From assembly GCF_026810505.1 (NCBI RefSeq), contig NZ_CP101750.1, forward strand, positions 6,620,514 to 6,684,513: DNA of 64,000 nt, read 5' to 3'. A program made the position numbers and the translations under genes. The stretch comes from Streptomyces sp. Je 1-369 (GTDB lineage Bacteria > Actinomycetota > Actinomycetes > Streptomycetales > Streptomycetaceae). Positions 1-64,000 of this stretch are shown in pieces (positions within the stretch are counted from its first letter, which is position 1; each line of letters begins with the position of its first letter). The notes beneath the pieces are model-generated. The model was not told where the DNA came from. It made no database searches and saw only the letters and a program-made list of their open reading frames with translations.

Positions 1-853
1 GTGAACGTACGAGGGTGAAGGCCGCGCCCTCCGGGTCCGCGACGGTCGCCATCCGGCCGTAGGACGCCTCCCAGGCGGGCTTGATGACGTGCCCGCCGAG
101 CTCGACGACCCGCTCCACCGCCTCGTCCACGTCGGCGACCTCGAAGTGCGTCATCCAGTGCGGGCCCCGGTCGCGCGGCAGCGCCTGGCCGAGGCCGTGC
201 ACGGACGCGACCGGGCGGCCGTCCACGTGCAGCGTCACGTAGTCGAGGTCCGCCGAGACGACGGCCTCCACGGTGCAGTCGAAAACGTTTTGGTAGAACT
301 TGACGACGCTGCTCGTCTCCAGCGTCAGGAGCTCGTTCCAGGTCGGCGTGCCCGGCCTGCCGACCACCGCGGTGCCCAGATGGGCCGCCGCCTGCCAGAG
401 GCCGAACACGGCGCCCATCGGGTCCGACGCGATCGCGAGACGCCCCGCGTCGCCCGCGTCGAGCGGGCCCACGCCGACCGTGCCGCCGCAGTGGCGCACC
501 GCCTCCGCCGTCGCGTCCGCGTCGTCCGTCGCCAGGTAGGTCGTCCAGGCGATGGGCAGGTGGCGGTCGGCGGGCAGTCGGCCGATGCCCGCCACCTCCT
601 GGCCGTCCAGCAGGGCCCGCACATAAGGTCCGAGTTGCTCGGGGCCCGGCCGGAATTCCCACCCGAAGAGTGACCCGTAGAACTCCTGGGTCGCGGGCAG
701 GTCGCGCGTCATCAGGCTCACCCAGCAGGGCGTACCGGGCCTGTGCCGGCCCGTCCCCCCGCTGTCCTGCCGCACTTTCCCGAAGGGGTCCGACGAGCTC
801 TGTTCCGCCGAGCTCTGTTCAGGGGAGACCCCATTCGCCCGCGCCTCGGTCAT
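1..853 (-). CDS. VOC (glyoxalase/bleomycin-resistance fold) protein, 3' end outside window
   Basis: About 284 codons are visible from the ATG at 853 to the window edge; the stop is outside. The start is chosen because GGAGAG lies just upstream. After a low-complexity N-terminus of about 35 residues come two tandem VOC modules. The first begins around WVSLMTRDLPATQEFYG and the second around TPTWNELLTLETSSVVKFY, ending with the typical MATVADPEGAAFTLVR. Two-module proteins of this type are common in Streptomyces and bind a metal or small hydrophobic ligand; the substrate cannot be read from sequence. The gene is divergent from the sulfurtransferase at 1112. The family call is firm and the function is unknown. 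Confidence 0.85.
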   Translation of the reverse strand, partial: MTEARANGVSPEQSSAEQSSSDPFGKVRQDSGGTGRHRPGTPCWVSLMTRDLPATQEFYGSLFGWEFRPGPEQLGPYVRALLDGQEVAGIGRLPADRHLPIAWTTYLATDDADATAEAVRHCGGTVGVGPLDAGDAGRLAIASDPMGAVFGLWQAAAHLGTAVVGRPGTPTWNELLTLETSSVVKFYQNVFDCTVEAVVSADLDYVTLHVDGRPVASVHGLGQALPRDRGPHWMTHFEVADVDEAVERVVELGGHVIKPAWEASYGRMATVADPEGAAFTLVRS

Positions 854-1111
854 CGTCACCCTCTCCTCGGCCTTCGTGTCGGCCGCTCGGTTCCTGTTCG
901 CATGTGCGCGCGGTAGCCGCGCCGCACCATCCGCTTCCCGCGGTAGATGCCCGATTTCTTGCTTCTCATCCGTGAACGCGTGAATGCCGGGCGATGTCCG
1001 TGCATCGAACAGGGCGTGCATGTTTCCATACGCCCCGTGTTCGGCCGTGTCCGGCGGAGCAGGGTAGCCGGACCTTGGCGGCGCGACTACCCCGTACGCA
1101 AGGATGGGGCC

Positions 1112-1939
1112 ATGAATGCCATCATCTCCGCATCCGAACTCGCCAGCGAGCTGGCGGGCGAGAATCCGCCGGTCCTGCTCGACGTCCGCTGGCACCACGA
1201 GGGCTCGCTGCGCTCCGCGTACGAGGAAGGCCACATCCCATCGGCCGCGTTCGTCGATCTCGACGCTGACCTGGCCGGCCCCGCTGGTGCCGGAGGCCGT
1301 CATCCCCTGCCCGACGTGGACCGCTTCGGCGCCGTGATGAGGGCGGCCGGGGTCTCCGAGGACCGGGGCGTCGTGGTGTACGACGGTGGCCAGAACTGGG
1401 CGGCGGCACGTCTGTGGTGGATGCTCCGCTGGACGGGTCACGCGGCCGTGCGCGTCCTTGACGGCGGTATCGACACATGGACGGGGCCGCTGGAGAAGGG
1501 GGCGGGTGCGGCTCCCGCCGAGGGCTCCTTCGTACCGGCGCCGAACAGCAAGGACCTGCTGGACGCGGACTCCGCCGCGGCCCTGGCCCGCTCCGGCCTG
1601 CTCCTGGACGCCCGCGCCGCCGAGCGCTACCGCGGCGAGGTGGAGCCGATCGACAGCGTGGCCGGACACATCCCCGGCGCGGTCTCGGCGCCCACTACGG
1701 AGAACGTCGATTCGGACGGTCGCTTCAAGTCCGCCGCCGAGCTGGCGGAGCGTTTCGAGAAGCTGGGCGCCGCCGACACCACGGAGATCGGCGTCTACTG
1801 CGGCTCGGGCGTCTCGGGCGCCCATGAGGTGCTCGCCCTTGCCGTGGCGGGCATTCCCGCCGCGCTGTACGTCGGCTCGTGGTCGGAGTGGTCGGCCGAC
1901 TCCGCGCGTCCCGTGGCGACGGGACCGGACCCGCAGTAG
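1112..1939 (+). CDS. Rhodanese-type sulfurtransferase (SseA-like)
   Basis: The protein has 275 residues and two rhodanese domains, the usual size for thiosulfate or 3-mercaptopyruvate sulfurtransferases. The N-terminal inactive domain starts at LLDVRWHHEGSLRSAYEEGH. The C-terminal catalytic domain contains LLDARAAERYRGE and the active-site loop VYCGSGVSGAHE, whose Cys would carry the persulfide. The loop CGSGVSG is nearer the SseA type than the CRKGVT loop of classic rhodanese. I start at the ATG at 1112 because the domain begins there; the upstream in-frame region is intergenic in character. It should be a cytoplasmic sulfur-transfer enzyme. A very strong palindrome follows the stop. Confidence 0.9.
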   Translation: MNAIISASELASELAGENPPVLLDVRWHHEGSLRSAYEEGHIPSAAFVDLDADLAGPAGAGGRHPLPDVDRFGAVMRAAGVSEDRGVVVYDGGQNWAAARLWWMLRWTGHAAVRVLDGGIDTWTGPLEKGAGAAPAEGSFVPAPNSKDLLDADSAAALARSGLLLDARAAERYRGEVEPIDSVAGHIPGAVSAPTTENVDSDGRFKSAAELAERFEKLGAADTTEIGVYCGSGVSGAHEVLALAVAGIPAALYVGSWSEWSADSARPVATGPDPQ

Positions 1940-1974
1940 CGCTTTTCGGGCCGCTGAGGCCGTCTCCAAGGCAG

Positions 1975-2026
1975 CTCTATGGAGAGGGGGTCCACACCGC
2001 GCGGTGTGGACCCCCTCTCCATAGAG
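1975..2026. terminator. Perfect 52-nt palindrome, bidirectional terminator
   Basis: Two 26-nt arms (1975-2000 and 2001-2026) are exact reverse complements with no spacer. They lie between the convergent sulfurtransferase and sepH genes and would fold to a very stable stem in either transcript. There is no clear U-tract, as is common in Streptomyces. Confidence 0.85.
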
Positions 2027-2042
2027 ACTGGCTGGTTTGCGG

Positions 2043-3155
2043 CTACTCCTGCTTCTTGCGGCGCGTGCCGAAGACGATCTCGTCCCAGCTCGGGACCGCC
2101 GCACGCCGGCCCGGTCGCACACCGTCGGCCTCCGCCTGACGGTCCGTCGAGCCGACGAGCCGGTCACGGTGGCTCGCCACCGAACGCGGCATGAGCACGT
2201 CCGCGTAGGCGGCGCCCGCTCCGGCTGCGGCCGGGGGCTCCTCGGCGTCCGGCTCCTGCTCGGGCTCCTCCGAGACGGGCGCGACGGGTGTGACGGACGG
2301 CGGCAGTTCCGCGGTGGCCGCCGAGGGGCGCTCGGGCACCACCATGTCGCCGCGGAAGCTCGGCACCGCCTCCAGGAGGCTGGTCAGGGAGTCGCGCTCC
2401 TGTTCGGCGACCGCGGCGCCCGCTCCGACCCCTTCCTCCGGCGGATCGGCGGGAGGCGCGGGGATGCTCGGGCGGTCCAGCTGACGGTCCAGGGCACGGT
2501 CGAGCGGCCGGTCCGAGGGGCGGTCCCTTGGCAGCCGGGCGATGCGCGGCACGAACGGGAAGCTGGGCTCGGGCGCGGCGATGTCGTCCGTCTCGCCGAT
2601 CAGCGAACGGGCCTCCTCGTCCACGGCCTGGACGAGCCGCCGTGGCGGGTCGTACGTCCAGCACGCGGAGTGCGGCTCGGTCGCGACGCGGTAGACGAGC
2701 AGGACTTCCCAGGTGCCGTCGTCACGGCGCCAGGAGTCCCACTGGACGGTCTCCTTGTCCGCGCCCCGCAGCAGGAGCCGTTCCTGGACGGCCTCGCCGA
2801 GCTGGGGTCCGGTGTTCTCGCCGGGGCGGCGTACGGGAGTCTTCCTGGCGCGCTCCGCCATGAAGGCGCGCTCGGCGAGCACGGGTCCTTCGAAGCGACG
2901 GACGCGGTCGACGGGGATGCCCGCGAGCTGGGCCACTTCTTCCGCGCTGGCACCGGCTCGTATACGTGCCTGGATGTCGCGGGGGCGGAGGTGGCTCTCC
3001 ACCTCGATTTCGATCTGTCCGAGTCGGGGCCTGTCGCCGCGGACGGCCGCACGCAGCCGTTCGTCGATCGGAAGCGTGTACTCCGTGCTGTCCGCAGCTT
3101 TCAGCACCAGCCGTGTGCCGTCGTTGCTGACGGCCACGACACGCAGTTCGGGCAT
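2043..3155 (-). CDS. sepH: Cell division protein SepH
   Basis: The protein has 370 residues. The N-terminal DUF3071/SepH domain (about 1-165) starts MPELRVVAVSNDGTRLVLK and contains a helix-turn-helix-like stretch (RPRDIQARIRAGASAEEVAQ). It is followed by a proline- and acid-rich linker and a short conserved C-terminal tail ending near PSWDEIVFGTRRKK. SepH of Streptomyces and mycobacteria binds FtsZ and promotes assembly of division septa. The start at 3155 is supported by GGGAGG seven bases upstream; the longer reading frame adds 29 residues that do not look like the family. The gene is monocistronic and convergent with the sulfurtransferase. Confidence 0.93.
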   Translation of the reverse strand: MPELRVVAVSNDGTRLVLKAADSTEYTLPIDERLRAAVRGDRPRLGQIEIEVESHLRPRDIQARIRAGASAEEVAQLAGIPVDRVRRFEGPVLAERAFMAERARKTPVRRPGENTGPQLGEAVQERLLLRGADKETVQWDSWRRDDGTWEVLLVYRVATEPHSACWTYDPPRRLVQAVDEEARSLIGETDDIAAPEPSFPFVPRIARLPRDRPSDRPLDRALDRQLDRPSIPAPPADPPEEGVGAGAAVAEQERDSLTSLLEAVPSFRGDMVVPERPSAATAELPPSVTPVAPVSEEPEQEPDAEEPPAAAGAGAAYADVLMPRSVASHRDRLVGSTDRQAEADGVRPGRRAAVPSWDEIVFGTRRKKQE

Positions 3156-3619
3156 GGGGACCTCCCGGGTGGTGCCTGCCGACGTCACGTGCGTCGCTGC
3201 TTCCGCTAGTCGAGTGTGGCCTGCCCGGGTGCAGCCTGCCACAACCTTGCCGAGTTGCCCGGCGTGTCGGGCAGGGGCCCTGGATCGCCGTTATGGCACG
3301 GTTACCTTTTCGCAACGCTAAGTGACGACGTTCGTCACCCTGTGCAGCGAGCCCCCCACCCGGCGGTCCTGGCAAGGTCCCGGGCACCCTGGCGGGAGAC
3401 CGGACCCAGGGCTCGCAACAGTACTCCATTCGGGCCACGCGGGTGGACCGCCGCGCCGCCGAACTTCTCTTGGAGGGCGGGAGTTGGCGCCCGCCCCTGC
3501 CCTGCGCCGCGCGTGCGCGGGTGGCGCACTTCACGGAAACGGCAGAAACGGAACTAATCACTTCGCCCATACGTCCCCTTCTCGTGTAGTCGGACGAGAA
3601 AGGCAGGCAAGGGTCGGAG
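3156..3619. promoter_or_regulatory. Divergent intergenic region between sepH and the membrane protein gene
   Basis: There is no gene here. It contains a 7-bp-arm palindrome, GTGACGA-CGT-TCGTCAC (3322-3338), an ECF-type promoter (3550-3575) for the rightward gene, and a small inverted repeat TTCTCGT/ACGAGAA (3579-3585 and 3594-3600) in the presumed leader. The palindrome is a candidate operator, but its owner is unknown. Confidence 0.5.
3550..3575 (+). promoter_or_regulatory. Putative ECF sigma promoter GGAAC-N17-CGTC
   Basis: GGAAC at 3550-3554 and CGTC at 3572-3575 are separated by 17 bases, 44 bp upstream of the membrane-protein start. This is the general shape of promoters read by ECF sigma factors such as SigE; the specific sigma factor is inferred. 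Confidence 0.45.
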
Positions 3620-4909
3620 ATGCGTGAAAAGCCGGATTCCGGCAAGGAGTCGAAGGACCAGGGGGAGCCGGAGGAGAAGCGGCGCCTCGATCTGAGTGTG
3701 CCGCAGGTGGCGGGGAGCGCCATCGCCGCGGTCGTGGCGGCGAAGCTCGCCTCGAACCTCGGTGTCTACGGGACGATCCTCGGCGCCGGTGTCGTGAGCG
3801 CGATCGCGACCTGTGGCGGTACCGTCTTCCAGCATTTCTTCAGGCGTACGGGCGAGCAGATACGTGACGTCACGGTGCAGGCCAAGCCGAAGGCGCGGCA
3901 GGTTCCGGTGACGGCCGCGGCGCAGGTGCCCGAGACATTCAGGACCTCCGCCAGAACCTCCGCCTATACGGGTGCTCTTGGCGCGACGGGGCCGGTGACC
4001 ACGACGTGGGGGCGACCGGAGACGGCCGCGCCCGGCACCGATGCCGACGCGACCGCGCTGCTGCCCACGGCCGGTGACGCGGATCCCGCGGCGGATCCCA
4101 CCACGGTGCTGCCCGCCGCGGGCACGGACCCCACTACGGTGCCGCCGCCCGCGGGCGACGCGGACGCCACGACGCTGCTGCCTTCGGCGGCGGCCGGTGC
4201 CGATGCCGAGAGGACGCAGCTCCTCGGGGCGGTCGACGCCACGCAGGCGCTGCCGCACGACGACGCCACGCGAGTGTTGCGCACCACGGGTCCCGCCCAG
4301 GTGCCGGCGCCGACGACGGCCTTCGAACCCGCGCTCCCTTCGGAGGAGTTCACCGAGGGCACCACGCACCGCACGCAGGTCCGCAGCTGGAAGCGGCCGT
4401 TGATCGCCGCGGCCGTCGTCTTCGGTGTCGCCATGGCGGGCATCACCACGTACGAGCTGGTGTCCGGCAAGGACCTCAGCGGCGGCGAGGGCACCACGAT
4501 CAGCAACGGCGTCTCGGGGCACAACTCCTCTTCGAGGAAGCAGCCCCCGCCCGCCGACGAGCCCTCCGGGCAGCCGTCGGACGACGGCACGCCGGGCACG
4601 GGTGACGGCTCCCAGAAGGGTGGCGACAACGCGTCGCAGGACCCGAACGGGACCGGCGGCGACAACTCGGGCAACGGCACGGGCGACAACAACGGCACCG
4701 GCAACGGCACCGACTCCGGCTCGAAGGACGACACCGGAAACGGCACCGGCACGGACCCGGACAAGGACAAGGGCGACGGCTCCGACTCCGGAGACGACGG
4801 TTCCAAGACGGATCCGACGCCCACGCCCACGCCGAGCCCGACGCCCGCGCCCTCGAAGGGCTCGGGCACCGGCGGCGAACCCCAGCAGGGCGGAACGCCC
4901 ACTCCGTAG
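3620..4909 (+). CDS. Conserved actinobacterial membrane protein, single span, disordered C-terminus
   Basis: The protein has 429 residues and no enzymatic domain that I recognise. Residues 29-66 form a glycine/alanine-rich hydrophobic segment (AGSAIAAVVAAKLASNLG). A long Thr/Ala/Pro-rich low-complexity stretch follows. A clear transmembrane helix lies at about 258-280 (PLIAAAVVFGVAMAGITTYE). The final ~130 residues are Gly/Asn/Asp/Thr-rich repeats ending in a Pro-Thr tail, as in cell-wall-spanning linkers. The topology suggests a cytoplasmic N-terminus and an extracytoplasmic disordered tail. The start is the ATG at 3620 with GGTCGGAG upstream. An ECF-type promoter upstream would fit an envelope-stress role, which is inference. 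Confidence 0.75.
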   Translation: MREKPDSGKESKDQGEPEEKRRLDLSVPQVAGSAIAAVVAAKLASNLGVYGTILGAGVVSAIATCGGTVFQHFFRRTGEQIRDVTVQAKPKARQVPVTAAAQVPETFRTSARTSAYTGALGATGPVTTTWGRPETAAPGTDADATALLPTAGDADPAADPTTVLPAAGTDPTTVPPPAGDADATTLLPSAAAGADAERTQLLGAVDATQALPHDDATRVLRTTGPAQVPAPTTAFEPALPSEEFTEGTTHRTQVRSWKRPLIAAAVVFGVAMAGITTYELVSGKDLSGGEGTTISNGVSGHNSSSRKQPPPADEPSGQPSDDGTPGTGDGSQKGGDNASQDPNGTGGDNSGNGTGDNNGTGNGTDSGSKDDTGNGTGTDPDKDKGDGSDSGDDGSKTDPTPTPTPSPTPAPSKGSGTGGEPQQGGTPTP

Positions 4910-4916
4910 AGGAGTG

Positions 4917-6242
4917 TCAGGCGCCGAGGACCCGCCGTAGATAGCCGTTGCCGAACAGGCGGTCCGGGTCGAGGCGGTCGCGCAGGGCGGTGAACTCGCC
5001 GAAGCGGGGGTACTCCTTGGAGAAGTACTCCGCGTCGCGCGTGTGCACCTTGCCCCAGTGCGGCCGCCCCTCGTGCGCGGTGAAGATCCGCTCGGCGGCC
5101 GCGAAGTACGCCTGGTAGGGCGTGCCCCGGTACATGTGGACGGCGATGTACGCGGTCTCCCGGCCCGACGCCGTGGAGAGCGTGATGTCGTCGGCGGGCG
5201 CCGTGCGTACCTCCACGGGGAAGCTGATCCGCAGCCGCGAGCGGTCCACCATCGTCTTCAGCTCGCGCAGGGTCGCCACGAGGGCGTCGCGCGGAACGGC
5301 GTACTCCATCTCCATGAACCGCACCCGGCGCGGGCTGGTGAAGACCTTGTAGGGGATGTCCGTGTACGTCCGCGCGGAGAGCGCCTTGCTGGAGACCTTG
5401 GCGATGCCGGGGATGGCGGCGGGGAAGGCCCGGCCCACGGAATTGACCACTTGGAAGAGGCCGTTGGAGAGCAACTCGTCGTCCACGAAGGCGCTGACCT
5501 TGCCGGGCGGGGCAGCGGGCCCCGGGCTGCGGTTGTTGCGCTTGGTGTTGCAATTGCCGGTGTGCGGGAACCAGTAGAACTCGAAGTGCTCGTTCTCGGT
5601 GACGAGAGCATCGAAGTCGTCGGTGACCTTGTCGAAGGCCATCGGCTCCTCACGGGCCGTCAGGAAGAAGATCGGCTCGACGTGGAAGGTGATCGCGGTG
5701 ATCACACCGAGCGCGCCGAGTCCTGTGCGCGCGGCGGCGAAGACGTCGGGATTCTCGTCGGCGGAGCAGGTCAGGACCGTGCCGTCCGCGATGACCAGTT
5801 CGAGGCCCGCGATCTGGGCGGCGATCGAGGCCGACTCGCGGCCCGTGCCGTGCGTGCCGGTGCTGATGGCCCCGGAGACGGTCTGCTCCATGATGTCGCC
5901 CATGTTCGTGAGCGACAGGCCCTCCCGGGCGAGCGCCACGTTCAGGCGCTTCAGCGGGGTGCCGGCCTCCACGGTGACCGTGCCCGCGGCGCGGTCGATG
6001 CCGCGGATGCCGGTCAGCAGATCGGGGCGTATCAGGAGGCCGTCGGTCGAGGCGGCCGCCGTGAAGGAGTGCCCCGTGCCGACGGGCTTCGCCTTGAGGC
6101 CGTCCTCCCTGGCCCGGCGCAGGGCGGCCGCGAGTTCGTCGACCGAGGCGGGGGTGGCCTCCCGGGCCGGTCGCGCGGTGACGTTGCCCGCCCAGTTACG
6201 CCACGTCGATGTGGTCTTCCCGCTGCCCGTGCCCGTGCTCAT
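4917..6242 (-). CDS. D-arabinono-1,4-lactone oxidase family FAD-linked oxidoreductase
   Basis: The protein has 441 residues. The N-terminal FAD_binding_4 (PP-loop) domain carries PVGTGHSFT, whose His is the usual covalent FAD site of the aldonolactone-oxidase/VAO family, and the loop SGAISTGTHGTG. The C-terminal ALO domain ends with RPHWGKVHTRDAEYFSKEY and LDPDRLFGNGYL. The family oxidises sugar lactones or alditols with O2. The exact substrate, and whether the product is an ascorbate-like compound, cannot be told from sequence. It is downstream of the MFS gene and overlaps its 3' end by 47 bp, so the two are probably co-transcribed. Confidence 0.88.
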   Translation of the reverse strand: MSTGTGSGKTTSTWRNWAGNVTARPAREATPASVDELAAALRRAREDGLKAKPVGTGHSFTAAASTDGLLIRPDLLTGIRGIDRAAGTVTVEAGTPLKRLNVALAREGLSLTNMGDIMEQTVSGAISTGTHGTGRESASIAAQIAGLELVIADGTVLTCSADENPDVFAAARTGLGALGVITAITFHVEPIFFLTAREEPMAFDKVTDDFDALVTENEHFEFYWFPHTGNCNTKRNNRSPGPAAPPGKVSAFVDDELLSNGLFQVVNSVGRAFPAAIPGIAKVSSKALSARTYTDIPYKVFTSPRRVRFMEMEYAVPRDALVATLRELKTMVDRSRLRISFPVEVRTAPADDITLSTASGRETAYIAVHMYRGTPYQAYFAAAERIFTAHEGRPHWGKVHTRDAEYFSKEYPRFGEFTALRDRLDPDRLFGNGYLRRVLGA

Positions 6243-7440
6243 GGGACCCTCCCCGTTGCGGAACCGGCCGCTTCAGCCGGCGATACCCCAGGAATCCGAC
6301 CGCGGCCGCGACGGCTCCGGAGATCCCCGGTACCCCGTACCCGGCCCCCGACCCCGCGGCGTCGATGACCCAGCCGGCCGCGGAGGAGCCGAGCGCGACG
6401 CCGACCGCGAGCCCCGTGCTCACCCACGTCATGCCCTCGGTCAGTTTCGCGCGTGGTACGTGCTGCTCGACGAGGGCCATCGTCGTGATCATCGTCGGCG
6501 CGATGGAGAGGCCCGCCACGAACAACGCCACGGCCAGAAACGGCAGGTTCCCGACCAGTTGCAGCGGGATCATACTCACGGCCATCGCACAGACACCCAG
6601 CAGCCACCTGGGGGCGGGCGACCCCTTGAAGTGCACGAGCCCGAAGGCCGCGCCGGCCACGCAGGAGCCGAGCGCGTAGACCGCGAGGACCAGGCTCGCC
6701 GCGGACTTGTGACCCTGGTCCTCCGCGTACGCCACGGTCACCACGTCGATCGACCCGAAGATCGCGCCGGTCGCGACGAACGTGGCGACCAGCACCTGTA
6801 GCCCCCCGCTGCGGAGCGCCGACTCCTTGGTGTGGTGCTCGCGCGGGTGCGGCACCGGCTCGGTGGCCCGCTGCGCCGTCAGCCAGAAGACACCCGCGGC
6901 CAGGAAGGCGCCCGCGAGCAGCGGTCCGGCCTCGGGGAACCACACAGTGGAGAGCCCGATCGAGATGATCGGCCCGAAGATGAAGCAGACCTCGTCCACC
7001 ACCGACTCGAAGGAGTACGCGGTGTGGAGCTGCGGGGTGCCGCGGTACAGGACGGCCCAGCGCGCCCGGATCATCGAGCCCACGCTCGGCACGCAGCCGA
7101 CCAGCGCGGCGAAGACGAACAGCGTCCAGTCGGCCGTCTCGAACTTCGCGCAGAGCAGCAGCCCCGCGACCGCGGCAAGGGACACGAGCGTCGCGGGGCG
7201 GAGCACCCGGCGCTGGCCGTACCGGTCGACGAGCCGGGAGATCTGCGGCCCGATCGCCGCCGCGGACAGTGCCACGGTGGCGGACAGCGCGCCCGCGAGG
7301 CCGTACCTGCCGGTCAGCTGGGACACCATGGTCACGATGCCGATGCCCATCATCGACAGCGGCATGCGGCCGAGGAACCCGGCGGTGGAGAACGCCTTGG
7401 TGCCGGGGGCGGCGAAGAGGGCGCGGTAGGGGCTGGGCAC
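6196..7440 (-). CDS. MFS transporter
   Basis: The protein has 414 residues and about twelve hydrophobic spans. Motif-A-like [15 protein letters not shown] follows the second or third span, typical of the major facilitator superfamily. The chosen start is the GTG at 7440 with GGAG six bases upstream, giving [17 protein letters not shown]; the longer frame upstream is proline-rich and unconvincing. The C-terminus is His/Gly-rich ([14 protein letters not shown]) and is encoded in the region that overlaps the oxidase start. The drug or metabolite carried is unknown. The gene is divergent from hemH. Confidence 0.85.
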
Positions 7441-7618
7441 GTGGGACTCCGCTGAAACGCCGGGGCGGCTCCCGGCGGGAGGTCCCGGTAAGGCATGAAG
7501 ATGGTCGATACAGCTTACGGCTCCTGCGGGGTCCGGTGCACCGTGATTTCCGGGCCTGGCGCCCACCGTTGTTTTTCCGGACGGCGGAGGCCGTTTTCCG
7601 CCTGTCAGTGGTGGGTGG

Positions 7619-7631
7619 CAGGATCGGATAC
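7619..7631 (+). promoter_or_regulatory. Putative -10 box of a leaderless hemH transcript
   Basis: CAGGAT (7619-7624) is followed by seven bases and then the hemH ATG at 7632. No Shine-Dalgarno sequence precedes that ATG. Spacing of this kind puts the transcription start at or next to the start codon. Confidence 0.4.
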
Positions 7632-8759
7632 ATGTCCGATGCGCTGGATCCCACTCCGTATGACGCCCTGCTGCTGCTCTCGTTCGGCGGCCCCGAAGGC
7701 CCGGACGACGTCGTCCCGTTCCTGGAGAACGTGACGCGCGGGCGCGGCATCCCCAAGGAGCGGCTCAAGGAGGTGGGGCAGCACTACTTCCTGTTCGGCG
7801 GGGTCAGCCCCATCAACGACCAGAACCGCGCCCTGCTCGACGCCCTGCGCAAGGACTTCGCGGAGCACGGCCTGGACCTGCCGGTCTACTGGGGCAACCG
7901 CAACTGGGCGCCCTACCTGACCGACACCCTGCGCGAGATGGTCACCGACGGCCACCGCCGCATCCTCGTCCTGGCCACCAGCGCGTACGCCTCGTACTCG
8001 GGCTGCCGTCAGTACCGCGAGAACCTCGCCGACTCCCTCGCCGTCCTGGAGTCCGAGGGCCTGGAGCTGCCGAAGATCGACAAACTCCGGCACTACTTCA
8101 ACCACCCCGGCTTCGTACGCCCCATGATCGACGGAGTCCTGAAGTCGCTCGCCGACCTTCCCGACGACGTGCGGGACGGCGCGCACCTCGCGTTCACCAC
8201 GCACTCGATCCCCGACGCGGCGGCGGACACCTCAGGCCCCGTCGAGGACCACGGCGACGGCGGTGCGTACGTCAAGGAGCACCTGGACGTGGCCCGCCTC
8301 ATCGCCGACGTCGTCCACGAGGAGACCGGCACCGAGCACCCCTGGCAGCTCGTCTACCAGTCCCGCAGCGGCGCCCCCCACATCCCGTGGCTGGAGCCCG
8401 ACATCTGCGACCACCTGGAGGAGCGGCACGGCGCCGGAGTCCCCGCCGTCGTCATGGTCCCCATCGGCTTCGTGTCGGACCACATGGAGGTCCTGTACGA
8501 CCTCGACACCGAGGCCGAGGCCAAGGCCGCGGAGCTCGGCCTCCCGGTCCGGCGCTCGGCGACCGTCGGAGCCGACCCGCGCTTCGCCGCGGCCATCCGG
8601 GACCTGGTCCTGGAGCGCGCCGCCGCCGAGAGCGGCACACCCGTGAACCCCTGCGCCCTGGGCTCTCTCGGCGCGAGCCACAACCTCTGCCCGGTCGGCT
8701 GCTGCCCCGCCCGCGCCCCGAAGCCCGCCGCCGCGGGCGCCGACAGCCCGTACGCGTAA
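7632..8759 (+). CDS. hemH: Ferrochelatase (coproporphyrin III ferrochelatase type)
   Basis: The protein has 375 residues, normal for actinobacteria. It opens with [18 protein letters not shown], contains [13 protein letters not shown] with the catalytic His of the family, and [19 protein letters not shown] with the conserved acid. The C-terminus has four cysteines ([15 protein letters not shown]), consistent with the [2Fe-2S] cluster known in actinobacterial enzymes. In this phylum the enzyme inserts iron into coproporphyrin III in the coproporphyrin-dependent haem pathway. There is no ribosome-binding site, so the mRNA may be leaderless. The inositol-monophosphatase-family gene follows after 11 bp and is probably co-transcribed. 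Confidence 0.95.
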
Positions 8760-8770
8760 GGACCCCAGCC

Positions 8771-9610
8771 GTGACCCACGTGACCTTCCCGACCGACGCC
8801 CCGGCCGGCGACCCGAACGGCCTCAAGGCCGAACTCCTCGCCGTCGCCCTGGAGGCCGCACACCGCGCCGGGACCTTCCTGCGCGACGGACGCCCCGACG
8901 ACCTCGGCGTGGCCGCCACCAAGTCCAGCGCCGTCGACGTCGTCACCGAGATGGACATCGCCTCCGAGAAGCTGATCACCGACTTCCTCGCGGAGCGCAG
9001 GCCGGCCGACGGCGTCCTCGGCGAGGAGGGCGCGAGCTCCGAAGGGAGCAGCGGCGTCCAGTGGGTCATCGACCCCATCGACGGCACCGTCAACTACCTC
9101 TACGGCCGCCCCGACTGGTCCGTGTCCATCGCCGCCCGCAAGGACGGCGAGACGCTCGTCGGGGTCGTGCACGCCCCGATGCGCGGGGAGACGTACCGCG
9201 CGGTCCTCGGAGAGGGCGCCCACATCAACGACACACCCGCGCGCGTGCGCCCCGCCCCCTCCCTCGACCAGGCCCTGATCGGCACCGGTTTCGGGTACAT
9301 CGCCGAGCGCCGCGCCCAGCAGGCCGAGGTGGCCCGCCACCTCATCCCGAAGGTGCGCGACATCCGGCGCGCCGGATCGGCCGCCATCGACCTGTGCGAC
9401 GTCGCGGTGGGACGGCTCGACGCGTACTACGAGCGGGGGCTCAACCCCTGGGACTTCGCGGCGGGCGACCTCGTCGCGCGGGAAGCGGGCGCCCTGACCG
9501 GTGGCCGCCCCGGAGAGGCCCTCTCGGGCGAGCTGGCCGTCGCCGCCCCGCCCGCCCTCTTCGAGACGCTCCAGGGCCTCCTGGAGGACCTCGGCGCCTG
9601 GCACGACTGA
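8771..9610 (+). CDS. Inositol monophosphatase family protein (SuhB-like)
   Basis: The protein has 279 residues from the GTG at 8771. It has the complete metal-binding signatures of the family: GEEG, WVIDPIDGTVNY (DPxDGTxN) and NPWDFAAGDLVAREAG (WDxAAG). It should be a Mg-dependent, Li-sensitive phosphatase of inositol-1-phosphate or a related phosphoester such as histidinol phosphate or 3'-phosphoadenosine 5'-phosphate. Substrate choice within the family is not readable from sequence. The gene lies 11 bp after hemH and is closed by a strong hairpin at 9656. Confidence 0.9.
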   Translation: MTHVTFPTDAPAGDPNGLKAELLAVALEAAHRAGTFLRDGRPDDLGVAATKSSAVDVVTEMDIASEKLITDFLAERRPADGVLGEEGASSEGSSGVQWVIDPIDGTVNYLYGRPDWSVSIAARKDGETLVGVVHAPMRGETYRAVLGEGAHINDTPARVRPAPSLDQALIGTGFGYIAERRAQQAEVARHLIPKVRDIRRAGSAAIDLCDVAVGRLDAYYERGLNPWDFAAGDLVAREAGALTGGRPGEALSGELAVAAPPALFETLQGLLEDLGAWHD

Positions 9611-9655
9611 GGCGCCCGCGTAGGCGGCCCGGATAGACAGCTCGCGTAGACGGAA

Positions 9656-9688
9656 GGGCCCCGACACCTCGTCCAGGTGTCGGGGCCC
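9656..9688. terminator. Stem-loop terminator, 14-bp perfect stem
   Basis: Arms 9656-9669 and 9675-9688 are perfectly complementary around the 5-nt loop CGTCC. The hairpin lies between the convergent phosphatase gene and the small minus-strand gene, so it can serve both. Confidence 0.85.
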
Positions 9689-9714
9689 TCGCCGTTCAGA
9701 TGTCCGGGGCTCGG

Positions 9715-9888
9715 TCAGGCGTGGAGTGCGCCCACCTCGACACCGTGCTCGGCAGCCAGGCGGTGGAGATCTTCCAGCTCCGCCAGCTCGACCTCGGCAA
9801 GGAAGTCGTCTCCCGTCTCACGGGCCTTCGTGAGGTCGGTCTCCGTGGCCTCTATGCGCTGCAGAAGACCTGCGGTGAATGCGTCCAT
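9715..9888 (-). CDS. Small conserved Streptomyces protein (57 aa)
   Basis: It starts at the ATG at 9888, preceded by GAGGGGGC, and reads MDAFTAGLLQRIEATETDLT. The whole protein is predicted amphipathic alpha helix rich in Glu and Leu (DDFLAEVELAELEDLHRLAA), which suggests a small coiled-coil or dimerising protein. I know similar short proteins in other Streptomyces, but no function. It lies next to and divergent from cutR. A longer frame starting at 9957 has no supporting ribosome-binding site. Confidence 0.7.
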   Translation of the reverse strand: MDAFTAGLLQRIEATETDLTKARETGDDFLAEVELAELEDLHRLAAEHGVEVGALHA

Positions 9889-10200
9889 GGTTGCGCCCCC
9901 TCGGCTGGGTCGTGGGTCGATGGCACGGGGGTGTGCCCTCAAAGAAGGGGCGATCACGTCTCAAGCCGCTCTGGGAAAGCGGTTCGTGGCGCGCCACATA
10001 CAAAGCGTGATCGCGGGTGTAAGGCCGTCCTCCCCTGGCTCCCTTCCGCAGAAACCTCAACCGCCCGAGAAAATCCGGCATTCCCGTGGCCCGATCACGT
10101 CGACAGGCCGCCTTACAGCCGGTTTATGGCCGAAAGGGGCAGGATGGAGGCCTACCCCAAGACAGACCTGCCCGCAGGGGCACAGAGGAAGGACAGCGAC
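9889..10200. promoter_or_regulatory. Divergent regulatory region between the 57-aa gene and cutR
   Basis: There is no gene here. The 10-mer CGATCACGTC occurs twice in direct orientation (9951-9960 and 10092-10101), 141 bp apart. It is a candidate regulator-binding sequence. I cannot assign a promoter confidently. Confidence 0.4.
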
Positions 10201-10854
10201 GTGCGCGTACTCGTCGTCGAGGACGAGCAGCTGCTCGCCGATGCGGTGGCCACCGGACTGCGCCGGGAGGCCATGGCCGTCGACGTCGTGTACGACGGAG
10301 CGGCCGCCCTGGAGCGCATCGGCGTCAACGACTACGACGTCGTGGTGCTCGACCGGGACCTCCCGCTCGTCCACGGCGACGACGTCTGCCGGAAGATCGT
10401 CGAGCTCGGCATGCCGACCCGCGTCCTGATGCTCACCGCGTCGGGCGATGTCAGCGACCGCGTCGAGGGCCTGGAGATCGGTGCGGACGACTATCTCCCC
10501 AAGCCCTTCGCGTTCAGCGAGCTCACGGCACGCGTGCGTGCCCTCGGACGGCGCACCAGCGTGCCGCTGCCGCCCGTCCTGGAGCGCGCCGGGATCAAGC
10601 TCGACCCCAACCGCCGCGAGGTCTTCCGCGAGGGCAGGGAGATCCAGCTGGCCCCCAAGGAGTTCGCCGTACTCGAAGTGCTGCTGCGCAGCGAGGGCGC
10701 TGTCGTCTCCGCGGAGCAGCTCCTGGAGAAGGCCTGGGACGAGAACACGGACCCGTTCACCAACGTCGTCCGGGTGACGGTGATGACCCTGCGCCGCAAG
10801 CTCGGCGAGCCCGCCGTCATCGTGACGGTGCCGGGCTCCGGCTACCGGATCTGA
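10201..10854 (+). CDS. cutR: Response regulator CutR
   Basis: The protein has 217 residues from the GTG at 10201, preceded by AGGAAGG. The receiver domain (about 1-120) begins RVLVVEDEQLLADAVATGL, has its phospho-acceptor Asp in VVVLDRDLPLVHGDD and the conserved Lys in YLPKPFAF. The OmpR/PhoB winged-helix domain (about 130-217) includes LAPKEFAVLEVLLRSEG and ends VPGSGYRI. Sequence and gene order (hemH, phosphatase, cutR, cutS) match the CutRS system of Streptomyces, known for repressing actinorhodin production. It is co-transcribed with cutS, six bases downstream. Confidence 0.93.
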   Translation: MRVLVVEDEQLLADAVATGLRREAMAVDVVYDGAAALERIGVNDYDVVVLDRDLPLVHGDDVCRKIVELGMPTRVLMLTASGDVSDRVEGLEIGADDYLPKPFAFSELTARVRALGRRTSVPLPPVLERAGIKLDPNRREVFREGREIQLAPKEFAVLEVLLRSEGAVVSAEQLLEKAWDENTDPFTNVVRVTVMTLRRKLGEPAVIVTVPGSGYRI

Positions 10855-10860
10855 CCGGCG

Positions 10861-12108
10861 GTGGCCGCGACACCGGCGCCGCCAGCCGCGCCTCCGAAGC
10901 CGACGTGGGACCCGAGGAAGGCCGAGCCGCCGTTCCCCTGGCTGCGCCCGACCATCCGCATACGGCTCACGCTGCTCTACGGCGGCATGTTCCTGATCGC
11001 GGGCATCCTGCTGCTCTCGATCATCTACCTGCTCGCCGCCCAGGCCCTGAACGTGGGCAGTGACCTGCCGTTCAGGGTCACGGGCAAGTCCACGGTCAGC
11101 AGCAGCACCTGTGCCAACTTCCAGGGGCTTCCGGAGCAGCCGACCGAGGCGCAGCTGAACCGCGCCCTGAACGAGTGCGTCAACCAGATGCGTCAGAACG
11201 CCCTCGACAACCTGCTCAGCCGCTCGCTGCTCGCCCTGCTCGGCCTCGCCGTGATCGCCTTCGCCTTCGGGTACGCGATGGCAGGCCGCGTGCTCTCGCC
11301 GCTCGGTCGCATCACGCGCACCGCGCGCCGGGTGGCGGGCACGGACCTCTCCCGCCGCATCGAGCTGGACGGCCCGGACGACGAGCTGAAGGAGCTCTCG
11401 GACACCTTCGACGAGATGCTGGACCGCTTGGAGCGGGCGTTCACCGCCCAGCAGCGGTTCGTCGGCAACGCCTCGCACGAGCTGCGCACCCCCCTGGCGA
11501 TCAACCGCACGCTCCTGGAGGTGCACCTCTCCGATCCCGGGGCGCCGCCCGAGCTCCACCAGCTCGGCAAGACGCTGCTCGCCACCAACGAGCGCAGCGA
11601 GCAGCTCGTCGAGGGTCTGCTGCTGCTCGCCCGCAGCGACAACCAGATCGTGGAGCGGAAACCGGTCGACCTCGCCGAGGTGGCCGATCGCGCCGTCGAC
11701 CAGGTGCGGAGCGAGGCCGACGCGAAGGGCGTGGAGATCCGCGGGGAGCGCGGTCCTGCCGTCGTGCAGGGCAACGGCGTCCTCCTGGAGCGGATCGCCC
11801 TGAACCTCGTCCAGAACGCCGTCAGGTACAACGTGCAGGACGAGGGCTGGGTCGAGGTCACCACGGAGGCTCAGCACGGCCAGGCGGTCCTGGTGGTGTC
11901 GAACACGGGCCCGGTGGTGCCCGCGTACGAGATCGACAACCTTTTCGAACCGTTCCGCAGGCTGCGGACGGAGCGGACGGGCAGTGACAAGGGCGTGGGT
12001 CTCGGCCTGTCGATCGCCCGGTCGGTGGCGCGGGCTCACGGGGGCCGTATCATCGCGGAGCCGCGTGAGGGGGGAGGGCTCGTGATGCGAGTCACCTTGC
12101 CCCTCTGA
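10861..12108 (+). CDS. cutS: Sensor histidine kinase CutS
   Basis: The protein has 415 residues. A proline-rich N-terminus is followed by TM1 (about 36-60), a short extracytoplasmic sensor (about 61-118) with exactly two cysteines (C84 and C106), TM2 (about 122-142) and HAMP (VLSPLGRITRTARRVAGTDLS). The dimerisation box is FVGNASHELRTPLAINRTLL, and HATPase_c shows the N box LNLVQNAVRYN and G box GVGLGLSIA. The paired cysteines fit a redox- or disulfide-sensing model, as has been proposed for CutS in other Streptomyces. The start is a GTG just after cutR, implying translational coupling. Confidence 0.92.
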   Translation: MAATPAPPAAPPKPTWDPRKAEPPFPWLRPTIRIRLTLLYGGMFLIAGILLLSIIYLLAAQALNVGSDLPFRVTGKSTVSSSTCANFQGLPEQPTEAQLNRALNECVNQMRQNALDNLLSRSLLALLGLAVIAFAFGYAMAGRVLSPLGRITRTARRVAGTDLSRRIELDGPDDELKELSDTFDEMLDRLERAFTAQQRFVGNASHELRTPLAINRTLLEVHLSDPGAPPELHQLGKTLLATNERSEQLVEGLLLLARSDNQIVERKPVDLAEVADRAVDQVRSEADAKGVEIRGERGPAVVQGNGVLLERIALNLVQNAVRYNVQDEGWVEVTTEAQHGQAVLVVSNTGPVVPAYEIDNLFEPFRRLRTERTGSDKGVGLGLSIARSVARAHGGRIIAEPREGGGLVMRVTLPL

Positions 12109-12178
12109 GATGCAGTCGCAGACGCGCTGATGTGTTCGCTTTGAGCGTAATTTCCAGGGGTGGACCCCGGGGATGATG

Positions 12179-12194
12179 TGTGCGATCGATCACA
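12179..12194. promoter_or_regulatory. CRP-like palindromic site
   Basis: The sequence TGTGC-N6-TCACA differs at one position from TGTGA-N6-TCACA. Streptomyces has a Crp regulator with a similar site, so binding is plausible. It overlaps the left arm of the 11-bp inverted repeat. Confidence 0.35.
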
Positions 12195-12319
12195 GAGGCG
12201 ATTTTTCGGCCGTCTACTCTCTGTGATCGTGAAAGTCGTCGGAAAGCCGGGAAAATCCGGGTTTTCGGGAGTCTTGATCACGGGAAGTACACGGGGTGGC
12301 GCCCGTGAAGCGCAGCACA

Positions 12320-12337
12320 GGGACCGTGTACGGTCCC
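12320..12337. promoter_or_regulatory. 18-bp palindrome, candidate operator
   Basis: Two 8-bp arms, GGGACCGT and ACGGTCCC, are separated by GT. The element is 165 bp upstream of the DUF4193 start. The binding protein is unknown. Confidence 0.35.
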
Positions 12338-12502
12338 GATCGCCATCCAACAGAACGCCTCTTCAGAGGTGCGGTTGGGTGTCGATTGAGTAACAGACCT
12401 TGATGTGAGGCAAAATCTCCGCCTCAGGTCGGGCACAAGTCCGGCCTCTCACGCGTTACGTGCGCTGGAGACACCCGCAGACACCCAGAGGGGGAGAGCG
12501 AC

Positions 12503-12799
12503 ATGGCAACGGACTACGACACCCCACGTAAGACCGACGATGACGTCAACGAGGACAGCATCGAGGAACTCAAGGCACGGCGGAACGACAAGTCGACCTC
12601 AGCAGTCGACGTCGACGAGTTCGAGGCCGCCGAGGGCCTCGAGCTGCCCGGCGCCGACCTTTCCAACGAGGAGCTCGCCGTCCGCGTGCTCCCGAAGCAG
12701 CAGGACGAGTTCACCTGCATGAGCTGCTTCCTGGTGCACCACCGCAGCCAGCTGGCCAAGGAGAAGAACGGCCAGCCGATCTGCCGCGACTGCGACTGA
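12503..12799 (+). CDS. DUF4193 family protein
   Basis: The protein has 98 residues and starts at an ATG preceded by GAGGGGGAGAG. It is an acidic, Asp/Glu-rich polypeptide with a C-terminal zinc-ribbon-like pair, CMSC and CRDC, about 27 residues apart (FTCMSCFLVHHRSQLA and PICRDCD). DUF4193 proteins are highly conserved in actinobacteria and their biochemical role is not established. The metal-site geometry suggests a small Zn-binding protein. A small basic-protein gene follows after 13 bp. Confidence 0.9.
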   Translation: MATDYDTPRKTDDDVNEDSIEELKARRNDKSTSAVDVDEFEAAEGLELPGADLSNEELAVRVLPKQQDEFTCMSCFLVHHRSQLAKEKNGQPICRDCD

Positions 12800-12812
12800 G
12801 GCGGGGTCGGCC

Positions 12813-13754
12813 GTGACTGGCTCGACCCCGTTCCGGAAGCGCCGCTTCCGCAAGCGCGGGGCGGACAAAGCCGGCGTCTCGGACGTCGGCGCACGTGACG
12901 ACGGGCGAGGCTCCTCAGCAGACGGAGCAGCCTCGCTCGAACCGGCGAACGCCCTCGAGGCGGTGCCGGGCGCGACGGCGGCCGACAAGGCCCCCAGGAC
13001 CGCAAGGAGTGCCGATGAGGCCGGGTCCAGGGGGAGCCGTGTTGCCGCCGTCACGCACGGAGTGAAGGAAGGCGTGCGCAAGGGCGGGCGCGGCGCCAAG
13101 GCCGGCATCGGCTATCTCGCCGACCGGCTCATCGAGAACGCCCCGCGGATCCCGGTCCGCGATCTCGCGACCCTCCGCAAGCAGTTCCCGGGCCTCGGCC
13201 CCGAACAGCTCGCGGACAAGCTCATCGCGGGCGCCGCCAACGCCACGTCCACCGTGGGCGCGGGAGTGGGCGCCGCCGCGATGCTGCCGGTGCCGCCCGC
13301 GATGCCCGCCGAGCTCGCGGCGGAGATCACCGGCGTCGCCGCCATCGAACTCAAGCTGATCGCCGAGCTGCACGAGGTCTACGGCCTGCGGCCGGAAGGC
13401 AACCTCAAGCAGCGCAGCACCGCTTACCTGAACTCCTGGTCGCAGGAACGCGGCGTCGAGGTCACCAAACCCGCGACCTTGAACGCCGCCCTGGGCGGCC
13501 AGATGAAGCGCGAGCTGCGACAGCAGATCATGAAGCGAATGGTCCGTAACCTGCCGAACCTCATGCCCTTCATGGTGGGCGCGGCGGTCGGCGCGGTCAT
13601 GAACCGCCGGGACACCAGGAAGCTGGCCGGTCGGATCCGCAAGGACCTGAGCAAGAACCAGGTCCCGTGGGACGAGCTGCCCGCGCTGCCGCCCCTGGAG
13701 AAGCCGGCCGACCCGCTGCGGATGGGGGAGATCCCCCGGGAGCTGGGGCGCTGA
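12813..13754 (+). CDS. Conserved hypothetical protein with hydrophobic alpha-helical core
   Basis: The protein has 313 residues from the GTG at 12813. The basic N-terminus (FRKRRFRKRGADK) is followed by a low-complexity region. From about residue 85 comes a helical, Gly/Ala-rich core (KLIAGAANATSTVGAGVGAA, AAEITGVAAIELKLIAELHE) and a second hydrophobic patch near 255 (NLMPFMVGAAVGAVMNRR). The arrangement recalls EcsC-like membrane-associated proteins, but the match is too weak to name. It is probably co-transcribed with the DUF4193 gene and convergent with the DUF3093 gene. Confidence 0.7.
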   Translation: MTGSTPFRKRRFRKRGADKAGVSDVGARDDGRGSSADGAASLEPANALEAVPGATAADKAPRTARSADEAGSRGSRVAAVTHGVKEGVRKGGRGAKAGIGYLADRLIENAPRIPVRDLATLRKQFPGLGPEQLADKLIAGAANATSTVGAGVGAAAMLPVPPAMPAELAAEITGVAAIELKLIAELHEVYGLRPEGNLKQRSTAYLNSWSQERGVEVTKPATLNAALGGQMKRELRQQIMKRMVRNLPNLMPFMVGAAVGAVMNRRDTRKLAGRIRKDLSKNQVPWDELPALPPLEKPADPLRMGEIPRELGR

Positions 13755-13772
13755 GTCCGCGCCCCGCGCCCC

Positions 13773-14225
13773 TTACGCGGCGCTCTGGCGCACGGCGTCG
13801 AGGGCCGCAGCCAGCTCCTTCGGGTGCCGCGTGGAGATGTACACGTACGGAGTCGGATCCTCGGGATCCGTGATGTTCACGCGCAGGGCCGTCGGGATGT
13901 AGGCGCGCAGCAGCATGTGCGCGCGCGGGTCCGCCTTGTACGAACGCCAGGCGCGCGTCTCCTCGCCCGTCAGGACCTCCGCGTCGCCCAGCGCGGACAC
14001 CGGGATCTTCGCGTCGCCGACGACCAGCGAGCCCGCCACCACGCGGATCCGCACCGCGCCGTACGCGCTGGTGACGACCGCCGCCACCGCCGTGCCGCCG
14101 ACCAGGCCGCCGAGGAGCGGCAGCGTGCCGAACGGCAGCAGGATCAGGGCCATCGCCACACCCACCAGGACCGAGGCGAACCACCACGAACGGGGCGCGG
14201 TCAGGCGTTCTTCGTAAGGCTGCAT
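13773..14225 (-). CDS. DUF3093 family membrane protein
   Basis: The protein has 150 residues from the ATG at 14225 (MQPYEERLTAPRSWW, the usual family start). Two adjacent hydrophobic helices (WWFASVLVGVAMALILLPFG and a following Gly/Val-rich segment) anchor a C-terminal domain with LVVGDAKIPVSALGDAEVL and PYVYISTRHPKELAAAL, the conserved DUF3093 block. No function is known. The longer frame upstream would run across the divergent promoter and is rejected. A 10-bp palindrome CCAAGCTTGG (14230-14239) lies just upstream. Confidence 0.85.
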   Translation of the reverse strand: MQPYEERLTAPRSWWFASVLVGVAMALILLPFGTLPLLGGLVGGTAVAAVVTSAYGAVRIRVVAGSLVVGDAKIPVSALGDAEVLTGEETRAWRSYKADPRAHMLLRAYIPTALRVNITDPEDPTPYVYISTRHPKELAAALDAVRQSAA

Positions 14226-14283
14226 GGAACCAAGCTTGGCACGGTGCGGTTGCCGCGCTGACGCGGAGGTAAGGTCTGCGCCT

Positions 14284-14868
14284 GTGAGTGGTACATCTGC
14301 AGCTCTGACGCCCCCGGCCGACGCCATAGCGCCCGTCCGCCACCCCGACGCACCCGCCCCCGGTGAGCTCATCGGTGCCCACTACGAGCACTGTTTCGGC
14401 TGTGGCGAGGGGCAGGCGCACGGACTGCACCTCGCGGCGCGGGCCGGCGAGGGCGTGGCCATCACCGCCGAGTTCACCGTACGCGAGGCGCACCAGGGCG
14501 CCCCCGGCCTCGCCCACGGCGGGGTCCTGGCCACCGCGCTCGACGAGACGCTGGGCTCGCTGAACTGGCTGCTGCGCGTGATCGCCGTGACCGGCCGCCT
14601 CGAGACCGACTTCGTGCGGCCCGTACCGCTGGGCACCGTGCTGTTCCTGGAAGCCGAGGTCACCGCCGTCGCCGGACGGAAGATCTACTCGACCGCCACC
14701 GGGCGCATCGGCGGCCCCGAAGGCCCCGTCGCGGTCCGTGCCGACGCCCTCTTCATCGAGGTGAAGGTCGACCACTTCATCGACAACGGCCGCCCGGAGG
14801 AGATCCAGGCCGCCATGAACAACCCGGACCAGATCCGGCGCGCCCGCGCCTTCGAGGTGAACCCCTGA
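14284..14868 (+). CDS. PaaI-family (hot-dog fold) thioesterase
   Basis: The protein has 194 residues from the GTG at 14284. The hot-dog signature is LAHGGVLATALDETLGSLNW (HGG followed by the catalytic-type Asp/Glu helix). Upstream is EHCFGCGEGQAHGLHL, common in the actinobacterial subgroup, and METxFxRPVP-like LETDFVRPVPLGTV follows. It should hydrolyse acyl-CoA thioesters; the acyl chain is unknown. Its stop overlaps the dut start by one base (TGATG), so the two are coupled. A TAAGGT hexamer eight bases before the GTG could be a -10 box. Confidence 0.88.
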   Translation: MSGTSAALTPPADAIAPVRHPDAPAPGELIGAHYEHCFGCGEGQAHGLHLAARAGEGVAITAEFTVREAHQGAPGLAHGGVLATALDETLGSLNWLLRVIAVTGRLETDFVRPVPLGTVLFLEAEVTAVAGRKIYSTATGRIGGPEGPVAVRADALFIEVKVDHFIDNGRPEEIQAAMNNPDQIRRARAFEVNP

Positions 14869-15407
14869 TGCCCTCCCGTGAACTGGACGTGCTGATCAGG
14901 CGCGTCGACCCCGAGGTGCCGCTGCCCGCGTACGCGCAGCCCGGTGACGCGGGCGCCGACCTGCGGACGACGGAGTCCTGCGAACTGGCCCCCGGCGAGC
15001 GGGTGGTCCTGCCCACCGGGGTGTCCATCGCCCTACCGGAGGGGTACGCGGCGTTCGTGCACCCCCGTTCCGGGCTCGCCGCCCGCTGCGGTGTCGCTCT
15101 GGTGAATGCCCCGGGGACGGTGGATGCCGGGTACCGTGGAGAGATCAAGGTGATCGTGGTGAATCTCGACCCGCGCGACAGCGTGCGGTTCGAGCGTTTC
15201 GACCGGATTGCCCAACTGGTCGTCCAGCAGGTCGAGAAGGTTCGCTTCCAGGAGGTCGCGGAGCTTCCCGAATCGGCGCGGGCCGAGGGGGGCTTCGGGT
15301 CCACAGGCGGCCATGCCGCCGTGGGCAGCGGTCCGGGCGTGAGCCCGGGCGAACAAACGGGTGGGAATCGATACGCATCGGTCGTATCCGACCGGGAAGG
15401 ACAGTGA
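14868..15407 (+). CDS. dut: dUTP diphosphatase
   Basis: The protein has 179 residues. All five trimeric dUTPase motifs are present: AGADLRT, PRSGLAARCGV, NAPGTVDAGYRGEI (with the catalytic Asp and the uracil-gate Tyr), RIAQLVVQ and RAEGGFGSTG. It hydrolyses dUTP to dUMP, keeping uracil out of DNA and feeding dTMP synthesis. Start and stop overlap with the thioesterase (TGATG), and the DUF3710 gene begins one base after its stop, so this is an operon. The C-terminus is about 25 residues longer than the last motif needs. Confidence 0.96.
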   Translation: MPSRELDVLIRRVDPEVPLPAYAQPGDAGADLRTTESCELAPGERVVLPTGVSIALPEGYAAFVHPRSGLAARCGVALVNAPGTVDAGYRGEIKVIVVNLDPRDSVRFERFDRIAQLVVQQVEKVRFQEVAELPESARAEGGFGSTGGHAAVGSGPGVSPGEQTGGNRYASVVSDREGQ

Positions 15408-15408
15408 C

Positions 15409-16182
15409 GTGTTCGGACGTCGCAAGAAGGACAGTGCCGCCGAGGACGCGGCGGGCGCGGACGAGCAGGTCGTCGACGACGTGCACGGTGACGAGCCCGC
15501 GGACTCCGCCGACGCCGCGCGGTCGCGCGTGAGGCTCGAGCCCGAGCCCCGCCCCGACGGTCCCTGGGACCTCTCGGAGGTCCGTGAGCCCGGCGAGGGC
15601 CGTGTGGACCTCGGTGGGCTCTTCGTGCCGGGCGTCGAGGGCATGGAGCTGCGTGTGGAGGTCGCGGGCGACGCGATCGTCGCGGCCACCGTCGTGCTCC
15701 AGGACAGCGCCATCCAGCTGCAGGGCTTCGCCGCCCCCAAGAAGGAGGGCATCTGGGGCGAGGTCCGCGAGGAGATCGCCTCGGGCATCACCCAGCAGGG
15801 CGGTGTCATCGACGAGGTCGAGGGCGCGCTCGGCTGGGAGCTGCGCGCCCAGGTGCCGGTGCAGCTGCCGGACGGCACGGGCGGGGTGCAGGTCGTGCGC
15901 TTCATCGGCGTCGACGGCCCGCGCTGGTTCCTGCGCGGTGTGATCTCCGGCCAGGGCGCGGTGCAGCCGCAGGCCGCGGGGCTCCTCGAGCAGATCTTCC
16001 GGGACACCGTCGTCGTCCGCGGCGAGGGCCCGATGGCGCCGCGCGACCCGATCGTCCTGAAGCTGCCGGACGACGCGCAGATGGTCGCCGAGGGCGTCCA
16101 GCAGGATCAGCAGGAAGGCTCGCGCTTCTCGGGCGGCATGGGGCAGCTGCAGCGCGGCCCCGAGATCACCGAGGTGCGCTGA
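15409..16182 (+). CDS. DUF3710 family protein
   Basis: The protein has 257 residues from the GTG at 15409 (VFGRRKKDSAAEDAAGADEQ, the standard family start). An acidic N-terminal linker precedes the DUF3710 core: DLGGLFVPGVEGMELRVEV, ASGITQQGGVIDEVEGALGW and GVDGPRWFLRGVI. The protein is cytoplasmic, conserved next to dut in actinobacteria and of unknown function. The last codons overlap the first unit of a 17-bp tandem repeat that continues into the intergenic DNA. Confidence 0.88.
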   Translation: MFGRRKKDSAAEDAAGADEQVVDDVHGDEPADSADAARSRVRLEPEPRPDGPWDLSEVREPGEGRVDLGGLFVPGVEGMELRVEVAGDAIVAATVVLQDSAIQLQGFAAPKKEGIWGEVREEIASGITQQGGVIDEVEGALGWELRAQVPVQLPDGTGGVQVVRFIGVDGPRWFLRGVISGQGAVQPQAAGLLEQIFRDTVVVRGEGPMAPRDPIVLKLPDDAQMVAEGVQQDQQEGSRFSGGMGQLQRGPEITEVR

Positions 16183-16247
16183 TCACTGAGGTGCGTTGAT
16201 CACCTAGGTGGGCTGATCCTGTAGGTGTGCTGATCACTTAGGTGATC
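16168..16247. repeat. 17-bp tandem repeat, about 4.7 units
   Basis: The units start at 16168, 16185, 16202, 16219 and 16236 (the last is partial). The consensus is AC[CT]NAGGTGNGYTGATC, each unit ending in TGATC. The first unit encodes the end and stop codon of the DUF3710 gene, so the array looks like expansion of the gene's own 3' end. Confidence 0.85.
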
Positions 16248-16276
16248 GCCCGGGGCGCAGGCCCCTCAACTGCGCG

Positions 16277-16320
16277 GTGGCCCGCGATGGTTCCGGTTCG
16301 TCCGGACCATTGCGGGCCAC
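16277..16320. terminator. Imperfect hairpin, likely terminator of the dut operon
   Basis: GTGGCCCGC (16277-16285) pairs with GCGGGCCAC at 16312-16320. Further pairing in ATGGT/ACCAT with one mismatch and a bulge closes on a small loop near 16297. Confidence 0.55.
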
Positions 16321-16569
16321 ATTTGCGTACGCCACCGTGCGGGGCGCGGACGAACGGCCGCTGCCGATGCGGGGCGTCGGGGTGTACGCCGCCGCGGGGC
16401 GCGCCCCGGCCAGCTCGACGCGGAGACCGGCCTCGCCGTGATGGAGCTGCTGCGCGCCGTCGTCCGCAGCGAGGGCGTCACCGCCCTCGTCGCCACGCAC
16501 GACGCGGCACTGCTCGACCTGGCCGACCGGGTCATCGAACTGCGCGACGGCGAGCTCGGCACGCTCTGA
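16277..16569 (+). pseudogene. Decayed ABC-transporter ATPase with internal deletion
   Basis: The 3' part (about 16402-16569) reads GQLDAETGLAVMELLRAVVR, then ALVATHDAALLDLADRVIEL, and stops at 16567. This is the D-loop/H-loop end of a LolD/MacB-type ATPase. Upstream, in another frame, TFAYATVRGADERPLPMRGV and VGVYAAAGR resemble the N-terminal strands before a Walker A motif. Walker A, the signature loop and Walker B are missing, so a central deletion with a frameshift has fused the two ends. No permease gene is adjacent. It is a remnant, not a functional gene. Confidence 0.7.
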
Positions 16570-16676
16570 GCAGGCCCTCCACCGCCCCCGCCCCGACCCA
16601 TCAGGGTTGTGTCAAGGACAGTGTCCCCGCACCCCCTCGTCCGTATTGCCGGAATTGTTGGCCGTAAGGTCGACGC

Positions 16677-16712
16677 TGCGTACACAGCAGTTTCTGCGTA
16701 CACAGCAGTTTC
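16677..16712. repeat. Perfect 18-bp tandem duplication upstream of kdpD
   Basis: TGCGTACACAGCAGTTTC occurs at 16677-16694 and again at 16695-16712 without mismatch. It ends 17 bp before the kdpD start, so it lies in the leader or promoter. It may be a doubled regulatory site or a recent replication slip. Confidence 0.85.
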
Positions 16713-16729
16713 GGGAAGACAATGAGGCC

Positions 16730-19276
16730 ATGGCACGCGGCAAGCTTCGGATCTACCTCGGTGCGGCACCGGGCGTCGGCAAGACGTACGCGATGCTCTC
16801 CGAGGCCCACCGCCGCATCGAGCGCGGCACCGACTGCGTGGTCGCCTTCGTGGAGCACCACGACCGGCCGCGCACCGAGGTGATGCTGCACGGCCTCGAA
16901 CAGGTGACCCGCAGGGACCTGGAGTACCGCGGCACCGCGTTCACCGAGATGGACGTCGACGCGGTCCTGGAGCGCGCCCCCGAGGTCGCCCTCGTCGACG
17001 AACTCGCCCACACCAACGTCCCCGGCTCCCGCAACGCCAAGCGCTGGCAGGACGTCGAGGAGCTCCTCACCGCGGGCATCGACGTCGTATCCACCGTCAA
17101 CATCCAGCACCTGGAGTCGCTCGGCGACGTCGTCGAGTCGATCACCGGTGTACGGCAGAAGGAGACGGTGCCGGACGAGGTGGTGCGCCGCGCCGACCAG
17201 ATCGAACTGGTCGACATGTCGCCACAGGCGCTGCGCCGCCGCATGGCGCACGGCAACATCTACAAGTCCGACCGCATCGACGCGTCCCTCTCCAACTACT
17301 TCCGGCCCGGCAACCTCACGGCCCTGCGCGAGCTCGCGCTGCTCTGGGTCGCCGACCGCGTCGACGAGTACCTCCAGCAGTACCGCGGCGAGCACAACAT
17401 CCGCTCCACCTGGCAGGCCCGCGAACGCATCGTCGTCGGCCTGACCGGCGGCCCCGAGGGCCGCACCCTGATCCGCCGCGCGTCCCGCATGGCCGCGAAG
17501 GGCTCAGGCAGCGAGATCCTCGCCGTCTACATCGCCCGCAGCGACGGCCTCACCGGCGCGTCCCCCAAGGAACTCGCCGTCCAGCGCACCCTCGTGGAGG
17601 ACCTCGGCGGCACCTTCCACCACGTCATCGGCGACGACATACCCGCCGCCCTCCTCGACTTCGCCCGCGGCGTCAACGCCACCCAGATCGTCCTCGGCTC
17701 CTCGCGCCGCAAGACCTGGCAGTACGTCTTCGGGCCCGGCGTCGGCGCGACCGTCGCCCGCGACTCGGGCCCCGACCTGGACGTGCACATCGTCACGCAC
17801 GGCGAGGTCGCCAAGGGGCGCGGCCTGCCCGTCGCCCGCGGCGCGCGCCTCGGCAGGTCCCGGGCCATCGGGGGCTGGCTGGTCGGCGTCGCGGGACCCG
17901 CAGTCCTGACGGTGCTGCTCACCCACATCGACGCGGACCTCGGCCTGGCCAACGACATGCTGCTGTTCCTGACGCTCACGGTCGCCGCCGCGCTGGTCGG
18001 CGGGCTGATCCCGGCGCTCGCCTCGGCGGCCGTCGGCTCGCTGCTCCTCAACTACTACTTCACGCCGCCGCTGCACCTGTGGACGGTCTCCAACAACAAG
18101 AACATCGTGGCCATCGCGGTGTTCGTGGGCGTCGCCGTGTCGGTGGCCTCCGTCGTGGACCTCGCGGCCCGCCGCACCCACCAGGCCGCCCGGCTGCGGG
18201 CCGAGGCGGAGATACTCTCCTTCCTCGCCGGCAGCGTGCTGCGCGGCGAGACCAGCCTGGAAGCCCTCCTCGAACGCGTCCGCGAGACCTTCGCCATGGA
18301 GTCCGTCGCCCTCCTTGAACGGGCGGGCGACACCGACCCGTGGACCTGCGCGGGCAGAGTCGGCGACGGGCGCCCGCTGGAGCGCCCCGAGGACGCCGAC
18401 GTGGACATGCCCGTCGGCGATCACATGGCGCTCGCCCTCTCCGGCCGGGTCCTGCCCGCCGCGGACCGCCGCGTCCTCGCCGCGTTCGCCGCGCAGGCAG
18501 CCGTCGTCCTGGACCGCCAGCGCCTGCAGTCCGAGGCCGACCAGGCCCGCACCCTCGCCGAGGGCAACCGCATCCGCACCGCCCTGCTCGCCGCCGTCAG
18601 CCACGACCTGCGCACCCCGCTCGCGGGCATCAAGGCCGCCGTGTCCTCCCTGCGCTCCGACGACGTGGAGTGGTCCGACGAGGACGAGGCGGAACTCCTC
18701 GAAGGCATCGAGGCGGGCGCCGACCGCCTGGAACACCTCGTCGGGAACCTCCTCGACATGTCGCGCCTGCAGACCGGCACCGTCACCCCGCTGATCCGCG
18801 AGGTCGACCTCGACGAGGTCGTCCCCATGGCGCTCGGCGGCGTCCCCGACGGCACCGCGGAGCTGGACATCCCCGAGACGCTGCCCATGGTCGCCGTCGA
18901 CAAGGGCCTCCTGGAGCGGGCGGTGGCCAACATCGTCGAGAACGCGGTGAAATACGCACCCGACGAACAGCCCGTCAAGGTCTCCGCCAGCGCCCTCGGC
19001 GAGCGGGTCGAGATCCGCGTCGTCGACCGGGGGCCCGGCGTGCCCGACAGTGCCAAAGACCGCATCTTCGCGCCGTTCCAGCGCTACGGTGACGCTCCCC
19101 GGGGTGCGGGCGTGGGCCTCGGCCTCGCCGTCGCCCGCGGCTTCGTCGAGGCCATGGGCGGCACGCTCGCCGCCGAGGACACCCCCGGCGGGGGCCTCAC
19201 CATGGTCCTCACCCTGCGGGCGGCGGCCGGACGTCCGCCGGTCCGCCCCGAGCTGTCGTCCCAGGTCACCTCGTGA
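16730..19276 (+). CDS. kdpD: Sensor histidine kinase KdpD
   Basis: The protein has 848 residues. The N-terminal KdpD domain carries LGAAPGVGKTYAML (Walker A, about 10-23) and LVDELAHTNVPGSRNAKRWQD. A USP-like domain follows (VVGLTGGPEGRTLIRRASRM). Four close transmembrane spans lie at about 380-490, and a GAF-like region comes next. The histidine box is LAAVSHDLRTPLAGIKAAVS, and HATPase_c has NIVENAVKYAPD and GVGLGLAVARG. KdpD senses potassium limitation or osmotic stress and phosphorylates KdpE. The kdpFABC target genes are not in this window. The start is the ATG at 16730; a weak GGGAAG lies about 11 bases upstream. Confidence 0.95.
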   Translation: MARGKLRIYLGAAPGVGKTYAMLSEAHRRIERGTDCVVAFVEHHDRPRTEVMLHGLEQVTRRDLEYRGTAFTEMDVDAVLERAPEVALVDELAHTNVPGSRNAKRWQDVEELLTAGIDVVSTVNIQHLESLGDVVESITGVRQKETVPDEVVRRADQIELVDMSPQALRRRMAHGNIYKSDRIDASLSNYFRPGNLTALRELALLWVADRVDEYLQQYRGEHNIRSTWQARERIVVGLTGGPEGRTLIRRASRMAAKGSGSEILAVYIARSDGLTGASPKELAVQRTLVEDLGGTFHHVIGDDIPAALLDFARGVNATQIVLGSSRRKTWQYVFGPGVGATVARDSGPDLDVHIVTHGEVAKGRGLPVARGARLGRSRAIGGWLVGVAGPAVLTVLLTHIDADLGLANDMLLFLTLTVAAALVGGLIPALASAAVGSLLLNYYFTPPLHLWTVSNNKNIVAIAVFVGVAVSVASVVDLAARRTHQAARLRAEAEILSFLAGSVLRGETSLEALLERVRETFAMESVALLERAGDTDPWTCAGRVGDGRPLERPEDADVDMPVGDHMALALSGRVLPAADRRVLAAFAAQAAVVLDRQRLQSEADQARTLAEGNRIRTALLAAVSHDLRTPLAGIKAAVSSLRSDDVEWSDEDEAELLEGIEAGADRLEHLVGNLLDMSRLQTGTVTPLIREVDLDEVVPMALGGVPDGTAELDIPETLPMVAVDKGLLERAVANIVENAVKYAPDEQPVKVSASALGERVEIRVVDRGPGVPDSAKDRIFAPFQRYGDAPRGAGVGLGLAVARGFVEAMGGTLAAEDTPGGGLTMVLTLRAAAGRPPVRPELSSQVTS

Positions 19277-19314
19277 CCACCGGAAACCACGGAAACAAAG
19301 ATAGGCAGGTACGC

Positions 19315-19998
19315 ATGACCCGGGTGCTCGTGGTCGACGACGAGCCGCAGATCGTACGCGCCCTCGTGATCAACCTGAAGGCGCGCAAGTACGACGTGGA
19401 CTCGGCCCCCGACGGCGCCACCGCGCTGCAGGTCGCCGCGGCCCGCCACCCCGACGTGATCGTGCTCGACCTCGGTCTGCCCGACATGGACGGCGTGGAG
19501 GTCATCAAGGGCCTGCGCGGCTGGACGCGCGTCCCCATCCTGGTCCTCTCCGCCCGGCACAGCTCGGACGAGAAGGTCGAGGCGCTCGACGCGGGCGCCG
19601 ACGACTACGTGACCAAGCCCTTCGGCATGGACGAACTCCTCGCCCGGCTGCGCGCCGCCGTACGCAGGGCGGAGCCCACCGGGACGGGCGACGACGACGC
19701 GATGGTCGACACCGGTGACTTCTCCGTCGACCTGGCCGCCAAGAAGGTCAACCGCGGCGGCCGCGACGTACGCCTCACTCCCACGGAGTGGCACCTCCTG
19801 GAGGTGCTGGTACGCAACACCGGCCGCCTGGTCAGCCAGAAGCAGCTGCTCCAGGAGGTCTGGGGGCCCTCCTACGGGACGGAGACGAACTACCTGCGCG
19901 TGTACATGGCGCAGCTGCGCCGCAAGCTGGAGGCGGACCCCGCGCACCCGCGGCACTTCATCACGGAGCCCGGAATGGGATACCGGTTCGAGAAGTGA
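19315..19998 (+). CDS. kdpE: Response regulator KdpE
   Basis: The protein has 227 residues. The receiver domain starts TRVLVVDDEPQIVRALVINL, with the phospho-Asp in VIVLDLGLPDMDG and Lys in YVTKPFGM. The OmpR-type winged helix has LTPTEWHLLEVLVRNTGRLV and ends PGMGYRFEK. I use the ATG at 19315 because the receiver begins there and AGG lies five bases before it. A GTG at 19273 overlaps the kdpD stop (GTGA) and is in frame, so a 14-residue longer, translationally coupled form is possible. Confidence 0.94.
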   Translation: MTRVLVVDDEPQIVRALVINLKARKYDVDSAPDGATALQVAAARHPDVIVLDLGLPDMDGVEVIKGLRGWTRVPILVLSARHSSDEKVEALDAGADDYVTKPFGMDELLARLRAAVRRAEPTGTGDDDAMVDTGDFSVDLAAKKVNRGGRDVRLTPTEWHLLEVLVRNTGRLVSQKQLLQEVWGPSYGTETNYLRVYMAQLRRKLEADPAHPRHFITEPGMGYRFEK

Positions 19999-20051
19999 TC
20001 CTTCCGAGAGGTGACCGGATTGCTCGCTTCAACGGGGTTCCCGGCGGGTAG

Positions 20052-20099
20052 TGAGCGGACATGGGCAGCGGATACTGAGCGGACATAAGCACAGATGAG
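20052..20099. repeat. 24-bp imperfect tandem repeat
   Basis: TGAGCGGACAT begins both units (20052 and 20076); the remaining 13 bp of each unit are only partly alike. It lies between kdpE and the OB-fold gene, just upstream of the predicted promoter. Confidence 0.5.
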
Positions 20100-20132
20100 C
20101 GCACCCCTTTCCGCTGTGTCGGCGCCCCCCGG

Positions 20133-20144
20133 TACGCTTCGTGT
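20133..20144 (+). promoter_or_regulatory. Putative -10 box of a leaderless transcript
   Basis: TACGCT (20133-20138), six bases, then the ATG at 20145. There is no Shine-Dalgarno sequence before this ATG, so transcription probably begins at the start codon. Confidence 0.5.
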
Positions 20145-20543
20145 ATGAGTGCTGTTTCTGGTTCCGACAAGCCGGCGGGCCGTTTCCGGCGCATGCTCGA
20201 CCGGCTCTCCTCCTCCCAGGAGGATCTGGAGTCGGAGGAGCTGCGGGAGGACGCCGAGACAGCGGGCTGCGTCCGTATCGGCGACTGCCGTGACCGCCAG
20301 ATAGTCACCGTTACTGGTACCTTGCGCACGGTCACTCTGCGCCCACGCGCCGGGGTTCCCGCCCTGGAGGCCGAGCTGTTCGACGGCTCGGCGGCGCTGG
20401 ACGTGGTGTGGCTCGGCAGGCGCTCCATCGTGGGAATCGAACCGGGGCGCAAGCTGATCGCGTCCGGCCGGATCTCGGAGAGCCGGGGCCGCCGGGTGCT
20501 CTTCAACCCGAAGTACGAACTCAGACCCCTCGGACGGGAGTAG
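20145..20543 (+). CDS. OB-fold nucleic-acid-binding protein
   Basis: The protein has 132 residues. A short helical N-terminus (FRRMLDRLSSSQEDLESEEL) precedes a compact OB fold: QIVTVTGTLRTVTLRP, ALEAELFDGSAALDVVWLGR, KLIASGRISESRGRRVLFNP, KYELRPLG. The order matches the small tRNA-anticodon-type OB proteins of actinobacteria, usually annotated only as OB-fold binding proteins. The DUF3159 gene follows after three bases, which is the conserved arrangement. It is probably cytoplasmic; the ligand is unknown. Confidence 0.85.
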   Translation: MSAVSGSDKPAGRFRRMLDRLSSSQEDLESEELREDAETAGCVRIGDCRDRQIVTVTGTLRTVTLRPRAGVPALEAELFDGSAALDVVWLGRRSIVGIEPGRKLIASGRISESRGRRVLFNPKYELRPLGRE

Positions 20544-20546
20544 CCG

Positions 20547-21296
20547 GTGACGTCCCTCGACAAGCCGACGGACCACGGGAACGCGCCGACGGACCACGGA
20601 AACGCGGGCCAGGACGCAGATTCCCGGGCCGTGACCGAGGCAGCGCTCTTCGAAGCCTTCGGCGGCGTGCGGGGCATGGTGGAGACGGTTCTCCCCGGTC
20701 TGCTCTTCGTGACGATCTTCACGATCAACAAGGACCTGCACATGTCGGCCATCGCGGCCCTCGCGGTGTCCGTGGTGCTCGTGGTGGTCCGCCTGGTCAT
20801 GCGGGACACCGTCAAACACGCCTTCAGCGGTGTCTTCGGGGTCGCCTTCGGCGTGGTCTTCGCGATGATGACCGGCAACGCCAAGGACTTCTACCTGCCG
20901 GGCATGCTCTACACCCTCGGCCTCGCCCTGGCGTACATGATCACGACCCTCGCGGGCGTGCCGCTGATCGGCCTGATCCTCGGCCCGGTCTTCAAGGAGA
21001 ACCTCTCCTGGCGCACCCGCAACCCGGGACGCAAGAAGGCGTACGCGAAGGCCAGTTGGGCCTGGGGCCTGATCCTGCTCGCCAAGTGCGCGATCCTCTT
21101 CCCGCTGTACTGGTGGGCGGACACGACGCAGTTCGGCTGGGTCCTCATCGCCCTGAAGATCCCCCCGTTCCTCCTCGCCGTCTACCTGACCTGGGTCTTC
21201 CTGGCGAAGGCCCCACCGCCGATCGACGTCTTCGCCGAGATGGAAGCGGCGGAGAAGGCGGAGAAGGAGCGCGAACGGGAACGCCGCGAGGCGTGA
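20547..21296 (+). CDS. DUF3159 integral membrane protein
   Basis: The protein has 249 residues from the GTG at 20547. After a hydrophilic N-terminus and the signature AALFEAFGGVRGMVETVLPG there are about six hydrophobic spans. The loop GPVFKENLSWRTRNPGRKKA is a conserved DUF3159 feature. The C-terminus is a charged helix (EMEAAEKAEKERERERREA). The short N-terminal Asp-His-Gly-Asn-Ala repeat (TDHGNAPTDHGNA) looks like a small duplication. The protein is of unknown function, linked to the OB-fold gene three bases upstream. A strong hairpin follows at 21380. Confidence 0.88.
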   Translation: MTSLDKPTDHGNAPTDHGNAGQDADSRAVTEAALFEAFGGVRGMVETVLPGLLFVTIFTINKDLHMSAIAALAVSVVLVVVRLVMRDTVKHAFSGVFGVAFGVVFAMMTGNAKDFYLPGMLYTLGLALAYMITTLAGVPLIGLILGPVFKENLSWRTRNPGRKKAYAKASWAWGLILLAKCAILFPLYWWADTTQFGWVLIALKIPPFLLAVYLTWVFLAKAPPPIDVFAEMEAAEKAEKERERERREA

Positions 21297-21300
21297 GAAC

Positions 21301-21354
21301 ACGCCCCGAAGGGGCGGCGTTCAGGGGCGCGGGGAACTGCGCGCCCAGCCACGA
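21301..21354. repeat. Streptomyces-type dispersed intergenic repeat
   Basis: It consists of a small stem CGCCCC-GAA-GGGGCG (21302-21316) and then GGGCGCGGGGAACTGCGCGCCC with its own 7-bp stem, followed by AGCCACGAC. I recognise this sequence type from many Streptomyces intergenic regions; the copy number in this genome cannot be judged here. Confidence 0.55.
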
Positions 21355-21379
21355 CGTACCCGCAGCGGACATACGAGAT

Positions 21380-21411
21380 GGGGGGCGCCCGGCAATCGCC
21401 GGGCGCCCCCC
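21380..21411. terminator. Bidirectional stem-loop terminator, 14-bp stem
   Basis: Arms 21380-21393 and 21398-21411 pair perfectly around AATC. The hairpin separates the convergent DUF3159 and TrkA genes. Confidence 0.88.
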
Positions 21412-21433
21412 ATCCACGTACAGAGCCCCGGGG

Positions 21434-22102
21434 CTAGCTCTCGCGCCGCACCGAAAGCAGGTCCTCCAACTGCTCCTCCCGCGCCTGCGCCGCGACGAAC
21501 AGCAGCTCGTCACCCGCTTCGAGGGAGTCGTCCGCGGTCGGCGCGAGGACGCGCGTACCGCGGATGATCGTGACCAGCGAGGTGTCCTCGGGCCACTGCA
21601 CGTCGCCGACCTGCGTGCCCGCGAGGGCCGACTCGGGCGGCAGCGTCAGCTCGACGAGGTTCGCGTCGCCGTGGCTGAAGCGCAGCAGCCGTACGAGATC
21701 GCCGACGCTCACCGCCTCCTCGACGAGCGCGGACATCAGACGCGGCGTGGAGACCGCGACGTCGACGCCCCAGGACTCGTTGAAGAGCCACTCGTTCTTG
21801 GGGTTGTTCACGCGGGCGACGACCCGCGGGACGCCGTACTCCGTCTTGGCGAGCAGCGAGACGACGAGGTTGACCTTGTCGTCGCCGGTCGCGGCGATCA
21901 CGACGTTGCAGCGCTGCAACGCGGCCTCGTCGAGGGAGGTGATCTCGCAGGCGTCGGCGAGCAGCCACTCGGCCTGCGGGACGCGCTCGACCGAGATGGC
22001 GGTCGGCGCCTTGTCGATGAGAAGGACCTCATGGCCGTTCTCCAGGAGCTCCCCGGCGATGGAACGTCCCACCGCACCGGCTCCGGCAATGGCGACCCTC
22101 AT
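21434..22102 (-). CDS. TrkA family potassium uptake regulator (second of pair)
   Basis: The protein has 222 residues. The TrkA_N/RCK Rossmann domain has AIAGAGAVGRSIAGELLENG (GxGxxG) and the acidic end of beta 2 in VLLIDK, followed by VVIAATGDDKVNLVVSLLAK. The C-terminal TrkA_C (RCK_C) domain ends DSLEAGDELLFVAA. It should be a cytosolic regulator that gates a K+ transporter through NAD(H) or nucleotide binding; RCK_C domains can bind c-di-AMP in other bacteria. Its ATG overlaps the stop of the upstream TrkA gene (TGATG), so both are made together. Confidence 0.9.
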   Translation of the reverse strand: MRVAIAGAGAVGRSIAGELLENGHEVLLIDKAPTAISVERVPQAEWLLADACEITSLDEAALQRCNVVIAATGDDKVNLVVSLLAKTEYGVPRVVARVNNPKNEWLFNESWGVDVAVSTPRLMSALVEEAVSVGDLVRLLRFSHGDANLVELTLPPESALAGTQVGDVQWPEDTSLVTIIRGTRVLAPTADDSLEAGDELLFVAAQAREEQLEDLLSVRRES

Positions 22103-22770
22103 CAGTGACCGCCCTCCTCGGGGCCTTCGGCGAACGCGGCTTCGACCTTGTCGACCTGGTCGGTGCGCATCATGACGTGCACCAGATCGCCTTCTTGCAG
22201 GACCGTCTGCGAGGTCGGCAGGACCGCCTCGCCCAGCCGGGTGAGGAAGGCGACGCGTACGCCGGTCTCCTCCTGGAGCTGGCTGATCTTGTGTCCGATC
22301 CACGCGGGCGACGCGTGCACCTCCGCGAGCTGCACCCCGCCGGTGGGGTCGCGCCACAGCGGCTCGGCGCCGGACGGCAGCAGCCTGCGCAGCATCTGGT
22401 CGGCGGTCCAGCGGACCGTGGCGACCGTGGGGATGCCGAGGCGCTGGTAGACCTCGGCGCGGCGCGGGTCGTAGATGCGGGCCGCGACGTTCTCGATGCC
22501 GAACATCTCGCGGGCCACGCGGGCGGCGATGATGTTCGAGTTGTCGCCGCTGGAGACGGCGGCGAAGGCGCCCGCCTCCTCGATGCCGGCCTCGCGCAGG
22601 GTGTCCTGGTCGAAGCCGACGCCGGTCACGCGGCGGCCGCCGAACCCGGCGCCGAGGCGGCGGAAGGCCGTGGGGTCCTGGTCGACGACGGCGACCGTGT
22701 GCCCCTGTTGTTCCAGGTTCTGGGCGAGAGCGGAGCCGACTCTCCCGCAGCCCATGATGACGATGTGCAC
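22102..22770 (-). CDS. TrkA family potassium uptake regulator (first of pair)
   Basis: The protein has 222 residues from the GTG at 22770 (VHIVIMGCGRVGSALAQNL), with AAAGGA just before it. The RCK_N domain has GCGRVG, the beta-2 acid in AVVDQDP and AAVSSGDNSNIIAARVARE. The C-terminal RCK_C part includes GHKISQLQEETGVRVAFLTR and VLQEGDLVHVMM. It is probably a heteromeric partner of the downstream TrkA protein. The permease they serve is not adjacent, but a KimA-like permease lies about 3.4 kb away. Confidence 0.9.
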   Translation of the reverse strand: MHIVIMGCGRVGSALAQNLEQQGHTVAVVDQDPTAFRRLGAGFGGRRVTGVGFDQDTLREAGIEEAGAFAAVSSGDNSNIIAARVAREMFGIENVAARIYDPRRAEVYQRLGIPTVATVRWTADQMLRRLLPSGAEPLWRDPTGGVQLAEVHASPAWIGHKISQLQEETGVRVAFLTRLGEAVLPTSQTVLQEGDLVHVMMRTDQVDKVEAAFAEGPEEGGH

Positions 22771-22936
22771 CTGTCCTTTACCCCGCACTCCTGGTCATCC
22801 CGCTGACCTGCGAAAACATCGTGCTCACTCATTTCTGTCACTGTGCCGGCAACCACGGGGCAACAGCGTGCGGCGTTGCCAAGAGACGAGCTTAAGCCGC
22901 AACGGGTCCCGGGCACTCACCCGCGTACTCAGTCAG

Positions 22937-22978
22937 GGAGACGCGAAGGGGCCCGCCGGAGACGCGAAGGGGCCCGTC
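22937..22978. repeat. 21-bp tandem duplication
   Basis: GGAGACGCGAAGGGGCCCGYC occurs at 22937-22957 and 22958-22978 with one difference. It sits just after the stop of the small membrane-protein gene, in the 220-bp gap before trkA, and contains GGGCCC cores. Its function is unknown. Confidence 0.8.
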
Positions 22979-22990
22979 GGAGGTGAGAGG

Positions 22991-23230
22991 TCAGTCGACG
23001 CTGCGCAGCAGGCTCTCGACGTTCTGCAGACGGTGGCCGAGTTCGACGAGCTGGAGGCGGGTCGACTCCTGCTCGGATCTGGCGCGCTCGACGGCCTCGC
23101 GATACTCGTGCATCGCCTCGGCGTACTGCCGGTCGCGTTCGCGGTTGCGCTGCGTCTGGAAGTACGCGACGGCGACGATCGCGCCGGCGAGTATCAGGAA
23201 GAAGGCGACCGGAATGATCACGTCGTCCAT
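22991..23230 (-). CDS. Small membrane-anchored coiled-coil protein
   Basis: The protein has 79 residues. It begins with a transmembrane helix (VIIPVAFFLILAGAIVAVAY), followed by a highly charged helix (QTQRNRERDRQYAEAMHEYR ...) with heptad character through to ELGHRLQNVESLL. That is a membrane anchor plus cytoplasmic coiled coil. The start overlaps the stop of the winged-helix regulator (TAATG), so the two are coupled. I do not know a function; a partner or stability role for the regulator is conceivable. Confidence 0.8.
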   Translation of the reverse strand: MDDVIIPVAFFLILAGAIVAVAYFQTQRNRERDRQYAEAMHEYREAVERARSEQESTRLQLVELGHRLQNVESLLRSVD

Positions 23231-23580
23231 TAAGACCCCTCTGGAGATTGCTGACCGGCCTCGCCGGATTGCCGGCCGGCCTCGTCCGACGCATCCTGCC
23301 GGACGGCCGCGAGGATCGTATCCACGTTCAACCGCACGTCGAACGGCGCCAGTTCGAAGTACTTGAGCGCCTTGCCGTCATCGGAGAGTTCCAGGCGGCC
23401 GACGACGAGACCGGCCTTCTCCAGACGTTCGAGGTGCATGTAGAGCAGGGGGCGGGAGACGCCGAGTCGCCGCGCCAGTTCGCTGACGTACAGCTGCCCC
23501 GGGGCGAGCTCGGTGATGATCCGGATCCGCTGGGCGTGGCCGACGGCGGAGAGGAAGGCGAGCAGCTCTGCGCTGTCCAT
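23230..23580 (-). CDS. ArsR-like winged-helix transcriptional regulator
   Basis: The protein has 116 residues, with GAAGGCGG before the ATG at 23580. The winged helix is plain: LLAFLSAVGHAQRIRIITEL, YVSELARRLGVSRPLLYMHL (recognition helix) and LEKAGLVVGRLELSDDGKAL (wing). Dimerisation is probably through the C-terminal helix (VDTILAAVRQD). No cysteine or metal-site motif of metal-sensing ArsR proteins is present, so the ligand is unknown. It is divergent from the MMPL exporter at 23799. Repeated CTTACRCATGA elements in the shared promoter region suggest that it controls both itself and the exporter. Confidence 0.88.
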   Translation of the reverse strand: MDSAELLAFLSAVGHAQRIRIITELAPGQLYVSELARRLGVSRPLLYMHLERLEKAGLVVGRLELSDDGKALKYFELAPFDVRLNVDTILAAVRQDASDEAGRQSGEAGQQSPEGS

Positions 23581-23798
23581 GATCCGCCTTCGCGCTGGTC
23601 CCGAAACCCGTCAAACCCGTCAGCCAAGGCTTACGCATGACGGGAACCACTGTCAATTCCCGCGGGCCCGCCCCGAAGCCCCTCCAGGCGTCCCTCGCAC
23701 CTCCCTCGTATGACAGTTGACGGCTCACTCCTTCACCTGTCAGTCTCCACTTACACATGAAGCAACGGTAGAGGCCAACAACAGAGGCGGGGGAAGTC
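23581..23798. promoter_or_regulatory. Divergent promoter region with repeated CTTACRCATGA elements
   Basis: CTTACGCATGA (23630-23640) and CTTACACATGA (23750-23760) are ten-of-eleven identical. On the minus strand TTGACA (complement of 23651-23656) is a -35 for the regulator, and the first element fills its spacer/-10. On the plus strand TTGACG (23717-23722) and CAGTCT (23741-23746) are a promoter for the MMPL gene, with the second element at the transcription start. CCCGTCA/TGACGGG (23616-23622 and 23638-23644) and ACTGTCA/TGACAGT also pair. Confidence 0.55.
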
Positions 23799-26135
23799 AT
23801 GAGAAAGCGATCGGTCACGGTGCGCGTGGCCCGGTGGAGCGCGCTGCATCCAGGGCGGGCGGTCATCGGCTGGCTGGTGTTCGTGGTGCTCTGCCTGGGG
23901 GGCGGAATCGCCGCGGGCATGAACAGCGCGACGGCGGAGGACTTCCGCGTCGGCGAGGCGGGGCGGGCCGAGGCCCTGGCGACCGAGGGCGGCGTGCAGC
24001 CGCGGTCGACCGAACACGTACTGATCCGCGACGCGTCGGGCTCGATGAGCAAGCCGGGCCCGCTGGACAAGACGGCCGCCGACGCCGCGGTCAAGGACAT
24101 CACCGCGCGGATGAAGTCCCTGCCCGAGGTCGCCTCGGTGAAGGCCCCCGTGCCCTCCGCCGACGGACGCGTGCTGCGGATCCCGGTCGAGCTCACCGGG
24201 ACCGAACAGGACGACCAGGAGCGGGTCCCACCGCTCCAGGAGCAGACGGCCGAGGCGGCGAAGGCGCACCCGGGGCTCGCGATCGAGGAGACCGGCGACG
24301 CCTCCGTGAGCAAGGGCGTCGACGACCAGCGCAACAAGGACCTGCAGTTCTCCGAGGCGATCACGCTGCCCATCACGCTGATCACACTGGCCGTGGTCTT
24401 CGGCTCGGTCGTCATGGTCGGCGTGCCGCTGCTGCTCGCCGTCACCTCGATCGTGGCGACGATGGGCCTGGCGATGGTGGCGTCGCACCTGCTGCCCGAC
24501 ACGGGCGTCGGAATGAGCATGATCCTGCTGATCGGCATGGCCGTCGGCGTCGACTACACGCTCTTCTACCTCAAGCGCGAACGCGAGGAGCGGGCCCGCG
24601 CGGGCGGCCGCCCCACCTCGGAGGCGCTGGTCGAGGCCGCCGCGGCGACGGCCGGCCGCGCGATCGTCGTATCGGGACTGGCGGTGATCGTCTCCACCAC
24701 CGCGCTCTTCCTGGCCCGTGACGTCATCTTCGACTCGCTCGCGACCGGCACCATCCTGGTCGTCGCCGTGGCGATGGTCAGCTCGGTGACGGTGCTGCCC
24801 GCGCTCCTGGTCAAGCTCGGCCGCCGGACGGAACGGCGCGCGGCGAAGCGCGTCGCACGGGGCAAGACGGTCCGGACGTACGGCGAGAAGAAGCCCGGCC
24901 GCGCCTGGAACCTCCTGCTCGCCCCCGCCCGCAAGCACCCCGCGCTCACGCTCGGCCTCTCGGTCCTCGTGATGCTCGGGCTGGCGCTCCCCGCGCTGGA
25001 CATGAACCTGAAGAACCCGGCGCGGGACAGCTTCTCGCGCGACATCCCGGCGATGCGGGGGTACGACAGACTCCTCCAGGCATTCCCGGAGCAGCGGGTG
25101 CGGCACGTGGTGGTGGTGCGGGCGGAGGCCTCGCAGGCCGGTGACGTGCGGGAGGCGCTGGGGGCGCTGGAGCGCAGGGCGCAGACGGACCCGCTCTTCG
25201 CGCGCCCCGCCGACGTGAGCAGCGCGGCTGACGGGAACTCCTCCGGTGGTCCCCTCCTCCGCTCCTCCGAGGACCGCAGGACCACAACCCTGGAACTCAA
25301 CGTTCCGCACCCCACGTACTCGAAGAAGGCCGAAGACTCGCTCGACCACCTCCGCCACACCTACCTGCCCGCGACCGTCGGCAGGCTCCCCGGCGTGGAG
25401 ACGGCCGTCACCGGCGAGGTACCGCGCGGCGTCGACTACGTAGGACACCAGAACGACAAGCTGCCGCTCGTCCTGGGCTTCCTCCTCCTCATGACCTTCG
25501 TGATGACGGTCTTCGCGTTCCGCTCGGTCGTCCTCGGACTGCTCGGCGTCGTCCTCAACCTGCTCTCCGTGGGCTCCGCGCTCGGCGTGCTCGTCCTCGT
25601 CTTCCAGGGCGACTGGGCGGAGGAACTGCTCTCCTTCGTCTCGCTCGGCGGCATCTCCTCACGCGTACCGCTCTTCCTCTTCGTGATCCTCTTCGGGCTC
25701 TCGATGGACTACCAGGTCTTCGTCGTCAGCCGGATCCGCGAAGCGGCCCTGAACGGCGTGCCCACGCGGAAGGCGGTCATCGACGGCATCACGTCGTCCG
25801 CCAAGGTCGTCACCAGCGCGGCAATCGTCATGGTCACGGTCTTCGCGAGCTTCGTGATGCTGCACATCCTGGAGATGAAGCAGATGGGCCTCGTCCTCGC
25901 GGTGGCCGTCCTGCTCGACGCGTTCGTGATCCGCGTCATGATCCTGCCGGCCGCGCTGCTCCTGCTCGGACGCGCGGCGTGGTGGCCGTCGACGGCGATA
26001 CGCCGGGCCGAGGCGAGGGCGGCGGAGGCGCGCCGCGGACAGGCGGACCAGGAGCGCACATCCGAGCGCCCCGGAGTGCACTCCGAGGCGCACTCCACCC
26101 ATCCGGAGGGGCGCAGGATCGCACAAGGCAGATGA
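23799..26135 (+). CDS. MMPL family RND-type transporter
   Basis: The protein has 778 residues with GGGGGAAG before the ATG. There is one N-terminal span (VIGWLVFVVLCLGGGIAAGM), a large extracytoplasmic loop, then a block of five or six spans including VGVDYTLFYLKREREERARA. The arrangement repeats in the C-terminal half with SMDYQVFVVSRIREAALNG. The two GxDYxxFxxxR-type motifs are the proton-relay signature of MMPL proteins. They export lipids, siderophores or drugs using the proton gradient; the cargo is unknown. It is divergent from the winged-helix regulator, which probably represses it. Confidence 0.9.
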   Translation: MRKRSVTVRVARWSALHPGRAVIGWLVFVVLCLGGGIAAGMNSATAEDFRVGEAGRAEALATEGGVQPRSTEHVLIRDASGSMSKPGPLDKTAADAAVKDITARMKSLPEVASVKAPVPSADGRVLRIPVELTGTEQDDQERVPPLQEQTAEAAKAHPGLAIEETGDASVSKGVDDQRNKDLQFSEAITLPITLITLAVVFGSVVMVGVPLLLAVTSIVATMGLAMVASHLLPDTGVGMSMILLIGMAVGVDYTLFYLKREREERARAGGRPTSEALVEAAAATAGRAIVVSGLAVIVSTTALFLARDVIFDSLATGTILVVAVAMVSSVTVLPALLVKLGRRTERRAAKRVARGKTVRTYGEKKPGRAWNLLLAPARKHPALTLGLSVLVMLGLALPALDMNLKNPARDSFSRDIPAMRGYDRLLQAFPEQRVRHVVVVRAEASQAGDVREALGALERRAQTDPLFARPADVSSAADGNSSGGPLLRSSEDRRTTTLELNVPHPTYSKKAEDSLDHLRHTYLPATVGRLPGVETAVTGEVPRGVDYVGHQNDKLPLVLGFLLLMTFVMTVFAFRSVVLGLLGVVLNLLSVGSALGVLVLVFQGDWAEELLSFVSLGGISSRVPLFLFVILFGLSMDYQVFVVSRIREAALNGVPTRKAVIDGITSSAKVVTSAAIVMVTVFASFVMLHILEMKQMGLVLAVAVLLDAFVIRVMILPAALLLLGRAAWWPSTAIRRAEARAAEARRGQADQERTSERPGVHSEAHSTHPEGRRIAQGR

Positions 26136-26182
26136 GAGGAGCAGTTGGGGGTGGTGGGTGGGCGCGCCCCCATTCGAACGCT

Positions 26183-26195
26183 TACGATCCTCTCC
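26183..26195 (+). promoter_or_regulatory. Putative -10 box of a leaderless permease transcript
   Basis: TACGAT (26183-26188), seven bases, then the GTG at 26196. There is no ribosome-binding site in the intervening bases. Confidence 0.5.
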
Positions 26196-28280
26196 GTGTC
26201 CAAACTGACCGACGTGCCCAAACGGATCCTCATCGGGCGCGCACTGCGCAGTGACCGGCTCGGAGAAACGCTCCTGCCGAAGCGCATCGCACTCCCCGTC
26301 TTCGCGTCCGACCCGCTCTCGTCTGTGGCGTACGCGCCGGGAGAGGTCCTCCTGGTCCTCTCCATCGCGGGTGTGTCGGCCTACCACTTCAGCCCCTGGA
26401 TCGCCGTAGCGGTCGTCGTGCTGATGTTCACCGTGGTGGCGTCCTACCGCCAGAACGTGCGCGAGTACCCGAGTGGTGGTGGCGACTACGAGGTCGCCAA
26501 CACCAACCTCGGCCCGAGAGCCGGCCTCACCGTCGCGAGCGCCCTGCTCGTCGACTACGTCCTGACCGTGGCCGTGTCGATTTCCTCGGGCATCGAGAAC
26601 CTCGGGTCCGCGGTGCCGTTCGTGGTCGAGCACAAGGTGCTCTGCGCGGTGGCCGTGATCTTCCTCCTCACCCTGATGAACCTGCGGGGCGTGAAGGAGT
26701 CGGGGAAGCTCTTCGCCATCCCGACGTACGTCTTCGTGGCCGGCGTCTTCATCATGATCGCGTGGGGTGCCTTCCGGAGCATCGTCCTCGGCGACACGAT
26801 GAACTCGCCCACCGCCGACTACGAGATCAAGCCCGAGCACCAGGGCCTGGCGGGCTTCGCCCTCATCTTCCTGCTCCTGCGGGCCTTCTCCTCGGGCTGC
26901 GCGGCGCTCACCGGCGTCGAGGCGATCAGCAACGGCGTCCCGGCCTTCCGCAAGCCGAAGTCGAAGAACGCCGCGACGACGCTCGCGCTCATGGGCGGCC
27001 TGGCCGTCACCATGTTCTGCGGCATCATCGGCCTCGCCATGGCGACCAACGTGCACATGGCCGAGAAGCCCGCGCACGACCTCATCCACAACGGCGTCCC
27101 CGTCGGCAGCGACTACGTCCAGAACCCCGTGATCTCCCAGGTCGCGGAGGCGGTCTTCGGCCACGGCAGCTTCCTCTTCCTGGTCCTGGCGGCCGCCACC
27201 GCGCTGGTCCTGTTCCTCGCGGCCAACACCGCGTACAACGGCTTCCCGCTGCTCGGCTCGATCCTCGCCCAGGACCGCTACCTGCCGCGCCAGCTGCACA
27301 CCCGCGGCGACCGCCTCGCGTTCTCCAACGGCATCGTGCTGCTCGCGGGCGCGGCCGCACTGCTGGTAGTGATCTACGGCGCGGACTCGACCCGCCTGAT
27401 CCAGCTCTACATCGTCGGCGTCTTCGTCTCCTTCACGCTCAGCCAGATCGGCATGGTCCGGCACTGGAACCGCCACCTGGCGAAGGAGAAGGACCAGACG
27501 AAGCGCCGCCACATGATCCGCTCGCGCGCGATCAACACGTTCGGCGCGTTCTTCACGGGCCTCGTCCTGGTGGTCGTCCTCGTCACCAAGTTCACGCACG
27601 GCGCGTGGGTCGCGCTGCTCGGCATGTGCATCTTCTACGTGACGATGACGGCGATCCGCCGTCACTACGACCGCGTGGCCGAGGAGATCGCCGCCCCCGA
27701 GACCCCGAACGACGACAGCGTGCGCCCCTCGCGGGTCCACTCGATCGTCCTGGTCTCCAAGATCCACCGCCCGACGCTGCGCGCGCTGGCGTACGCGAAG
27801 CTGATGCGCTCCAACACGTTGGAGGCCCTCAGCATCAACGTCGACCCGGCGGAGACGAAGGCCCTCAAGGAGGAGTGGGAGCGCCGCGGCATCACGGTCC
27901 CCCTGAAGGTCCTCGACTCGCCGTACCGCGAGATCACCCGCCCGATCATCGAGTACGTCAAGAACCTCCGCAGGGAGAGCCCGCGCGACGTCGTCAGCGT
28001 GATCATCCCGGAGTACGTGGTGGGCCACTGGTACGAGCACCTGCTCCACAACCAGAGCGCCCTGCGCCTCAAGGGCCGCCTCCTCTTCACCCCGGGAGTC
28101 ATGGTCACGTCCGTCCCCTACCAGCTGGACTCCTCCGAGGCCGCGAAGAAGCGGGCCCGCAGGCGCTCGGAGTGGAACGCGCCGGGTGCGGTGCGGCGGG
28201 GCCCGGTGGAGAAGCCGAGGCGCGCGAAGGAGCAGAACAAGAAGGAACCGAGCAAGAAGGAACCGAGCAAGAAGGCGTAG
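26196..28280 (+). CDS. KimA-like APC-superfamily potassium transporter
   Basis: The protein has 694 residues from the GTG at 26196 (VSKLTDVPKRILIGRALRSD). Twelve hydrophobic spans occupy roughly residues 35-480, and a cytoplasmic C-terminal domain of about 200 residues follows. Recognisable blocks are ASDPLSSVAYAPGEVLLVLS, ASYRQNVREYPSGGGDYEVA and SALLVDYVLTVAVSISSGIE. These align by eye with Bacillus KimA, a high-affinity K+/H+ symporter controlled by c-di-AMP, rather than with amino-acid permeases. It often carries the generic name APC permease. The basic Lys/Glu tail (KKEPSKKEPSKK) is a short repeat. Potassium specificity is inference. Confidence 0.82.
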   Translation: MSKLTDVPKRILIGRALRSDRLGETLLPKRIALPVFASDPLSSVAYAPGEVLLVLSIAGVSAYHFSPWIAVAVVVLMFTVVASYRQNVREYPSGGGDYEVANTNLGPRAGLTVASALLVDYVLTVAVSISSGIENLGSAVPFVVEHKVLCAVAVIFLLTLMNLRGVKESGKLFAIPTYVFVAGVFIMIAWGAFRSIVLGDTMNSPTADYEIKPEHQGLAGFALIFLLLRAFSSGCAALTGVEAISNGVPAFRKPKSKNAATTLALMGGLAVTMFCGIIGLAMATNVHMAEKPAHDLIHNGVPVGSDYVQNPVISQVAEAVFGHGSFLFLVLAAATALVLFLAANTAYNGFPLLGSILAQDRYLPRQLHTRGDRLAFSNGIVLLAGAAALLVVIYGADSTRLIQLYIVGVFVSFTLSQIGMVRHWNRHLAKEKDQTKRRHMIRSRAINTFGAFFTGLVLVVVLVTKFTHGAWVALLGMCIFYVTMTAIRRHYDRVAEEIAAPETPNDDSVRPSRVHSIVLVSKIHRPTLRALAYAKLMRSNTLEALSINVDPAETKALKEEWERRGITVPLKVLDSPYREITRPIIEYVKNLRRESPRDVVSVIIPEYVVGHWYEHLLHNQSALRLKGRLLFTPGVMVTSVPYQLDSSEAAKKRARRRSEWNAPGAVRRGPVEKPRRAKEQNKKEPSKKEPSKKA

Positions 28281-28295
28281 GGCCCTGGGAGGGCC
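28281..28295 (+). terminator. Short hairpin immediately after the permease stop
   Basis: GGCCCT-GGG-AGGGCC starts directly after the TAG at 28278-28280 and is followed by TTCGG. Stem of six G:C-rich pairs. Confidence 0.4.
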
Positions 28296-28394
28296 TTCGG
28301 GCTCATGGCGAGCGGCCGGACGACACCCACGTAGACTGGTGGGCTGTAGTCCGGCCGTCGCCCTTTTTCCTTTACGTAGTGGAGTCACCCCGCC

Positions 28395-29768
28395 ATGCAG
28401 GCAGAACCGAACAAAACGCAGGCGGGGAACGCGCGGGCGGACGCCGCCGAGTCGGCCGTTTCTTTGATCGGCAAGGAGTACGAGGTAGAGATCGGCCCCG
28501 TCGCGCACGGCGGCCACTGCATCGCCCGCACGGCCGAGGGCCAGGTCCTCTTCGTGCGGCACGCGCTGCCCGGCGAGAAGGTCGTCGCGCGCGTGACGGA
28601 GGGCGAGGAGGGCGCACGCTTCCTCCGCGCGGACGCGGTGTCGATCCTGGACCCGTCCAAGGACCGCGTGGAGGCCCCCTGCCCCTACGCGGGCCCCGGC
28701 CGCTGCGGCGGCTGCGACTGGCAGCACGCGAAGCCGGGCGCACAGCGCCGCCTCAAGGGCGAGGTCATCGCCGAACAGCTCCAGCGCCTCGCCGGACTCA
28801 CCCCCGAGGAGGCGGGCTGGGACGGCACGGTCATGCCCGCGGAGGGCGACAAGCTCCCGCCCGGCGAGGTCCCGTCCTGGCGCACGCGCGTGCAGTACGC
28901 GGTGGACGCGGACGGCAACGCGGGCCTGCGCCGCCACCGCTCGCACGAGGTCGAGCCGATCGAGCACTGCATGATCGCGGCTGAGGGCGTCTCCGAACTC
29001 GGCATCGAGGAGCGCGACTGGTCGGGCATGGCGTCGATCGAAGCGATCGCGGCGTCGGGCTCCCAGGACCGTCAGGTGATCCTGGCCCCGAAGCCGGGCG
29101 CACGCCTGCCCATCGTCGAACTGGACAAGCCGGTCTCGGTGATGCGAATCGGCGAGAAGGACGGCGGAACGCACCGCGTCCACGGCCGCCCCTTCGTCCG
29201 CGAACGCGCCGACGGCCGCACGTACCGGGTGGGCAGCGGCGGCTTCTGGCAGGTCCACCCGAAGGCGGCGGAAACCCTGATGCTGGCCGTCATGCAGGGC
29301 CTCACGCCCCGCAAGGGCGACACGGCCCTGGACCTCTACTGCGGCGTGGGCCTCTTCGCCGGCGCCCTCGCGGACCGCGTCGGCGAGAAGGGCGCGGTGC
29401 TCGGCATCGAGTCCGGCAAGCGGGCGGTGGAAGACGCCCGCCACAACCTCGCGTCCTTCGACCGCGTCCGCATCGAACAGGGCAAGGTCGACTCGGTCCT
29501 CCCGCGCACGGGCATCACGGAAGCCGACCTCATCGTCCTGGACCCGCCCCGCGCGGGCGCGGGCAAGCAGACGGTGAAGCACTTGGCGGGGCTGGGGGCA
29601 CGACGGATCGCGTACGTGGCGTGCGATCCGGCTGCGCTGGCGCGGGACCTGGGGTATTTCCGGGAGGGTGGGTATCGGGTGCGGACGCTTCGGGCGTTTG
29701 ATTTGTTTCCTATGACGCATCATGTGGAGTGTGTGGCGATTCTGGAGCCGGTCGCGAAGGGTGCCTGA
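28395..29768 (+). CDS. TRAM-domain class I SAM-dependent RNA methyltransferase (RlmC/RlmD/TrmA family)
   Basis: The protein has 457 residues. The N-terminal TRAM domain (about 25-85) includes IGPVAHGGHCIARTAEGQVL. Cysteines C96, C104 and C107 (CPYAGPGRCGGC) plus a later Cys in EPIEHCMIAA form the 4Fe-4S site of the RlmD type. The SAM-binding loop is LDLYCGVGLFAGAL. LDPPRAGAG and YVACDPAALARDL give the catalytic Cys of uracil-5-methyltransferases. Target uracil (rRNA or tRNA) is not readable. The last ~180 bp use clearly different synonymous codons (G- and T-ending), next to the island junction. Confidence 0.92.
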   Translation: MQAEPNKTQAGNARADAAESAVSLIGKEYEVEIGPVAHGGHCIARTAEGQVLFVRHALPGEKVVARVTEGEEGARFLRADAVSILDPSKDRVEAPCPYAGPGRCGGCDWQHAKPGAQRRLKGEVIAEQLQRLAGLTPEEAGWDGTVMPAEGDKLPPGEVPSWRTRVQYAVDADGNAGLRRHRSHEVEPIEHCMIAAEGVSELGIEERDWSGMASIEAIAASGSQDRQVILAPKPGARLPIVELDKPVSVMRIGEKDGGTHRVHGRPFVRERADGRTYRVGSGGFWQVHPKAAETLMLAVMQGLTPRKGDTALDLYCGVGLFAGALADRVGEKGAVLGIESGKRAVEDARHNLASFDRVRIEQGKVDSVLPRTGITEADLIVLDPPRAGAGKQTVKHLAGLGARRIAYVACDPAALARDLGYFREGGYRVRTLRAFDLFPMTHHVECVAILEPVAKGA

Positions 29769-30339
29769 CCTGCAGGTTTATGGTCTGGATGAGAATCTCG
29801 ACGTGTTTTGGATGCCGCATCAGGTGGAGCACGTTGCCCGGCCTCGAATCCGCTGCCAAGGGCCTCTGGCCTGCGGTTTTATGCATATGCATCACATGTG
29901 ACGCTCATCCGACGCTCGCTCTGATCAAGTGTCAGCTGACCGGAAGTGCAAGTTGTACGGTTCGGACTGAGCGTTGCTCCGGCGCTGCCGGATGCGCTTG
30001 GGCGAAGGGGTGCCGTTCCCTGCGAAACGGATCATCGGTCCGATGTGATGGCGCGTTCTTGCTTTGCGGGGCGCGAGCCTTGGGCGGAGCTCGCGTGCAC
30101 TGTCGGCCCGACTGGAGGACCTCGACGAGAGGTATCGGGGTCCGTCTGCGGGGCCCGTCAGCAGGTCATACGCGGGTGAATGATGCGTTGCTATCCCTCC
30201 GGAATGGCACGGCGCGGACTCAATTGCCATTTGATGCTGCTACGGGTGGGTCGTCGGATGGGCCTCTGTTCTGTACCACCCCTCCATGCGCAATTGCCAG
30301 CAATCCAGAAGGCCAGAAGGCCAGAAGGAGTTTGTCCGT
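29769..30339. other. 571-bp gene-free junction between core genes and the defence island
   Basis: No convincing gene, tRNA or terminator is visible. The frames here lack Streptomyces codon bias, and the DNA is less GC-rich than the flanking core. It contains AT-rich patches (for example around 29880-29900 with TGCATATGCAT), a small stem TCCGGC-GCT-GCCGGA near 29970 and three copies of CCAGAAGG (30305-30328) next to the pPIWI stop. It looks like a scar of insertion. Confidence 0.55.
30305..30328. repeat. 8-bp tandem repeat CCAGAAGG x3
   Basis: Three perfect copies lie 12 bp beyond the stop of the pPIWI gene. Confidence 0.8.
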
Positions 30340-33279
30340 TTAGGGTGCGGGGGCTCCCGCGGATGGCTCGAAGAGCGACAACTGTTCGTCGTGCTCGGCC
30401 GGTTCCGGCATGCGGGCCAGGCCCGGTGCAGCCGCCACATCCGGGTTTGCGTCTGCCACCTGGTCGGTTTCCGGAGTCGAGTCCTCTTCGGCGCGGGTGG
30501 GGAGGACGTACTCCTGAGACAGGCCCGCGAGGTGCAGCGGCAGCGGAAGGCTCAACGCGTCTGGCAGATCGGGAGCCTGCCGCAACTGATGAACGGCCAG
30601 TGCCAGGGCCTCGGGCACGTCCCCGTCCTGCGGGTGGCAGCCGATCACGGCGACTTCGACCAGGCCGGGGTTCCAGGCGGCTTCGCCCGTGTCGATGGTC
30701 AGTTTTCCTTTGGTATTGACCCGTGGGGCCAGCTTGTCCGCGGCTACAGACAGCTTGAAGGTTTGAGCCTTGGGTGTGGTCGACCAGAAGACACGTGCCT
30801 CGCCCGGGGCAGCAGATGGATCGGTCCACAGGTGGGCCGGAAGACCGTTGGCGCTGGTCGGGTCCGGATTCAGGCCCCACCACTGCGCAGTTTCGCGGCC
30901 GCGTGCGCTGCGCACCCGTACGATCCGCAGATCCGGATCCAGGCGGCGGGCGGGGGCGTGGCCGCCGCGGAATTTGTCCGCCACCACATTGCCGTCCTGC
31001 AGCCAGGTCCAGTGCGAGCGCATGTTTTGGCCGTGCACGAGCAACACGGTGGGGGTGTCTCGAACGGAGCGCAACACCTTCTCCAACCATTCCTCGGCAC
31101 TCCGACGCTGTTGCGCCCGGTCCGTCCACCAGGACGGGAGACTCGTCGGTTCACCGGTGTTACGCGGGGCAGGCACCGCGTGTCGGGGAACTTCGGCACG
31201 GCGGGTGAGTTGCAGCAGCATGACCGGGTACGGCACCCAGGCCCGGGCCTGCTCGTCCCAGCCCTGCACCCGGGCGGTGCCTTCCCCCGACGGCTGAGGT
31301 GTGACGAGGACCGCGACGGGAACATGGCTGGCCCAGCGGGTGCGACTGCGCCCGTTCTTGCGCACCATCCAGGTGGCCAAGTACCGCAGCCCTTGCGGAA
31401 GTTGTTCGCCGAGGCTGTGCTCGGGATGTACGCGCACGCCCAACTGTCGCAGACCGTCGTCCCATGCTTTGGCAGCACGAAATTCTGCGTTCTTCTCGCT
31501 GTTGTAACCCTTGGTCTTCTTCGGTACGGCCATGAACTGCGTCAGTACTTTGGCGTCGGCGCACCCCAGGCGCAGCGCGAACTTCGGATCATGAGCAGGG
31601 GAGGAGAAGTCCTTCGCGCGGTCGATTTCCACCAGCGCGAGAGTGGGTACGGGCGAGGCTTGGTCCGATGCGACGAACTCGGCGGTCTGCGTACGACGCA
31701 CGGCGAGCGCAGTCGTGACGGCTTCACGGGAATGCCGGATCCCGTCGGGAAGGGGCAGGTCGCCGCCGAGGGAACGTGACAGCTTCAGGCACCGCAGACG
31801 CACGACGAGCTCAGGCATCTGCCATTCGAGGACCACCGGGCTGGTGTCGTATGTGGACGAAGCGTCGGGGGCGCCGCCGTCGCCCTTCAGGTCCAAGTGC
31901 GCAATGAGCGCCGCGACGGTGATGTCGCGCATCGTCGGCGTCTGCCACAGCAGTCGCGCTTCCAGTACGGGAGTCACACCGGCGTCCACCCCGGGGCTGA
32001 GGTCGCCCAACGCGAACGCGGCTCCCTTCCGCCGGGCTTCAGCGCGACGAAGATTTGCCTCCGCCTTCTTTGCCGCCTCGGAAGGGTCCTGCCGGGGGTT
32101 GGCGGGTGCGCTGCCGGAGAGGCGGGTACGGACGAGAGGTGCGGTGGGGCGAAGCCCCTCGGGCAGTGCCTTCTCGGCCCACTCGGTGATGGCGGAGCGC
32201 TGGTGGGACATCAGACCGGCGCCCACCTCGTGCGACCCCATGGCCGTGCTGTACACGACAGCCGCGCGCATGTCGTCCTGGATCCATCCGGCAGGTGCGG
32301 CAAGCAGGGCCTGCGCGTCGGGGAACGGGTCGGTGAGGGAGATGTTGCGCAGCATGCCGGCCGGGCCGCCGCCCACCCAGTCGTAGACTCCCTGGAGCCA
32401 TGCGAGCCGGGCCACGGCGAACCGGTCGCTGAGCGGCGCACCGGGCAGCCAGGGCACGCGCGGTCGCAGCATGACCGTTGTCCTGCGCCCGAAGGGAAGG
32501 TGGAGGCGGCCGGACTTCGCACCGACGTGGGTGGCGTACCGCCGGATGTGGGTGTGGAAGTGGAACCGCGGCAGCGGTTCGAAGGGCACCGTGTGGAGGG
32601 TGATGTTCAGGACCACCGAGTACCACTCCGTGCCGCGAGTGCCTTCGTGCGGCAGTGCCTGCGACACCAGCTCGGCACCTTGGTCCTGCGGCCCGCGCGG
32701 CATCGCCCGGAAACGCAGCCGTCCCGCTCCGAAGTCGTACGGCTCCAGAGAGAGGATCCTCTGGGCCAGCCAGTCGGTGGTCAACTGGAACTGGCCGGGG
32801 TCCGGAGCAGCGGTTCCGCCTGTGGTCGTCACGCACTTGAGCAGTTCCACCTCGACGTCCTGTTGCCACTGGGGCGGTTCCTCCTGGAACAGGGCCCGCA
32901 CCTCGGCGACGCGGGAACGGTGCTCGGGTTCCGGGCGGAGGTCGCGGAGCCAGGCCCCCAACAGGCTCTGGAAGGCCGGATCGGGGAGCGGGGCCGGGGA
33001 CGAGTGGGGTGCGTACAGCCAGTAGTCCGGTTCCTCGCCCCGGTACTGCGAGGGGCGCGGGCGTACCAGCAGGTCGGGAGCGAAGGTCTGGAGCACTTGG
33101 TCCATGCGCCAGGTCGGCACTGTCTCCCATCGCTTCTCACGGCCCGCGCTGCACAGGTCGAGCAAGGCATCTCGCCACTGCTCGGGGAACGGAAGCGCGC
33201 GGTAGCGGGCGACGTGGGAGGCATCGGGAGAGGCCGGAAGCCAGCAAGCGGTTCGGACGGAGTTGTAGCGCAGGGCCAT
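30340..33279 (-). CDS. pPIWI-RE family prokaryotic PIWI protein
   Basis: The protein has 979 residues from the ATG at 33279, with GGAAGG nine bases upstream. The C-terminal third looks like an RNase H-fold PIWI module. A first core strand ALVEID lies at 548-553, LLVHGQNMR at 746-754, the conserved basic/acidic cluster ARGRET at 792-797, and the typical PIWI ending LPLPLHLA near 911-918. The N-terminal two thirds match the MID-like and X regions of pPIWI-RE proteins in general layout. Burroughs, Iyer and Aravind described pPIWI-RE genes in three-gene units with a DinG-type helicase and a REase, as here, and proposed RNA-guided or RNA:DNA-hybrid-directed immunity. Guide and activity are unknown. 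The tail after 920 is acidic and disordered. Confidence 0.85.
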   Translation of the reverse strand: MALRYNSVRTACWLPASPDASHVARYRALPFPEQWRDALLDLCSAGREKRWETVPTWRMDQVLQTFAPDLLVRPRPSQYRGEEPDYWLYAPHSSPAPLPDPAFQSLLGAWLRDLRPEPEHRSRVAEVRALFQEEPPQWQQDVEVELLKCVTTTGGTAAPDPGQFQLTTDWLAQRILSLEPYDFGAGRLRFRAMPRGPQDQGAELVSQALPHEGTRGTEWYSVVLNITLHTVPFEPLPRFHFHTHIRRYATHVGAKSGRLHLPFGRRTTVMLRPRVPWLPGAPLSDRFAVARLAWLQGVYDWVGGGPAGMLRNISLTDPFPDAQALLAAPAGWIQDDMRAAVVYSTAMGSHEVGAGLMSHQRSAITEWAEKALPEGLRPTAPLVRTRLSGSAPANPRQDPSEAAKKAEANLRRAEARRKGAAFALGDLSPGVDAGVTPVLEARLLWQTPTMRDITVAALIAHLDLKGDGGAPDASSTYDTSPVVLEWQMPELVVRLRCLKLSRSLGGDLPLPDGIRHSREAVTTALAVRRTQTAEFVASDQASPVPTLALVEIDRAKDFSSPAHDPKFALRLGCADAKVLTQFMAVPKKTKGYNSEKNAEFRAAKAWDDGLRQLGVRVHPEHSLGEQLPQGLRYLATWMVRKNGRSRTRWASHVPVAVLVTPQPSGEGTARVQGWDEQARAWVPYPVMLLQLTRRAEVPRHAVPAPRNTGEPTSLPSWWTDRAQQRRSAEEWLEKVLRSVRDTPTVLLVHGQNMRSHWTWLQDGNVVADKFRGGHAPARRLDPDLRIVRVRSARGRETAQWWGLNPDPTSANGLPAHLWTDPSAAPGEARVFWSTTPKAQTFKLSVAADKLAPRVNTKGKLTIDTGEAAWNPGLVEVAVIGCHPQDGDVPEALALAVHQLRQAPDLPDALSLPLPLHLAGLSQEYVLPTRAEEDSTPETDQVADANPDVAAAPGLARMPEPAEHDEQLSLFEPSAGAPAP

Positions 33280-33319
33280 GGTGGTTCGCCTTCCGGGGCA
33301 GGGGGTACGGCGGGGCTGT

Positions 33320-36300
33320 TCAGGAGACGTGATGGGTGAGGTCGCGCAATGCCTTGTACAGCGGCGCGTACAGGAGTTGGGCCACGGCAGGGTCGCCGAA
33401 GTCGGGAAAGGCGGAGGGATCGGCCGACGGGCCGAAGTAGGGGGCGAGAACATCGCGCAGTCCTGTCAACAGTCCGTCCTGGGAAGGGACTTGCGTCGAC
33501 AAGGACCCCGGCGAGAGGGCCCGGGCCGTTCGCGGGGCGAATCGCGCGTCGACGAACACCACCCTGGCAGGGACGCCACCTCGGACGAGTCGGCCGATGA
33601 CCTGCCAGATGGTGACCAGCTGGTCCCATGTGAAGGACTGTTTCTCCCGGTCGGACAGCCGCGAGTAGATGTACCGGCGTGCCAGCAGCCTGCGCCACTC
33701 CGCCCGGGCCACATGGCGGAAGGCGAGGCCGGCGGCGTCGAGGTCCTCCGCGTCGGCGGCGAGCTTGCCGAAAGTTCCCTGTTCCAGGCCGGGTTCGTTC
33801 CGTACGAAGCGCGAGGCCCAGTCGTTGATGGCGAAGACGGCCAGCGACAGGTCGTCGGGGCGGGGGTGCGGGCGCGCCAGGAACAGTGCGGTCCCGAAGG
33901 CGGCGTTGCGCTGGGCGTTGAGGATGTTGTGCCCGCGCTCGACCGCCATCAGGGGGGCCACCAGGATCTCCGCGCTGCAGTCCTCGGCGAAGGACGCCAG
34001 ATCTCCACGCCTCAGAACGGTCACCGCTCCCTGGCCCGACGCCCGGAGCGTCGACCCCGACGGGCCCACGGCCTGTTCCAGATCCGCGTCGTCGGCTGCG
34101 AGAACGCGCACCCTGTCGCGCCATCGGTCCAGGTCGTGCAGCGCCATGGCGACGGTGTTTGCCTCCTTGTAGCTGCCCACGAGCAGGATCGCCCGTCGGC
34201 GGCGGTCGTCGGTGACTTTCGCGAGCTCCTGTTCAAGAGGGCTGGGGCCGCCGCCACGTCCCGGAGAGCCGAGCTTCTGCGCCAGCTCGCGCGCCGCTGC
34301 TGGGCGTGTCTTGGGGTCCACCGCGGAGAGGCCCATCGGGCGGCCGTTGTCGTCGTACAGGAAGTGCGTGGTGAAGACCGACTCCCCAACGGCCCGCAGT
34401 GATCGCTCCGACGGTTTTAGAACGGCGCCCACCGGGGCGAGCACATGGGCACGGGTGGAGGTGCCCGCCCAGCTCGTGCCAGACATCAGCACCACGTGAG
34501 GGCCTTTCCGGCCGGCCCCGGGATCGGAGCCCACCTCGGACAGCGAGAGCAGGAGAGCGCGGCCGACACCCGCACAACGGAAGAAGCGCAGCGTGCCGCT
34601 GTGCCGACCGTCGTCGTCCCGCTCGCGTTCGTCGGGGAGATACTGGAAGCCCAGCACGTTGCCCATGGGAGCTTCCGGGACCAGCGGGGCGTAGTCGAGG
34701 GGAGGCCGGCGGGAGAGTTCGTTGCCGGTCGAATCGAGATGCAGAGCCGCCTCGACCTGCGGCCACAGGAAGACCAGCCGGTCGAGCCGCTGGTTGAGCG
34801 CGCTCAGCAGCAGCATGAACTCCAGTCTCCGCGCGGTCAGGTCGAGCCACTGGTCGTCCTCGACGCGTGCCGCCGCCGGGGTACGGGCGAGCATCGGGAC
34901 CAGCACCGCCACGGCCCGCCCACGGGACGCCGGGGTGGAGAGGGTCGTCAGCACATCGTGTGCGAGCCGGACCAGGTCGTCGGTCTCGTTGGCATAGGGG
35001 CCGTCGCCGCCGAGCGGGTCGTCCCGGAACGCGTCGAAGATGTCCGTCAGTTCCTTGCGTAGCGCGTCGGTGACAGGACCGGCCGACTCGGGTTCCGGTG
35101 CGTCGTCCTCGTACGCCTCGTACAGTTCCGCCTCGTCCGGGACGCCGTCGGGTGCGCCCGTCGATGTGGCCGGGGCGAACCACTCGCCGAGGAGCTTCTC
35201 CTGGAGAGTCCAGGGGCTGAAGTACTCGATGTCCGCCCACTCGCGGAGATCGGCGTCCGAGATCAGCAGCTTGTACAGGCGGTCCGTGGCCGAGTGGGCC
35301 ACGGTGAGTGAGGCGGACCACCGCTCGATCTCCTGATCGGTGAGCGGCAGCCTGCCCTGCTTGGACAGCTCCTCGATCCGGTGCGTCTGCACCTGGTCGA
35401 GCCAGGAGTCGATGCCGGGGGAGACGAGGGTGGCGGAAGGGGCGAAGATCTCGTCCAGTTTCATCTGGACGGAGTCCGCTTCGTCGACGAAGACGATGTC
35501 GCTGCGCAGCAGAGCGAGTTCCAGGTGACGGAGCCGTTCGGCACCCAGGTGCCGGGGGACGGCGGACTGCACGAGGCTCGCGGGGTTCGCCACCCAGATC
35601 AGGGCGTCCACCAGCTCGCGGGCCGTGTGGTGGCGTGGGCAGGCGTGCCACAGGGGGCAGCCGTGCGGAGCGCCTTTCAGCTCGGCCGACTGCGTTTCGG
35701 CACGCCGAGGTGCGGTCTTGCCAGGTTGATAAGGCTCCGGCAGCGCCGGGTCCGTAGCGGGCTGCGGGTCCTGACGCTTTTTCTCCGGATACAGGGACGC
35801 GCAGGGGGCATCCGCGTAGCGCAGTGGCTCGGCGGCCTCGGTACCGCGCAGCGCGTTGATCACACACACGGTGCTCAAGTCGTCGAAGCCGGGGGCGTCG
35901 TGGTCGAGGATGTTGTCCAAGCCGCGCGCGGCGAGCCTGCGGTGGAGGCGTTGTACGTGGGTCTGCCGGGTCGTCAGACCCAGTACGGGGGCGGCAACGA
36001 GCCCCAAGTCCCGCAGGAGCCCGGTCAGCCGCAGTTGTTCCGCGACGTCCCCCACGACCAGAGTGGTACGCAGCCCCTGGCGTGCGCCCCAGACGGCCAC
36101 TAGGGTCATCAGCGTCGACTTGCCCGCGCCGACCATGCCCGCCAGATGCAACAGTCCTTCGATGCGCAGGGTGTCGGAATCGACGAAGGACAGTCCGTCG
36201 CTGCTGCGCGGTGCAAGCCGCAACTCCGTCAGCCGGTCCTCCCAGTACCCCGGGCTCGCGACAGCCATCGCCCGCTCGGTCTCGTCCATCCATCGTGCGG

Positions 36301-36925
36301 TGTCCAAAAGTTCCGCTCGCTTCACCAGGAGCGGTGCGCCGTCGCCGGGACGCCCGAGGTCGGGCCGGTGTCCGGGAACGGGATCGGCAGCCAGCCCTGC
36401 GGGAAGGGTTACCGACGTGGGACGCCGCCAGGCGAGGAAGGTGGCACGGCCGGGCGGGGCGAGCGACAGTTCCTTGCGCGCGAGCGGGGGGAGGGCCGCC
36501 AGCGCCATGTCGTACACGGTGAACCGCTCGGAGTCCTCCGGTTCCGTGCGCACGGCGGGCACGCCGCCCTCCAGCGGCACGTCGTACACACGCACCCGCG
36601 GCGGCAGTGCACGGTAGGTGTCGAGGGCCTGGTGCCAGGTGCGGCGTCGGCGCAGCGTCCACAGGAGGTGGCGTCCCGCCGTGAGCATGATTTCGTGCTC
36701 CTCGGTCACCGCCAGACCTCGGGATCGGGCGAAGGGGTAGCCGCCGAAGAGGACGTAGGCGCCTCGGGGGCATTCGCCGGGCGCGATGTGTTCGAGCAGC
36801 CGGAGTGCCAGTTCGACCTGACAGACCAGTGCGGGTCTCGTCCCGGACAGTTCCGCGGGGACGTCACCCCACACTTGGGTGAGCTGTTCGGTCACCTTCT
36901 TGTACCAGCCGTCGCGGTCACGCAC
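33320..36925 (-). CDS. DinG/XPD-like superfamily 2 helicase of the pPIWI-RE system
   Basis: The protein has 1201 residues from a GTG. The N-terminal ~120 residues (QVELALRLLEHIAPGE, GAYVLFGGYPFARSRG, RTWHQALDTYRALPPRVRVY) match the pPIWI_RE_Z type. Walker A is GMVGAGKST at 263-271, the DEAD-type box is VFVDEAD at 479-484, and motif VI is QVIGRLVRGG near 1110. Cysteines C354, C375, C423 and C429 between motifs I and II could hold an XPD/DinG-like Fe-S cluster, though the spacing is unusual. It overlaps the REase gene by 8 bp, and the PIWI gene follows after 40 bp. The likely role is unwinding DNA or R-loops for the PIWI and nuclease partners. Confidence 0.85.
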   Translation of the reverse strand: MRDRDGWYKKVTEQLTQVWGDVPAELSGTRPALVCQVELALRLLEHIAPGECPRGAYVLFGGYPFARSRGLAVTEEHEIMLTAGRHLLWTLRRRRTWHQALDTYRALPPRVRVYDVPLEGGVPAVRTEPEDSERFTVYDMALAALPPLARKELSLAPPGRATFLAWRRPTSVTLPAGLAADPVPGHRPDLGRPGDGAPLLVKRAELLDTARWMDETERAMAVASPGYWEDRLTELRLAPRSSDGLSFVDSDTLRIEGLLHLAGMVGAGKSTLMTLVAVWGARQGLRTTLVVGDVAEQLRLTGLLRDLGLVAAPVLGLTTRQTHVQRLHRRLAARGLDNILDHDAPGFDDLSTVCVINALRGTEAAEPLRYADAPCASLYPEKKRQDPQPATDPALPEPYQPGKTAPRRAETQSAELKGAPHGCPLWHACPRHHTARELVDALIWVANPASLVQSAVPRHLGAERLRHLELALLRSDIVFVDEADSVQMKLDEIFAPSATLVSPGIDSWLDQVQTHRIEELSKQGRLPLTDQEIERWSASLTVAHSATDRLYKLLISDADLREWADIEYFSPWTLQEKLLGEWFAPATSTGAPDGVPDEAELYEAYEDDAPEPESAGPVTDALRKELTDIFDAFRDDPLGGDGPYANETDDLVRLAHDVLTTLSTPASRGRAVAVLVPMLARTPAAARVEDDQWLDLTARRLEFMLLLSALNQRLDRLVFLWPQVEAALHLDSTGNELSRRPPLDYAPLVPEAPMGNVLGFQYLPDERERDDDGRHSGTLRFFRCAGVGRALLLSLSEVGSDPGAGRKGPHVVLMSGTSWAGTSTRAHVLAPVGAVLKPSERSLRAVGESVFTTHFLYDDNGRPMGLSAVDPKTRPAAARELAQKLGSPGRGGGPSPLEQELAKVTDDRRRRAILLVGSYKEANTVAMALHDLDRWRDRVRVLAADDADLEQAVGPSGSTLRASGQGAVTVLRRGDLASFAEDCSAEILVAPLMAVERGHNILNAQRNAAFGTALFLARPHPRPDDLSLAVFAINDWASRFVRNEPGLEQGTFGKLAADAEDLDAAGLAFRHVARAEWRRLLARRYIYSRLSDREKQSFTWDQLVTIWQVIGRLVRGGVPARVVFVDARFAPRTARALSPGSLSTQVPSQDGLLTGLRDVLAPYFGPSADPSAFPDFGDPAVAQLLYAPLYKALRDLTHHVS

Positions 36926-38075
36926 CCTGGCCTCCCTCGGCTCCGGTCAGCCGGGCGCGGGCGCGCCTGATCAGTGTGGTGTCGGTCAGCAGGGGCAGGG
37001 ACCGCGCGTGCGGAGGGCGGTTGCGGGCATACGTGGCGAGGTAGTCGGGGCGGTCGGCGACCCGGCTTTGCGGCACCACCCAGAACGCCGCGTCGTACCG
37101 GGGCTCCTGGGGCACCGGGCGGGCGGAGCGCCCGAGGAACGCCGGGTGGGCCCAGTCCTTCACGTCGACCGCCCACACCCAGCCGTCGGGAAAGGTGATG
37201 TGCAGGTCGTAAGCGTCGAAGGCCGGCCACATGCGCACCCGCAGGCCGAGCCGCACCAAGGCCTTCTCCAGCTCGGCTTCCGCCCTGCCGGGACCGGTGA
37301 CGAACTGACGCAACGGACGCTCCAACTGGAGCAGTTCACCTGCCTCCTGGCGGGCGATGAGCCGCCCCAGGGGCGGCGCGCCCTGTCGGCGGCAACGGTC
37401 CCGCTCGCACCACCACCCGCTCTCCCTCAGCGGCGTGAGCAGGGTGAGGCAGCTGCCGCACGTGGCGTAGGTGTCGCCACGCAGGTAGCTGTCGGGCACG
37501 GGCTGGTAGATCCGCTTGACGAGTTCCTTCACCGGGGCGAGGACATGGTCCACGGAGACGGAGAAGGCGTCGGCCGAGGTCAGTACCGGACGGTTCACGA
37601 GCAACCGGCGGAACTCTGTGTAAGCGTCCTCCTCGCCGTACTCGCGACACAGCCTGAGCGCCGCCAGGATGATCTCTCGGTCGCGCTGGTCCAGCGCGCT
37701 GTCGGGGTACTTGTCCGCCCATTCGTGGCAGAGCTCGGTCGGGCGGGACGACACCGGATCGAGGAGCAGGTCGTCGGGTCCGACCGCCTCGTCGGGAAGT
37801 GCCATCGGCCAGTCCGCCACTGGTCGCTCCCGGCACCAGGACATCAGGTCGGGCAGGCTCATCGGTGGGCGTGCACCCCGCTCGAGGCAGGCGAGAACCG
37901 TCCCGTCCAGGGCGCGCTGGGCCTCGGGGGGATAGGGCAGCACGAAGGAGTGCAGACCGTCGACCGCGTCGAGGGCGGTGAGTGCGGAGGCGAGCGTGCG
38001 CATCAGGGCGACGCCGTCGTGGGCGGCCCAGTCTGCGGCGTACGGAGGAAGGCCGTCCGGCGTGGTCTCGCTCAT
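36918..38075 (-). CDS. pPIWI-RE system endonuclease (zinc ribbon plus PD-(D/E)XK fold)
   Basis: The protein has 385 residues from the ATG at 38075 with GTGAAGG upstream; start and previous stop overlap (ATGA). The N-terminal ~200 residues are helical (pPIWI_RE_Y-like). A zinc ribbon follows: C206, C209, C223 and C228 (ATCGSC, WWCERDRC). The C-terminal REase core has a leading helix AEAELEKALVRLGL, D290 in AYDLHI, and D304-V-K306 in WAVDVKDW, a D-(X)n-DxK active site. It should cut DNA, perhaps when presented by the helicase and PIWI protein. It is the standard third gene of pPIWI-RE loci. Confidence 0.82.
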   Translation of the reverse strand: MSETTPDGLPPYAADWAAHDGVALMRTLASALTALDAVDGLHSFVLPYPPEAQRALDGTVLACLERGARPPMSLPDLMSWCRERPVADWPMALPDEAVGPDDLLLDPVSSRPTELCHEWADKYPDSALDQRDREIILAALRLCREYGEEDAYTEFRRLLVNRPVLTSADAFSVSVDHVLAPVKELVKRIYQPVPDSYLRGDTYATCGSCLTLLTPLRESGWWCERDRCRRQGAPPLGRLIARQEAGELLQLERPLRQFVTGPGRAEAELEKALVRLGLRVRMWPAFDAYDLHITFPDGWVWAVDVKDWAHPAFLGRSARPVPQEPRYDAAFWVVPQSRVADRPDYLATYARNRPPHARSLPLLTDTTLIRRARARLTGAEGGQGA

Positions 38076-39700
38076 CCGGCCTTCACCCGGCCCTGCCCGG
38101 CTGCACAGTAACGCAGCATCTCGCACGCTTCGCACTGGTCACCGGGCCGGGGCTCGTAGGTCTCGTCGACGGCCCAGGGGGCGGCGAGACGGGAGATCAC
38201 CTGCCGGGCTTCGGCGACGGTGTCGGGGTCGCCCGGGTCGACTTCCAGGCAGCGTGATCCGTCCGCGTACAGCACTTCGAGCTCGATGAGTGAACGGCGC
38301 GGGTCGCCGCCGAGTACTCCGTGGGACATCAGGAGGACCGCCAGGGCGAGTTGCGGGTAGGACTCCAGCAGTGGACGTCCCTCCCACAACGGGCTGCTGG
38401 CCGTCTTGGTCTCGTGCCAGATCCAGCCGCCGTGCCGCGTGTACAGCAGGTCGGGGTCCGCCACGATCACCGTGTCCAGTTCGGGGTCGTAGGCCGTCAG
38501 GCGCTTCTGCACCTGCACTTCTTCGTCAGGGCCGAGCTCGTCGAGCGGACAGGCCCGTACATGCTCGGCGATCATGGCGAGCGCCGTGGTCTGCTCGTCC
38601 GGGCCCAGCTCCGGGAGTTCCTGCGGCAGCGCCGCATCGGCACAAGGGCCCTTGAGATGTTGCTGGTTGAGCCAGGCGTCGACGGCGCGCCCCCGGCGGA
38701 TCGGCTCGCTCTCCGGTGCGGGCGACTTCAGGTGGAGTACCCGCGTCAGGTGGAAGAAGGAGGGGCAGCAGTCGTACGCGCGAAGGTCAGAAGCGGACAC
38801 GGAGCGGCGCTTGCGGGGGCGGCGCGGTCCGGGAACGCCGAGCAGGCCGGGGGTCTTCGGCAGCCCCGTACAGCCCGAAAGGGCCTCGCACCGCACGCAT
38901 TCGGACCCGGGGTTGGTCGCGGTGCCGGTGACGGCGCGGGCGAGGGCCGGCCGGGCATGTGCGACGAACTCTTGTTTTACCCGGGTGGTGTCCCAGTCGG
39001 CCAGTACCCCGTACTCGCCGTCGCCGCAGCCCACCCCCATGACGCGGACCCGGTGGGGGAGGGCCGCACTTCCGGGGACCGGGCGGTGTATGTCGCCGAA
39101 CTCCGCGTGAGAGGGGGTACCGATCGCGAGGACGGAGGCGGCTTCGGCGATTTCCTCGGCGGGCCGGTCGTGCTTGAGGGAGTTGAAGGACGGCAACCAC
39201 AGCTCCCGCTCACCACCGTTCTTCGAGGCATACCGCCGCCCCCACGCGGTGCGTTCGTAGCGCAGGACGCCGCGTGCGTCGGGTGCCCGCAACTCCTCGC
39301 AGGAGGTCCACTCTTCCCGAACCGGCAGCGTGGCCGGGCGCCCGGCCACGCTGCGCTCGGCCTCCGACTGCCGACGTGCTGCGAGGAACGCGTACACCGC
39401 CGTGCGAGCCCAACTGACATGTCCAGCGGTGTACTTGCGGATTCGAGAGAGGTCGTCCAGTACGGCCTCCGGAGCCGTGCCGTCGAATTCCACGGAGTCC
39501 AGCGCGGCCATCACCGGGCCGAGGGCGAAGTCTTCGACTGGCTTGCGGCGCGACCGCTTCGGTGACTGCTGGATCAACGGCCTGGCCCGTACTGCGGAAC
39601 CGCGCGGGCAGTCCCGGGGGTCGTTGCGTACGAGCGGCAGAGAGGTGCGGACGAGGCGGGTGTCACCGTCGGTTCCGGGCGGGAGCGGTTGAAGCGTCAC
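38072..39700 (-). CDS. RecB/Cas4-like PD-(D/E)XK nuclease with Fe-S type cysteines, first gene of the pPIWI-RE operon
   Basis: The protein has 542 residues from the GTG at 39700 with AGAGG six bases upstream. The C-terminal domain has P416-D417 (VIVADPDLLY) and E430-T-K432 (WHETKT), a complete PD-(D/E)XK site. C311 or C312 lies before it, and C523-x2-C526-x5-C532 after it. That is the 4Fe-4S arrangement of Cas4 and AddB nucleases. A second C268-x2-C271-x5-C277 motif ends the N-terminal half, suggesting a duplicated and degenerated first copy. It is predicted to be a DNA exonuclease or end-processing nuclease. I do not recall it as part of the described three-gene pPIWI-RE set. Confidence 0.8.
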   Translation of the reverse strand: MTLQPLPPGTDGDTRLVRTSLPLVRNDPRDCPRGSAVRARPLIQQSPKRSRRKPVEDFALGPVMAALDSVEFDGTAPEAVLDDLSRIRKYTAGHVSWARTAVYAFLAARRQSEAERSVAGRPATLPVREEWTSCEELRAPDARGVLRYERTAWGRRYASKNGGERELWLPSFNSLKHDRPAEEIAEAASVLAIGTPSHAEFGDIHRPVPGSAALPHRVRVMGVGCGDGEYGVLADWDTTRVKQEFVAHARPALARAVTGTATNPGSECVRCEALSGCTGLPKTPGLLGVPGPRRPRKRRSVSASDLRAYDCCPSFFHLTRVLHLKSPAPESEPIRRGRAVDAWLNQQHLKGPCADAALPQELPELGPDEQTTALAMIAEHVRACPLDELGPDEEVQVQKRLTAYDPELDTVIVADPDLLYTRHGGWIWHETKTASSPLWEGRPLLESYPQLALAVLLMSHGVLGGDPRRSLIELEVLYADGSRCLEVDPGDPDTVAEARQVISRLAAPWAVDETYEPRPGDQCEACEMLRYCAAGQGRVKAG

Positions 39701-39845
39701 GGCGAACCTCTCATGGGGCGCGGGAACGTACTCGACAAGAGAAGCATGCGTCTGTGTACATAGTCAATCCAGTTGATGCATTCTGTTCATGAAACGCTAT
39801 GGTGTGTCAGGCGGCGCGCAGCGCGCAGGCAGAACGGGGTGAGGT
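39701..39845. promoter_or_regulatory. Divergent promoter region of the pPIWI-RE operon and the kinase gene
   Basis: This 145-bp AT-richer region contains the shared element at 39745-39771. On the plus strand TTGATG (39773-39778) and TATGGT about 19 bp later form a candidate kinase promoter. On the minus strand TTGACT (complement of 39762-39767) is a -35-like hexamer for the operon, with only a weak -10. Confidence 0.5.
39745..39771. promoter_or_regulatory. Shared regulatory element, copy 1
   Basis: This 27-bp sequence starts CATGCGT and ends AGTCAATCCA. Its counterpart is the reverse complement of 43403-43430 upstream of the methyltransferase: 22 positions are identical, with one 1-bp gap. 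Copy 1 lies 74 bp before the kinase start and 44 bp before the nuclease start. Confidence 0.6.
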
Positions 39846-41375
39846 GTGAAAGCCGGGGACGTCCTCGACGACGGGCGCTTCCTGGTCGAGGAGTCCCTCG
39901 ACCAGGGTGGCATGGGCAGCATTTGGAAGGCCACGGACACCACGACCGGAAGGACGGTCGCGGTCAAGGTCCTCCGGCTGGACGCCTATACGCACGGGCG
40001 CCTCAGCCCCGGCGAGCGGGCACGGCGCAACGCCGAGATGCTCAAGCGCTTCGAACGCGAAGGCACGATCCTCGCCGAGCTCGATCACCCCGCGATCCCC
40101 CGGCTTCTGCACCGGGGCTACTGGAGCGAAGAGCCGTACCTCGTCATGGAGTACGTCGACGGGCCCACCCTGCGCGAGTTCCTCGACCAGCACCGGCCGC
40201 TCCCGCTGGCGGCTGCCTGCGCCATCGCCGTCCAGATCGCCGAAGCCCTCGCCCATGCCCACTCCCACGGAGTGGTCCACCGGGACCTCAAGCCGGGGAA
40301 CATCGTCCTGAGCCGCGCCGACGGAAGGGTGAGCCTTCTCGACTTCGGCATCGCCTACCTCACGGACCCCGACGCGACGCGTTACACCGCACTCGGCGAG
40401 ACACCGGGCAGCGCCGGATACATCGCGCCCGAGCAGTTGCGCGGCCTGCGGGAGGTGACCGCCGCGGTGGACCGCTACGCCTTCGGTTGCGTGCTGTTCG
40501 AACTGGTCACGGCGCAGTGCCCCTTCGAGGACAAGCCGGACCGCAACAAGAACATCCAGCACCTCGAAGACCTGCCACCCCGCATGCGCTCCATCAACTC
40601 CGGTCTGCCGCAGGAACTCGACGACCTCGTCGCGGACCTGCTGAGCAAGATCCCCGGCGACCGCCCTGTCCGCATCGAAGAGGTGTGGGAAGCGCTCCAC
40701 GGCCTCCTGCCGTCCCCCGGTGACCCTGCTCCCGACCCGGCGCTCGAACCGGACCCGACGCTGCACTACCGCACGGCCGGAGGGCTGCACCCGGTCGCCG
40801 CGCCACGACAGCCCTCTGTGGTTCCCCGCCTGAACCGTCGGCGCGGCAGTTGGCTGGGGCGCGGGGAATTCGCCGCGCTCCAGGAAAGGGCCAAGGACGA
40901 ATTGGAAGCCACCGACGCGGGACCGGTGTGCGCACGCCTGGAGCGTGCCCTGGCCCAGGCTGTGGAGGACTGGGGGATCGCGGATCTCTCGGTCGCAAAA
41001 GCCCATCTGACCTGCGCCGATGCCGCTCTCCTCGGCGGACGTGTCCAGCGTGCCGAGTTCTTGTACGGGCAGGTTGCGGGCGCCCCCGCCCGGCATGCGG
41101 TCCCCGAACTTCGGGCCCTCATGCTGGAAGCGGAGATCGGGGTGGTGGAATGCCGCATCCCGGATGGGGACGCTTTGCGAGCGGTGGAGGACTGGACCCG
41201 GACGGTACGAGAGGTGCTCGAACTGTCCGATCAGGCGGCCTCGCTCCTTGCCCGCTGCCGCGAAGCGGGCCTCGGACTGGTCGATTGGCTCAGGTCCGAC
41301 CAGATCGACGCCGGCCAGATCGGCGCCGTCACGGAACTCCTCTCGCACCTGCCTGAGTCGTGCTTGCCCGACTGA
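39846..41375 (+). CDS. Soluble Ser/Thr protein kinase divergent from the pPIWI-RE operon
   Basis: The protein has 509 residues from the GTG at 39846. The Hanks-type kinase domain is intact: SLDQGGMGSIWKA (P-loop, 18-29), K41 in VAVKVL, HRDLKPGN (H145-R146-D147, K149), DFG 166-168 and APE 194-196. After about residue 290 comes a Pro-rich linker and then an alpha-helical C-terminal region (about 330-509) with repeat-like helices (FAALQERAKDELEATDAG, LTCADAALLGGRVQRAEF). No transmembrane span or PASTA domain is present, so it is not a cell-wall sensor of the PknB type. It is convergent with the methyltransferase gene, seven bases apart. A regulatory or toxic defence role is inferred from position. 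Confidence 0.88.
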   Translation: MKAGDVLDDGRFLVEESLDQGGMGSIWKATDTTTGRTVAVKVLRLDAYTHGRLSPGERARRNAEMLKRFEREGTILAELDHPAIPRLLHRGYWSEEPYLVMEYVDGPTLREFLDQHRPLPLAAACAIAVQIAEALAHAHSHGVVHRDLKPGNIVLSRADGRVSLLDFGIAYLTDPDATRYTALGETPGSAGYIAPEQLRGLREVTAAVDRYAFGCVLFELVTAQCPFEDKPDRNKNIQHLEDLPPRMRSINSGLPQELDDLVADLLSKIPGDRPVRIEEVWEALHGLLPSPGDPAPDPALEPDPTLHYRTAGGLHPVAAPRQPSVVPRLNRRRGSWLGRGEFAALQERAKDELEATDAGPVCARLERALAQAVEDWGIADLSVAKAHLTCADAALLGGRVQRAEFLYGQVAGAPARHAVPELRALMLEAEIGVVECRIPDGDALRAVEDWTRTVREVLELSDQAASLLARCREAGLGLVDWLRSDQIDAGQIGAVTELLSHLPESCLPD

Positions 41376-41382
41376 CGCGAAT

Positions 41383-43374
41383 TCACATTCCGGAGAGCCG
41401 CCCCTCCGCGATCAAATCGCCCAGCGACCGGCTCAACGTGCCCGCCGCGGAGCTCAGTTCCCGGGCCTCCCGCTCCAACGAAACGGCCTTCCGGTGAACT
41501 TCCCCGTACTTCTGCTGCTCGCGCAGGGGCAGGCGGGGCACCTGAAGGCGACGCACGTCGACCCGGGAGGAGGTGGAGGCATGCGTACCCGCCTGGCGGA
41601 CGTTGGCGGGCGCACCCAGACAACCCGCCAGGAACCAGGGATCGAGCAGTGCTGGGTCAACGCGCAGTGCGTAGAGCTGCGGGCCGAGCACCGAGGGTGC
41701 CTCGTCGTCCACGCTCACTCTGAAGTCCCTGGCGAGACCGACGACGATCACGTCCTGCGAAGCCGTCACCGTCAGGGTGCCGTCGGCCTCACCCCGCGCG
41801 GCCTCCGCCCGGGGCAACCAGTGACCCGTTTCCTTGGCGAGTACGACAGAGGTGAGTGCGGGAACCGCGTCCTCGGGCCGCTCCCCGCGCAGCACGAGGT
41901 GCTCCGGGACGCTCTGACCGGCGAGCACCTTCAGCGCTTCGGCCCGTTCCAGCTCCGCCACCGTCGCGCGCGTACCCGCACCTTCGCCGTTCGAAGGGGT
42001 CAGCCCTGACAGGCCGCCCGCCACGTCCCGCAGCTCGCGCAGATGCCTGTCGAACCGGGCCCACCCGTGGCGAAGATCCAGTCCGCTGGCCGCGTCGGAG
42101 CGTGGGATGTGCCGGGCGGGCGTGAGATCGACCTCGTCGTCGAGCAGGTCGATGACCGCGACGGCCACGCTGCCCGCAGCGTGCTCCCCGCGCAGCGCGG
42201 CCAGCACGCAGTCCCGCACCCGAGCCCAGTCCAACCCCGGCTTGCCCATGTCGGCGGCATCGAGACCGTGTGCGGCGTCCACCAGCAGTAGATCCGAGCT
42301 CACGTTTTCCGGGCCGGGAACAGCGAGCACCCACACATGCAGGCCAACGCCGTGCGGCGGCGCAGCCCCCGGCGGCAGTGCGATCACGGCACGCAGCACC
42401 CCGGCCTGCAACAGCTTCGCCCGCATCCGCCTCCCCGCCCGACGGGCGGCCACAGCCGGAGGAAGAACCAGCACGGCCGTCCCGCCGGGGGCCAACGCCG
42501 CGAGGGCGTGCTGGACCCAGGCCAGTTCCGGCTCGGTACGCGGCGGCAGCCCGTACGTCCAGCGGGTGTCGGTGGCGAGCTCCGCATGCCCCCAGTCCCG
42601 CTCGTTCGACGGCGGATTGCACAGCACCAGGTCCGCCCGCACCCCAGCTTGGGCATCCGCACGCAGCGTGTCGGCGACGGTGACGGATGCGGGAAGGCCC
42701 GCCATCGCGAGCCGCGCCGCCGCCAACGCCGCGAGTACGGGATCGCGGTCCTGCCCGAAAAGCTGAGGCCCTTCGCCTTCGGACATCGACCGGGCCGATG
42801 CCAGGAGCAGGGCCCCGGTCCCGCACGCCGGGTCCAGCACCGTGCGCACGCGGCGGCCATGGGCGGTCGTCACGATGTCGGTCAGCAACGCCGCCATCGG
42901 TTCGGGGGTGACCGTCACCTGGCGCACATGCGTTTGCAGCCAACGCTGGTAGAGGAAGTCGAAGGTTGCTTCAGGACCCTCGGAGTCCGCCACCTTCACG
43001 GCGCGGTCGAGAAGATCGGCCTGGTGCGTGTCGATGACGGGGAGCAGGCCGGCGAGATCTCCGCCGCGCTGTGGGCTCAGACGCTCACCCACCGCCGCCA
43101 CCAGATACCCCATCGAGTCGCGCCCTCCCACCGCCTCGAACTCCGGCCACAACCGGTCGAGCGCGCTCAGCGGGGACCTGAGCTTGCCCTCGGCCCGTAG
43201 CCACGCCTCGGTCTCGGCCCAGGAGAACTGGGGGCTGACGTCGTTGCCGTCCAACGGGGCGGGGAAACTCTCGTGCCGCCTCCGCCAGTTGCTGACCGCC
43301 GCCCGGCCGACCCCCACCATCCGCGCGATGTCCGCGAGGCTCACTGAGGCGTGCGGCCCTCGGGGCTGGGACAT
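41383..43374 (-). CDS. HTH / N6-adenine DNA methyltransferase with HsdS-like C-terminus
   Basis: The protein has 663 residues, with a strong GGAGG five bases before the ATG. An N-terminal helix-turn-helix (11-35, SLADIARMVGVGRAAVSNWR) and an HsdM-like helical region precede the methyltransferase core. Motif I is LDPACGTGAL (180-189); motif IV is NPPS at 253-256, a variant of NPPF/Y. The C-terminal ~200 residues resemble a half-length type I specificity subunit: a target-recognition-like region followed by VPRLPLREQQKYGEVHRKAV and a terminal coiled helix. No hsdR is adjacent. It may be an orphan or part of the adjacent McrBC/UvrD unit. Upstream lies the second copy of the shared element. Confidence 0.86.
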   Translation of the reverse strand: MSQPRGPHASVSLADIARMVGVGRAAVSNWRRRHESFPAPLDGNDVSPQFSWAETEAWLRAEGKLRSPLSALDRLWPEFEAVGGRDSMGYLVAAVGERLSPQRGGDLAGLLPVIDTHQADLLDRAVKVADSEGPEATFDFLYQRWLQTHVRQVTVTPEPMAALLTDIVTTAHGRRVRTVLDPACGTGALLLASARSMSEGEGPQLFGQDRDPVLAALAAARLAMAGLPASVTVADTLRADAQAGVRADLVLCNPPSNERDWGHAELATDTRWTYGLPPRTEPELAWVQHALAALAPGGTAVLVLPPAVAARRAGRRMRAKLLQAGVLRAVIALPPGAAPPHGVGLHVWVLAVPGPENVSSDLLLVDAAHGLDAADMGKPGLDWARVRDCVLAALRGEHAAGSVAVAVIDLLDDEVDLTPARHIPRSDAASGLDLRHGWARFDRHLRELRDVAGGLSGLTPSNGEGAGTRATVAELERAEALKVLAGQSVPEHLVLRGERPEDAVPALTSVVLAKETGHWLPRAEAARGEADGTLTVTASQDVIVVGLARDFRVSVDDEAPSVLGPQLYALRVDPALLDPWFLAGCLGAPANVRQAGTHASTSSRVDVRRLQVPRLPLREQQKYGEVHRKAVSLEREARELSSAAGTLSRSLGDLIAEGRLSGM

Positions 43375-43402
43375 CAGGTCCTCCGGAAGTGTCGTGACGT
43401 TG

Positions 43403-43430
43403 TGGATTGACTCAGTTTACAAACGTCATG
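43403..43430. promoter_or_regulatory. Shared regulatory element, copy 2
   Basis: This 28-bp sequence lies in the 66-bp gap between the UvrD-fusion stop and the methyltransferase start. Read toward the methyltransferase, it begins CATGACGT and ends AGTCAATCCA, matching copy 1 at 39745-39771. Flanking GACGTTTGT and ACAACGTC nearly form an inverted repeat around it. Confidence 0.6.
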
Positions 43431-43440
43431 GCGCCTTCGG

Positions 43441-45603
43441 CTATCGGGCCGACACCTCGGATGGGAATTCGCTCGCCTGCGGTACGAACTCACTCGCCGC
43501 CCCCGCCCAGGAGACATGGAGCGCCTCTCTTGCCCGGGTGCACGCCACGAACAACAGACACCGCTCCCGCAACAGGTCCGACGCGTTCTGCAGGGTGTCG
43601 ACCGAAGCCGAGGTGACCTCCCGTGCGAACGGCAGCGCACTGGAGGTGACCCCCAGCACCGCCACGCAGCGAAACTCCAGCCCCTTCATCGCGTGCATCG
43701 TGGCCAGCCTGACCCCTGCCAGATCCGGACCCGGGTTGTCCCGGACCCTGGCCACCGGGATTCCGGCCGCCGCCAGCCGCTCGTACGCCTTGTCGAGCTG
43801 GAGGTTGAAGCGGGCGCAGACGCCGATCGCGGAGGGCCGGATGCCCTGCGCGATCCACTCCTCCACCCGCTCCACCAGCGCCGCCACCTCGTCGTTCTCG
43901 CTGGAGTGGTGCTGGGTCCCGGGTCGGCGGCCGTGCAGCAGGGAGCGGTATCCGGTGAGGTCATCCGTGCCTTCACCGCCCAGGTCCTCGACCCGCACCG
44001 GGTCGAGAATGCGCGTCGACCACAGCAGGATCTCCTCCGTACTGCGGTAGTTGATCCGCAGCCGGCTCGTTCGTCCGGCCACCGAGATCCCCAGCGACCC
44101 CAAGGACACCTTCGAGTCGTAGATCCGCTGGTGGGGGTCCCCGGTGAGGAACAGATCGTCGTTGCCGGGGGCGACGGCCGCGCGCAGCACCCGCCACTGT
44201 GCGGGGTGCAGGTCCTGCGCCTCGTCCACCACCACGTGGTCGAAGGCCGGTGCCCGTTCCGCCAGCAGATCGCCCGCGCGCCGGCACACCTGGAGGTACG
44301 TGGCGCAGCCGCGCTCGCGCAGCATTGCCTCGAACAGCTCGACGGCGGGCCAGAGCTGCTTCCGACGCGCCGTCGGCAGCATGCTGCCGCGCCCACGTCG
44401 CCGGGATGCGCAGTAGGCGTCCAGCGAGCGGAGGTCCTGTCCCAGGAGGACGTGCCGGTACTCCTGCATGAGGAACTGCTGTGTCCAGGGCACACCGAGC
44501 TTTTTGATGACGCGTTGCCAGACCTGCTTCTCCTCCTGCTCGCCGACGGCACTGGGTGCCTTGCCGTCGTAACGGGCCACGACGGAGTGCGCGTAGGCGT
44601 TGACCGTGGTCACCTCCACCCGCCCGAGCAGCTGTTGATCCCCTTCGAGGAGCAGCGAGAGGTTCTCCCGCAGGCTGGCCGCGAGTGCGTTCGTGTACGT
44701 GGTGAGAAGGATGCGCGAGTCGGGCGAGCGCGTCAGAAGGTGTTTGACGCGGTGGAGCGCCACGACCGTCTTTCCCGTCCCCGGGCCGCCCGTGACCTGG
44801 ACGGGCCCGTTGTACGAGGACCGGTACGCGACCCGGCGCTGTGAAGGGTGGAGGAACACCCGCCACGCCGCGAAGGGTTTCTCCAGGATGTCGGTCAGCT
44901 CCTCGGGCCCCGTGACCAGCGTGATCCGGGTCCTGGTGTTGGCGAACACCACCGCGAGGCTGTCCTCCGCCGTCGACACCGGTGCGGCCGGTCGCCGGGC
45001 GGTGACGACGTCCCGGTAGACGTCGTCGGGGTCGAAGCCCTCGGCCAGGTACTGGAGCACCTCGAACTGGTCCTCCGGCAGCAGCGTCTCGAACGCCTCC
45101 AACTGCGGCTTGTCGATGACGGTACGTACGGCCCGCAGCACCTGGTCGTCGATGCCCAGGTGGCGAAGGGCCGAGTCGGAGTACCGGGCGAAGAGCAGGG
45201 AGGGGGCCGTGGCCGCGGCCTTCTCCAGAGCGGGGGTCAGCTGCTCGATGGCCACTACGTTGCGCACTTCGAGGGCGCGCGTCGCCGAGTTCGTCGTGTA
45301 GAGCCGCTTGGCCGCCCAGTTGTACGCGACGTCGTGCGCGACTACGTTCACCAGCAGGAAGACATCGCTGCCGTCGTCCGGTGCCAGGACGACTCCGCGC
45401 CAGAAGTCGTTGATCCGGATGGTGCGCATGCGCGGGTCACGCGAGTTGTCGACGGACTCCAGATGCAGCCCCTTGTCGGCGTGCAGTTCTGCCACGGTCA
45501 GTTGCTGGAACTTCTGCATCGCCTTGCGCACACCGGCTTTGACGGGCTTCTCCAGGACGTCGTAGCTCTCCCAGAAACTGTTGGCGAACGCAAGCTGCGG
45601 CAC
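43441..45603 (-). CDS. UvrD/Rep-family helicase with N-terminal RelE-like domain
   Basis: The protein has 720 residues from the GTG at 45603 with GGGGAG upstream. Residues 1-98 have the pattern of RelE/ParE-fold proteins: LAFANSFWESYDVLEK, RTIRINDFWRGVVLA, VFLLVNVVAHDVAYNWA (H90-D91). Then a linker leads to a superfamily 1 helicase: Walker A GGPGTGKT (272-279), VVVDEAQDLHPAQWR, INYRSTEEI, and MHAMKGLEFRCVAVLGV with VACTRAREAL. UvrD/PcrA-type proteins translocate 3'-5' on DNA. The fused RelE-like part may target ribosome or RNA, or simply bind. The McrC gene ends 92 bp upstream, so co-transcription is likely. Confidence 0.85.
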   Translation of the reverse strand: MPQLAFANSFWESYDVLEKPVKAGVRKAMQKFQQLTVAELHADKGLHLESVDNSRDPRMRTIRINDFWRGVVLAPDDGSDVFLLVNVVAHDVAYNWAAKRLYTTNSATRALEVRNVVAIEQLTPALEKAAATAPSLLFARYSDSALRHLGIDDQVLRAVRTVIDKPQLEAFETLLPEDQFEVLQYLAEGFDPDDVYRDVVTARRPAAPVSTAEDSLAVVFANTRTRITLVTGPEELTDILEKPFAAWRVFLHPSQRRVAYRSSYNGPVQVTGGPGTGKTVVALHRVKHLLTRSPDSRILLTTYTNALAASLRENLSLLLEGDQQLLGRVEVTTVNAYAHSVVARYDGKAPSAVGEQEEKQVWQRVIKKLGVPWTQQFLMQEYRHVLLGQDLRSLDAYCASRRRGRGSMLPTARRKQLWPAVELFEAMLRERGCATYLQVCRRAGDLLAERAPAFDHVVVDEAQDLHPAQWRVLRAAVAPGNDDLFLTGDPHQRIYDSKVSLGSLGISVAGRTSRLRINYRSTEEILLWSTRILDPVRVEDLGGEGTDDLTGYRSLLHGRRPGTQHHSSENDEVAALVERVEEWIAQGIRPSAIGVCARFNLQLDKAYERLAAAGIPVARVRDNPGPDLAGVRLATMHAMKGLEFRCVAVLGVTSSALPFAREVTSASVDTLQNASDLLRERCLLFVACTRAREALHVSWAGAASEFVPQASEFPSEVSAR

Positions 45604-45695
45604 GACGTGAACTCCCCGCTCCGGTATGGCTGTTCAGCGGCCGATCATACGGGCGGGGGCTGTGACCGGCGCATACGGGACGGTCCGCGACCAGC

Positions 45696-46928
45696 TCATT
45701 CGGGAAGGACCGGGGCCATCCGGCGTGCGAGCCCAGCGATGTCGTCGAGGAGCCCGGCCGGTGTCTGGTCCAGATCCAGGGCGTGCTGATGGATCACGAC
45801 CCTCGCATGCCGCACCTCGTGGGCCGCGTGCACGGCATTGCCCTTCGCGTACACCAGATGCCCCTCCCGCAGTCCGAGAGAGGTGCAGTACGCCAGCATC
45901 TGGTAGAGATCGGCGTCGGGGTAGCGGCCGCGCTTCTCCGCCTTGTACTTGGCGTCCGCCACAGCGGCCACCTTTCCGTCCGCCTCGTACAGCACGAAGT
46001 CCGGCCTCATGCGGATCGCGTCGGCCACATCGAGGTGGTGCGGGTCCTGGAGTCGCGCGGTACGGCCCGTGCCGCGCAGCGACTCCCGCAGGGCGGTGGT
46101 CACGAAGTCCTCGAAGAGCGTGTTCATGTCGAACAGGAAGCCGTTGATGCGCACCTCACCCGGCGCGTGCTCGGCGGACGCCCCGTCCAGTACGACCCGC
46201 GCCAGTCGAAGGGCCTGGTGATAACGGGAGTTGAGGCGGTTCGGATGCCACGCGGGCAGCTTCCTGCCCCGTACGACAGGCGTGACGTCCGCCAGCCGCA
46301 CACGCTGGTGCAGGAGCCTGCGCCGCACGTCCCCCGGCACGCCGGGCAGCCGCAGCAGGCGCTCCACGGCCGTCCGCAGGATGCGGTTCTCCGCGATGTC
46401 GGTGTTGAACTCGTCGTACGCCACCTCCACCGGCAGCGTCATCCCAAAGCGCCGCCGGATCTGCTCGGCCTCCCTGATCCGACCTCGTACGACGAGGGCG
46501 CTCTGCTCCGTCGGGCGGTACCCCTGCAACAGCCCTTGTCGCAGCGCCCGGTCCACCTGACGCTCCATCGCATGGGCCAGCGTGGGCAGCAGGTCGCGGT
46601 GCTCGGCCACCTCCACGTCCTCGTCCCGCCAGTTCCGCTTCGGGTCGAGGCTGTAACCCAGCAGGAAGAAGAGCCGGGCGATCGGCACCTTGGGGGTGAC
46701 GCGAAGGGTGACCGGCGGCCCACCATCAGGCGTGCCGACGCTGACCGCACCGACCTTGCTGCTCGCCTTCAGCGACCAGACACCCGGTGTGTACGGATCC
46801 GGAGCCGCGCTGACCATGTCACCGGCGGCGAGCGCTCGTCCGATGGCGTCGGGCAGCCGCCTGGAGGTGGCCGGGGCGTGTTCGACCAGCTCGATGTCGT
46901 CGGAGTCCTCGGAACTCACCCGGTTCAC
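45696..46928 (-). CDS. mcrC: McrC-type restriction nuclease subunit
   Basis: The protein has 410 residues from a GTG whose first bases overlap the mcrB stop (GTGA). The N-terminal half is the McrC scaffold (TPKVPIARLFFLLGYSLDPK, EFNTDIAENRILRTAVERLL, INGFLFDMNTLFEDFV). The C-terminal PD-(D/E)XK nuclease has MRPDFVLYEADGKVAAVADA followed by KYK, giving the PD...DAK site. McrC is the cleavage subunit of type IV restriction; with the McrB GTPase it cuts DNA carrying modified cytosines. All catalytic residues appear intact. Confidence 0.9.
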   Translation of the reverse strand: MNRVSSEDSDDIELVEHAPATSRRLPDAIGRALAAGDMVSAAPDPYTPGVWSLKASSKVGAVSVGTPDGGPPVTLRVTPKVPIARLFFLLGYSLDPKRNWRDEDVEVAEHRDLLPTLAHAMERQVDRALRQGLLQGYRPTEQSALVVRGRIREAEQIRRRFGMTLPVEVAYDEFNTDIAENRILRTAVERLLRLPGVPGDVRRRLLHQRVRLADVTPVVRGRKLPAWHPNRLNSRYHQALRLARVVLDGASAEHAPGEVRINGFLFDMNTLFEDFVTTALRESLRGTGRTARLQDPHHLDVADAIRMRPDFVLYEADGKVAAVADAKYKAEKRGRYPDADLYQMLAYCTSLGLREGHLVYAKGNAVHAAHEVRHARVVIHQHALDLDQTPAGLLDDIAGLARRMAPVLPE

Positions 46929-48790
46929 CCCAGTGACGCGCGCAGGGCCGTCAGGCCGTACCGCTTCTCGATGTCGACGTCTTCCCCGTAGTGGTGCTCC
47001 TCCAGCAGCGGCAGGATCTTGGTACGCCAGGTGCGCTCAAGACCGCCCTCGCGGTAGACACCGGGCTTCATGAGGTACGAGGGCCCGATCCTGAAGTCCG
47101 CCTCATCGATGCGGGAGTTGAGGGCTTCGAGCAGATCCGCAGGCTCGGAACTCTTGCCCTCATTCTCCAGCCACCGCCGCAGCAGCCCGCTCGTCGGCTC
47201 GATGCGCGGCGACAGCTCCACGAACGCGAAGCGGCGGCGCATGGCGGCGTCCACGAGGGCGATGGAACGGTCGGCGGTGTTCATGGTGCCGATGATGAAG
47301 AGGTTCGGCGGGAGGGAGAAGTCGTCGCCCGAGTAGGGAAGTTGCACGGACTTCCGCCGGTACTCCAGGAGGAAGTACAGCTCGCCGAAGACCTTCGCGA
47401 GATTGGCGCGGTTGATCTCGTCGATGATCAGGAAGTACGGGATGTGCCGGTTGCCCTCAAGTGCCGCGAGGTCGGCCAGCTCGCGCAGGGGGCCCGCGTT
47501 GATCCGGAAGGCGACTTCCTTGGTCTTCGGGTCCTCCTTCGGCCGGAAGCCCTCGATGAAGTCCTCGTACGCGTACGAAGGGTGGAACTGTACGAGCTTC
47601 ACCTGCTCGGCGCCGCCGCCCAGGAACTCGGCGATCTTCTGCGCAAGATACGTCTTGCCTGTACCCGGCGGCCCGTACAGCACCAACTGCCGCTCGTCCG
47701 CGAGCAGATCGCGCACCTCGCGCAGCCACTCGACTTGGTGCACCAGCAGGTCCTTCGCCAACTCCGCGGTGGGCTCCGGGAGTTCAAGCTCACGGCGCAC
47801 GGCGATGGCCGCGATCTCAGCGCTGGGGTCCCGCTCTATCTCCGCAGCCTCACGCTCCAGCTCTTCGTCACTCAGCCCGAGCCCCTCGATGTGCGCCTGT
47901 ACCGTGGCGAGGTCGACGATGTCGTGCTGGATGGACAGCTTCTGCTGAAGCTCTTCCGGCAGCTCGTCGTACTCGAACCCTTCCGGCTGCCACTCCACCG
48001 GGCGGCGCAGATTCGACCGCCGGTCATCCGACTCGACCTGGGCGAACTCACCGGTGACAACCCCCACGTACAGTTCTCCGGCGGAGATCGTGCATACGGT
48101 ATCGCCCGGCTTCATCCGGCAGAGGAAGACGTACAGGTCCTCGACGAGCTGCTGCTTCTGGCTGTACGTCGCAGTGGACTCGTAGTCCTCCTCGACGGCG
48201 GTCCGCAGGAAGTCCTTGGTGATCCCCTTGGTGATGCCTTCGGGAGCGGAGGTTTCCGCGCTCGTACGGGCCTTCCGTGCGCTCTCCTCTACGTTCGGCC
48301 GCAGCCGGGAGGCGGAGAGAGTGACGAGTCCGTCCGGGAGCCACATGCGCTGGACGAGATCGAGACCGGACACGTTGGAGCCCCGCACCAGCCACGGGCG
48401 GTTGGGCCCCGGCCAGCTGCCGGGCATGAAATCGCTCAGCGGGCGGCCGTCCTCGGTCTTCCAGTCGAACCAGCCGTTCGCGCTGCGACCCAGCAGGACG
48501 GCCGCGGCTTCGGAGGGCGAGTTGAAAGTGAGGGCGGTCGTGGTCTCCAGGTATTCGGGCAGGCTGACCGACTGGACGATCAGCCCCTGCCGGATCAGCT
48601 CCTGGCGCTTGCGGTGCGCGGAAGCCACGCGCTGGGTGAAGGAGTCCACCACGTCAGGCCGCACGGGCTGCCCGGCGAGCACGGCGAACCTCTGGGCGCC
48701 GTTCGTCCCGCGCTCGTCGGTCAGCCGGCCGCGGGCTGTCGGCCCGCCGTTCGGCAGTCGGAGCCGGAACTCCGGATAGGTGTCGGACAT
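46925..48790 (-). CDS. mcrB: McrB-type AAA+ GTPase with N-terminal DUF4357
   Basis: The protein has 621 residues from the ATG at 48790, with GAGGAA just upstream; an ATG at 48817 would add nine residues. Domains in order: N-terminal region with DUF4357 (about 78-125, TTALTFNSPSEAAAVLLGRS then ANGWFDWKTEDG), a small beta domain (about 225-268, MKPGDTVCTISAGELYVGVV), and the AAA core. The AAA core has Walker A GPPGTGKT (373-380), Walker B IIDEIN (455-460) and the McrB hallmark GTMNTADRS (501-509). The N-terminal domains should read the modified base. This combination differs from E. coli McrB, so the target may differ. Confidence 0.9.
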   Translation of the reverse strand: MSDTYPEFRLRLPNGGPTARGRLTDERGTNGAQRFAVLAGQPVRPDVVDSFTQRVASAHRKRQELIRQGLIVQSVSLPEYLETTTALTFNSPSEAAAVLLGRSANGWFDWKTEDGRPLSDFMPGSWPGPNRPWLVRGSNVSGLDLVQRMWLPDGLVTLSASRLRPNVEESARKARTSAETSAPEGITKGITKDFLRTAVEEDYESTATYSQKQQLVEDLYVFLCRMKPGDTVCTISAGELYVGVVTGEFAQVESDDRRSNLRRPVEWQPEGFEYDELPEELQQKLSIQHDIVDLATVQAHIEGLGLSDEELEREAAEIERDPSAEIAAIAVRRELELPEPTAELAKDLLVHQVEWLREVRDLLADERQLVLYGPPGTGKTYLAQKIAEFLGGGAEQVKLVQFHPSYAYEDFIEGFRPKEDPKTKEVAFRINAGPLRELADLAALEGNRHIPYFLIIDEINRANLAKVFGELYFLLEYRRKSVQLPYSGDDFSLPPNLFIIGTMNTADRSIALVDAAMRRRFAFVELSPRIEPTSGLLRRWLENEGKSSEPADLLEALNSRIDEADFRIGPSYLMKPGVYREGGLERTWRTKILPLLEEHHYGEDVDIEKRYGLTALRASLG

Positions 48791-48860
48791 GGCTTCCTCG
48801 GCTCTTCGGGCTGGCACCGCACGGCTGTGGAGCTGTGATCTTCTTCGAGCCTACTGGCCC

Positions 48861-49970
48861 CTACTGACAGTCGGGCTTGTCGCGGGGCAGCAGCACCTCG
48901 CGGGCCCGTGCGTGGAGCCCGGTCAGCCGCCCTGTCCGCTCGTCGAGTTGGAAGACGAACGCCTTGGCCTGGTCGGCGAAGGCGGCGGCGGGCTTGCTCA
49001 GGCCCGATCGGGCGATGACCATCAGCCGTTTGGGCACGTCGTCCCCGGCTGCTGCGGCCTCACCGTTGAGTGCCTTCAGAGCAGGCGCGGAGAGGTCCTT
49101 CTCCGGACGGTGCAAGACGATGTGGAAGTGCTCCGAGCGGAGGGGGTCCTCGGCGTCGCCCTCGTGGACGTCGGTGAAGCCGAAGGTGCCGAGCTGACCG
49201 AGCACGGTCAGGAAGAGGTCCTGGTAACCGAGGCCGTCGGCACTCTCGTCCCGGACGTCTCCCACGTCCTCGATCTCCCAGGCACGGGGGCCGTCTCCGA
49301 TCAGCTCGGCCAGGTCCTCGACGGACAGGGCTGCCCGGGACACCCCGGGCACGGGAGAGAGGGGACGCCCGAGAGACCCATTGAGGTCGATACGGGTCCA
49401 GAGGTCGACCTCGGGGCACCAGAGGTCGACCATCCAGCCGAGGCGCGGCTTGAGGGAGATGCGTACTTCGTGGCCGTCGACTGCGGCGTCGACGTGTGGG
49501 GCGGGGTGGCTGGGAGAGACGAGCTCGGGGGCGTAGTAGGGGCCGCGCAGGCTGTACCTGTTTCCTGCGGTCACTCGACGGACTACTACTCCCTGTGCGT
49601 CCAGCAGGTCCGCCAGTTCGGTCAGGTCCGAGTGCTCGTTTTCGTGCCAGCGCCAGGGGGACGGGACGGGCGTGCCGGTGAGATGCGCAGTCACATGGGC
49701 GTGCACCGCGTCGACGAGCGCTTCCTCCCTGGTTTCCAGCGGCAATACCGAAGTGTCGGCCGCCAGGTCGGGGCCGGTGAGGCCCCACATGATGGTGTAC
49801 GGGAAACGCACGTGCGAGAGCAGTACGCCACGCTTCCCGTCCAGGTCCACCTTCAGATAGAGCGGTGCCGTCTCGGCGACTTCGATGCGATGCGCGATCT
49901 CCGGATGGCGCTCGGCCAAGGCCTGCCCCAAGCCTTGGAAGCGCATGTACGTGCCGAAAGCGGCGAGCAT
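48861..49970 (-). CDS. Defence-associated protein with degenerate Mrr/REase-like C-terminus
   Basis: The protein has about 369 residues if started at the ATG at 49970 (MLAAFGTYMRFQGLGQALAE). The start is uncertain because the ribosome-binding site is weak. I do not recognise the N-terminal ~230 residues, which are mixed alpha/beta with WGLTGPDLAADTSVLPLETR. The last ~130 residues follow the Mrr-type order: YQDLFLTVLGQLGTFGFTDV, then a hydrophobic strand FHIVLHRPE, a helix ALKALNGEA, LMVIARSGLSKPAAAFADQA and FVFQLDERTGRL. The usual catalytic D and ExK positions are not evident. It lies 70 bp upstream of mcrB on the same strand, so it is probably its first operon partner. Confidence 0.6.
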   Translation of the reverse strand: MLAAFGTYMRFQGLGQALAERHPEIAHRIEVAETAPLYLKVDLDGKRGVLLSHVRFPYTIMWGLTGPDLAADTSVLPLETREEALVDAVHAHVTAHLTGTPVPSPWRWHENEHSDLTELADLLDAQGVVVRRVTAGNRYSLRGPYYAPELVSPSHPAPHVDAAVDGHEVRISLKPRLGWMVDLWCPEVDLWTRIDLNGSLGRPLSPVPGVSRAALSVEDLAELIGDGPRAWEIEDVGDVRDESADGLGYQDLFLTVLGQLGTFGFTDVHEGDAEDPLRSEHFHIVLHRPEKDLSAPALKALNGEAAAAGDDVPKRLMVIARSGLSKPAAAFADQAKAFVFQLDERTGRLTGLHARAREVLLPRDKPDCQ

Positions 49971-50052
49971 GTCACCGGGCGGGAAGGGCAACGGACACGC
50001 TCCAAGACAGGGGGCAGGTGGTGGACGGTAGGCGTGGGGGAGTTGAGGAAGC

Positions 50053-50553
50053 TTACGCCGGGTGATCATGCCGGGCAACGGACTCGTCGGCCTGCTGGCC
50101 GGAAATGCACCCTGCCGCTTCCGGCGTGAGAACGATCTTGGCCCAGACGCTCTTGCCGCTGGGCGGGTAGGGCTCGGTGCCCCATCGGTCGGCCAGCGCG
50201 GCGACCAGATAGAGACCGAGGCCGGATTCCTGGGGTGTCTCCGGTTTGCCTGTGGGGAGCGGGAGTTGGTCTCCCCGGGCATCGGTGACCTCGATCCGGA
50301 GGGTACGGACCGTCGTGTCCAGCGTGAGGGCCAGCCGAAAGTCGCGGCCCTGTATGCGACCGTGCAGCACCGCGTTGGCGGCGAGTTCGGCGACGATCTG
50401 CTCCGCCCGTTCCGTCACGCTCGGTGGTACCGGCCAGGTGCGGAGCTGCTCGGTGGCGAGCAGGCGGGCGAGGCGAGCGCCGCGTCGGGTGGAGGACAGC
50501 AGCTGGGTGAAGGCGTGCTGGCTGGCCGGGAGTTGGGGTGTGCTCGTGTTCAT
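50053..50553 (-). CDS. ATP-binding protein, HATPase_c (RsbW/anti-sigma-like)
   Basis: The protein has 166 residues. The Bergerat-fold motifs are clear: IVAELAANAVLHG (N box), EVTDARGDQLP (G1) and ESGLGLYLVAALADRWG (G2). Such small ATPases, found by the dozen in Streptomyces, resemble anti-sigma-factor kinases and often sit beside XRE-DUF5753 and DUF397 genes, as here. It is divergent from the XRE gene across a palindromic operator. The ribosome-binding site is weak (GGTGG). Partner sigma factor or target unknown. Confidence 0.85.
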   Translation of the reverse strand: MNTSTPQLPASQHAFTQLLSSTRRGARLARLLATEQLRTWPVPPSVTERAEQIVAELAANAVLHGRIQGRDFRLALTLDTTVRTLRIEVTDARGDQLPLPTGKPETPQESGLGLYLVAALADRWGTEPYPPSGKSVWAKIVLTPEAAGCISGQQADESVARHDHPA

Positions 50554-50599
50554 GGGGCCACCGTGGCGGGCGTGCGGGGCCCGGTGCCAGGATTTCGCT

Positions 50600-50622
50600 C
50601 CGTACGCTGCGTCAGCGTACGG
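50600..50622. promoter_or_regulatory. 23-bp palindromic operator between the ATPase and XRE genes
   Basis: CCGTACGCT (50600-50608) and AGCGTACGG (50614-50622) are perfect complements around GCGTC. A further GTACGC half-site is near 50639. The position between divergent genes suggests binding by the XRE regulator. Confidence 0.6.
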
Positions 50623-50722
50623 GGGCGCGGGGTAGACGGTACGCGGAGTCGACCGTCACCCTGGGTGAGTTCGATCGAGGAGCAGCGCAGCGGTACGCGA
50701 ACGCACCTGGAGGTGGCCGCGC

Positions 50723-51595
50723 ATGACGACGACCCACGACGCGGATGAGCCGGTGGACGACGGCAGTTGGGGGAGCGGGGAACGGGAACCCGATCCGTCG
50801 GACAGTCTGCGGACCTTCGGGGCCGTCGTCCAGGCCCTGCGGGAACACGCCGGGCTGGGGAGAGCGGAGTTCGGCGAGCGTATCCGCTTTTCCAAACACA
50901 CGGTGGAATCGGTGGAGTTGGGGCGGCGGATGACGGACGAGGCGTTCGTGGAGCGGGCGGAGGGGGAAACGGGGAACACGGGGGCGTTGCGGAAGGCGGC
51001 TGTCCACCTGACACGCGGGGAGCCGGGGTTGGCGGCTTGGTTCCGGAGGTGGGCGCAGTTGGAGAAGGTGGCGGTGAGCCTGTGCACGTATGAGTGCCGA
51101 CTGGTGCCGGGGTTGTTGCAGTCGGAGGGGTATGCGCGAGCTGCTTTCGATAACAGCATTCCGCTGCTGACGGACGAGCAGGCGGAGGCGCAGGTCACCG
51201 CACGCCTTGACCGCCAGAAGATGCTTCGGACGCGCCCAAGCGTGCCCTTCAGCTTCATCGTGGAGGAATCGCTGTTCCGTCGCAGGCTGGGCGGAGTGGC
51301 GGTGACGCGGGGGTTGCTCGACCAAGTACTGGAGGTCACAGCTCCGCGCAATGTAACGCTCCAACTCATGCCCATGGAAGCCGAGTTCCATGCATGCCTG
51401 GACGGGCCTGTGCGACTGCTGGAAACTCCGGAGGGCCGACGGCTCGCGTACTCCGAGGGGCAGCAGAACGGGCGCCTGATTGCCGACCCGAAAGAGGTGA
51501 GCCTCCTCCAACAGCGCTATGACACACTGCGCTCGCAGGCCCTGAACCCCAAAGACTCGCGGGGTCTGCTGGAGCGACTGCGAGGAGAGCTATGA
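50723..51595 (+). CDS. XRE-family regulator with DUF5753
   Basis: The protein has 290 residues, with GGAGGTGG before the ATG. The HTH (about 34-75) reads FGAVVQALREHAGLGRAEFG and SKHTVESVELGRRM. The C-terminal DUF5753 domain has YECRLVPGLLQSEGYARAAF, FIVEESLFRRRLGG, VTLQLMPMEAEFHACLDGPV and an LxRL-like end. This is the WhiJ/AbaA-ORFA-type regulator found in many paralogues in Streptomyces, normally paired with a DUF397 protein. Its stop overlaps the DUF397 start (ATGA). It probably autoregulates through the upstream palindrome. Confidence 0.92.
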   Translation: MTTTHDADEPVDDGSWGSGEREPDPSDSLRTFGAVVQALREHAGLGRAEFGERIRFSKHTVESVELGRRMTDEAFVERAEGETGNTGALRKAAVHLTRGEPGLAAWFRRWAQLEKVAVSLCTYECRLVPGLLQSEGYARAAFDNSIPLLTDEQAEAQVTARLDRQKMLRTRPSVPFSFIVEESLFRRRLGGVAVTRGLLDQVLEVTAPRNVTLQLMPMEAEFHACLDGPVRLLETPEGRRLAYSEGQQNGRLIADPKEVSLLQQRYDTLRSQALNPKDSRGLLERLRGEL

Positions 51596-51777
51596 GTACG
51601 ACGGAACTCGCCTGGTTCAAGTCCAGCTACAGCGGAACGCAGGGAGACGACTGCGTGGAGGTCGCGGTCACCGAACAGGCCATCCACGTGCGGGACTCCA
51701 AGGACCTGGCACGCCCAGCCTTTGCGGTGGGACATGGCGGTTGGTCCCCGTTCGTGCGGTACCTGGCCGAAGGCTGA
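51592..51777 (+). CDS. DUF397 family protein
   Basis: The protein has 61 residues and starts in an ATGA overlap with the XRE gene. The family signature is complete: LAWFKSSYSGTQGDDCVEVA, AIHVRDSKDLARPAFAVGHG and WSPFVRYLAEG. DUF397 proteins act with their cognate XRE-DUF5753 regulator, in at least some cases as an antagonist or toxin-antitoxin-like partner. The pair is followed by a strong terminator. Confidence 0.93.
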   Translation: MSTTELAWFKSSYSGTQGDDCVEVAVTEQAIHVRDSKDLARPAFAVGHGGWSPFVRYLAEG

Positions 51778-51790
51778 GCTGCGCAAGGTG

Positions 51791-51822
51791 CGTGCCCGCC
51801 GCAGGGGTCTGCGGCGGGCACG
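51791..51822. terminator. Stem-loop terminator, 13-bp stem
   Basis: Arms 51791-51803 and 51810-51822 pair perfectly around a 6-nt loop. The hairpin lies between the convergent DUF397 gene and the large methyltransferase gene. Confidence 0.85.
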
Positions 51823-51828
51823 ACGTGT

Positions 51829-54800
51829 TTACGGGGCCGAGTGGCGGGGGCCCTGGCCGGGCGGTGGGGAGAGCGGGGACGTGTAGGTCTCGCCGTCCAC
51901 GAGGGGGTTCTCCATGGTGAGGCCGCCCTTGGCCATGCGCTCGTACTCGGTCAGGACGAGGCGTTTGGTGCGGTACTCGCCGTACTTGGCGATTTCGTTG
52001 TTCTTGAGACCGCCGGAAGCCGACTGGAAGGTCTCCAGGATGTAGTTGGTGTCGTCGGCAGAGATCCCGTACAGATGGAAGAAGTAGGCGTCCAGCTCGG
52101 CGCGGAGCTGTGCGCGGCGAGCTTCGTCCCAGCGGAACGGTTGGCCTTCGTCGTCCAGGTCTCGGGCGAGGGGGGTCATGTCGTATGCCGTGTAGACGAG
52201 TTCGAGGACGCGGGGGAGGAGAAAAGGAATGTGGGGTTCGAGGGCCGTGGGAGTGGGGACAGGGAGTTGCTTCCACGTGTAGAGCTTCAAGTGGGCGCCA
52301 TTGACCTTTTGCCGACAAACGAAGTCGAACACCAACGAGGATTGGGCAGCCAATAGACATGTGGTGCGCCGGGCATCCGTTCCAGGGAGCATGAGCGGAA
52401 ATGTCTCTACTACTGCCGTGCGCGGGAGGATGGCCGGAATGGCAGTGCGTTCATTTGTGGAGGCGGTGACATCACACCAACCGCAAAGCCAACCTCGGTC
52501 CCATTGCATCTCATCGAGTCGAGACTGAACTCCGTTAACCTTGGCTTCCCTATTATTGCGTCTCGTTGCAATCTGGCCGTCCTCTTGAATCCAATTGAGC
52601 GGCATGGCGAGGCGGTCGGGTCGCTGTAGTTCAGTGGCTGGCAAATAGCTCGGTTGATTCTGGCGGCTGACGGCCGTCTCGCTTTTGATGACATCGGCAG
52701 CGCGATGGTTGTAGAAATCGACCATCTTCGCTTCGTACAACGGAAGCATGCGATCCTGGTTGCGAACGAATGTGTTTCCTTCCAGACCCCACCCTTCACG
52801 CTCCAATTCCTCCTGTTTGCGGAACAGGTCTGAATCATCGGTTGTGTGAAAGAAGGTTGCTTTGAACCTCATGCGCCATGGGTTGCTACCATCAGGCCCT
52901 TCGCTGAGGAGCACCGGAAGACGTTTGTAGATGGCCGTAGTTAGGTCTGCGTCACGGCGAGTGCGAAATACGGGGAGGGTTCCAGTATTAGGATTGAGGA
53001 GGGTGAGTTCTTCGGGGCTGAGAGCGAAGACACGGTTGGGATCATCGAGTTCGGTGATGTCGGAGAGAAAGAACCCAAACAGGCCAGCTGATTCGCGAAG
53101 CTCGCGCCCGGTGAGAGAGAGCAGGCAGAACTTGTAGCTGGAGTGCACGCTCTCGAACCACTTGCCGCCCTTGGGAAGGGCCGGACTTTTGGGGCGCTTG
53201 TTCTCGAAGTCGTACAGCGAGACCAGCGCCCCCCGCCGGGTGAAGTCGGCGAACAGATGCTGGGAGCCAGCCCCGGTGGCGATCGCAGTCGGCAGGATCA
53301 GACCGAAACGGCCCTCGGGCGCGGCGACAGTGGCCATACGCTCGGCGAACAGGGTGTCTGTCTGGATCATGGTGATGCCCTTGACTGTCAACCCCTTCGC
53401 GCACAGCGGGAACGCAGCTGAGTCACCTGCGAAGTGGAAGGTACCCTTCACCGTACGGCGGGCCTCCCGGTATCGGGCGCCCGCGTCGGGATTTTCGGCC
53501 TCCCACTCAACGATCTTCGTGCGCCGCGTAACACCGGAGATTTCGGCAATCTCCGGGCTGACCACGCTGAAGTACTTCTTGTCCTCAAAATCTACCTTGT
53601 CCCATGGCGGATTCCCCACCACACACGAAAAGCCTCCGGCCCACCCTGTAGCCGCGTCCACCGCCTCCGCGCCGATGGCAGCTTTCTCCGGAACGCCAAA
53701 GACCTCAGGGAACTCCAAGTACCAGTGAAAGAAGCGGTACTGCTCCCGCTGTCGAATGATCTCGTCATGCGTGGACCGAGATACCCCATCCTCCGGGTCC
53801 TCAAGTTCCCGGAATACGTCATACGTAATCGGGGGCGGCGCATCCTCACTCTTCACCCAAGTGAAAGCCGCACACCACGCATCCGCCAGATGCAGAGCCC
53901 TCAAGTAGGTCGACGAAGTCGACCAGTCCCTGTAAGCGGCCTCCTGTCGGCGCACCTCCGCGAGCGTGTCAGAAGGAGCCGTGGTGATCCGCCGCAGCCC
54001 CTGCGCGAAGGCTGTGTTGGAAACCCGCGATTCCGTCTCCGTGCTGAACAGGCCGACATTGCCCTTCCGCTGCAATTCATTACGCAGCATCAGCTTGCGC
54101 GCAAAGGCTTCGTCGTCCCCCTCCGTCTTTTTGAACGCCTTGTCGGGAATCCCCTTGGCCATCAGCGCCGGCGTAGCCCCGATCAGTCCGTTCCCCAGCT
54201 TGATGTGCGCATCCAGGAACCCCATCGGCATCCCCGGCTCCATCGTCTCCAACCACAGCGAGAACTTGGCCAGTTCCACCGCCATCGGGTTGAGGTCCAC
54301 TCCGTAGATGCACCGCGGCGCCACCTCGTGCAGCGCGTGCCGCACTGCCTCCAAGGTCGGCTCCGGGTTCCGCTCCCGTACCGCAGCAACCCGCTTCGCG
54401 ATCCGACGCGCAGCCGCCACCAAGAAGTGACCGGACCCACAAGCCGGGTCGCACACGGTCAGCGCGAGGAGTTCCTCGACGATCAAGTCAGCAGCGGCAG
54501 CCTCAGAAGCGCCCCGCTCATCCGCCCTCTCCTGGCCCCGGTCGACCGCAGCCTGAATCACCGGGTCCAGCGTCGAATCGAGCACCGTCTCGATCAGTGC
54601 CGCCGGAGTGTAGTAACTCCCCGTCTTCTTGCGGTCGTTGCCCGGCCGGTCCACCAGCTCGAAGGACCGCTCGGACGCGCTGTGACGGGGCACCAACTCC
54701 AACAGTGCCTCGTACACCGAGCCCAACTCCTCGGCCCCCATGTGTAGATAGTCCACCGGCCGCCAGCGCGACGAGCCCTCGTCCCGTACCCGTGCCAGAT

Positions 54801-56004
54801 GCCGTACGGCCTCCAGGAAGGGTCGGTTCGCCAACTGAGCACCATGCAGCGGCTTGTCCGCGTCCGTGTCGTTGAACAAGCCGCCCAGGCCGGGCAGCCC
54901 CATATCGGGTCGCCCCTCTTCGTCGCCCAGCGCGGTGAGGATCTGCTGGAGCTCCAGGTACTTGTCGAAGTGGGCCGTGCCCTGCCGCCGCAGGGCCTGG
55001 TCACGCAGCCGGGCCGTGGAGAAGTACTTGTTGTAGTTGTCGCGGGCCTCCTCGGACGCATCCCGCGCGAACAGCGTGCCCCGGTCCTCCGCCACGAACA
55101 GGAAGATCATGCGGTACGCGAGCCGCAGCAGTGCCGTTTGCAGCGCGACGGGGTCCAGATCCTGCCGCAGTGCCGTGTTCTGCGGGTGCCGCAGGAATCC
55201 CGTGCCCAGCACGGTCAGCGCCCTCTGCACGCCGTCCCGGAAGTGGTCCAGCGCACGCGTGCCCGACTCGATGGCCGTCGTACGCCAGGTCTCCAGCCAG
55301 CACGTCGACGGCGGAGCGCCCTCCGCGACCTCGAACCGCGACGAATGCAGCAGCCGGTACAGCAGGATGAACTCGTTGAAGAGCTCGCCGTCGAAGATCG
55401 CTTCCAGGTCGAACTCGACGTACGACGCCGTGGCCAGCGCACTGGAGTCGCGCAGTAGCCGCACCTGGCGGCCGTTGGTCAGCATCCCCCACAGGTGCGC
55501 CTCGGTCCGGTTCAGGCACTCCTGGAGCATGGATTGCGGGGGCACCGCTCCCGCGCCCCCGGCCTTCTTGTCCAGGCCCGCATCCCACGCCACCTGATGG
55601 ATGAGTGTGTGGCGTCTGTGGTGGGAGACCAGGAACTTCTTCTTCTCGTCGGAATCCGCCGGGATTCCGCCCGCCCCCACCGGGTCCAACGCACCGAAGC
55701 CCAGCTCGCGCCAGAGCGGGGCCAACCACTCGGTGGCAGCGAGTCCCGTCGGGTCGGCGGTGGGACGGCCCGTGTCCTTGTTCTCGGGCAGGCGCTTGCG
55801 CAGTTCGCGCCAGAGCGGCTTCAGGTACTCCCAGCTCCGCTCCGCCTCGGCGTGCACGGAACGGGACGACGGCATACCGTAGTCGGCGGGCTTCGAGCCC
55901 GGTACGTCCTTGTTCTCGGAGATACGTACCAGCATGTCGGCCGGCAGCAGTGCGCCCACCGTCTGGACCGACGAGAACACCAGGTTGCGGGTGGTGGCGG
56001 ACAT
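51829..56004 (-). CDS. Large Eco57I-type N6-adenine methyltransferase, DISARM DrmMI-like
   Basis: The protein has 1391 residues. A long helical N-terminal region (with YRMIFLFVAEDRGTLFARDA) leads to KKTGSYYTPAALIETVL. Motif I is VCDPACGSGHFLVAAARRIA, then YGVDLNPMAVELAKFSLWLE, and motif IV is VVGNPPWDKVDF. The C-terminal ~500 residues contain the target-recognition region (KLYTWKQLPVPTP near its end). Length and layout match class 1 DISARM DrmMI and PglX-like enzymes, which mark host DNA. The ATG overlaps the stop of the SNF2 gene (TGATG). GC falls sharply within the recognition-domain coding region (about 52270-53130). Confidence 0.87.
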   Translation of the reverse strand: MSATTRNLVFSSVQTVGALLPADMLVRISENKDVPGSKPADYGMPSSRSVHAEAERSWEYLKPLWRELRKRLPENKDTGRPTADPTGLAATEWLAPLWRELGFGALDPVGAGGIPADSDEKKKFLVSHHRRHTLIHQVAWDAGLDKKAGGAGAVPPQSMLQECLNRTEAHLWGMLTNGRQVRLLRDSSALATASYVEFDLEAIFDGELFNEFILLYRLLHSSRFEVAEGAPPSTCWLETWRTTAIESGTRALDHFRDGVQRALTVLGTGFLRHPQNTALRQDLDPVALQTALLRLAYRMIFLFVAEDRGTLFARDASEEARDNYNKYFSTARLRDQALRRQGTAHFDKYLELQQILTALGDEEGRPDMGLPGLGGLFNDTDADKPLHGAQLANRPFLEAVRHLARVRDEGSSRWRPVDYLHMGAEELGSVYEALLELVPRHSASERSFELVDRPGNDRKKTGSYYTPAALIETVLDSTLDPVIQAAVDRGQERADERGASEAAAADLIVEELLALTVCDPACGSGHFLVAAARRIAKRVAAVRERNPEPTLEAVRHALHEVAPRCIYGVDLNPMAVELAKFSLWLETMEPGMPMGFLDAHIKLGNGLIGATPALMAKGIPDKAFKKTEGDDEAFARKLMLRNELQRKGNVGLFSTETESRVSNTAFAQGLRRITTAPSDTLAEVRRQEAAYRDWSTSSTYLRALHLADAWCAAFTWVKSEDAPPPITYDVFRELEDPEDGVSRSTHDEIIRQREQYRFFHWYLEFPEVFGVPEKAAIGAEAVDAATGWAGGFSCVVGNPPWDKVDFEDKKYFSVVSPEIAEISGVTRRTKIVEWEAENPDAGARYREARRTVKGTFHFAGDSAAFPLCAKGLTVKGITMIQTDTLFAERMATVAAPEGRFGLILPTAIATGAGSQHLFADFTRRGALVSLYDFENKRPKSPALPKGGKWFESVHSSYKFCLLSLTGRELRESAGLFGFFLSDITELDDPNRVFALSPEELTLLNPNTGTLPVFRTRRDADLTTAIYKRLPVLLSEGPDGSNPWRMRFKATFFHTTDDSDLFRKQEELEREGWGLEGNTFVRNQDRMLPLYEAKMVDFYNHRAADVIKSETAVSRQNQPSYLPATELQRPDRLAMPLNWIQEDGQIATRRNNREAKVNGVQSRLDEMQWDRGWLCGWCDVTASTNERTAIPAILPRTAVVETFPLMLPGTDARRTTCLLAAQSSLVFDFVCRQKVNGAHLKLYTWKQLPVPTPTALEPHIPFLLPRVLELVYTAYDMTPLARDLDDEGQPFRWDEARRAQLRAELDAYFFHLYGISADDTNYILETFQSASGGLKNNEIAKYGEYRTKRLVLTEYERMAKGGLTMENPLVDGETYTSPLSPPPGQGPRHSAP

Positions 56005-58943
56005 CAGGCGGACACTCCAGTCGCGGCGGCCGGGGCGGCAGGCAGGTAGACGTAGGCACCGAGGATGTCGGCGGGCTTCTGGACGACGACCGACAGACCG
56101 CGCACGATCTCGTCGGACGCCTTGCGCACCCGGCGGTGCGACTCGCGGAGGTCGGCGGCCAGCTCATCGCCATACTTGCCCAAATAGTCCTCGACTTCGG
56201 TCAGTTGGGAAAGGATGCGGGACATCGTCCGCTCGCCGAAGTGCCGTTCGGTGTTTTCGGTGGCGCTCGCGTCCAGGAGCTCCAGAGACCGCTCGGGCGT
56301 CAGCCACACGGCGTTCTTGGGAGAGCCCTCGAAGGCGACGAGCCGGGCGTCCTCCGCCACCAACTGCTTCTCACCACTGCGCGAGGGCAGCGTGAGGTGG
56401 AAGCGGTAGCGGACCAGGAGGAGGGTGGTGCGGGTGGTCACGGCGTCCGTGGTGACCACGCCGCAGCGGCGGGCCGGCCGGGCGCCGTCCGCCTGGGGGT
56501 CCAGCGCCGCGTTCAGAACGTGCGAAGCGAGCGCGCCCACGACGGGGTCGGTACGTACGAGAGCCGCCTCGCCGCGTGCCACCGCCGGGTCCGCCCGGAA
56601 CGGGATCGGGAGGTCCTTCTCGATCACCTCCGAGCCGACCACCGGCGCGAGCGCGTCCCGTAGACCCATCGGCGTACCGCCCACCTGAGCGGTGAAGTCC
56701 TCGCCGCCCTCCCGCAGCAGCGCCCCGAGGGCGCGCAGTGACTCCCGTGCGAACGTGTCCACCTCGCCCGTGCTGCCCAGCGCCGCTCGGACGGCGGTGA
56801 CCTCGCGGGCCACCTCCTCCGGGTGGATGGAGCGCTGTGCGAAGCGGGAGCGCGACGCCTTCTCGCGTTCGGCGGCCGAGTTCCAGTCGCTGTCCAGCTG
56901 TGCCGTGTTCACCTTGAACGCGTCCGCGCTGAACAACGTGTCTTGTTCCTCCCTGCCGCGCATCAGCAGCCACTCGACGATCGCGTCCGTGACGCCCGTC
57001 GACAGTTCGTCCGGCACCGAGACGGAGATGCCGAGGTCCTTCTTGATCTGGCGGTGCTTCTTGATGAGGACTTCGAGGACCTTGCCGTCGATGCCGTTGT
57101 CGTCGCCGTACAGGGTGATGACGCGGACCTCGTCCCGGCGCTGGCCGTACCGGTCGACGCGGCCCTCGCGCTGGTCGTGGCGGGTCGGGTTCCACGCGAG
57201 GTCGTAGTGGACGACGGAGTCGAAGTGCTGCTGGAGGTTGACGCCCTCGGAGAGGCAGTCGGTGGCGATCAGGACCCGGCGCGCGGCGGCGTCCTCGCCT
57301 GCCTCCGCAGCCAGCTCCTCGATGCGCTCGATGCGCTGCTGCGGGGAGATGGTGCCGGTGACCGCTTTCACCACGGTCTTCGCGCCCAGCGCCCCGCGAA
57401 TGCCTTTCTCCTTGTCTCCGCCCAGCTGCTCGGCCAGGTACTCGGCCGTCGGGATGAAGCGGCAGAAGACGATCGGGTTGTGGCCGTCCGCGAGCAACCC
57501 CTTGAGGTGCTTGATCAGCGCCTTGAGCTTGAGGTCCTGGGTCGGGCCCTCCAACTCCTTCGCGCGTTCGGCCAGTTCCGCGAGACGGGAGTCCTGACCT
57601 TCCTCACCGATCTCCGCACCCGGCGCGACGTCCCCGCCCTCCATCGTGTCGCCGTCCGGGGAGTCGCTGGTGCCCTGTGCGCCCAGATCGTCGGCCTCCT
57701 TCACGGACGCCGCCACCGCCGTCGCCGAACGTGTGACCAGCGTCTGAGCGGCGGCCCGAGGGGACGACACCAGAGAGCGCAGCATCGCGATCGCCGACCA
57801 CCAGGCGATGCGGGCCTTCCGCTTGTCCTCGGTGCCCGCCTGCTCCACGCGCTCACCCGCGTAGGCGATGGCGTCGTCCAGCAGGGCCCGGTAGGCAGGG
57901 GAGAGCTTGTACGTCTCGTCCTTGAAGTAGCGGTCCGACGGGAACGCCGTCCGCTCCGCCAGCGAATCGTCGCTCAGCCCGTCCTCCTTGGTGAGGTACT
58001 GGCGTACGTCGGCCCGCTTGCGCGCCACGAAGTGCTGCGCGAGGAGCTTTCTCCCCGCCTCGGATTCCAGGTTCACCTGTGCCAGCTCCGGCTTCACCAG
58101 GCCGAGCAGGTTGCGGAACGCGGACTCCTTGCCGCTGTGCGGCGTCGCCGTCACCAGAACCAGGTGCCGTGTCTCGTCCTTGGCGACCGAGCGCAGCAAC
58201 TGGTACCGCAACTGGCTCTGCGCGCTCGACGTCACGTCGTCCGCGGTCACACACGTGTGCGCCTCGTCGACGATCACCAGGTCGGGGCAGTTCCGTACGA
58301 AGTCGTCCCGGTGACGCGGCGACTTGATGAAGTCCGTCGAGATGATCACGACCGGGTGCTTGTCGAAGAGGGACTGGCCCAGATCCAGTCCACGCTCCAG
58401 TCGTGAAACCGTCGAGGACAGCACCAGCTCCGCGTCAATGCCGAACTTGCTGCGCAGCTCCTGCTGCCACTGTTCGGCCAGCGCGGGGGAGCACAGCACC
58501 GCGAGCCCCGTCGCCTCGCCCTGCGCCAGGAGCTCGCTCGCGACGAGACCGGCCTCGATCGTCTTGCCGATGCCGACGTCGTCCGAGATCAGCATCCGGA
58601 CGGTCTTCTGCCGCAGCGCCATCAGGAGGGGTACGAGCTGGTACGCACGCGGCTCCACCGCGATGCCGGCCAGCGACCGGAAGGGGCCCGCGCCGGACCG
58701 GAACCCGATCCGCAGCGCCGTACGCAGCAGACCGGCGGCGCGCTGATCACCCAGGTCGCTCGGCTCGGGCGGCGCGAAACGCGCTTCCTCCACCTTCTCG
58801 AATGCGGGGAAGACCGCGGCGACGTCGTCGTCCGAGCCTCCCAGCGGGCGCAGGACGAGCAGGTCGGGCTTGCTCTCGGGGAGAACCACCCATTCGCGGC
58901 CACGGGAGCGCACCAGCGAGCCCGCGGAGTATGTGTGAGCCAT
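56004..58943 (-). CDS. drmD: SNF2-family helicase, DISARM DrmD-like
   Basis: The protein has 979 residues from the ATG at 58943; AGAGGA lies about 13 bases upstream, and an in-frame TTG four codons earlier is a possible alternative. The SNF2 core has Walker A DDVGIGKTIEAGL (121-133), DEAH 226-229 in VIVDEAHTCV, VLVTATPHSGKE, and a C-terminal helicase lobe with VLIATDCLSEGVNLQQHFDS and [15 protein letters not shown]. An internal acidic linker separates the lobes. SNF2 helicases of this type with an adjoining large N6 methyltransferase are the diagnostic pair of class 1 DISARM (drmD, drmMI). It is flanked by a DUF1998 helicase 30 bp upstream. Confidence 0.83.
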   Translation of the reverse strand: MAHTYSAGSLVRSRGREWVVLPESKPDLLVLRPLGGSDDDVAAVFPAFEKVEEARFAPPEPSDLGDQRAAGLLRTALRIGFRSGAGPFRSLAGIAVEPRAYQLVPLLMALRQKTVRMLISDDVGIGKTIEAGLVASELLAQGEATGLAVLCSPALAEQWQQELRSKFGIDAELVLSSTVSRLERGLDLGQSLFDKHPVVIISTDFIKSPRHRDDFVRNCPDLVIVDEAHTCVTADDVTSSAQSQLRYQLLRSVAKDETRHLVLVTATPHSGKESAFRNLLGLVKPELAQVNLESEAGRKLLAQHFVARKRADVRQYLTKEDGLSDDSLAERTAFPSDRYFKDETYKLSPAYRALLDDAIAYAGERVEQAGTEDKRKARIAWWSAIAMLRSLVSSPRAAAQTLVTRSATAVAASVKEADDLGAQGTSDSPDGDTMEGGDVAPGAEIGEEGQDSRLAELAERAKELEGPTQDLKLKALIKHLKGLLADGHNPIVFCRFIPTAEYLAEQLGGDKEKGIRGALGAKTVVKAVTGTISPQQRIERIEELAAEAGEDAAARRVLIATDCLSEGVNLQQHFDSVVHYDLAWNPTRHDQREGRVDRYGQRRDEVRVITLYGDDNGIDGKVLEVLIKKHRQIKKDLGISVSVPDELSTGVTDAIVEWLLMRGREEQDTLFSADAFKVNTAQLDSDWNSAAEREKASRSRFAQRSIHPEEVAREVTAVRAALGSTGEVDTFARESLRALGALLREGGEDFTAQVGGTPMGLRDALAPVVGSEVIEKDLPIPFRADPAVARGEAALVRTDPVVGALASHVLNAALDPQADGARPARRCGVVTTDAVTTRTTLLLVRYRFHLTLPSRSGEKQLVAEDARLVAFEGSPKNAVWLTPERSLELLDASATENTERHFGERTMSRILSQLTEVEDYLGKYGDELAADLRESHRRVRKASDEIVRGLSVVVQKPADILGAYVYLPAAPAAATGVSA

Positions 58944-58972
58944 GTGCGTCGTCAAGTCCTCTGGAAGAAAGG

Positions 58973-61900
58973 TTAGTTGGCGGCGGGGGTGCCGAAGTAC
59001 CGGGGGTGCTTCGCGGCGATGGCGTCCCAGTCCTCGCCGTGCGGGAAGCGGATGACGTCCCACCGGGCGTCGTAGAGACGCTCCACAGCATCGTCGTCCC
59101 GGGAGGCGTCCGCTTCCGTATCCGCCAGGTCCACGAAAACGGCCAGCTGCACGCCCGGCATCCGGTACACGAAGTCCGGAGCGGCGTTCGCCTCGGTGAG
59201 GAAGGAACCGGGCTCGTCGGGCAGCCGCAGCCCGCGTGCCTTCGCCCAGCCAAGGAAGTCGCCCCGCTCCATCAGCTCGGCGACGGACGCCTCAAGGGGG
59301 GTGGACTCGGTGGGCCCGGATACGGCCGGAGCCTGCTTCAGCAGCCGCCGGTACTGCTCCGAACGCGACTCCCCACGCCCCTCGCGGCGGGTGACCGCTG
59401 ACGCCAGCCGCACCAGCAGATGGCTCACCGTGTGCCGGTTGATCAGCGCGTGGTTGAGCTGGTTGCCGTACGTCAGCAGACACTCGTAGCAGCCCAGCGC
59501 GCACGGCCGTTCAGGGTGCGGGCCACCCATGTCACTGCCGTCGGGTGCGAAGTGGCAGATTTCCAGGGCGCGTTGGGCCGCCTTCGCGACGGCTCCCGCC
59601 TCGGCCTGGAGTCGTCGCAGTACGCCCGCGCCGCCCTCCGCGGCCTCCATGAAGAGGATGCGGTTGCGCGGGCCGTTGTCCGGCGGCAGCAGCTCGCTGG
59701 ACAGCTCCACGTCCTCCAGCTCGAACGCGGCCTCGATGCCCCGCTCCAGCGCGTACATCAGGGTCAGTGCGATCGGCTCCGGCAGCGCCTCGTCCAGGGT
59801 GACCACGAGGATGTTGCGGCGGTCCTCCACGTACGGGATGACGCGCTTCTTGCGGCGCCCCTCGTTGCCGTCCTTGTCGATGCGCGGCAGCTCGCTGGAA
59901 TCGCCCGAAGCTTCGGCGGCGTCCTTGTCGTTCATCCACCGGCCGTCGGCGAGATCCAGCCAGTAGCCCGCCGGTTCCTCCTTCTTGGTGCGTACCCGGC
60001 CGGTGTTGGTGATCCGGACCTCGGCCGAGTCGCCGTACGCGAGAGTGGCGAGCGGCGCGCCTGACGCATCGCTGACCGCGGCATCGAGGCGGCCCTTGCG
60101 CAACGGCCCGTGGTCGCGGAAGCGGTAGGACGTCTCCAGCTTGAACCCGGCCCTGCGTCGCTCCTCCTCGTCGGAGGAGATCCGCTCCCGGCGCGTGGTG
60201 TACACGGTGTGCAGATGCAGCAGGCCGTACGTCGCCGCGCCGAGCCGCTCGTCGCACATCAGGCAGCGGTCGTCGCGTTCCTTGGGGTCGTGGTGGTAAC
60301 CGCAGTGACCGCAGCGGGTGGCCTCACTGGTCGCCAGCTCGCCCGAGGAGTCCGGCGGAAGCTGAATGCGGGTGACCTGGTAGCGGGCACCCTCGTGATA
60401 GATGAGCGCGCCGGGTCCGAACTCGCGGATGGCGAGGAAGCGGGGCCGCTGGAGGTAGTCCCCGTCACCGCGTCGGCGGCCGACCGTGGGAATGTACGCG
60501 GCCAACGGCAGCCGGGGGAAGCTGTAGCCGGGCAGGAAGCCCTCCGATGCCAGGTAGCGGTACGGGTTGAAGTCGGAGAGAACCGACTTGTTGTCGGCGC
60601 TCTCGTTCATCAGCAGGTTGAGCTGCGTCTCGGCCTCCCGACGGCGGGAGTTGGCCCGGCGTCGGTCGGTCTCGGTGAGGCTGTAGTCCAGCCGCCGCTT
60701 GTTCTGGATGTACTGGTCGTCGAGCGCAGCTCGGAAGAGCTGGCGCCAGCGGTCGAAGGCCTCGTCGAACCGGATCGGAACGGTGCGCACCCGGTCCTGG
60801 ATCCAGTCGTCGTGCCACCAGGTGGTCTCGGCGAAGTCGGGCAGTAGGGGGCCGAGCACCCGCAGGGCTGCCGCCACCGTCCGACGCTGTGCGGCCTCGT
60901 CGAGCGAGGCCTGGTGGATGTCCGGCAGCAGCTCCAGGGCGGGGGAGGGCCGCTCGCCGGTGTCGGGGTACGACACGTCGAGGACATCGGGGATGGACCG
61001 GCCGAGCTTCAGACCGGCCTCCGCGATCCAGATGCCCTGGAGGTGGGAGAGGACGAGGTCCTCGTTGGCGAGGTCGAGCCGCGGAGGCGCGACCACGCCC
61101 GCGACCATGCGCTCGGACCGGCGGAAGTAGTACTGGTCATGGCTGTTGCCCGTGGAGCAGTACGTCGTGACGAGGGCGGGCTGGCCGCTGCGGCCGGCGC
61201 GGCCCGAGCGCTGTGCGTAATTGGCCGGTGTGGGCGGTACGTTGCGCATCATCACTGCGTTCAGCGACGAGATGTCGACGCCCAGCTCCATCGTCGGCGA
61301 GCAGTACAGCAGCTTCAACTCCGCCTTGCGGAACGCGCCTTCGCGCTTCTCGCGCTCCTCCGGGGGGACCTGCGCCGTGTGCTCACGCGCGAACAGGCCG
61401 GACAGCGTGCCCGCCGCCTCCCGGTAAAGATCGCGGAAGAACGTGTTGACGCGTGGCCCGTCACCGCTCTGGTACGTGCGGGTCAGCGGGTCATGTGTGC
61501 CCGTCTCTCCCTTGCCCGCCCGCCAGATGAGCGACTGGGCGGCGACCCGGTAGCCGGTCGGGGCGGGATCGGTGGACCGGTGGAAGCGCCCCGCGCGCTG
61601 GGGAGCCTCCGTCGCCTCCTTCACCAGGCCCGCCTTGGCCAGGACCTTCAGCAACTGCTCGATGACCAGCTGGAGATCGGCCGGGTCCATACGGAAGGAC
61701 TTGTCCGTCCGCCGCAGGTACTTGCCGAACTTGCCGCGCGCCGAAAGGAACAGGCTCGCGCGGTCCATGCCCGGACGGGACGGGTGCGGGTAGGCGATGC
61801 CCACCTTGGGCTTGTCCGCGGCGGACAACACCCACGGGTCGATCAGGCGCTCTTCGCTTGCCCGCTGCAACGCGTCGAAGTCGTCGCGGAAGTACGACAC

Positions 61901-64000
61901 GTCGACGGCGAGCGAGCGGCGCATCTCGTCCAGCACCGCCTTCATGATCTCGGCCCGCAGCGCCGGGTCGGCGTCCCGCAGCGCCGGGTGCGTCTGCTCC
62001 CACCGGTCCTGCTTGTTGGCGACCCAGCCCAGATCCTCGTAATCGATCGCCAGCAGACCCGTCTGCTCCAGGTTTGGCATGGTGATGCGCCAGCCGCGCT
62101 CCAGGTCGAGATAGAGCCGGAAGGCGATCACGTCGCGGAGGGTCTTGGCGGCGTTGCGGGCCAGGGAGGGCGGCAGGTCGTCGTCACCGGCGTAGTCGGC
62201 CGGGGTGATGGCCAGCGCGTTGGTCACCGAAGAGGCAAGATCCTCGTGCCGTACGCCCTCGTCCCCGGCGCCGACCGCCGCCCGGTACAGCGCACCGCGC
62301 AACTGTGTGATCTGCACGAAGTCGTTGAAGTGGCCCGCCTGGAGCGAGGCGTCCTGCCGGTTGTCGACGAAGGTCAGGAGTTTGCGGGCCTCCTTGCTCA
62401 GCGCCTCCTCGGGCACCGACTTCAAGGAGCGCACCACCGAGGCGGAAATCAGTGAGGTCGCGGAGGACCGGCCCTCCTGGTCCAGCGTCGCCAGCTTCGC
62501 GAAGTCCCGGCCGCGGGTCTGCTCGTACGTCACCCCGCAGTGCAGGCAGAACAGGAAGGGCGAGGGGATGAACGCCGCCTTGAGCTCACCGCGCCCCTCG
62601 TGGCCGAGCGGATCGACGGTGACGGCCCGCGGTACCCGCTCGCGGTAGGTCTTCTTCACCGTCTCCTGGCCCTGGCCGTCCAGCTCCAGCCAGGATTCGG
62701 GAAGCCTGCGGTCGTCCACCGCGTACTGGACGCTGGAGGGCCACTCGCGCTCATGGTCCACATACAGATAACCGTCTCCCTGACGGCCACCCGTCGCGGA
62801 CGTGTCGCGGCGCGCCTCGTAACGCACCTCGCCGTCCTTCTCCGTACGCCAGACCGTCAGATACTCCTGGCCGCACTCCCGGCAGAACGCCAGAGGCATG
62901 AGCAACTTGCCTCCGCTGCCCGGCTGTTCGATCTGGTACGAGCGGGTGAGGTGACGGGATCGCTTGTCCTCAAGGGTCACGTACACCGTGTCACCCTTGG
63001 AGAGGAACTGGTGCAGTCGGAAAGCGAACAGTGGGCGGTCGGTCACCGGATGGCGGGCCTGCGACCCGGCTTCCAGGGTGGCGCGGATCGCGTCGGCACA
63101 CGTCTCCTTGTCGACCCCCGACTGCTCGTGCAGTTCCGCGGCCGCGACCTCGATCTGCGCGGGCTGCCTGCGTACCAGAGCCCCTGTGTCCTCGTCCGTG
63201 GCCAGACCGAAGCGCGTTTCGATCCAGCGGGCCAAGGGGTCGCGGACCAGATCGTCGTACGCGCGAGGAGCGGCAGGGGAAGCCAGGCGCTCGGCCGGCA
63301 CCGAGTCCGGTGACGGGCCGGTGGCGCGTACCAGGGTCTCCCCGATGATGTGCTGCGGACGCACCTGCGTCCCGAACAGCAGGCTCGCCACCTGGGCGAC
63401 GACCTTCTTCTGATCCTCGGCGGTGCCCTCGGTCGACATGGTCGCCGACGTACCGATGCACTGGAGCTGCTCGGAGCCGCAGGCTTCCCGTACCCGGCGG
63501 ATCAGCAGCGCAACGTCGGCGCCCTGACGGCCCCGGTAGGTGTGGAGCTCGTCGAAGACGAGGAACTCCAGGCCATGGGCCATCTTGATGAGGCTGGCCC
63601 GGTCGGTGGGCCGGGTCAGCATCAGCTCCAGCATCACGTAGTTGGTGAGGAGGATGTCCGGCGGGTTGTCGCGGATCTCCTTGCGCTTCTCGTCGTCCTC
63701 CTGTCCCGTGTATCGGGCGAAGGTGACGGGCTCTCGGCCCTCGCCGTAACCGTCCCGCAGGAACTTCTTCAGTTCCCCGAGCTGGCTGTTGGCCAGGGCG
63801 TTCATGGGATACACGATGATGGCGCGCACCCGCTTCTCGGCCCGAGGACCTTCGGCTTCGCTTTCGCGCAGCACCTTGTCGACGATGGGAACGATGTAGG
63901 AGAGCGACTTTCCGGAGCCGGTACCGGTGGTCAGGACGTACGAATCACCGGACTTCGCGGCGTCGATCGCCTCGCGCTGGTGCTGGTGCAGCAGAAGGGG
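58973..64000 (-). CDS. DEAD-box helicase with C-terminal DUF1998 (DrmA/DrmB-like fusion), 5' end outside window
   Basis: At least 1675 residues are visible; the start is beyond 64000. Near the edge are LLLHQHQREAIDAAKSGDSY and Walker A TTGTGSGKS, then IIVYPMNALANSQL, LVFDELHTYRG (motif II as DELH) and SATMS. The C-terminal helicase lobe has LKLLYCSPTMELGVDISSLN and PANYAQRSGRAGRSGQPALV. Further on come a zinc-ribbon-like CGHCGY...CLMC and the DUF1998 block: EAAEGGAGVLRRL and RPCALGCYECLLTYGNQLNH. In DISARM, helicase (DrmA) and DUF1998 (DrmB) are separate genes; here one chain carries both. Druantia DruE and MrfA are other helicase-DUF1998 architectures, so the family name is provisional. Confidence 0.8.
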   Translation of the reverse strand, partial: PLLLHQHQREAIDAAKSGDSYVLTTGTGSGKSLSYIVPIVDKVLRESEAEGPRAEKRVRAIIVYPMNALANSQLGELKKFLRDGYGEGREPVTFARYTGQEDDEKRKEIRDNPPDILLTNYVMLELMLTRPTDRASLIKMAHGLEFLVFDELHTYRGRQGADVALLIRRVREACGSEQLQCIGTSATMSTEGTAEDQKKVVAQVASLLFGTQVRPQHIIGETLVRATGPSPDSVPAERLASPAAPRAYDDLVRDPLARWIETRFGLATDEDTGALVRRQPAQIEVAAAELHEQSGVDKETCADAIRATLEAGSQARHPVTDRPLFAFRLHQFLSKGDTVYVTLEDKRSRHLTRSYQIEQPGSGGKLLMPLAFCRECGQEYLTVWRTEKDGEVRYEARRDTSATGGRQGDGYLYVDHEREWPSSVQYAVDDRRLPESWLELDGQGQETVKKTYRERVPRAVTVDPLGHEGRGELKAAFIPSPFLFCLHCGVTYEQTRGRDFAKLATLDQEGRSSATSLISASVVRSLKSVPEEALSKEARKLLTFVDNRQDASLQAGHFNDFVQITQLRGALYRAAVGAGDEGVRHEDLASSVTNALAITPADYAGDDDLPPSLARNAAKTLRDVIAFRLYLDLERGWRITMPNLEQTGLLAIDYEDLGWVANKQDRWEQTHPALRDADPALRAEIMKAVLDEMRRSLAVDVSYFRDDFDALQRASEERLIDPWVLSAADKPKVGIAYPHPSRPGMDRASLFLSARGKFGKYLRRTDKSFRMDPADLQLVIEQLLKVLAKAGLVKEATEAPQRAGRFHRSTDPAPTGYRVAAQSLIWRAGKGETGTHDPLTRTYQSGDGPRVNTFFRDLYREAAGTLSGLFAREHTAQVPPEEREKREGAFRKAELKLLYCSPTMELGVDISSLNAVMMRNVPPTPANYAQRSGRAGRSGQPALVTTYCSTGNSHDQYYFRRSERMVAGVVAPPRLDLANEDLVLSHLQGIWIAEAGLKLGRSIPDVLDVSYPDTGERPSPALELLPDIHQASLDEAAQRRTVAAALRVLGPLLPDFAETTWWHDDWIQDRVRTVPIRFDEAFDRWRQLFRAALDDQYIQNKRRLDYSLTETDRRRANSRRREAETQLNLLMNESADNKSVLSDFNPYRYLASEGFLPGYSFPRLPLAAYIPTVGRRRGDGDYLQRPRFLAIREFGPGALIYHEGARYQVTRIQLPPDSSGELATSEATRCGHCGYHHDPKERDDRCLMCDERLGAATYGLLHLHTVYTTRRERISSDEEERRRAGFKLETSYRFRDHGPLRKGRLDAAVSDASGAPLATLAYGDSAEVRITNTGRVRTKKEEPAGYWLDLADGRWMNDKDAAEASGDSSELPRIDKDGNEGRRKKRVIPYVEDRRNILVVTLDEALPEPIALTLMYALERGIEAAFELEDVELSSELLPPDNGPRNRILFMEAAEGGAGVLRRLQAEAGAVAKAAQRALEICHFAPDGSDMGGPHPERPCALGCYECLLTYGNQLNHALINRHTVSHLLVRLASAVTRREGRGESRSEQYRRLLKQAPAVSGPTESTPLEASVAELMERGDFLGWAKARGLRLPDEPGSFLTEANAAPDFVYRMPGVQLAVFVDLADTEADASRDDDAVERLYDARWDVIRFPHGEDWDAIAAKHPRYFGTPAAN

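What the first reader, a model, noticed from the sequence alone, without database searches (positions are those of the whole stretch)
30340..39700. Four-gene pPIWI-RE operon with a dedicated extra nuclease
Seen: four same-strand genes with ATGA, 8-bp and 40-bp junctions encode, in transcription order, a Cas4/AddB-like PD-(D/E)XK nuclease, a zinc-ribbon/REase protein with D290...D304-V-K306, a DinG-like helicase with pPIWI_RE_Z-like N-terminus, and a PIWI protein with ALVEID, GQNMR and ARGRET motifs. Known: the last three correspond to the pPIWI-RE unit described by Burroughs, Iyer and Aravind, still poorly understood experimentally. Inference: the tight coupling of the first gene makes this a four-component machine that could pair helicase-driven strand opening with two different nucleases.
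Basis: partly seen in the sequence, partly recalled or inferred. Interest (0 to 1): 0.9.

Follow-up and report, generated by a model that had tools for sequence, protein, structure and literature searches.

The report
Kinase-linked six-gene bacterial PIWI cassette
A cluster of genes for an Argonaute-like (PIWI) protein, a helicase and two DNA-cutting enzymes in a soil bacterium turns out to be part of a larger conserved set that also holds a protein kinase and a methyltransferase-like protein, which suggests a switched, nucleic-acid-guided defence against invading DNA.

Summary
The four-gene operon is real and is a pPIWI-RE system: the Pfam pPIWI-RE domains are present, in the published order, with the junctions described. 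Its extra first gene is not a new association: PADLOC-DB (2023) has a profile named PprPDDEXK, and 56 of 56 related operons collected here carry it. A divergent Ser/Thr kinase travels with the operon in 54 of 55 assessable loci, and an N6-methyltransferase-like gene in 47 of 53. Loci that share this side rarely share downstream neighbours. Kinase and MTase-like gene also pair at pPIWI-RE-free sites, including one in this genome near mfd. PprPDDEXK is AdnA/Cas4-like, with a second, inactive-looking Fe-S half. The window's PIWI domain seems to lack catalytic aspartates; its MTase-like protein reads NPPS where NPPF/Y is usual. Best reading: an actinobacterial six-gene variant in which a cleavage-deficient PIWI protein and DinG helicase find targets, two PD-(D/E)XK enzymes cut, and kinase plus MTase-like sensor gate the response. 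The architecture is near certain; the mechanism is inferred. Only open-access papers could be searched.

The parts
38072..39700 (-). PprPDDEXK, 542 aa: C-terminal AdnA/Cas4-like Fe-S PD-(D/E)XK nuclease (Cys 312/523/526/532; D417, E430, K432) after an N-terminal half with its own Cys quartet (31/268/271/277) and no matching active site
   Evidence: Pfam PDDEXK_1 6.1e-21; PADLOC PprPDDEXK 3.4e-140; residues invariant in 60 rows; AlphaFold2 pLDDT 94.2; fold matches
36918..38075 (-). PprRE: domain Y, zinc ribbon (Cys 226/229/243/248 of the longer ORF) and REase domain
   Evidence: Pfam; PADLOC PprRE 2e-118; conservation
33320..36925 (-). PprDinG: domain Z plus DinG-type helicase with Fe-S cysteines 354/375/423/429 and helicase motifs
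   Evidence: Pfam pPIWI_RE_Z 6.8e-47; PADLOC PprDinG 3.8e-272; residues invariant in 67 rows
30340..33279 (-). pPIWI-RE protein: X, MID and RNase H (PIWI) domains; no Asp at the inferred catalytic positions near 640 and at 750
   Evidence: Pfam; PADLOC PprPIWI 4.3e-286; alignment columns
39846..41375 (+). Ser/Thr kinase, 509 aa, divergent from the operon; kinase motifs intact
   Evidence: Pfam Pkinase 3.5e-44; K41, H145-R146-D147 and D166 in 56 of 56 rows; in 54 of 55 assessable loci
41383..43374 (-). N6-MTase-like protein, 663 aa, with N-terminal HTH; ends 7 bp from the end of the kinase gene; motif IV reads NPPS
   Evidence: Pfam N6_Mtase 8.1e-31; in 47 of 53 assessable loci; motif IV
39701..39845 (.). 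Intergenic region between the divergent kinase and operon starts, probably a two-way promoter
   Evidence: About 103-153 bp in the eight relatives printed; conserved TTGACT-type block and repeated GTTCAC words among close relatives, seen by eye

Best explanation
This is the actinobacterial six-gene form of the pPIWI-RE system, most likely a defence against invading DNA. SHOWN by sequence: the gene set, its order and its conservation; intact nuclease, helicase and kinase signatures; no Asp at the inferred PIWI catalytic positions of this protein. INFERRED: the PIWI protein holds a nucleic-acid guide or an RNA-DNA hybrid but does not cut. The Fe-S DinG helicase opens or tracks the duplex. Cutting is done by PprRE and by the AdnA/Cas4-like PprPDDEXK, whose second Fe-S half may grip DNA. 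The HTH/MTase-like protein reads DNA or SAM status and, with the Ser/Thr kinase, sets whether the operon or its proteins are active, which would hold two dangerous nucleases in check.
For: pPIWI-RE identity. Kinase in 54 of 55 and MTase-like gene in 47 of 53 assessable loci. Upstream neighbours homologous in 1326 of 1326 locus pairs, downstream in 79 of 1176. In an even class sample the kinase is present in 5 of 7 operons with PprPDDEXK and 0 of 8 without, Fisher p = 0.007. Distances of the six proteins correlate at r 0.88-0.97. Kinase and MTase pair again without pPIWI-RE in 6 of 7 loci and in the own genome. Active sites. Defence-gene surroundings. Passages of PMC11981726 report a DinG-like protein with a kinase-like domain and another with an Argonaute-like RNase H domain.
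Against: No experiment. G123 and G199 (near-identical to each other) have the four-gene operon without a kinase, and the MTase-like gene is missing in 6 of 53 loci, so neither can be needed everywhere. 19 of 50 MTase rows keep NPPF/Y, so methylation is possible in part of the family; 13 of 64 PIWI rows have Asp at position 750. The PIWI catalytic mapping rests on Pfam boundaries and strand order, not on a good model (pLDDT 54.2). Deletion of PsPIWI-RE raised ciprofloxacin sensitivity, which points to replication or repair (PMC10991935).
Confidence: 0.5

Rival explanations
1. A true restriction-modification system: the MTase marks self DNA, the PIWI/DinG/nuclease set attacks unmarked DNA, and the kinase regulates, in the manner of Pgl/BREX or MADS.
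For: N6_Mtase domain 8.1e-31; motif I kept where covered and NPPF/Y in 19 of 50 rows; conserved C-terminal part; 47 of 53 loci have the gene.
Against: The window reads NPPS; 31 of 50 rows have S, T or A there, and some read DLP, SLP or NLP. Six loci have the nucleases without the MTase gene nearby. The C-terminal part shows no sign of diversifying specificity.
Confidence: 0.25
2. A DNA repair or replication-conflict system: it clears R-loops, stalled forks or broken ends and is not mainly a defence.
For: PsPIWI-RE deletion raised ciprofloxacin sensitivity (PMC10991935); DinG acts on R-loops (stated in PMC3702460); the nuclease half resembles AdnA of AdnAB; the related kinase-MTase pair of this genome lies near mfd.
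Against: Rare and patchy: 17 of 394 genomes of the class match RNaseH_pPIWI_RE. It sits among defence genes and has relics (L081, L086).
Confidence: 0.17
3. The kinase and MTase-like gene are passive neighbours in a shared defence hotspot.
For: Defence islands gather unrelated genes; UvrD and McrBC next door seem to be such bystanders.
Against: 1326 of 1326 upstream against 79 of 1176 downstream pairs. The genome has only 27 other kinase matches in 8.82 Mb, so repeated adjacency by chance is negligible.
Confidence: 0.03

Closest known systems
pPIWI-RE three-gene system (Burroughs, Iyer and Aravind 2013, PMC3702460)
   Same: REase (Y, zinc ribbon, REase), DinG (Z, Cys-rich helicase) and PIWI (X, MID, RNase H) proteins in the same order with tight junctions
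   Different: Adds PprPDDEXK, a Ser/Thr kinase and an MTase-like gene; the 2013 paper describes no methylase with the triad
PADLOC Ppr profiles (PprPDDEXK, PprRE, PprDinG, PprPIWI)
   Same: All four operon proteins match
   Different: No Ppr-named profile among the hits shown for the kinase (25 of 37 shown) or the MTase-like protein (25 of 32 shown), whose best hits are PD-T4-6 and MTase_I; the PADLOC system definition was not seen
PsPIWI-RE of Pseudomonas stutzeri (PMC10991935)
   Same: pPIWI-RE protein whose gene overlaps dinG
   Different: PsPIWI-RE cuts with D525 and D610; the window protein seems to lack the matching residues
Catalytically inactive pAgos with separate nucleases, including Cas4-family (PMC6299218; ACE1, PDB 9iac and 9iab)
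   Same: PIWI-fold protein without an obvious active site beside a RecB/Cas4-like nuclease
   Different: Different PIWI family, plus DinG helicase, second nuclease, kinase and MTase-like gene
Pgl/BREX and MADS (kinase and MTase roles recalled)
   Same: Combine an MTase and a Ser/Thr kinase with effectors
   Different: No PglZ or BrxC among the cassette proteins; NCBIfam MAD6 and MAD2 cut-offs not reached

Membership tests
pPIWI-RE system | PIWI protein with X, MID and pPIWI-RE RNase H domains | tested here: met
   Three Pfam domains over their cut-offs
pPIWI-RE system | REase protein with Y domain and zinc ribbon | tested here: met
   pPIWI_RE_Y and pPIWI_RE_REase; four Cys in 67 of 67 rows
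pPIWI-RE system | DinG-type helicase with Cys-rich region and Z domain | tested here: met
   pPIWI_RE_Z, PprDinG, four Cys in 67 of 67 rows
pPIWI-RE system | Gene order REase, DinG, PIWI with tight or overlapping ends | tested here: met
pPIWI-RE system | Absolutely conserved Arg and Glu of the PIWI domain | tested here: inconclusive
   Several Arg and Glu columns are invariant or nearly so (R786, R789, E797, E876), but the published pair was not mapped onto them
PADLOC PprPDDEXK | Match to the PprPDDEXK profile | tested here: met
   466.3 bits, 3.4e-140
MADS | MAD6 kinase and MAD2 MTase over the NCBIfam cut-offs | tested here: not met
   181.3 bits against 460 and 17.8 against 720
BREX/Pgl | PglZ and BrxC in the cassette | tested here: not met
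   None of the six cassette proteins is named PglZ or BrxC in the hits shown; PglW kinase 70.1 bits against 990
Type I restriction-modification (HsdM) | HsdM over the NCBIfam cut-off | tested here: not met
   TIGR00497 34.2 bits against 242.75
Active N6-adenine MTase | Motif IV with aromatic fourth residue (recalled) | tested here: not met
   NPPS in the window; F or Y in 19 of 50 rows of the alignment
Anti-phage defence system | Protection against phage or plasmid | not testable with these tools
   Only genomic context is available

The most novel reading that the evidence does not exclude
A kinase-gated Argonaute-superfamily immune system: a cleavage-dead pPIWI-RE protein and a DinG helicase select targets, two separate PD-(D/E)XK nucleases destroy them, and a SAM-binding pseudo-methyltransferase with a Ser/Thr kinase, recruited from an older actinobacterial signalling pair, licenses the attack.
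Probability: 0.33. Interest if true: 0.87.

Novelty: new variant of a known kind. Interest (0 to 1): 0.64.

Why it matters
The biological role of the pPIWI-RE family has been open since 2013. This work says what the full unit is in Streptomyces and relatives, so that an experiment can include the kinase and the MTase-like gene instead of three or four genes. It offers a case in which a PIWI protein seems to have handed cutting to two partner nucleases, and it ties a PIWI system to protein phosphorylation. The older kinase-MTase pair gives a second, independent way into the same proposed switch.

Tried and rejected
Rejected: UvrD and McrBC (43441-48817) as cassette members. The UvrD gene lies 66 bp upstream of the MTase-like gene on the same strand, but in five loci where sequence upstream of that gene was held (L081, L118, L121, L136, L137; 1.5 to 16 kb) neither was found there; of the 62 loci only L036 shows them, on the other side. 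In most of the 62 loci the fetched stretch ends inside the MTase-like gene, so this rests on few. Rejected: a diversifying specificity region in the MTase-like protein; its C-terminal part is well conserved. Corrected: I first took E552 (ALVEID) for the first PIWI catalytic position (note); the Pfam boundaries put it in the MID domain and the site was moved to about 640.

No use: PIWI structure from 12 sequences (pLDDT 54.2); PDB sequence searches (no relevant match); phage records with the helicase (no match); no Pseudomonas name among the 120 of 215 hits listed in the third protein search, so PsPIWI-RE could not be aligned; a paper search for ACE1 (none). The halves of PprPDDEXK align only weakly by profile (E 7e-4, probability 26%; the global run found nothing), so duplication is an inference from Cys pattern and predicted fold.

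Papers: none of the listings that I saw describes a PIWI/kinase/MTase cassette (1 paper; 40 of 202 listed; 13; 14; 0; 20 of 339 listed). Only open-access PMC is held.

Row handling: of the 62 loci six were left out of the census (L078-L081, L086, L087: pieces, relics or no PIWI hit). L035 was added by eye to the 44 six-gene loci of the rule, because a long open frame misled the rule. Not assessable: L083 for the kinase; L031, L032 and L083 for the MTase (contig ends). G090 (short contig) was left out of the 0 of 8; among those eight, G018 has one weak MTase hit (54 bits).

Full report
What is there. Four minus-strand genes between 30340 and 39700 match the pPIWI-RE domains of Pfam and PADLOC's PprPDDEXK, PprRE, PprDinG and PprPIWI profiles. 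The junctions are an ATGA overlap, an 8-bp overlap and a 40-bp gap. The published family is a triad of REase, DinG and PIWI in strict order, described without an associated methylase gene (PMC3702460, section on the bacterial family read in full). The extra first gene is an addition to that description, but PADLOC already has a profile for it.

The unit is larger. I collected relatives of the PIWI gene from the GTDB species genomes with 10-kb flanks (62 loci) and searched them with the window's proteins. Fifty-six loci carry PIWI, DinG and REase genes, and all 56 carry PprPDDEXK (L083 is cut by a contig end; in L085 it is fused to or broken by a transposase-like ORF). A kinase gene on the opposite strand precedes the operon in 54 of 55 assessable loci (not in L085). 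The N6-MTase-like gene is present in 47 of 53: 45 in the window's arrangement, one between kinase and nuclease (L071), one beyond the PIWI gene (L059). It was not found beside L039, L067, L073, L082, L084 and L085. The patterns favour close relatives, so this set cannot tell how common operons without the nuclease are.

An even sample does that. Of 394 genomes of the class, 17 match RNaseH_pPIWI_RE at E <= 0.001, 16 of them over the curated cut-off. PprPDDEXK occurs in 8 of those 17, in 7 of them beside the PIWI gene; in G215 it stands alone. Five of the seven have the kinase; G123 and G199, near-identical to each other, do not. Of eight assessable genomes without PprPDDEXK none shows a kinase hit near the PIWI gene, and one shows a weak MTase hit of 54 bits; Fisher p = 0.007 for the kinase, with the caution that rows are few and not fully independent. 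pPIWI-RE triads on three Nostoc plasmids and one Streptomyces plasmid show none of the three extra genes. Nuclease, kinase and MTase-like gene thus behave mostly as one added package.

Control for shared ancestry and hotspots. Upstream neighbours are homologous in 1326 of 1326 pairs of 52 loci; downstream neighbours in 79 of 1176 pairs of 49 loci. For pairs whose PIWI proteins are under 60% identical the figures are 1042 of 1042 and 40 of 912. Pairwise distances of the six proteins correlate at r 0.88-0.97 over 50 rows, as expected for joint inheritance. The cassette ends at the PIWI gene.

An older pair. The genome holds 27 other kinase matches, the best at 174.3 and 174.1 bits. The only other MTase of this family found in it lies at about 3.662-3.664 Mb, directly beside the 174.3-bit kinase, about 5 kb from a gene that NCBIfam calls mfd. 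In seven further loci with paralogous MTases and no pPIWI-RE hit, six have a kinase gene at the MTase, one of them with a small ORF between. Kinase and HTH-MTase are therefore an older two-gene module of which the cassette carries a diverged copy. Their function is unknown to me.

PIWI. By Pfam the RNase H domain starts near residue 634 of the 980-residue translation. The stretch 634-646 holds no Asp in the window; 26 of 64 rows have one at its far end, mostly within KRRKDG. Position 750 is His in the window and in 41 of 64 rows, Asp in 13. In PsPIWI-RE two aspartates, D525 and D610, were needed for cutting (PMC10991935, parts 1-3 of 4 read). I infer that the window protein binds but does not cut; the mapping is mine and not structural. 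Ryazansky and colleagues note that inactive pAgos pair with separate nucleases, Cas4 and RecB-like ones among them (PMC6299218, passages), and a survey of DinG-like proteins mentions one with a kinase-like domain and one with an Argonaute-like RNase H domain (PMC11981726, passages).

MTase-like protein. Motif I is kept where covered. The fourth residue of motif IV is F or Y in 19 of 50 rows and S, T or A in 31, including NPPS here; some rows read DLP, SLP or NLP. That the aromatic residue is needed for catalysis is recalled. The HTH is among the best conserved stretches (86% over residues 1-40 in pairs with 65-90% PIWI identity). I read the protein as a DNA- and SAM-binding sensor in this lineage, with methylation possible in others.

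Context. Around the cassette the window holds McrBC, a UvrD-like helicase, a DrmMI-like MTase, a DpdE-type helicase (1874 bits) and a DruE-like helicase. Of seven large downstream genes, picked by size from 42 listed, five match PADLOC families strongly (DruE, DrmD twice, JetC2, STAND_TPR), one is McrB-like with weaker hits, one has none. The flank L137 holds BREX PglZ and BrxC. This fits a defence role but does not show one.

Verdict. Six-gene cassette as a conserved unit: about 0.95. Defence role: about 0.75. Kinase and MTase-like protein gating two nucleases under a cleavage-deficient PIWI protein: about 0.35 to 0.5. I found no description of the cassette in the listings seen; these cover open-access PMC only, and searches showed part of their results.

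Noticed in passing
L149:5704-10128 (own genome, about 3.66 Mb); L142, L143, L144, L145, L146, L148: A Ser/Thr kinase gene sits beside an HTH/N6-MTase-like gene at sites without pPIWI-RE, about 5 kb from mfd in the own genome and, by eye, near an mfd-like gene in L144 and L145. The MTase there reads HPPF in four of the eight paralogues aligned.
   Followed up: partly
L147:6905-9412: The one paralogous MTase locus without a kinase hit has a divergent gene that looks by eye like a PP2C phosphatase.
   Followed up: no
51829-63874 and L150:1-1412: DrmMI-like MTase, DpdE-type helicase (1874 bits) and DruE-like helicase next to each other, with another Ser/Thr kinase just beyond the window's end: perhaps a mixed system of its own.
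   Followed up: no
43441-48817; L036:14788-20133: McrB, McrC and a UvrD-like helicase occur together both here and in L036, so they may be a separate three-gene set.
   Followed up: no
L024:10007-13709 and L025:9524-13095: Two actinobacterial plasmids carry distant PprPDDEXK homologues without pPIWI-RE, each followed by a hypothetical gene and an ImmA/IrrE metallopeptidase gene.
   Followed up: no
L141:9926-11710 (G215): A PprPDDEXK homologue with none of the other searched cassette genes in the 20 kb fetched around it.
   Followed up: partly
28395-29768; L058:15428-16807; L086:10587-11981: The same RlmD/amino-acid permease pair borders the PIWI end of the cassette here, in L058 and beside a PIWI relic in L086: a recurrent chromosomal site.
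   Followed up: partly
L081:5302-11968: A relic that keeps the MTase-like gene, the kinase and the 3' part of the PIWI gene but lacks the nuclease, REase and DinG genes.
   Followed up: no
39701-39845: The divergent intergenic region has a conserved TTGACT-type block and repeated GTTCAC words among close relatives, a possible operator.
   Followed up: no
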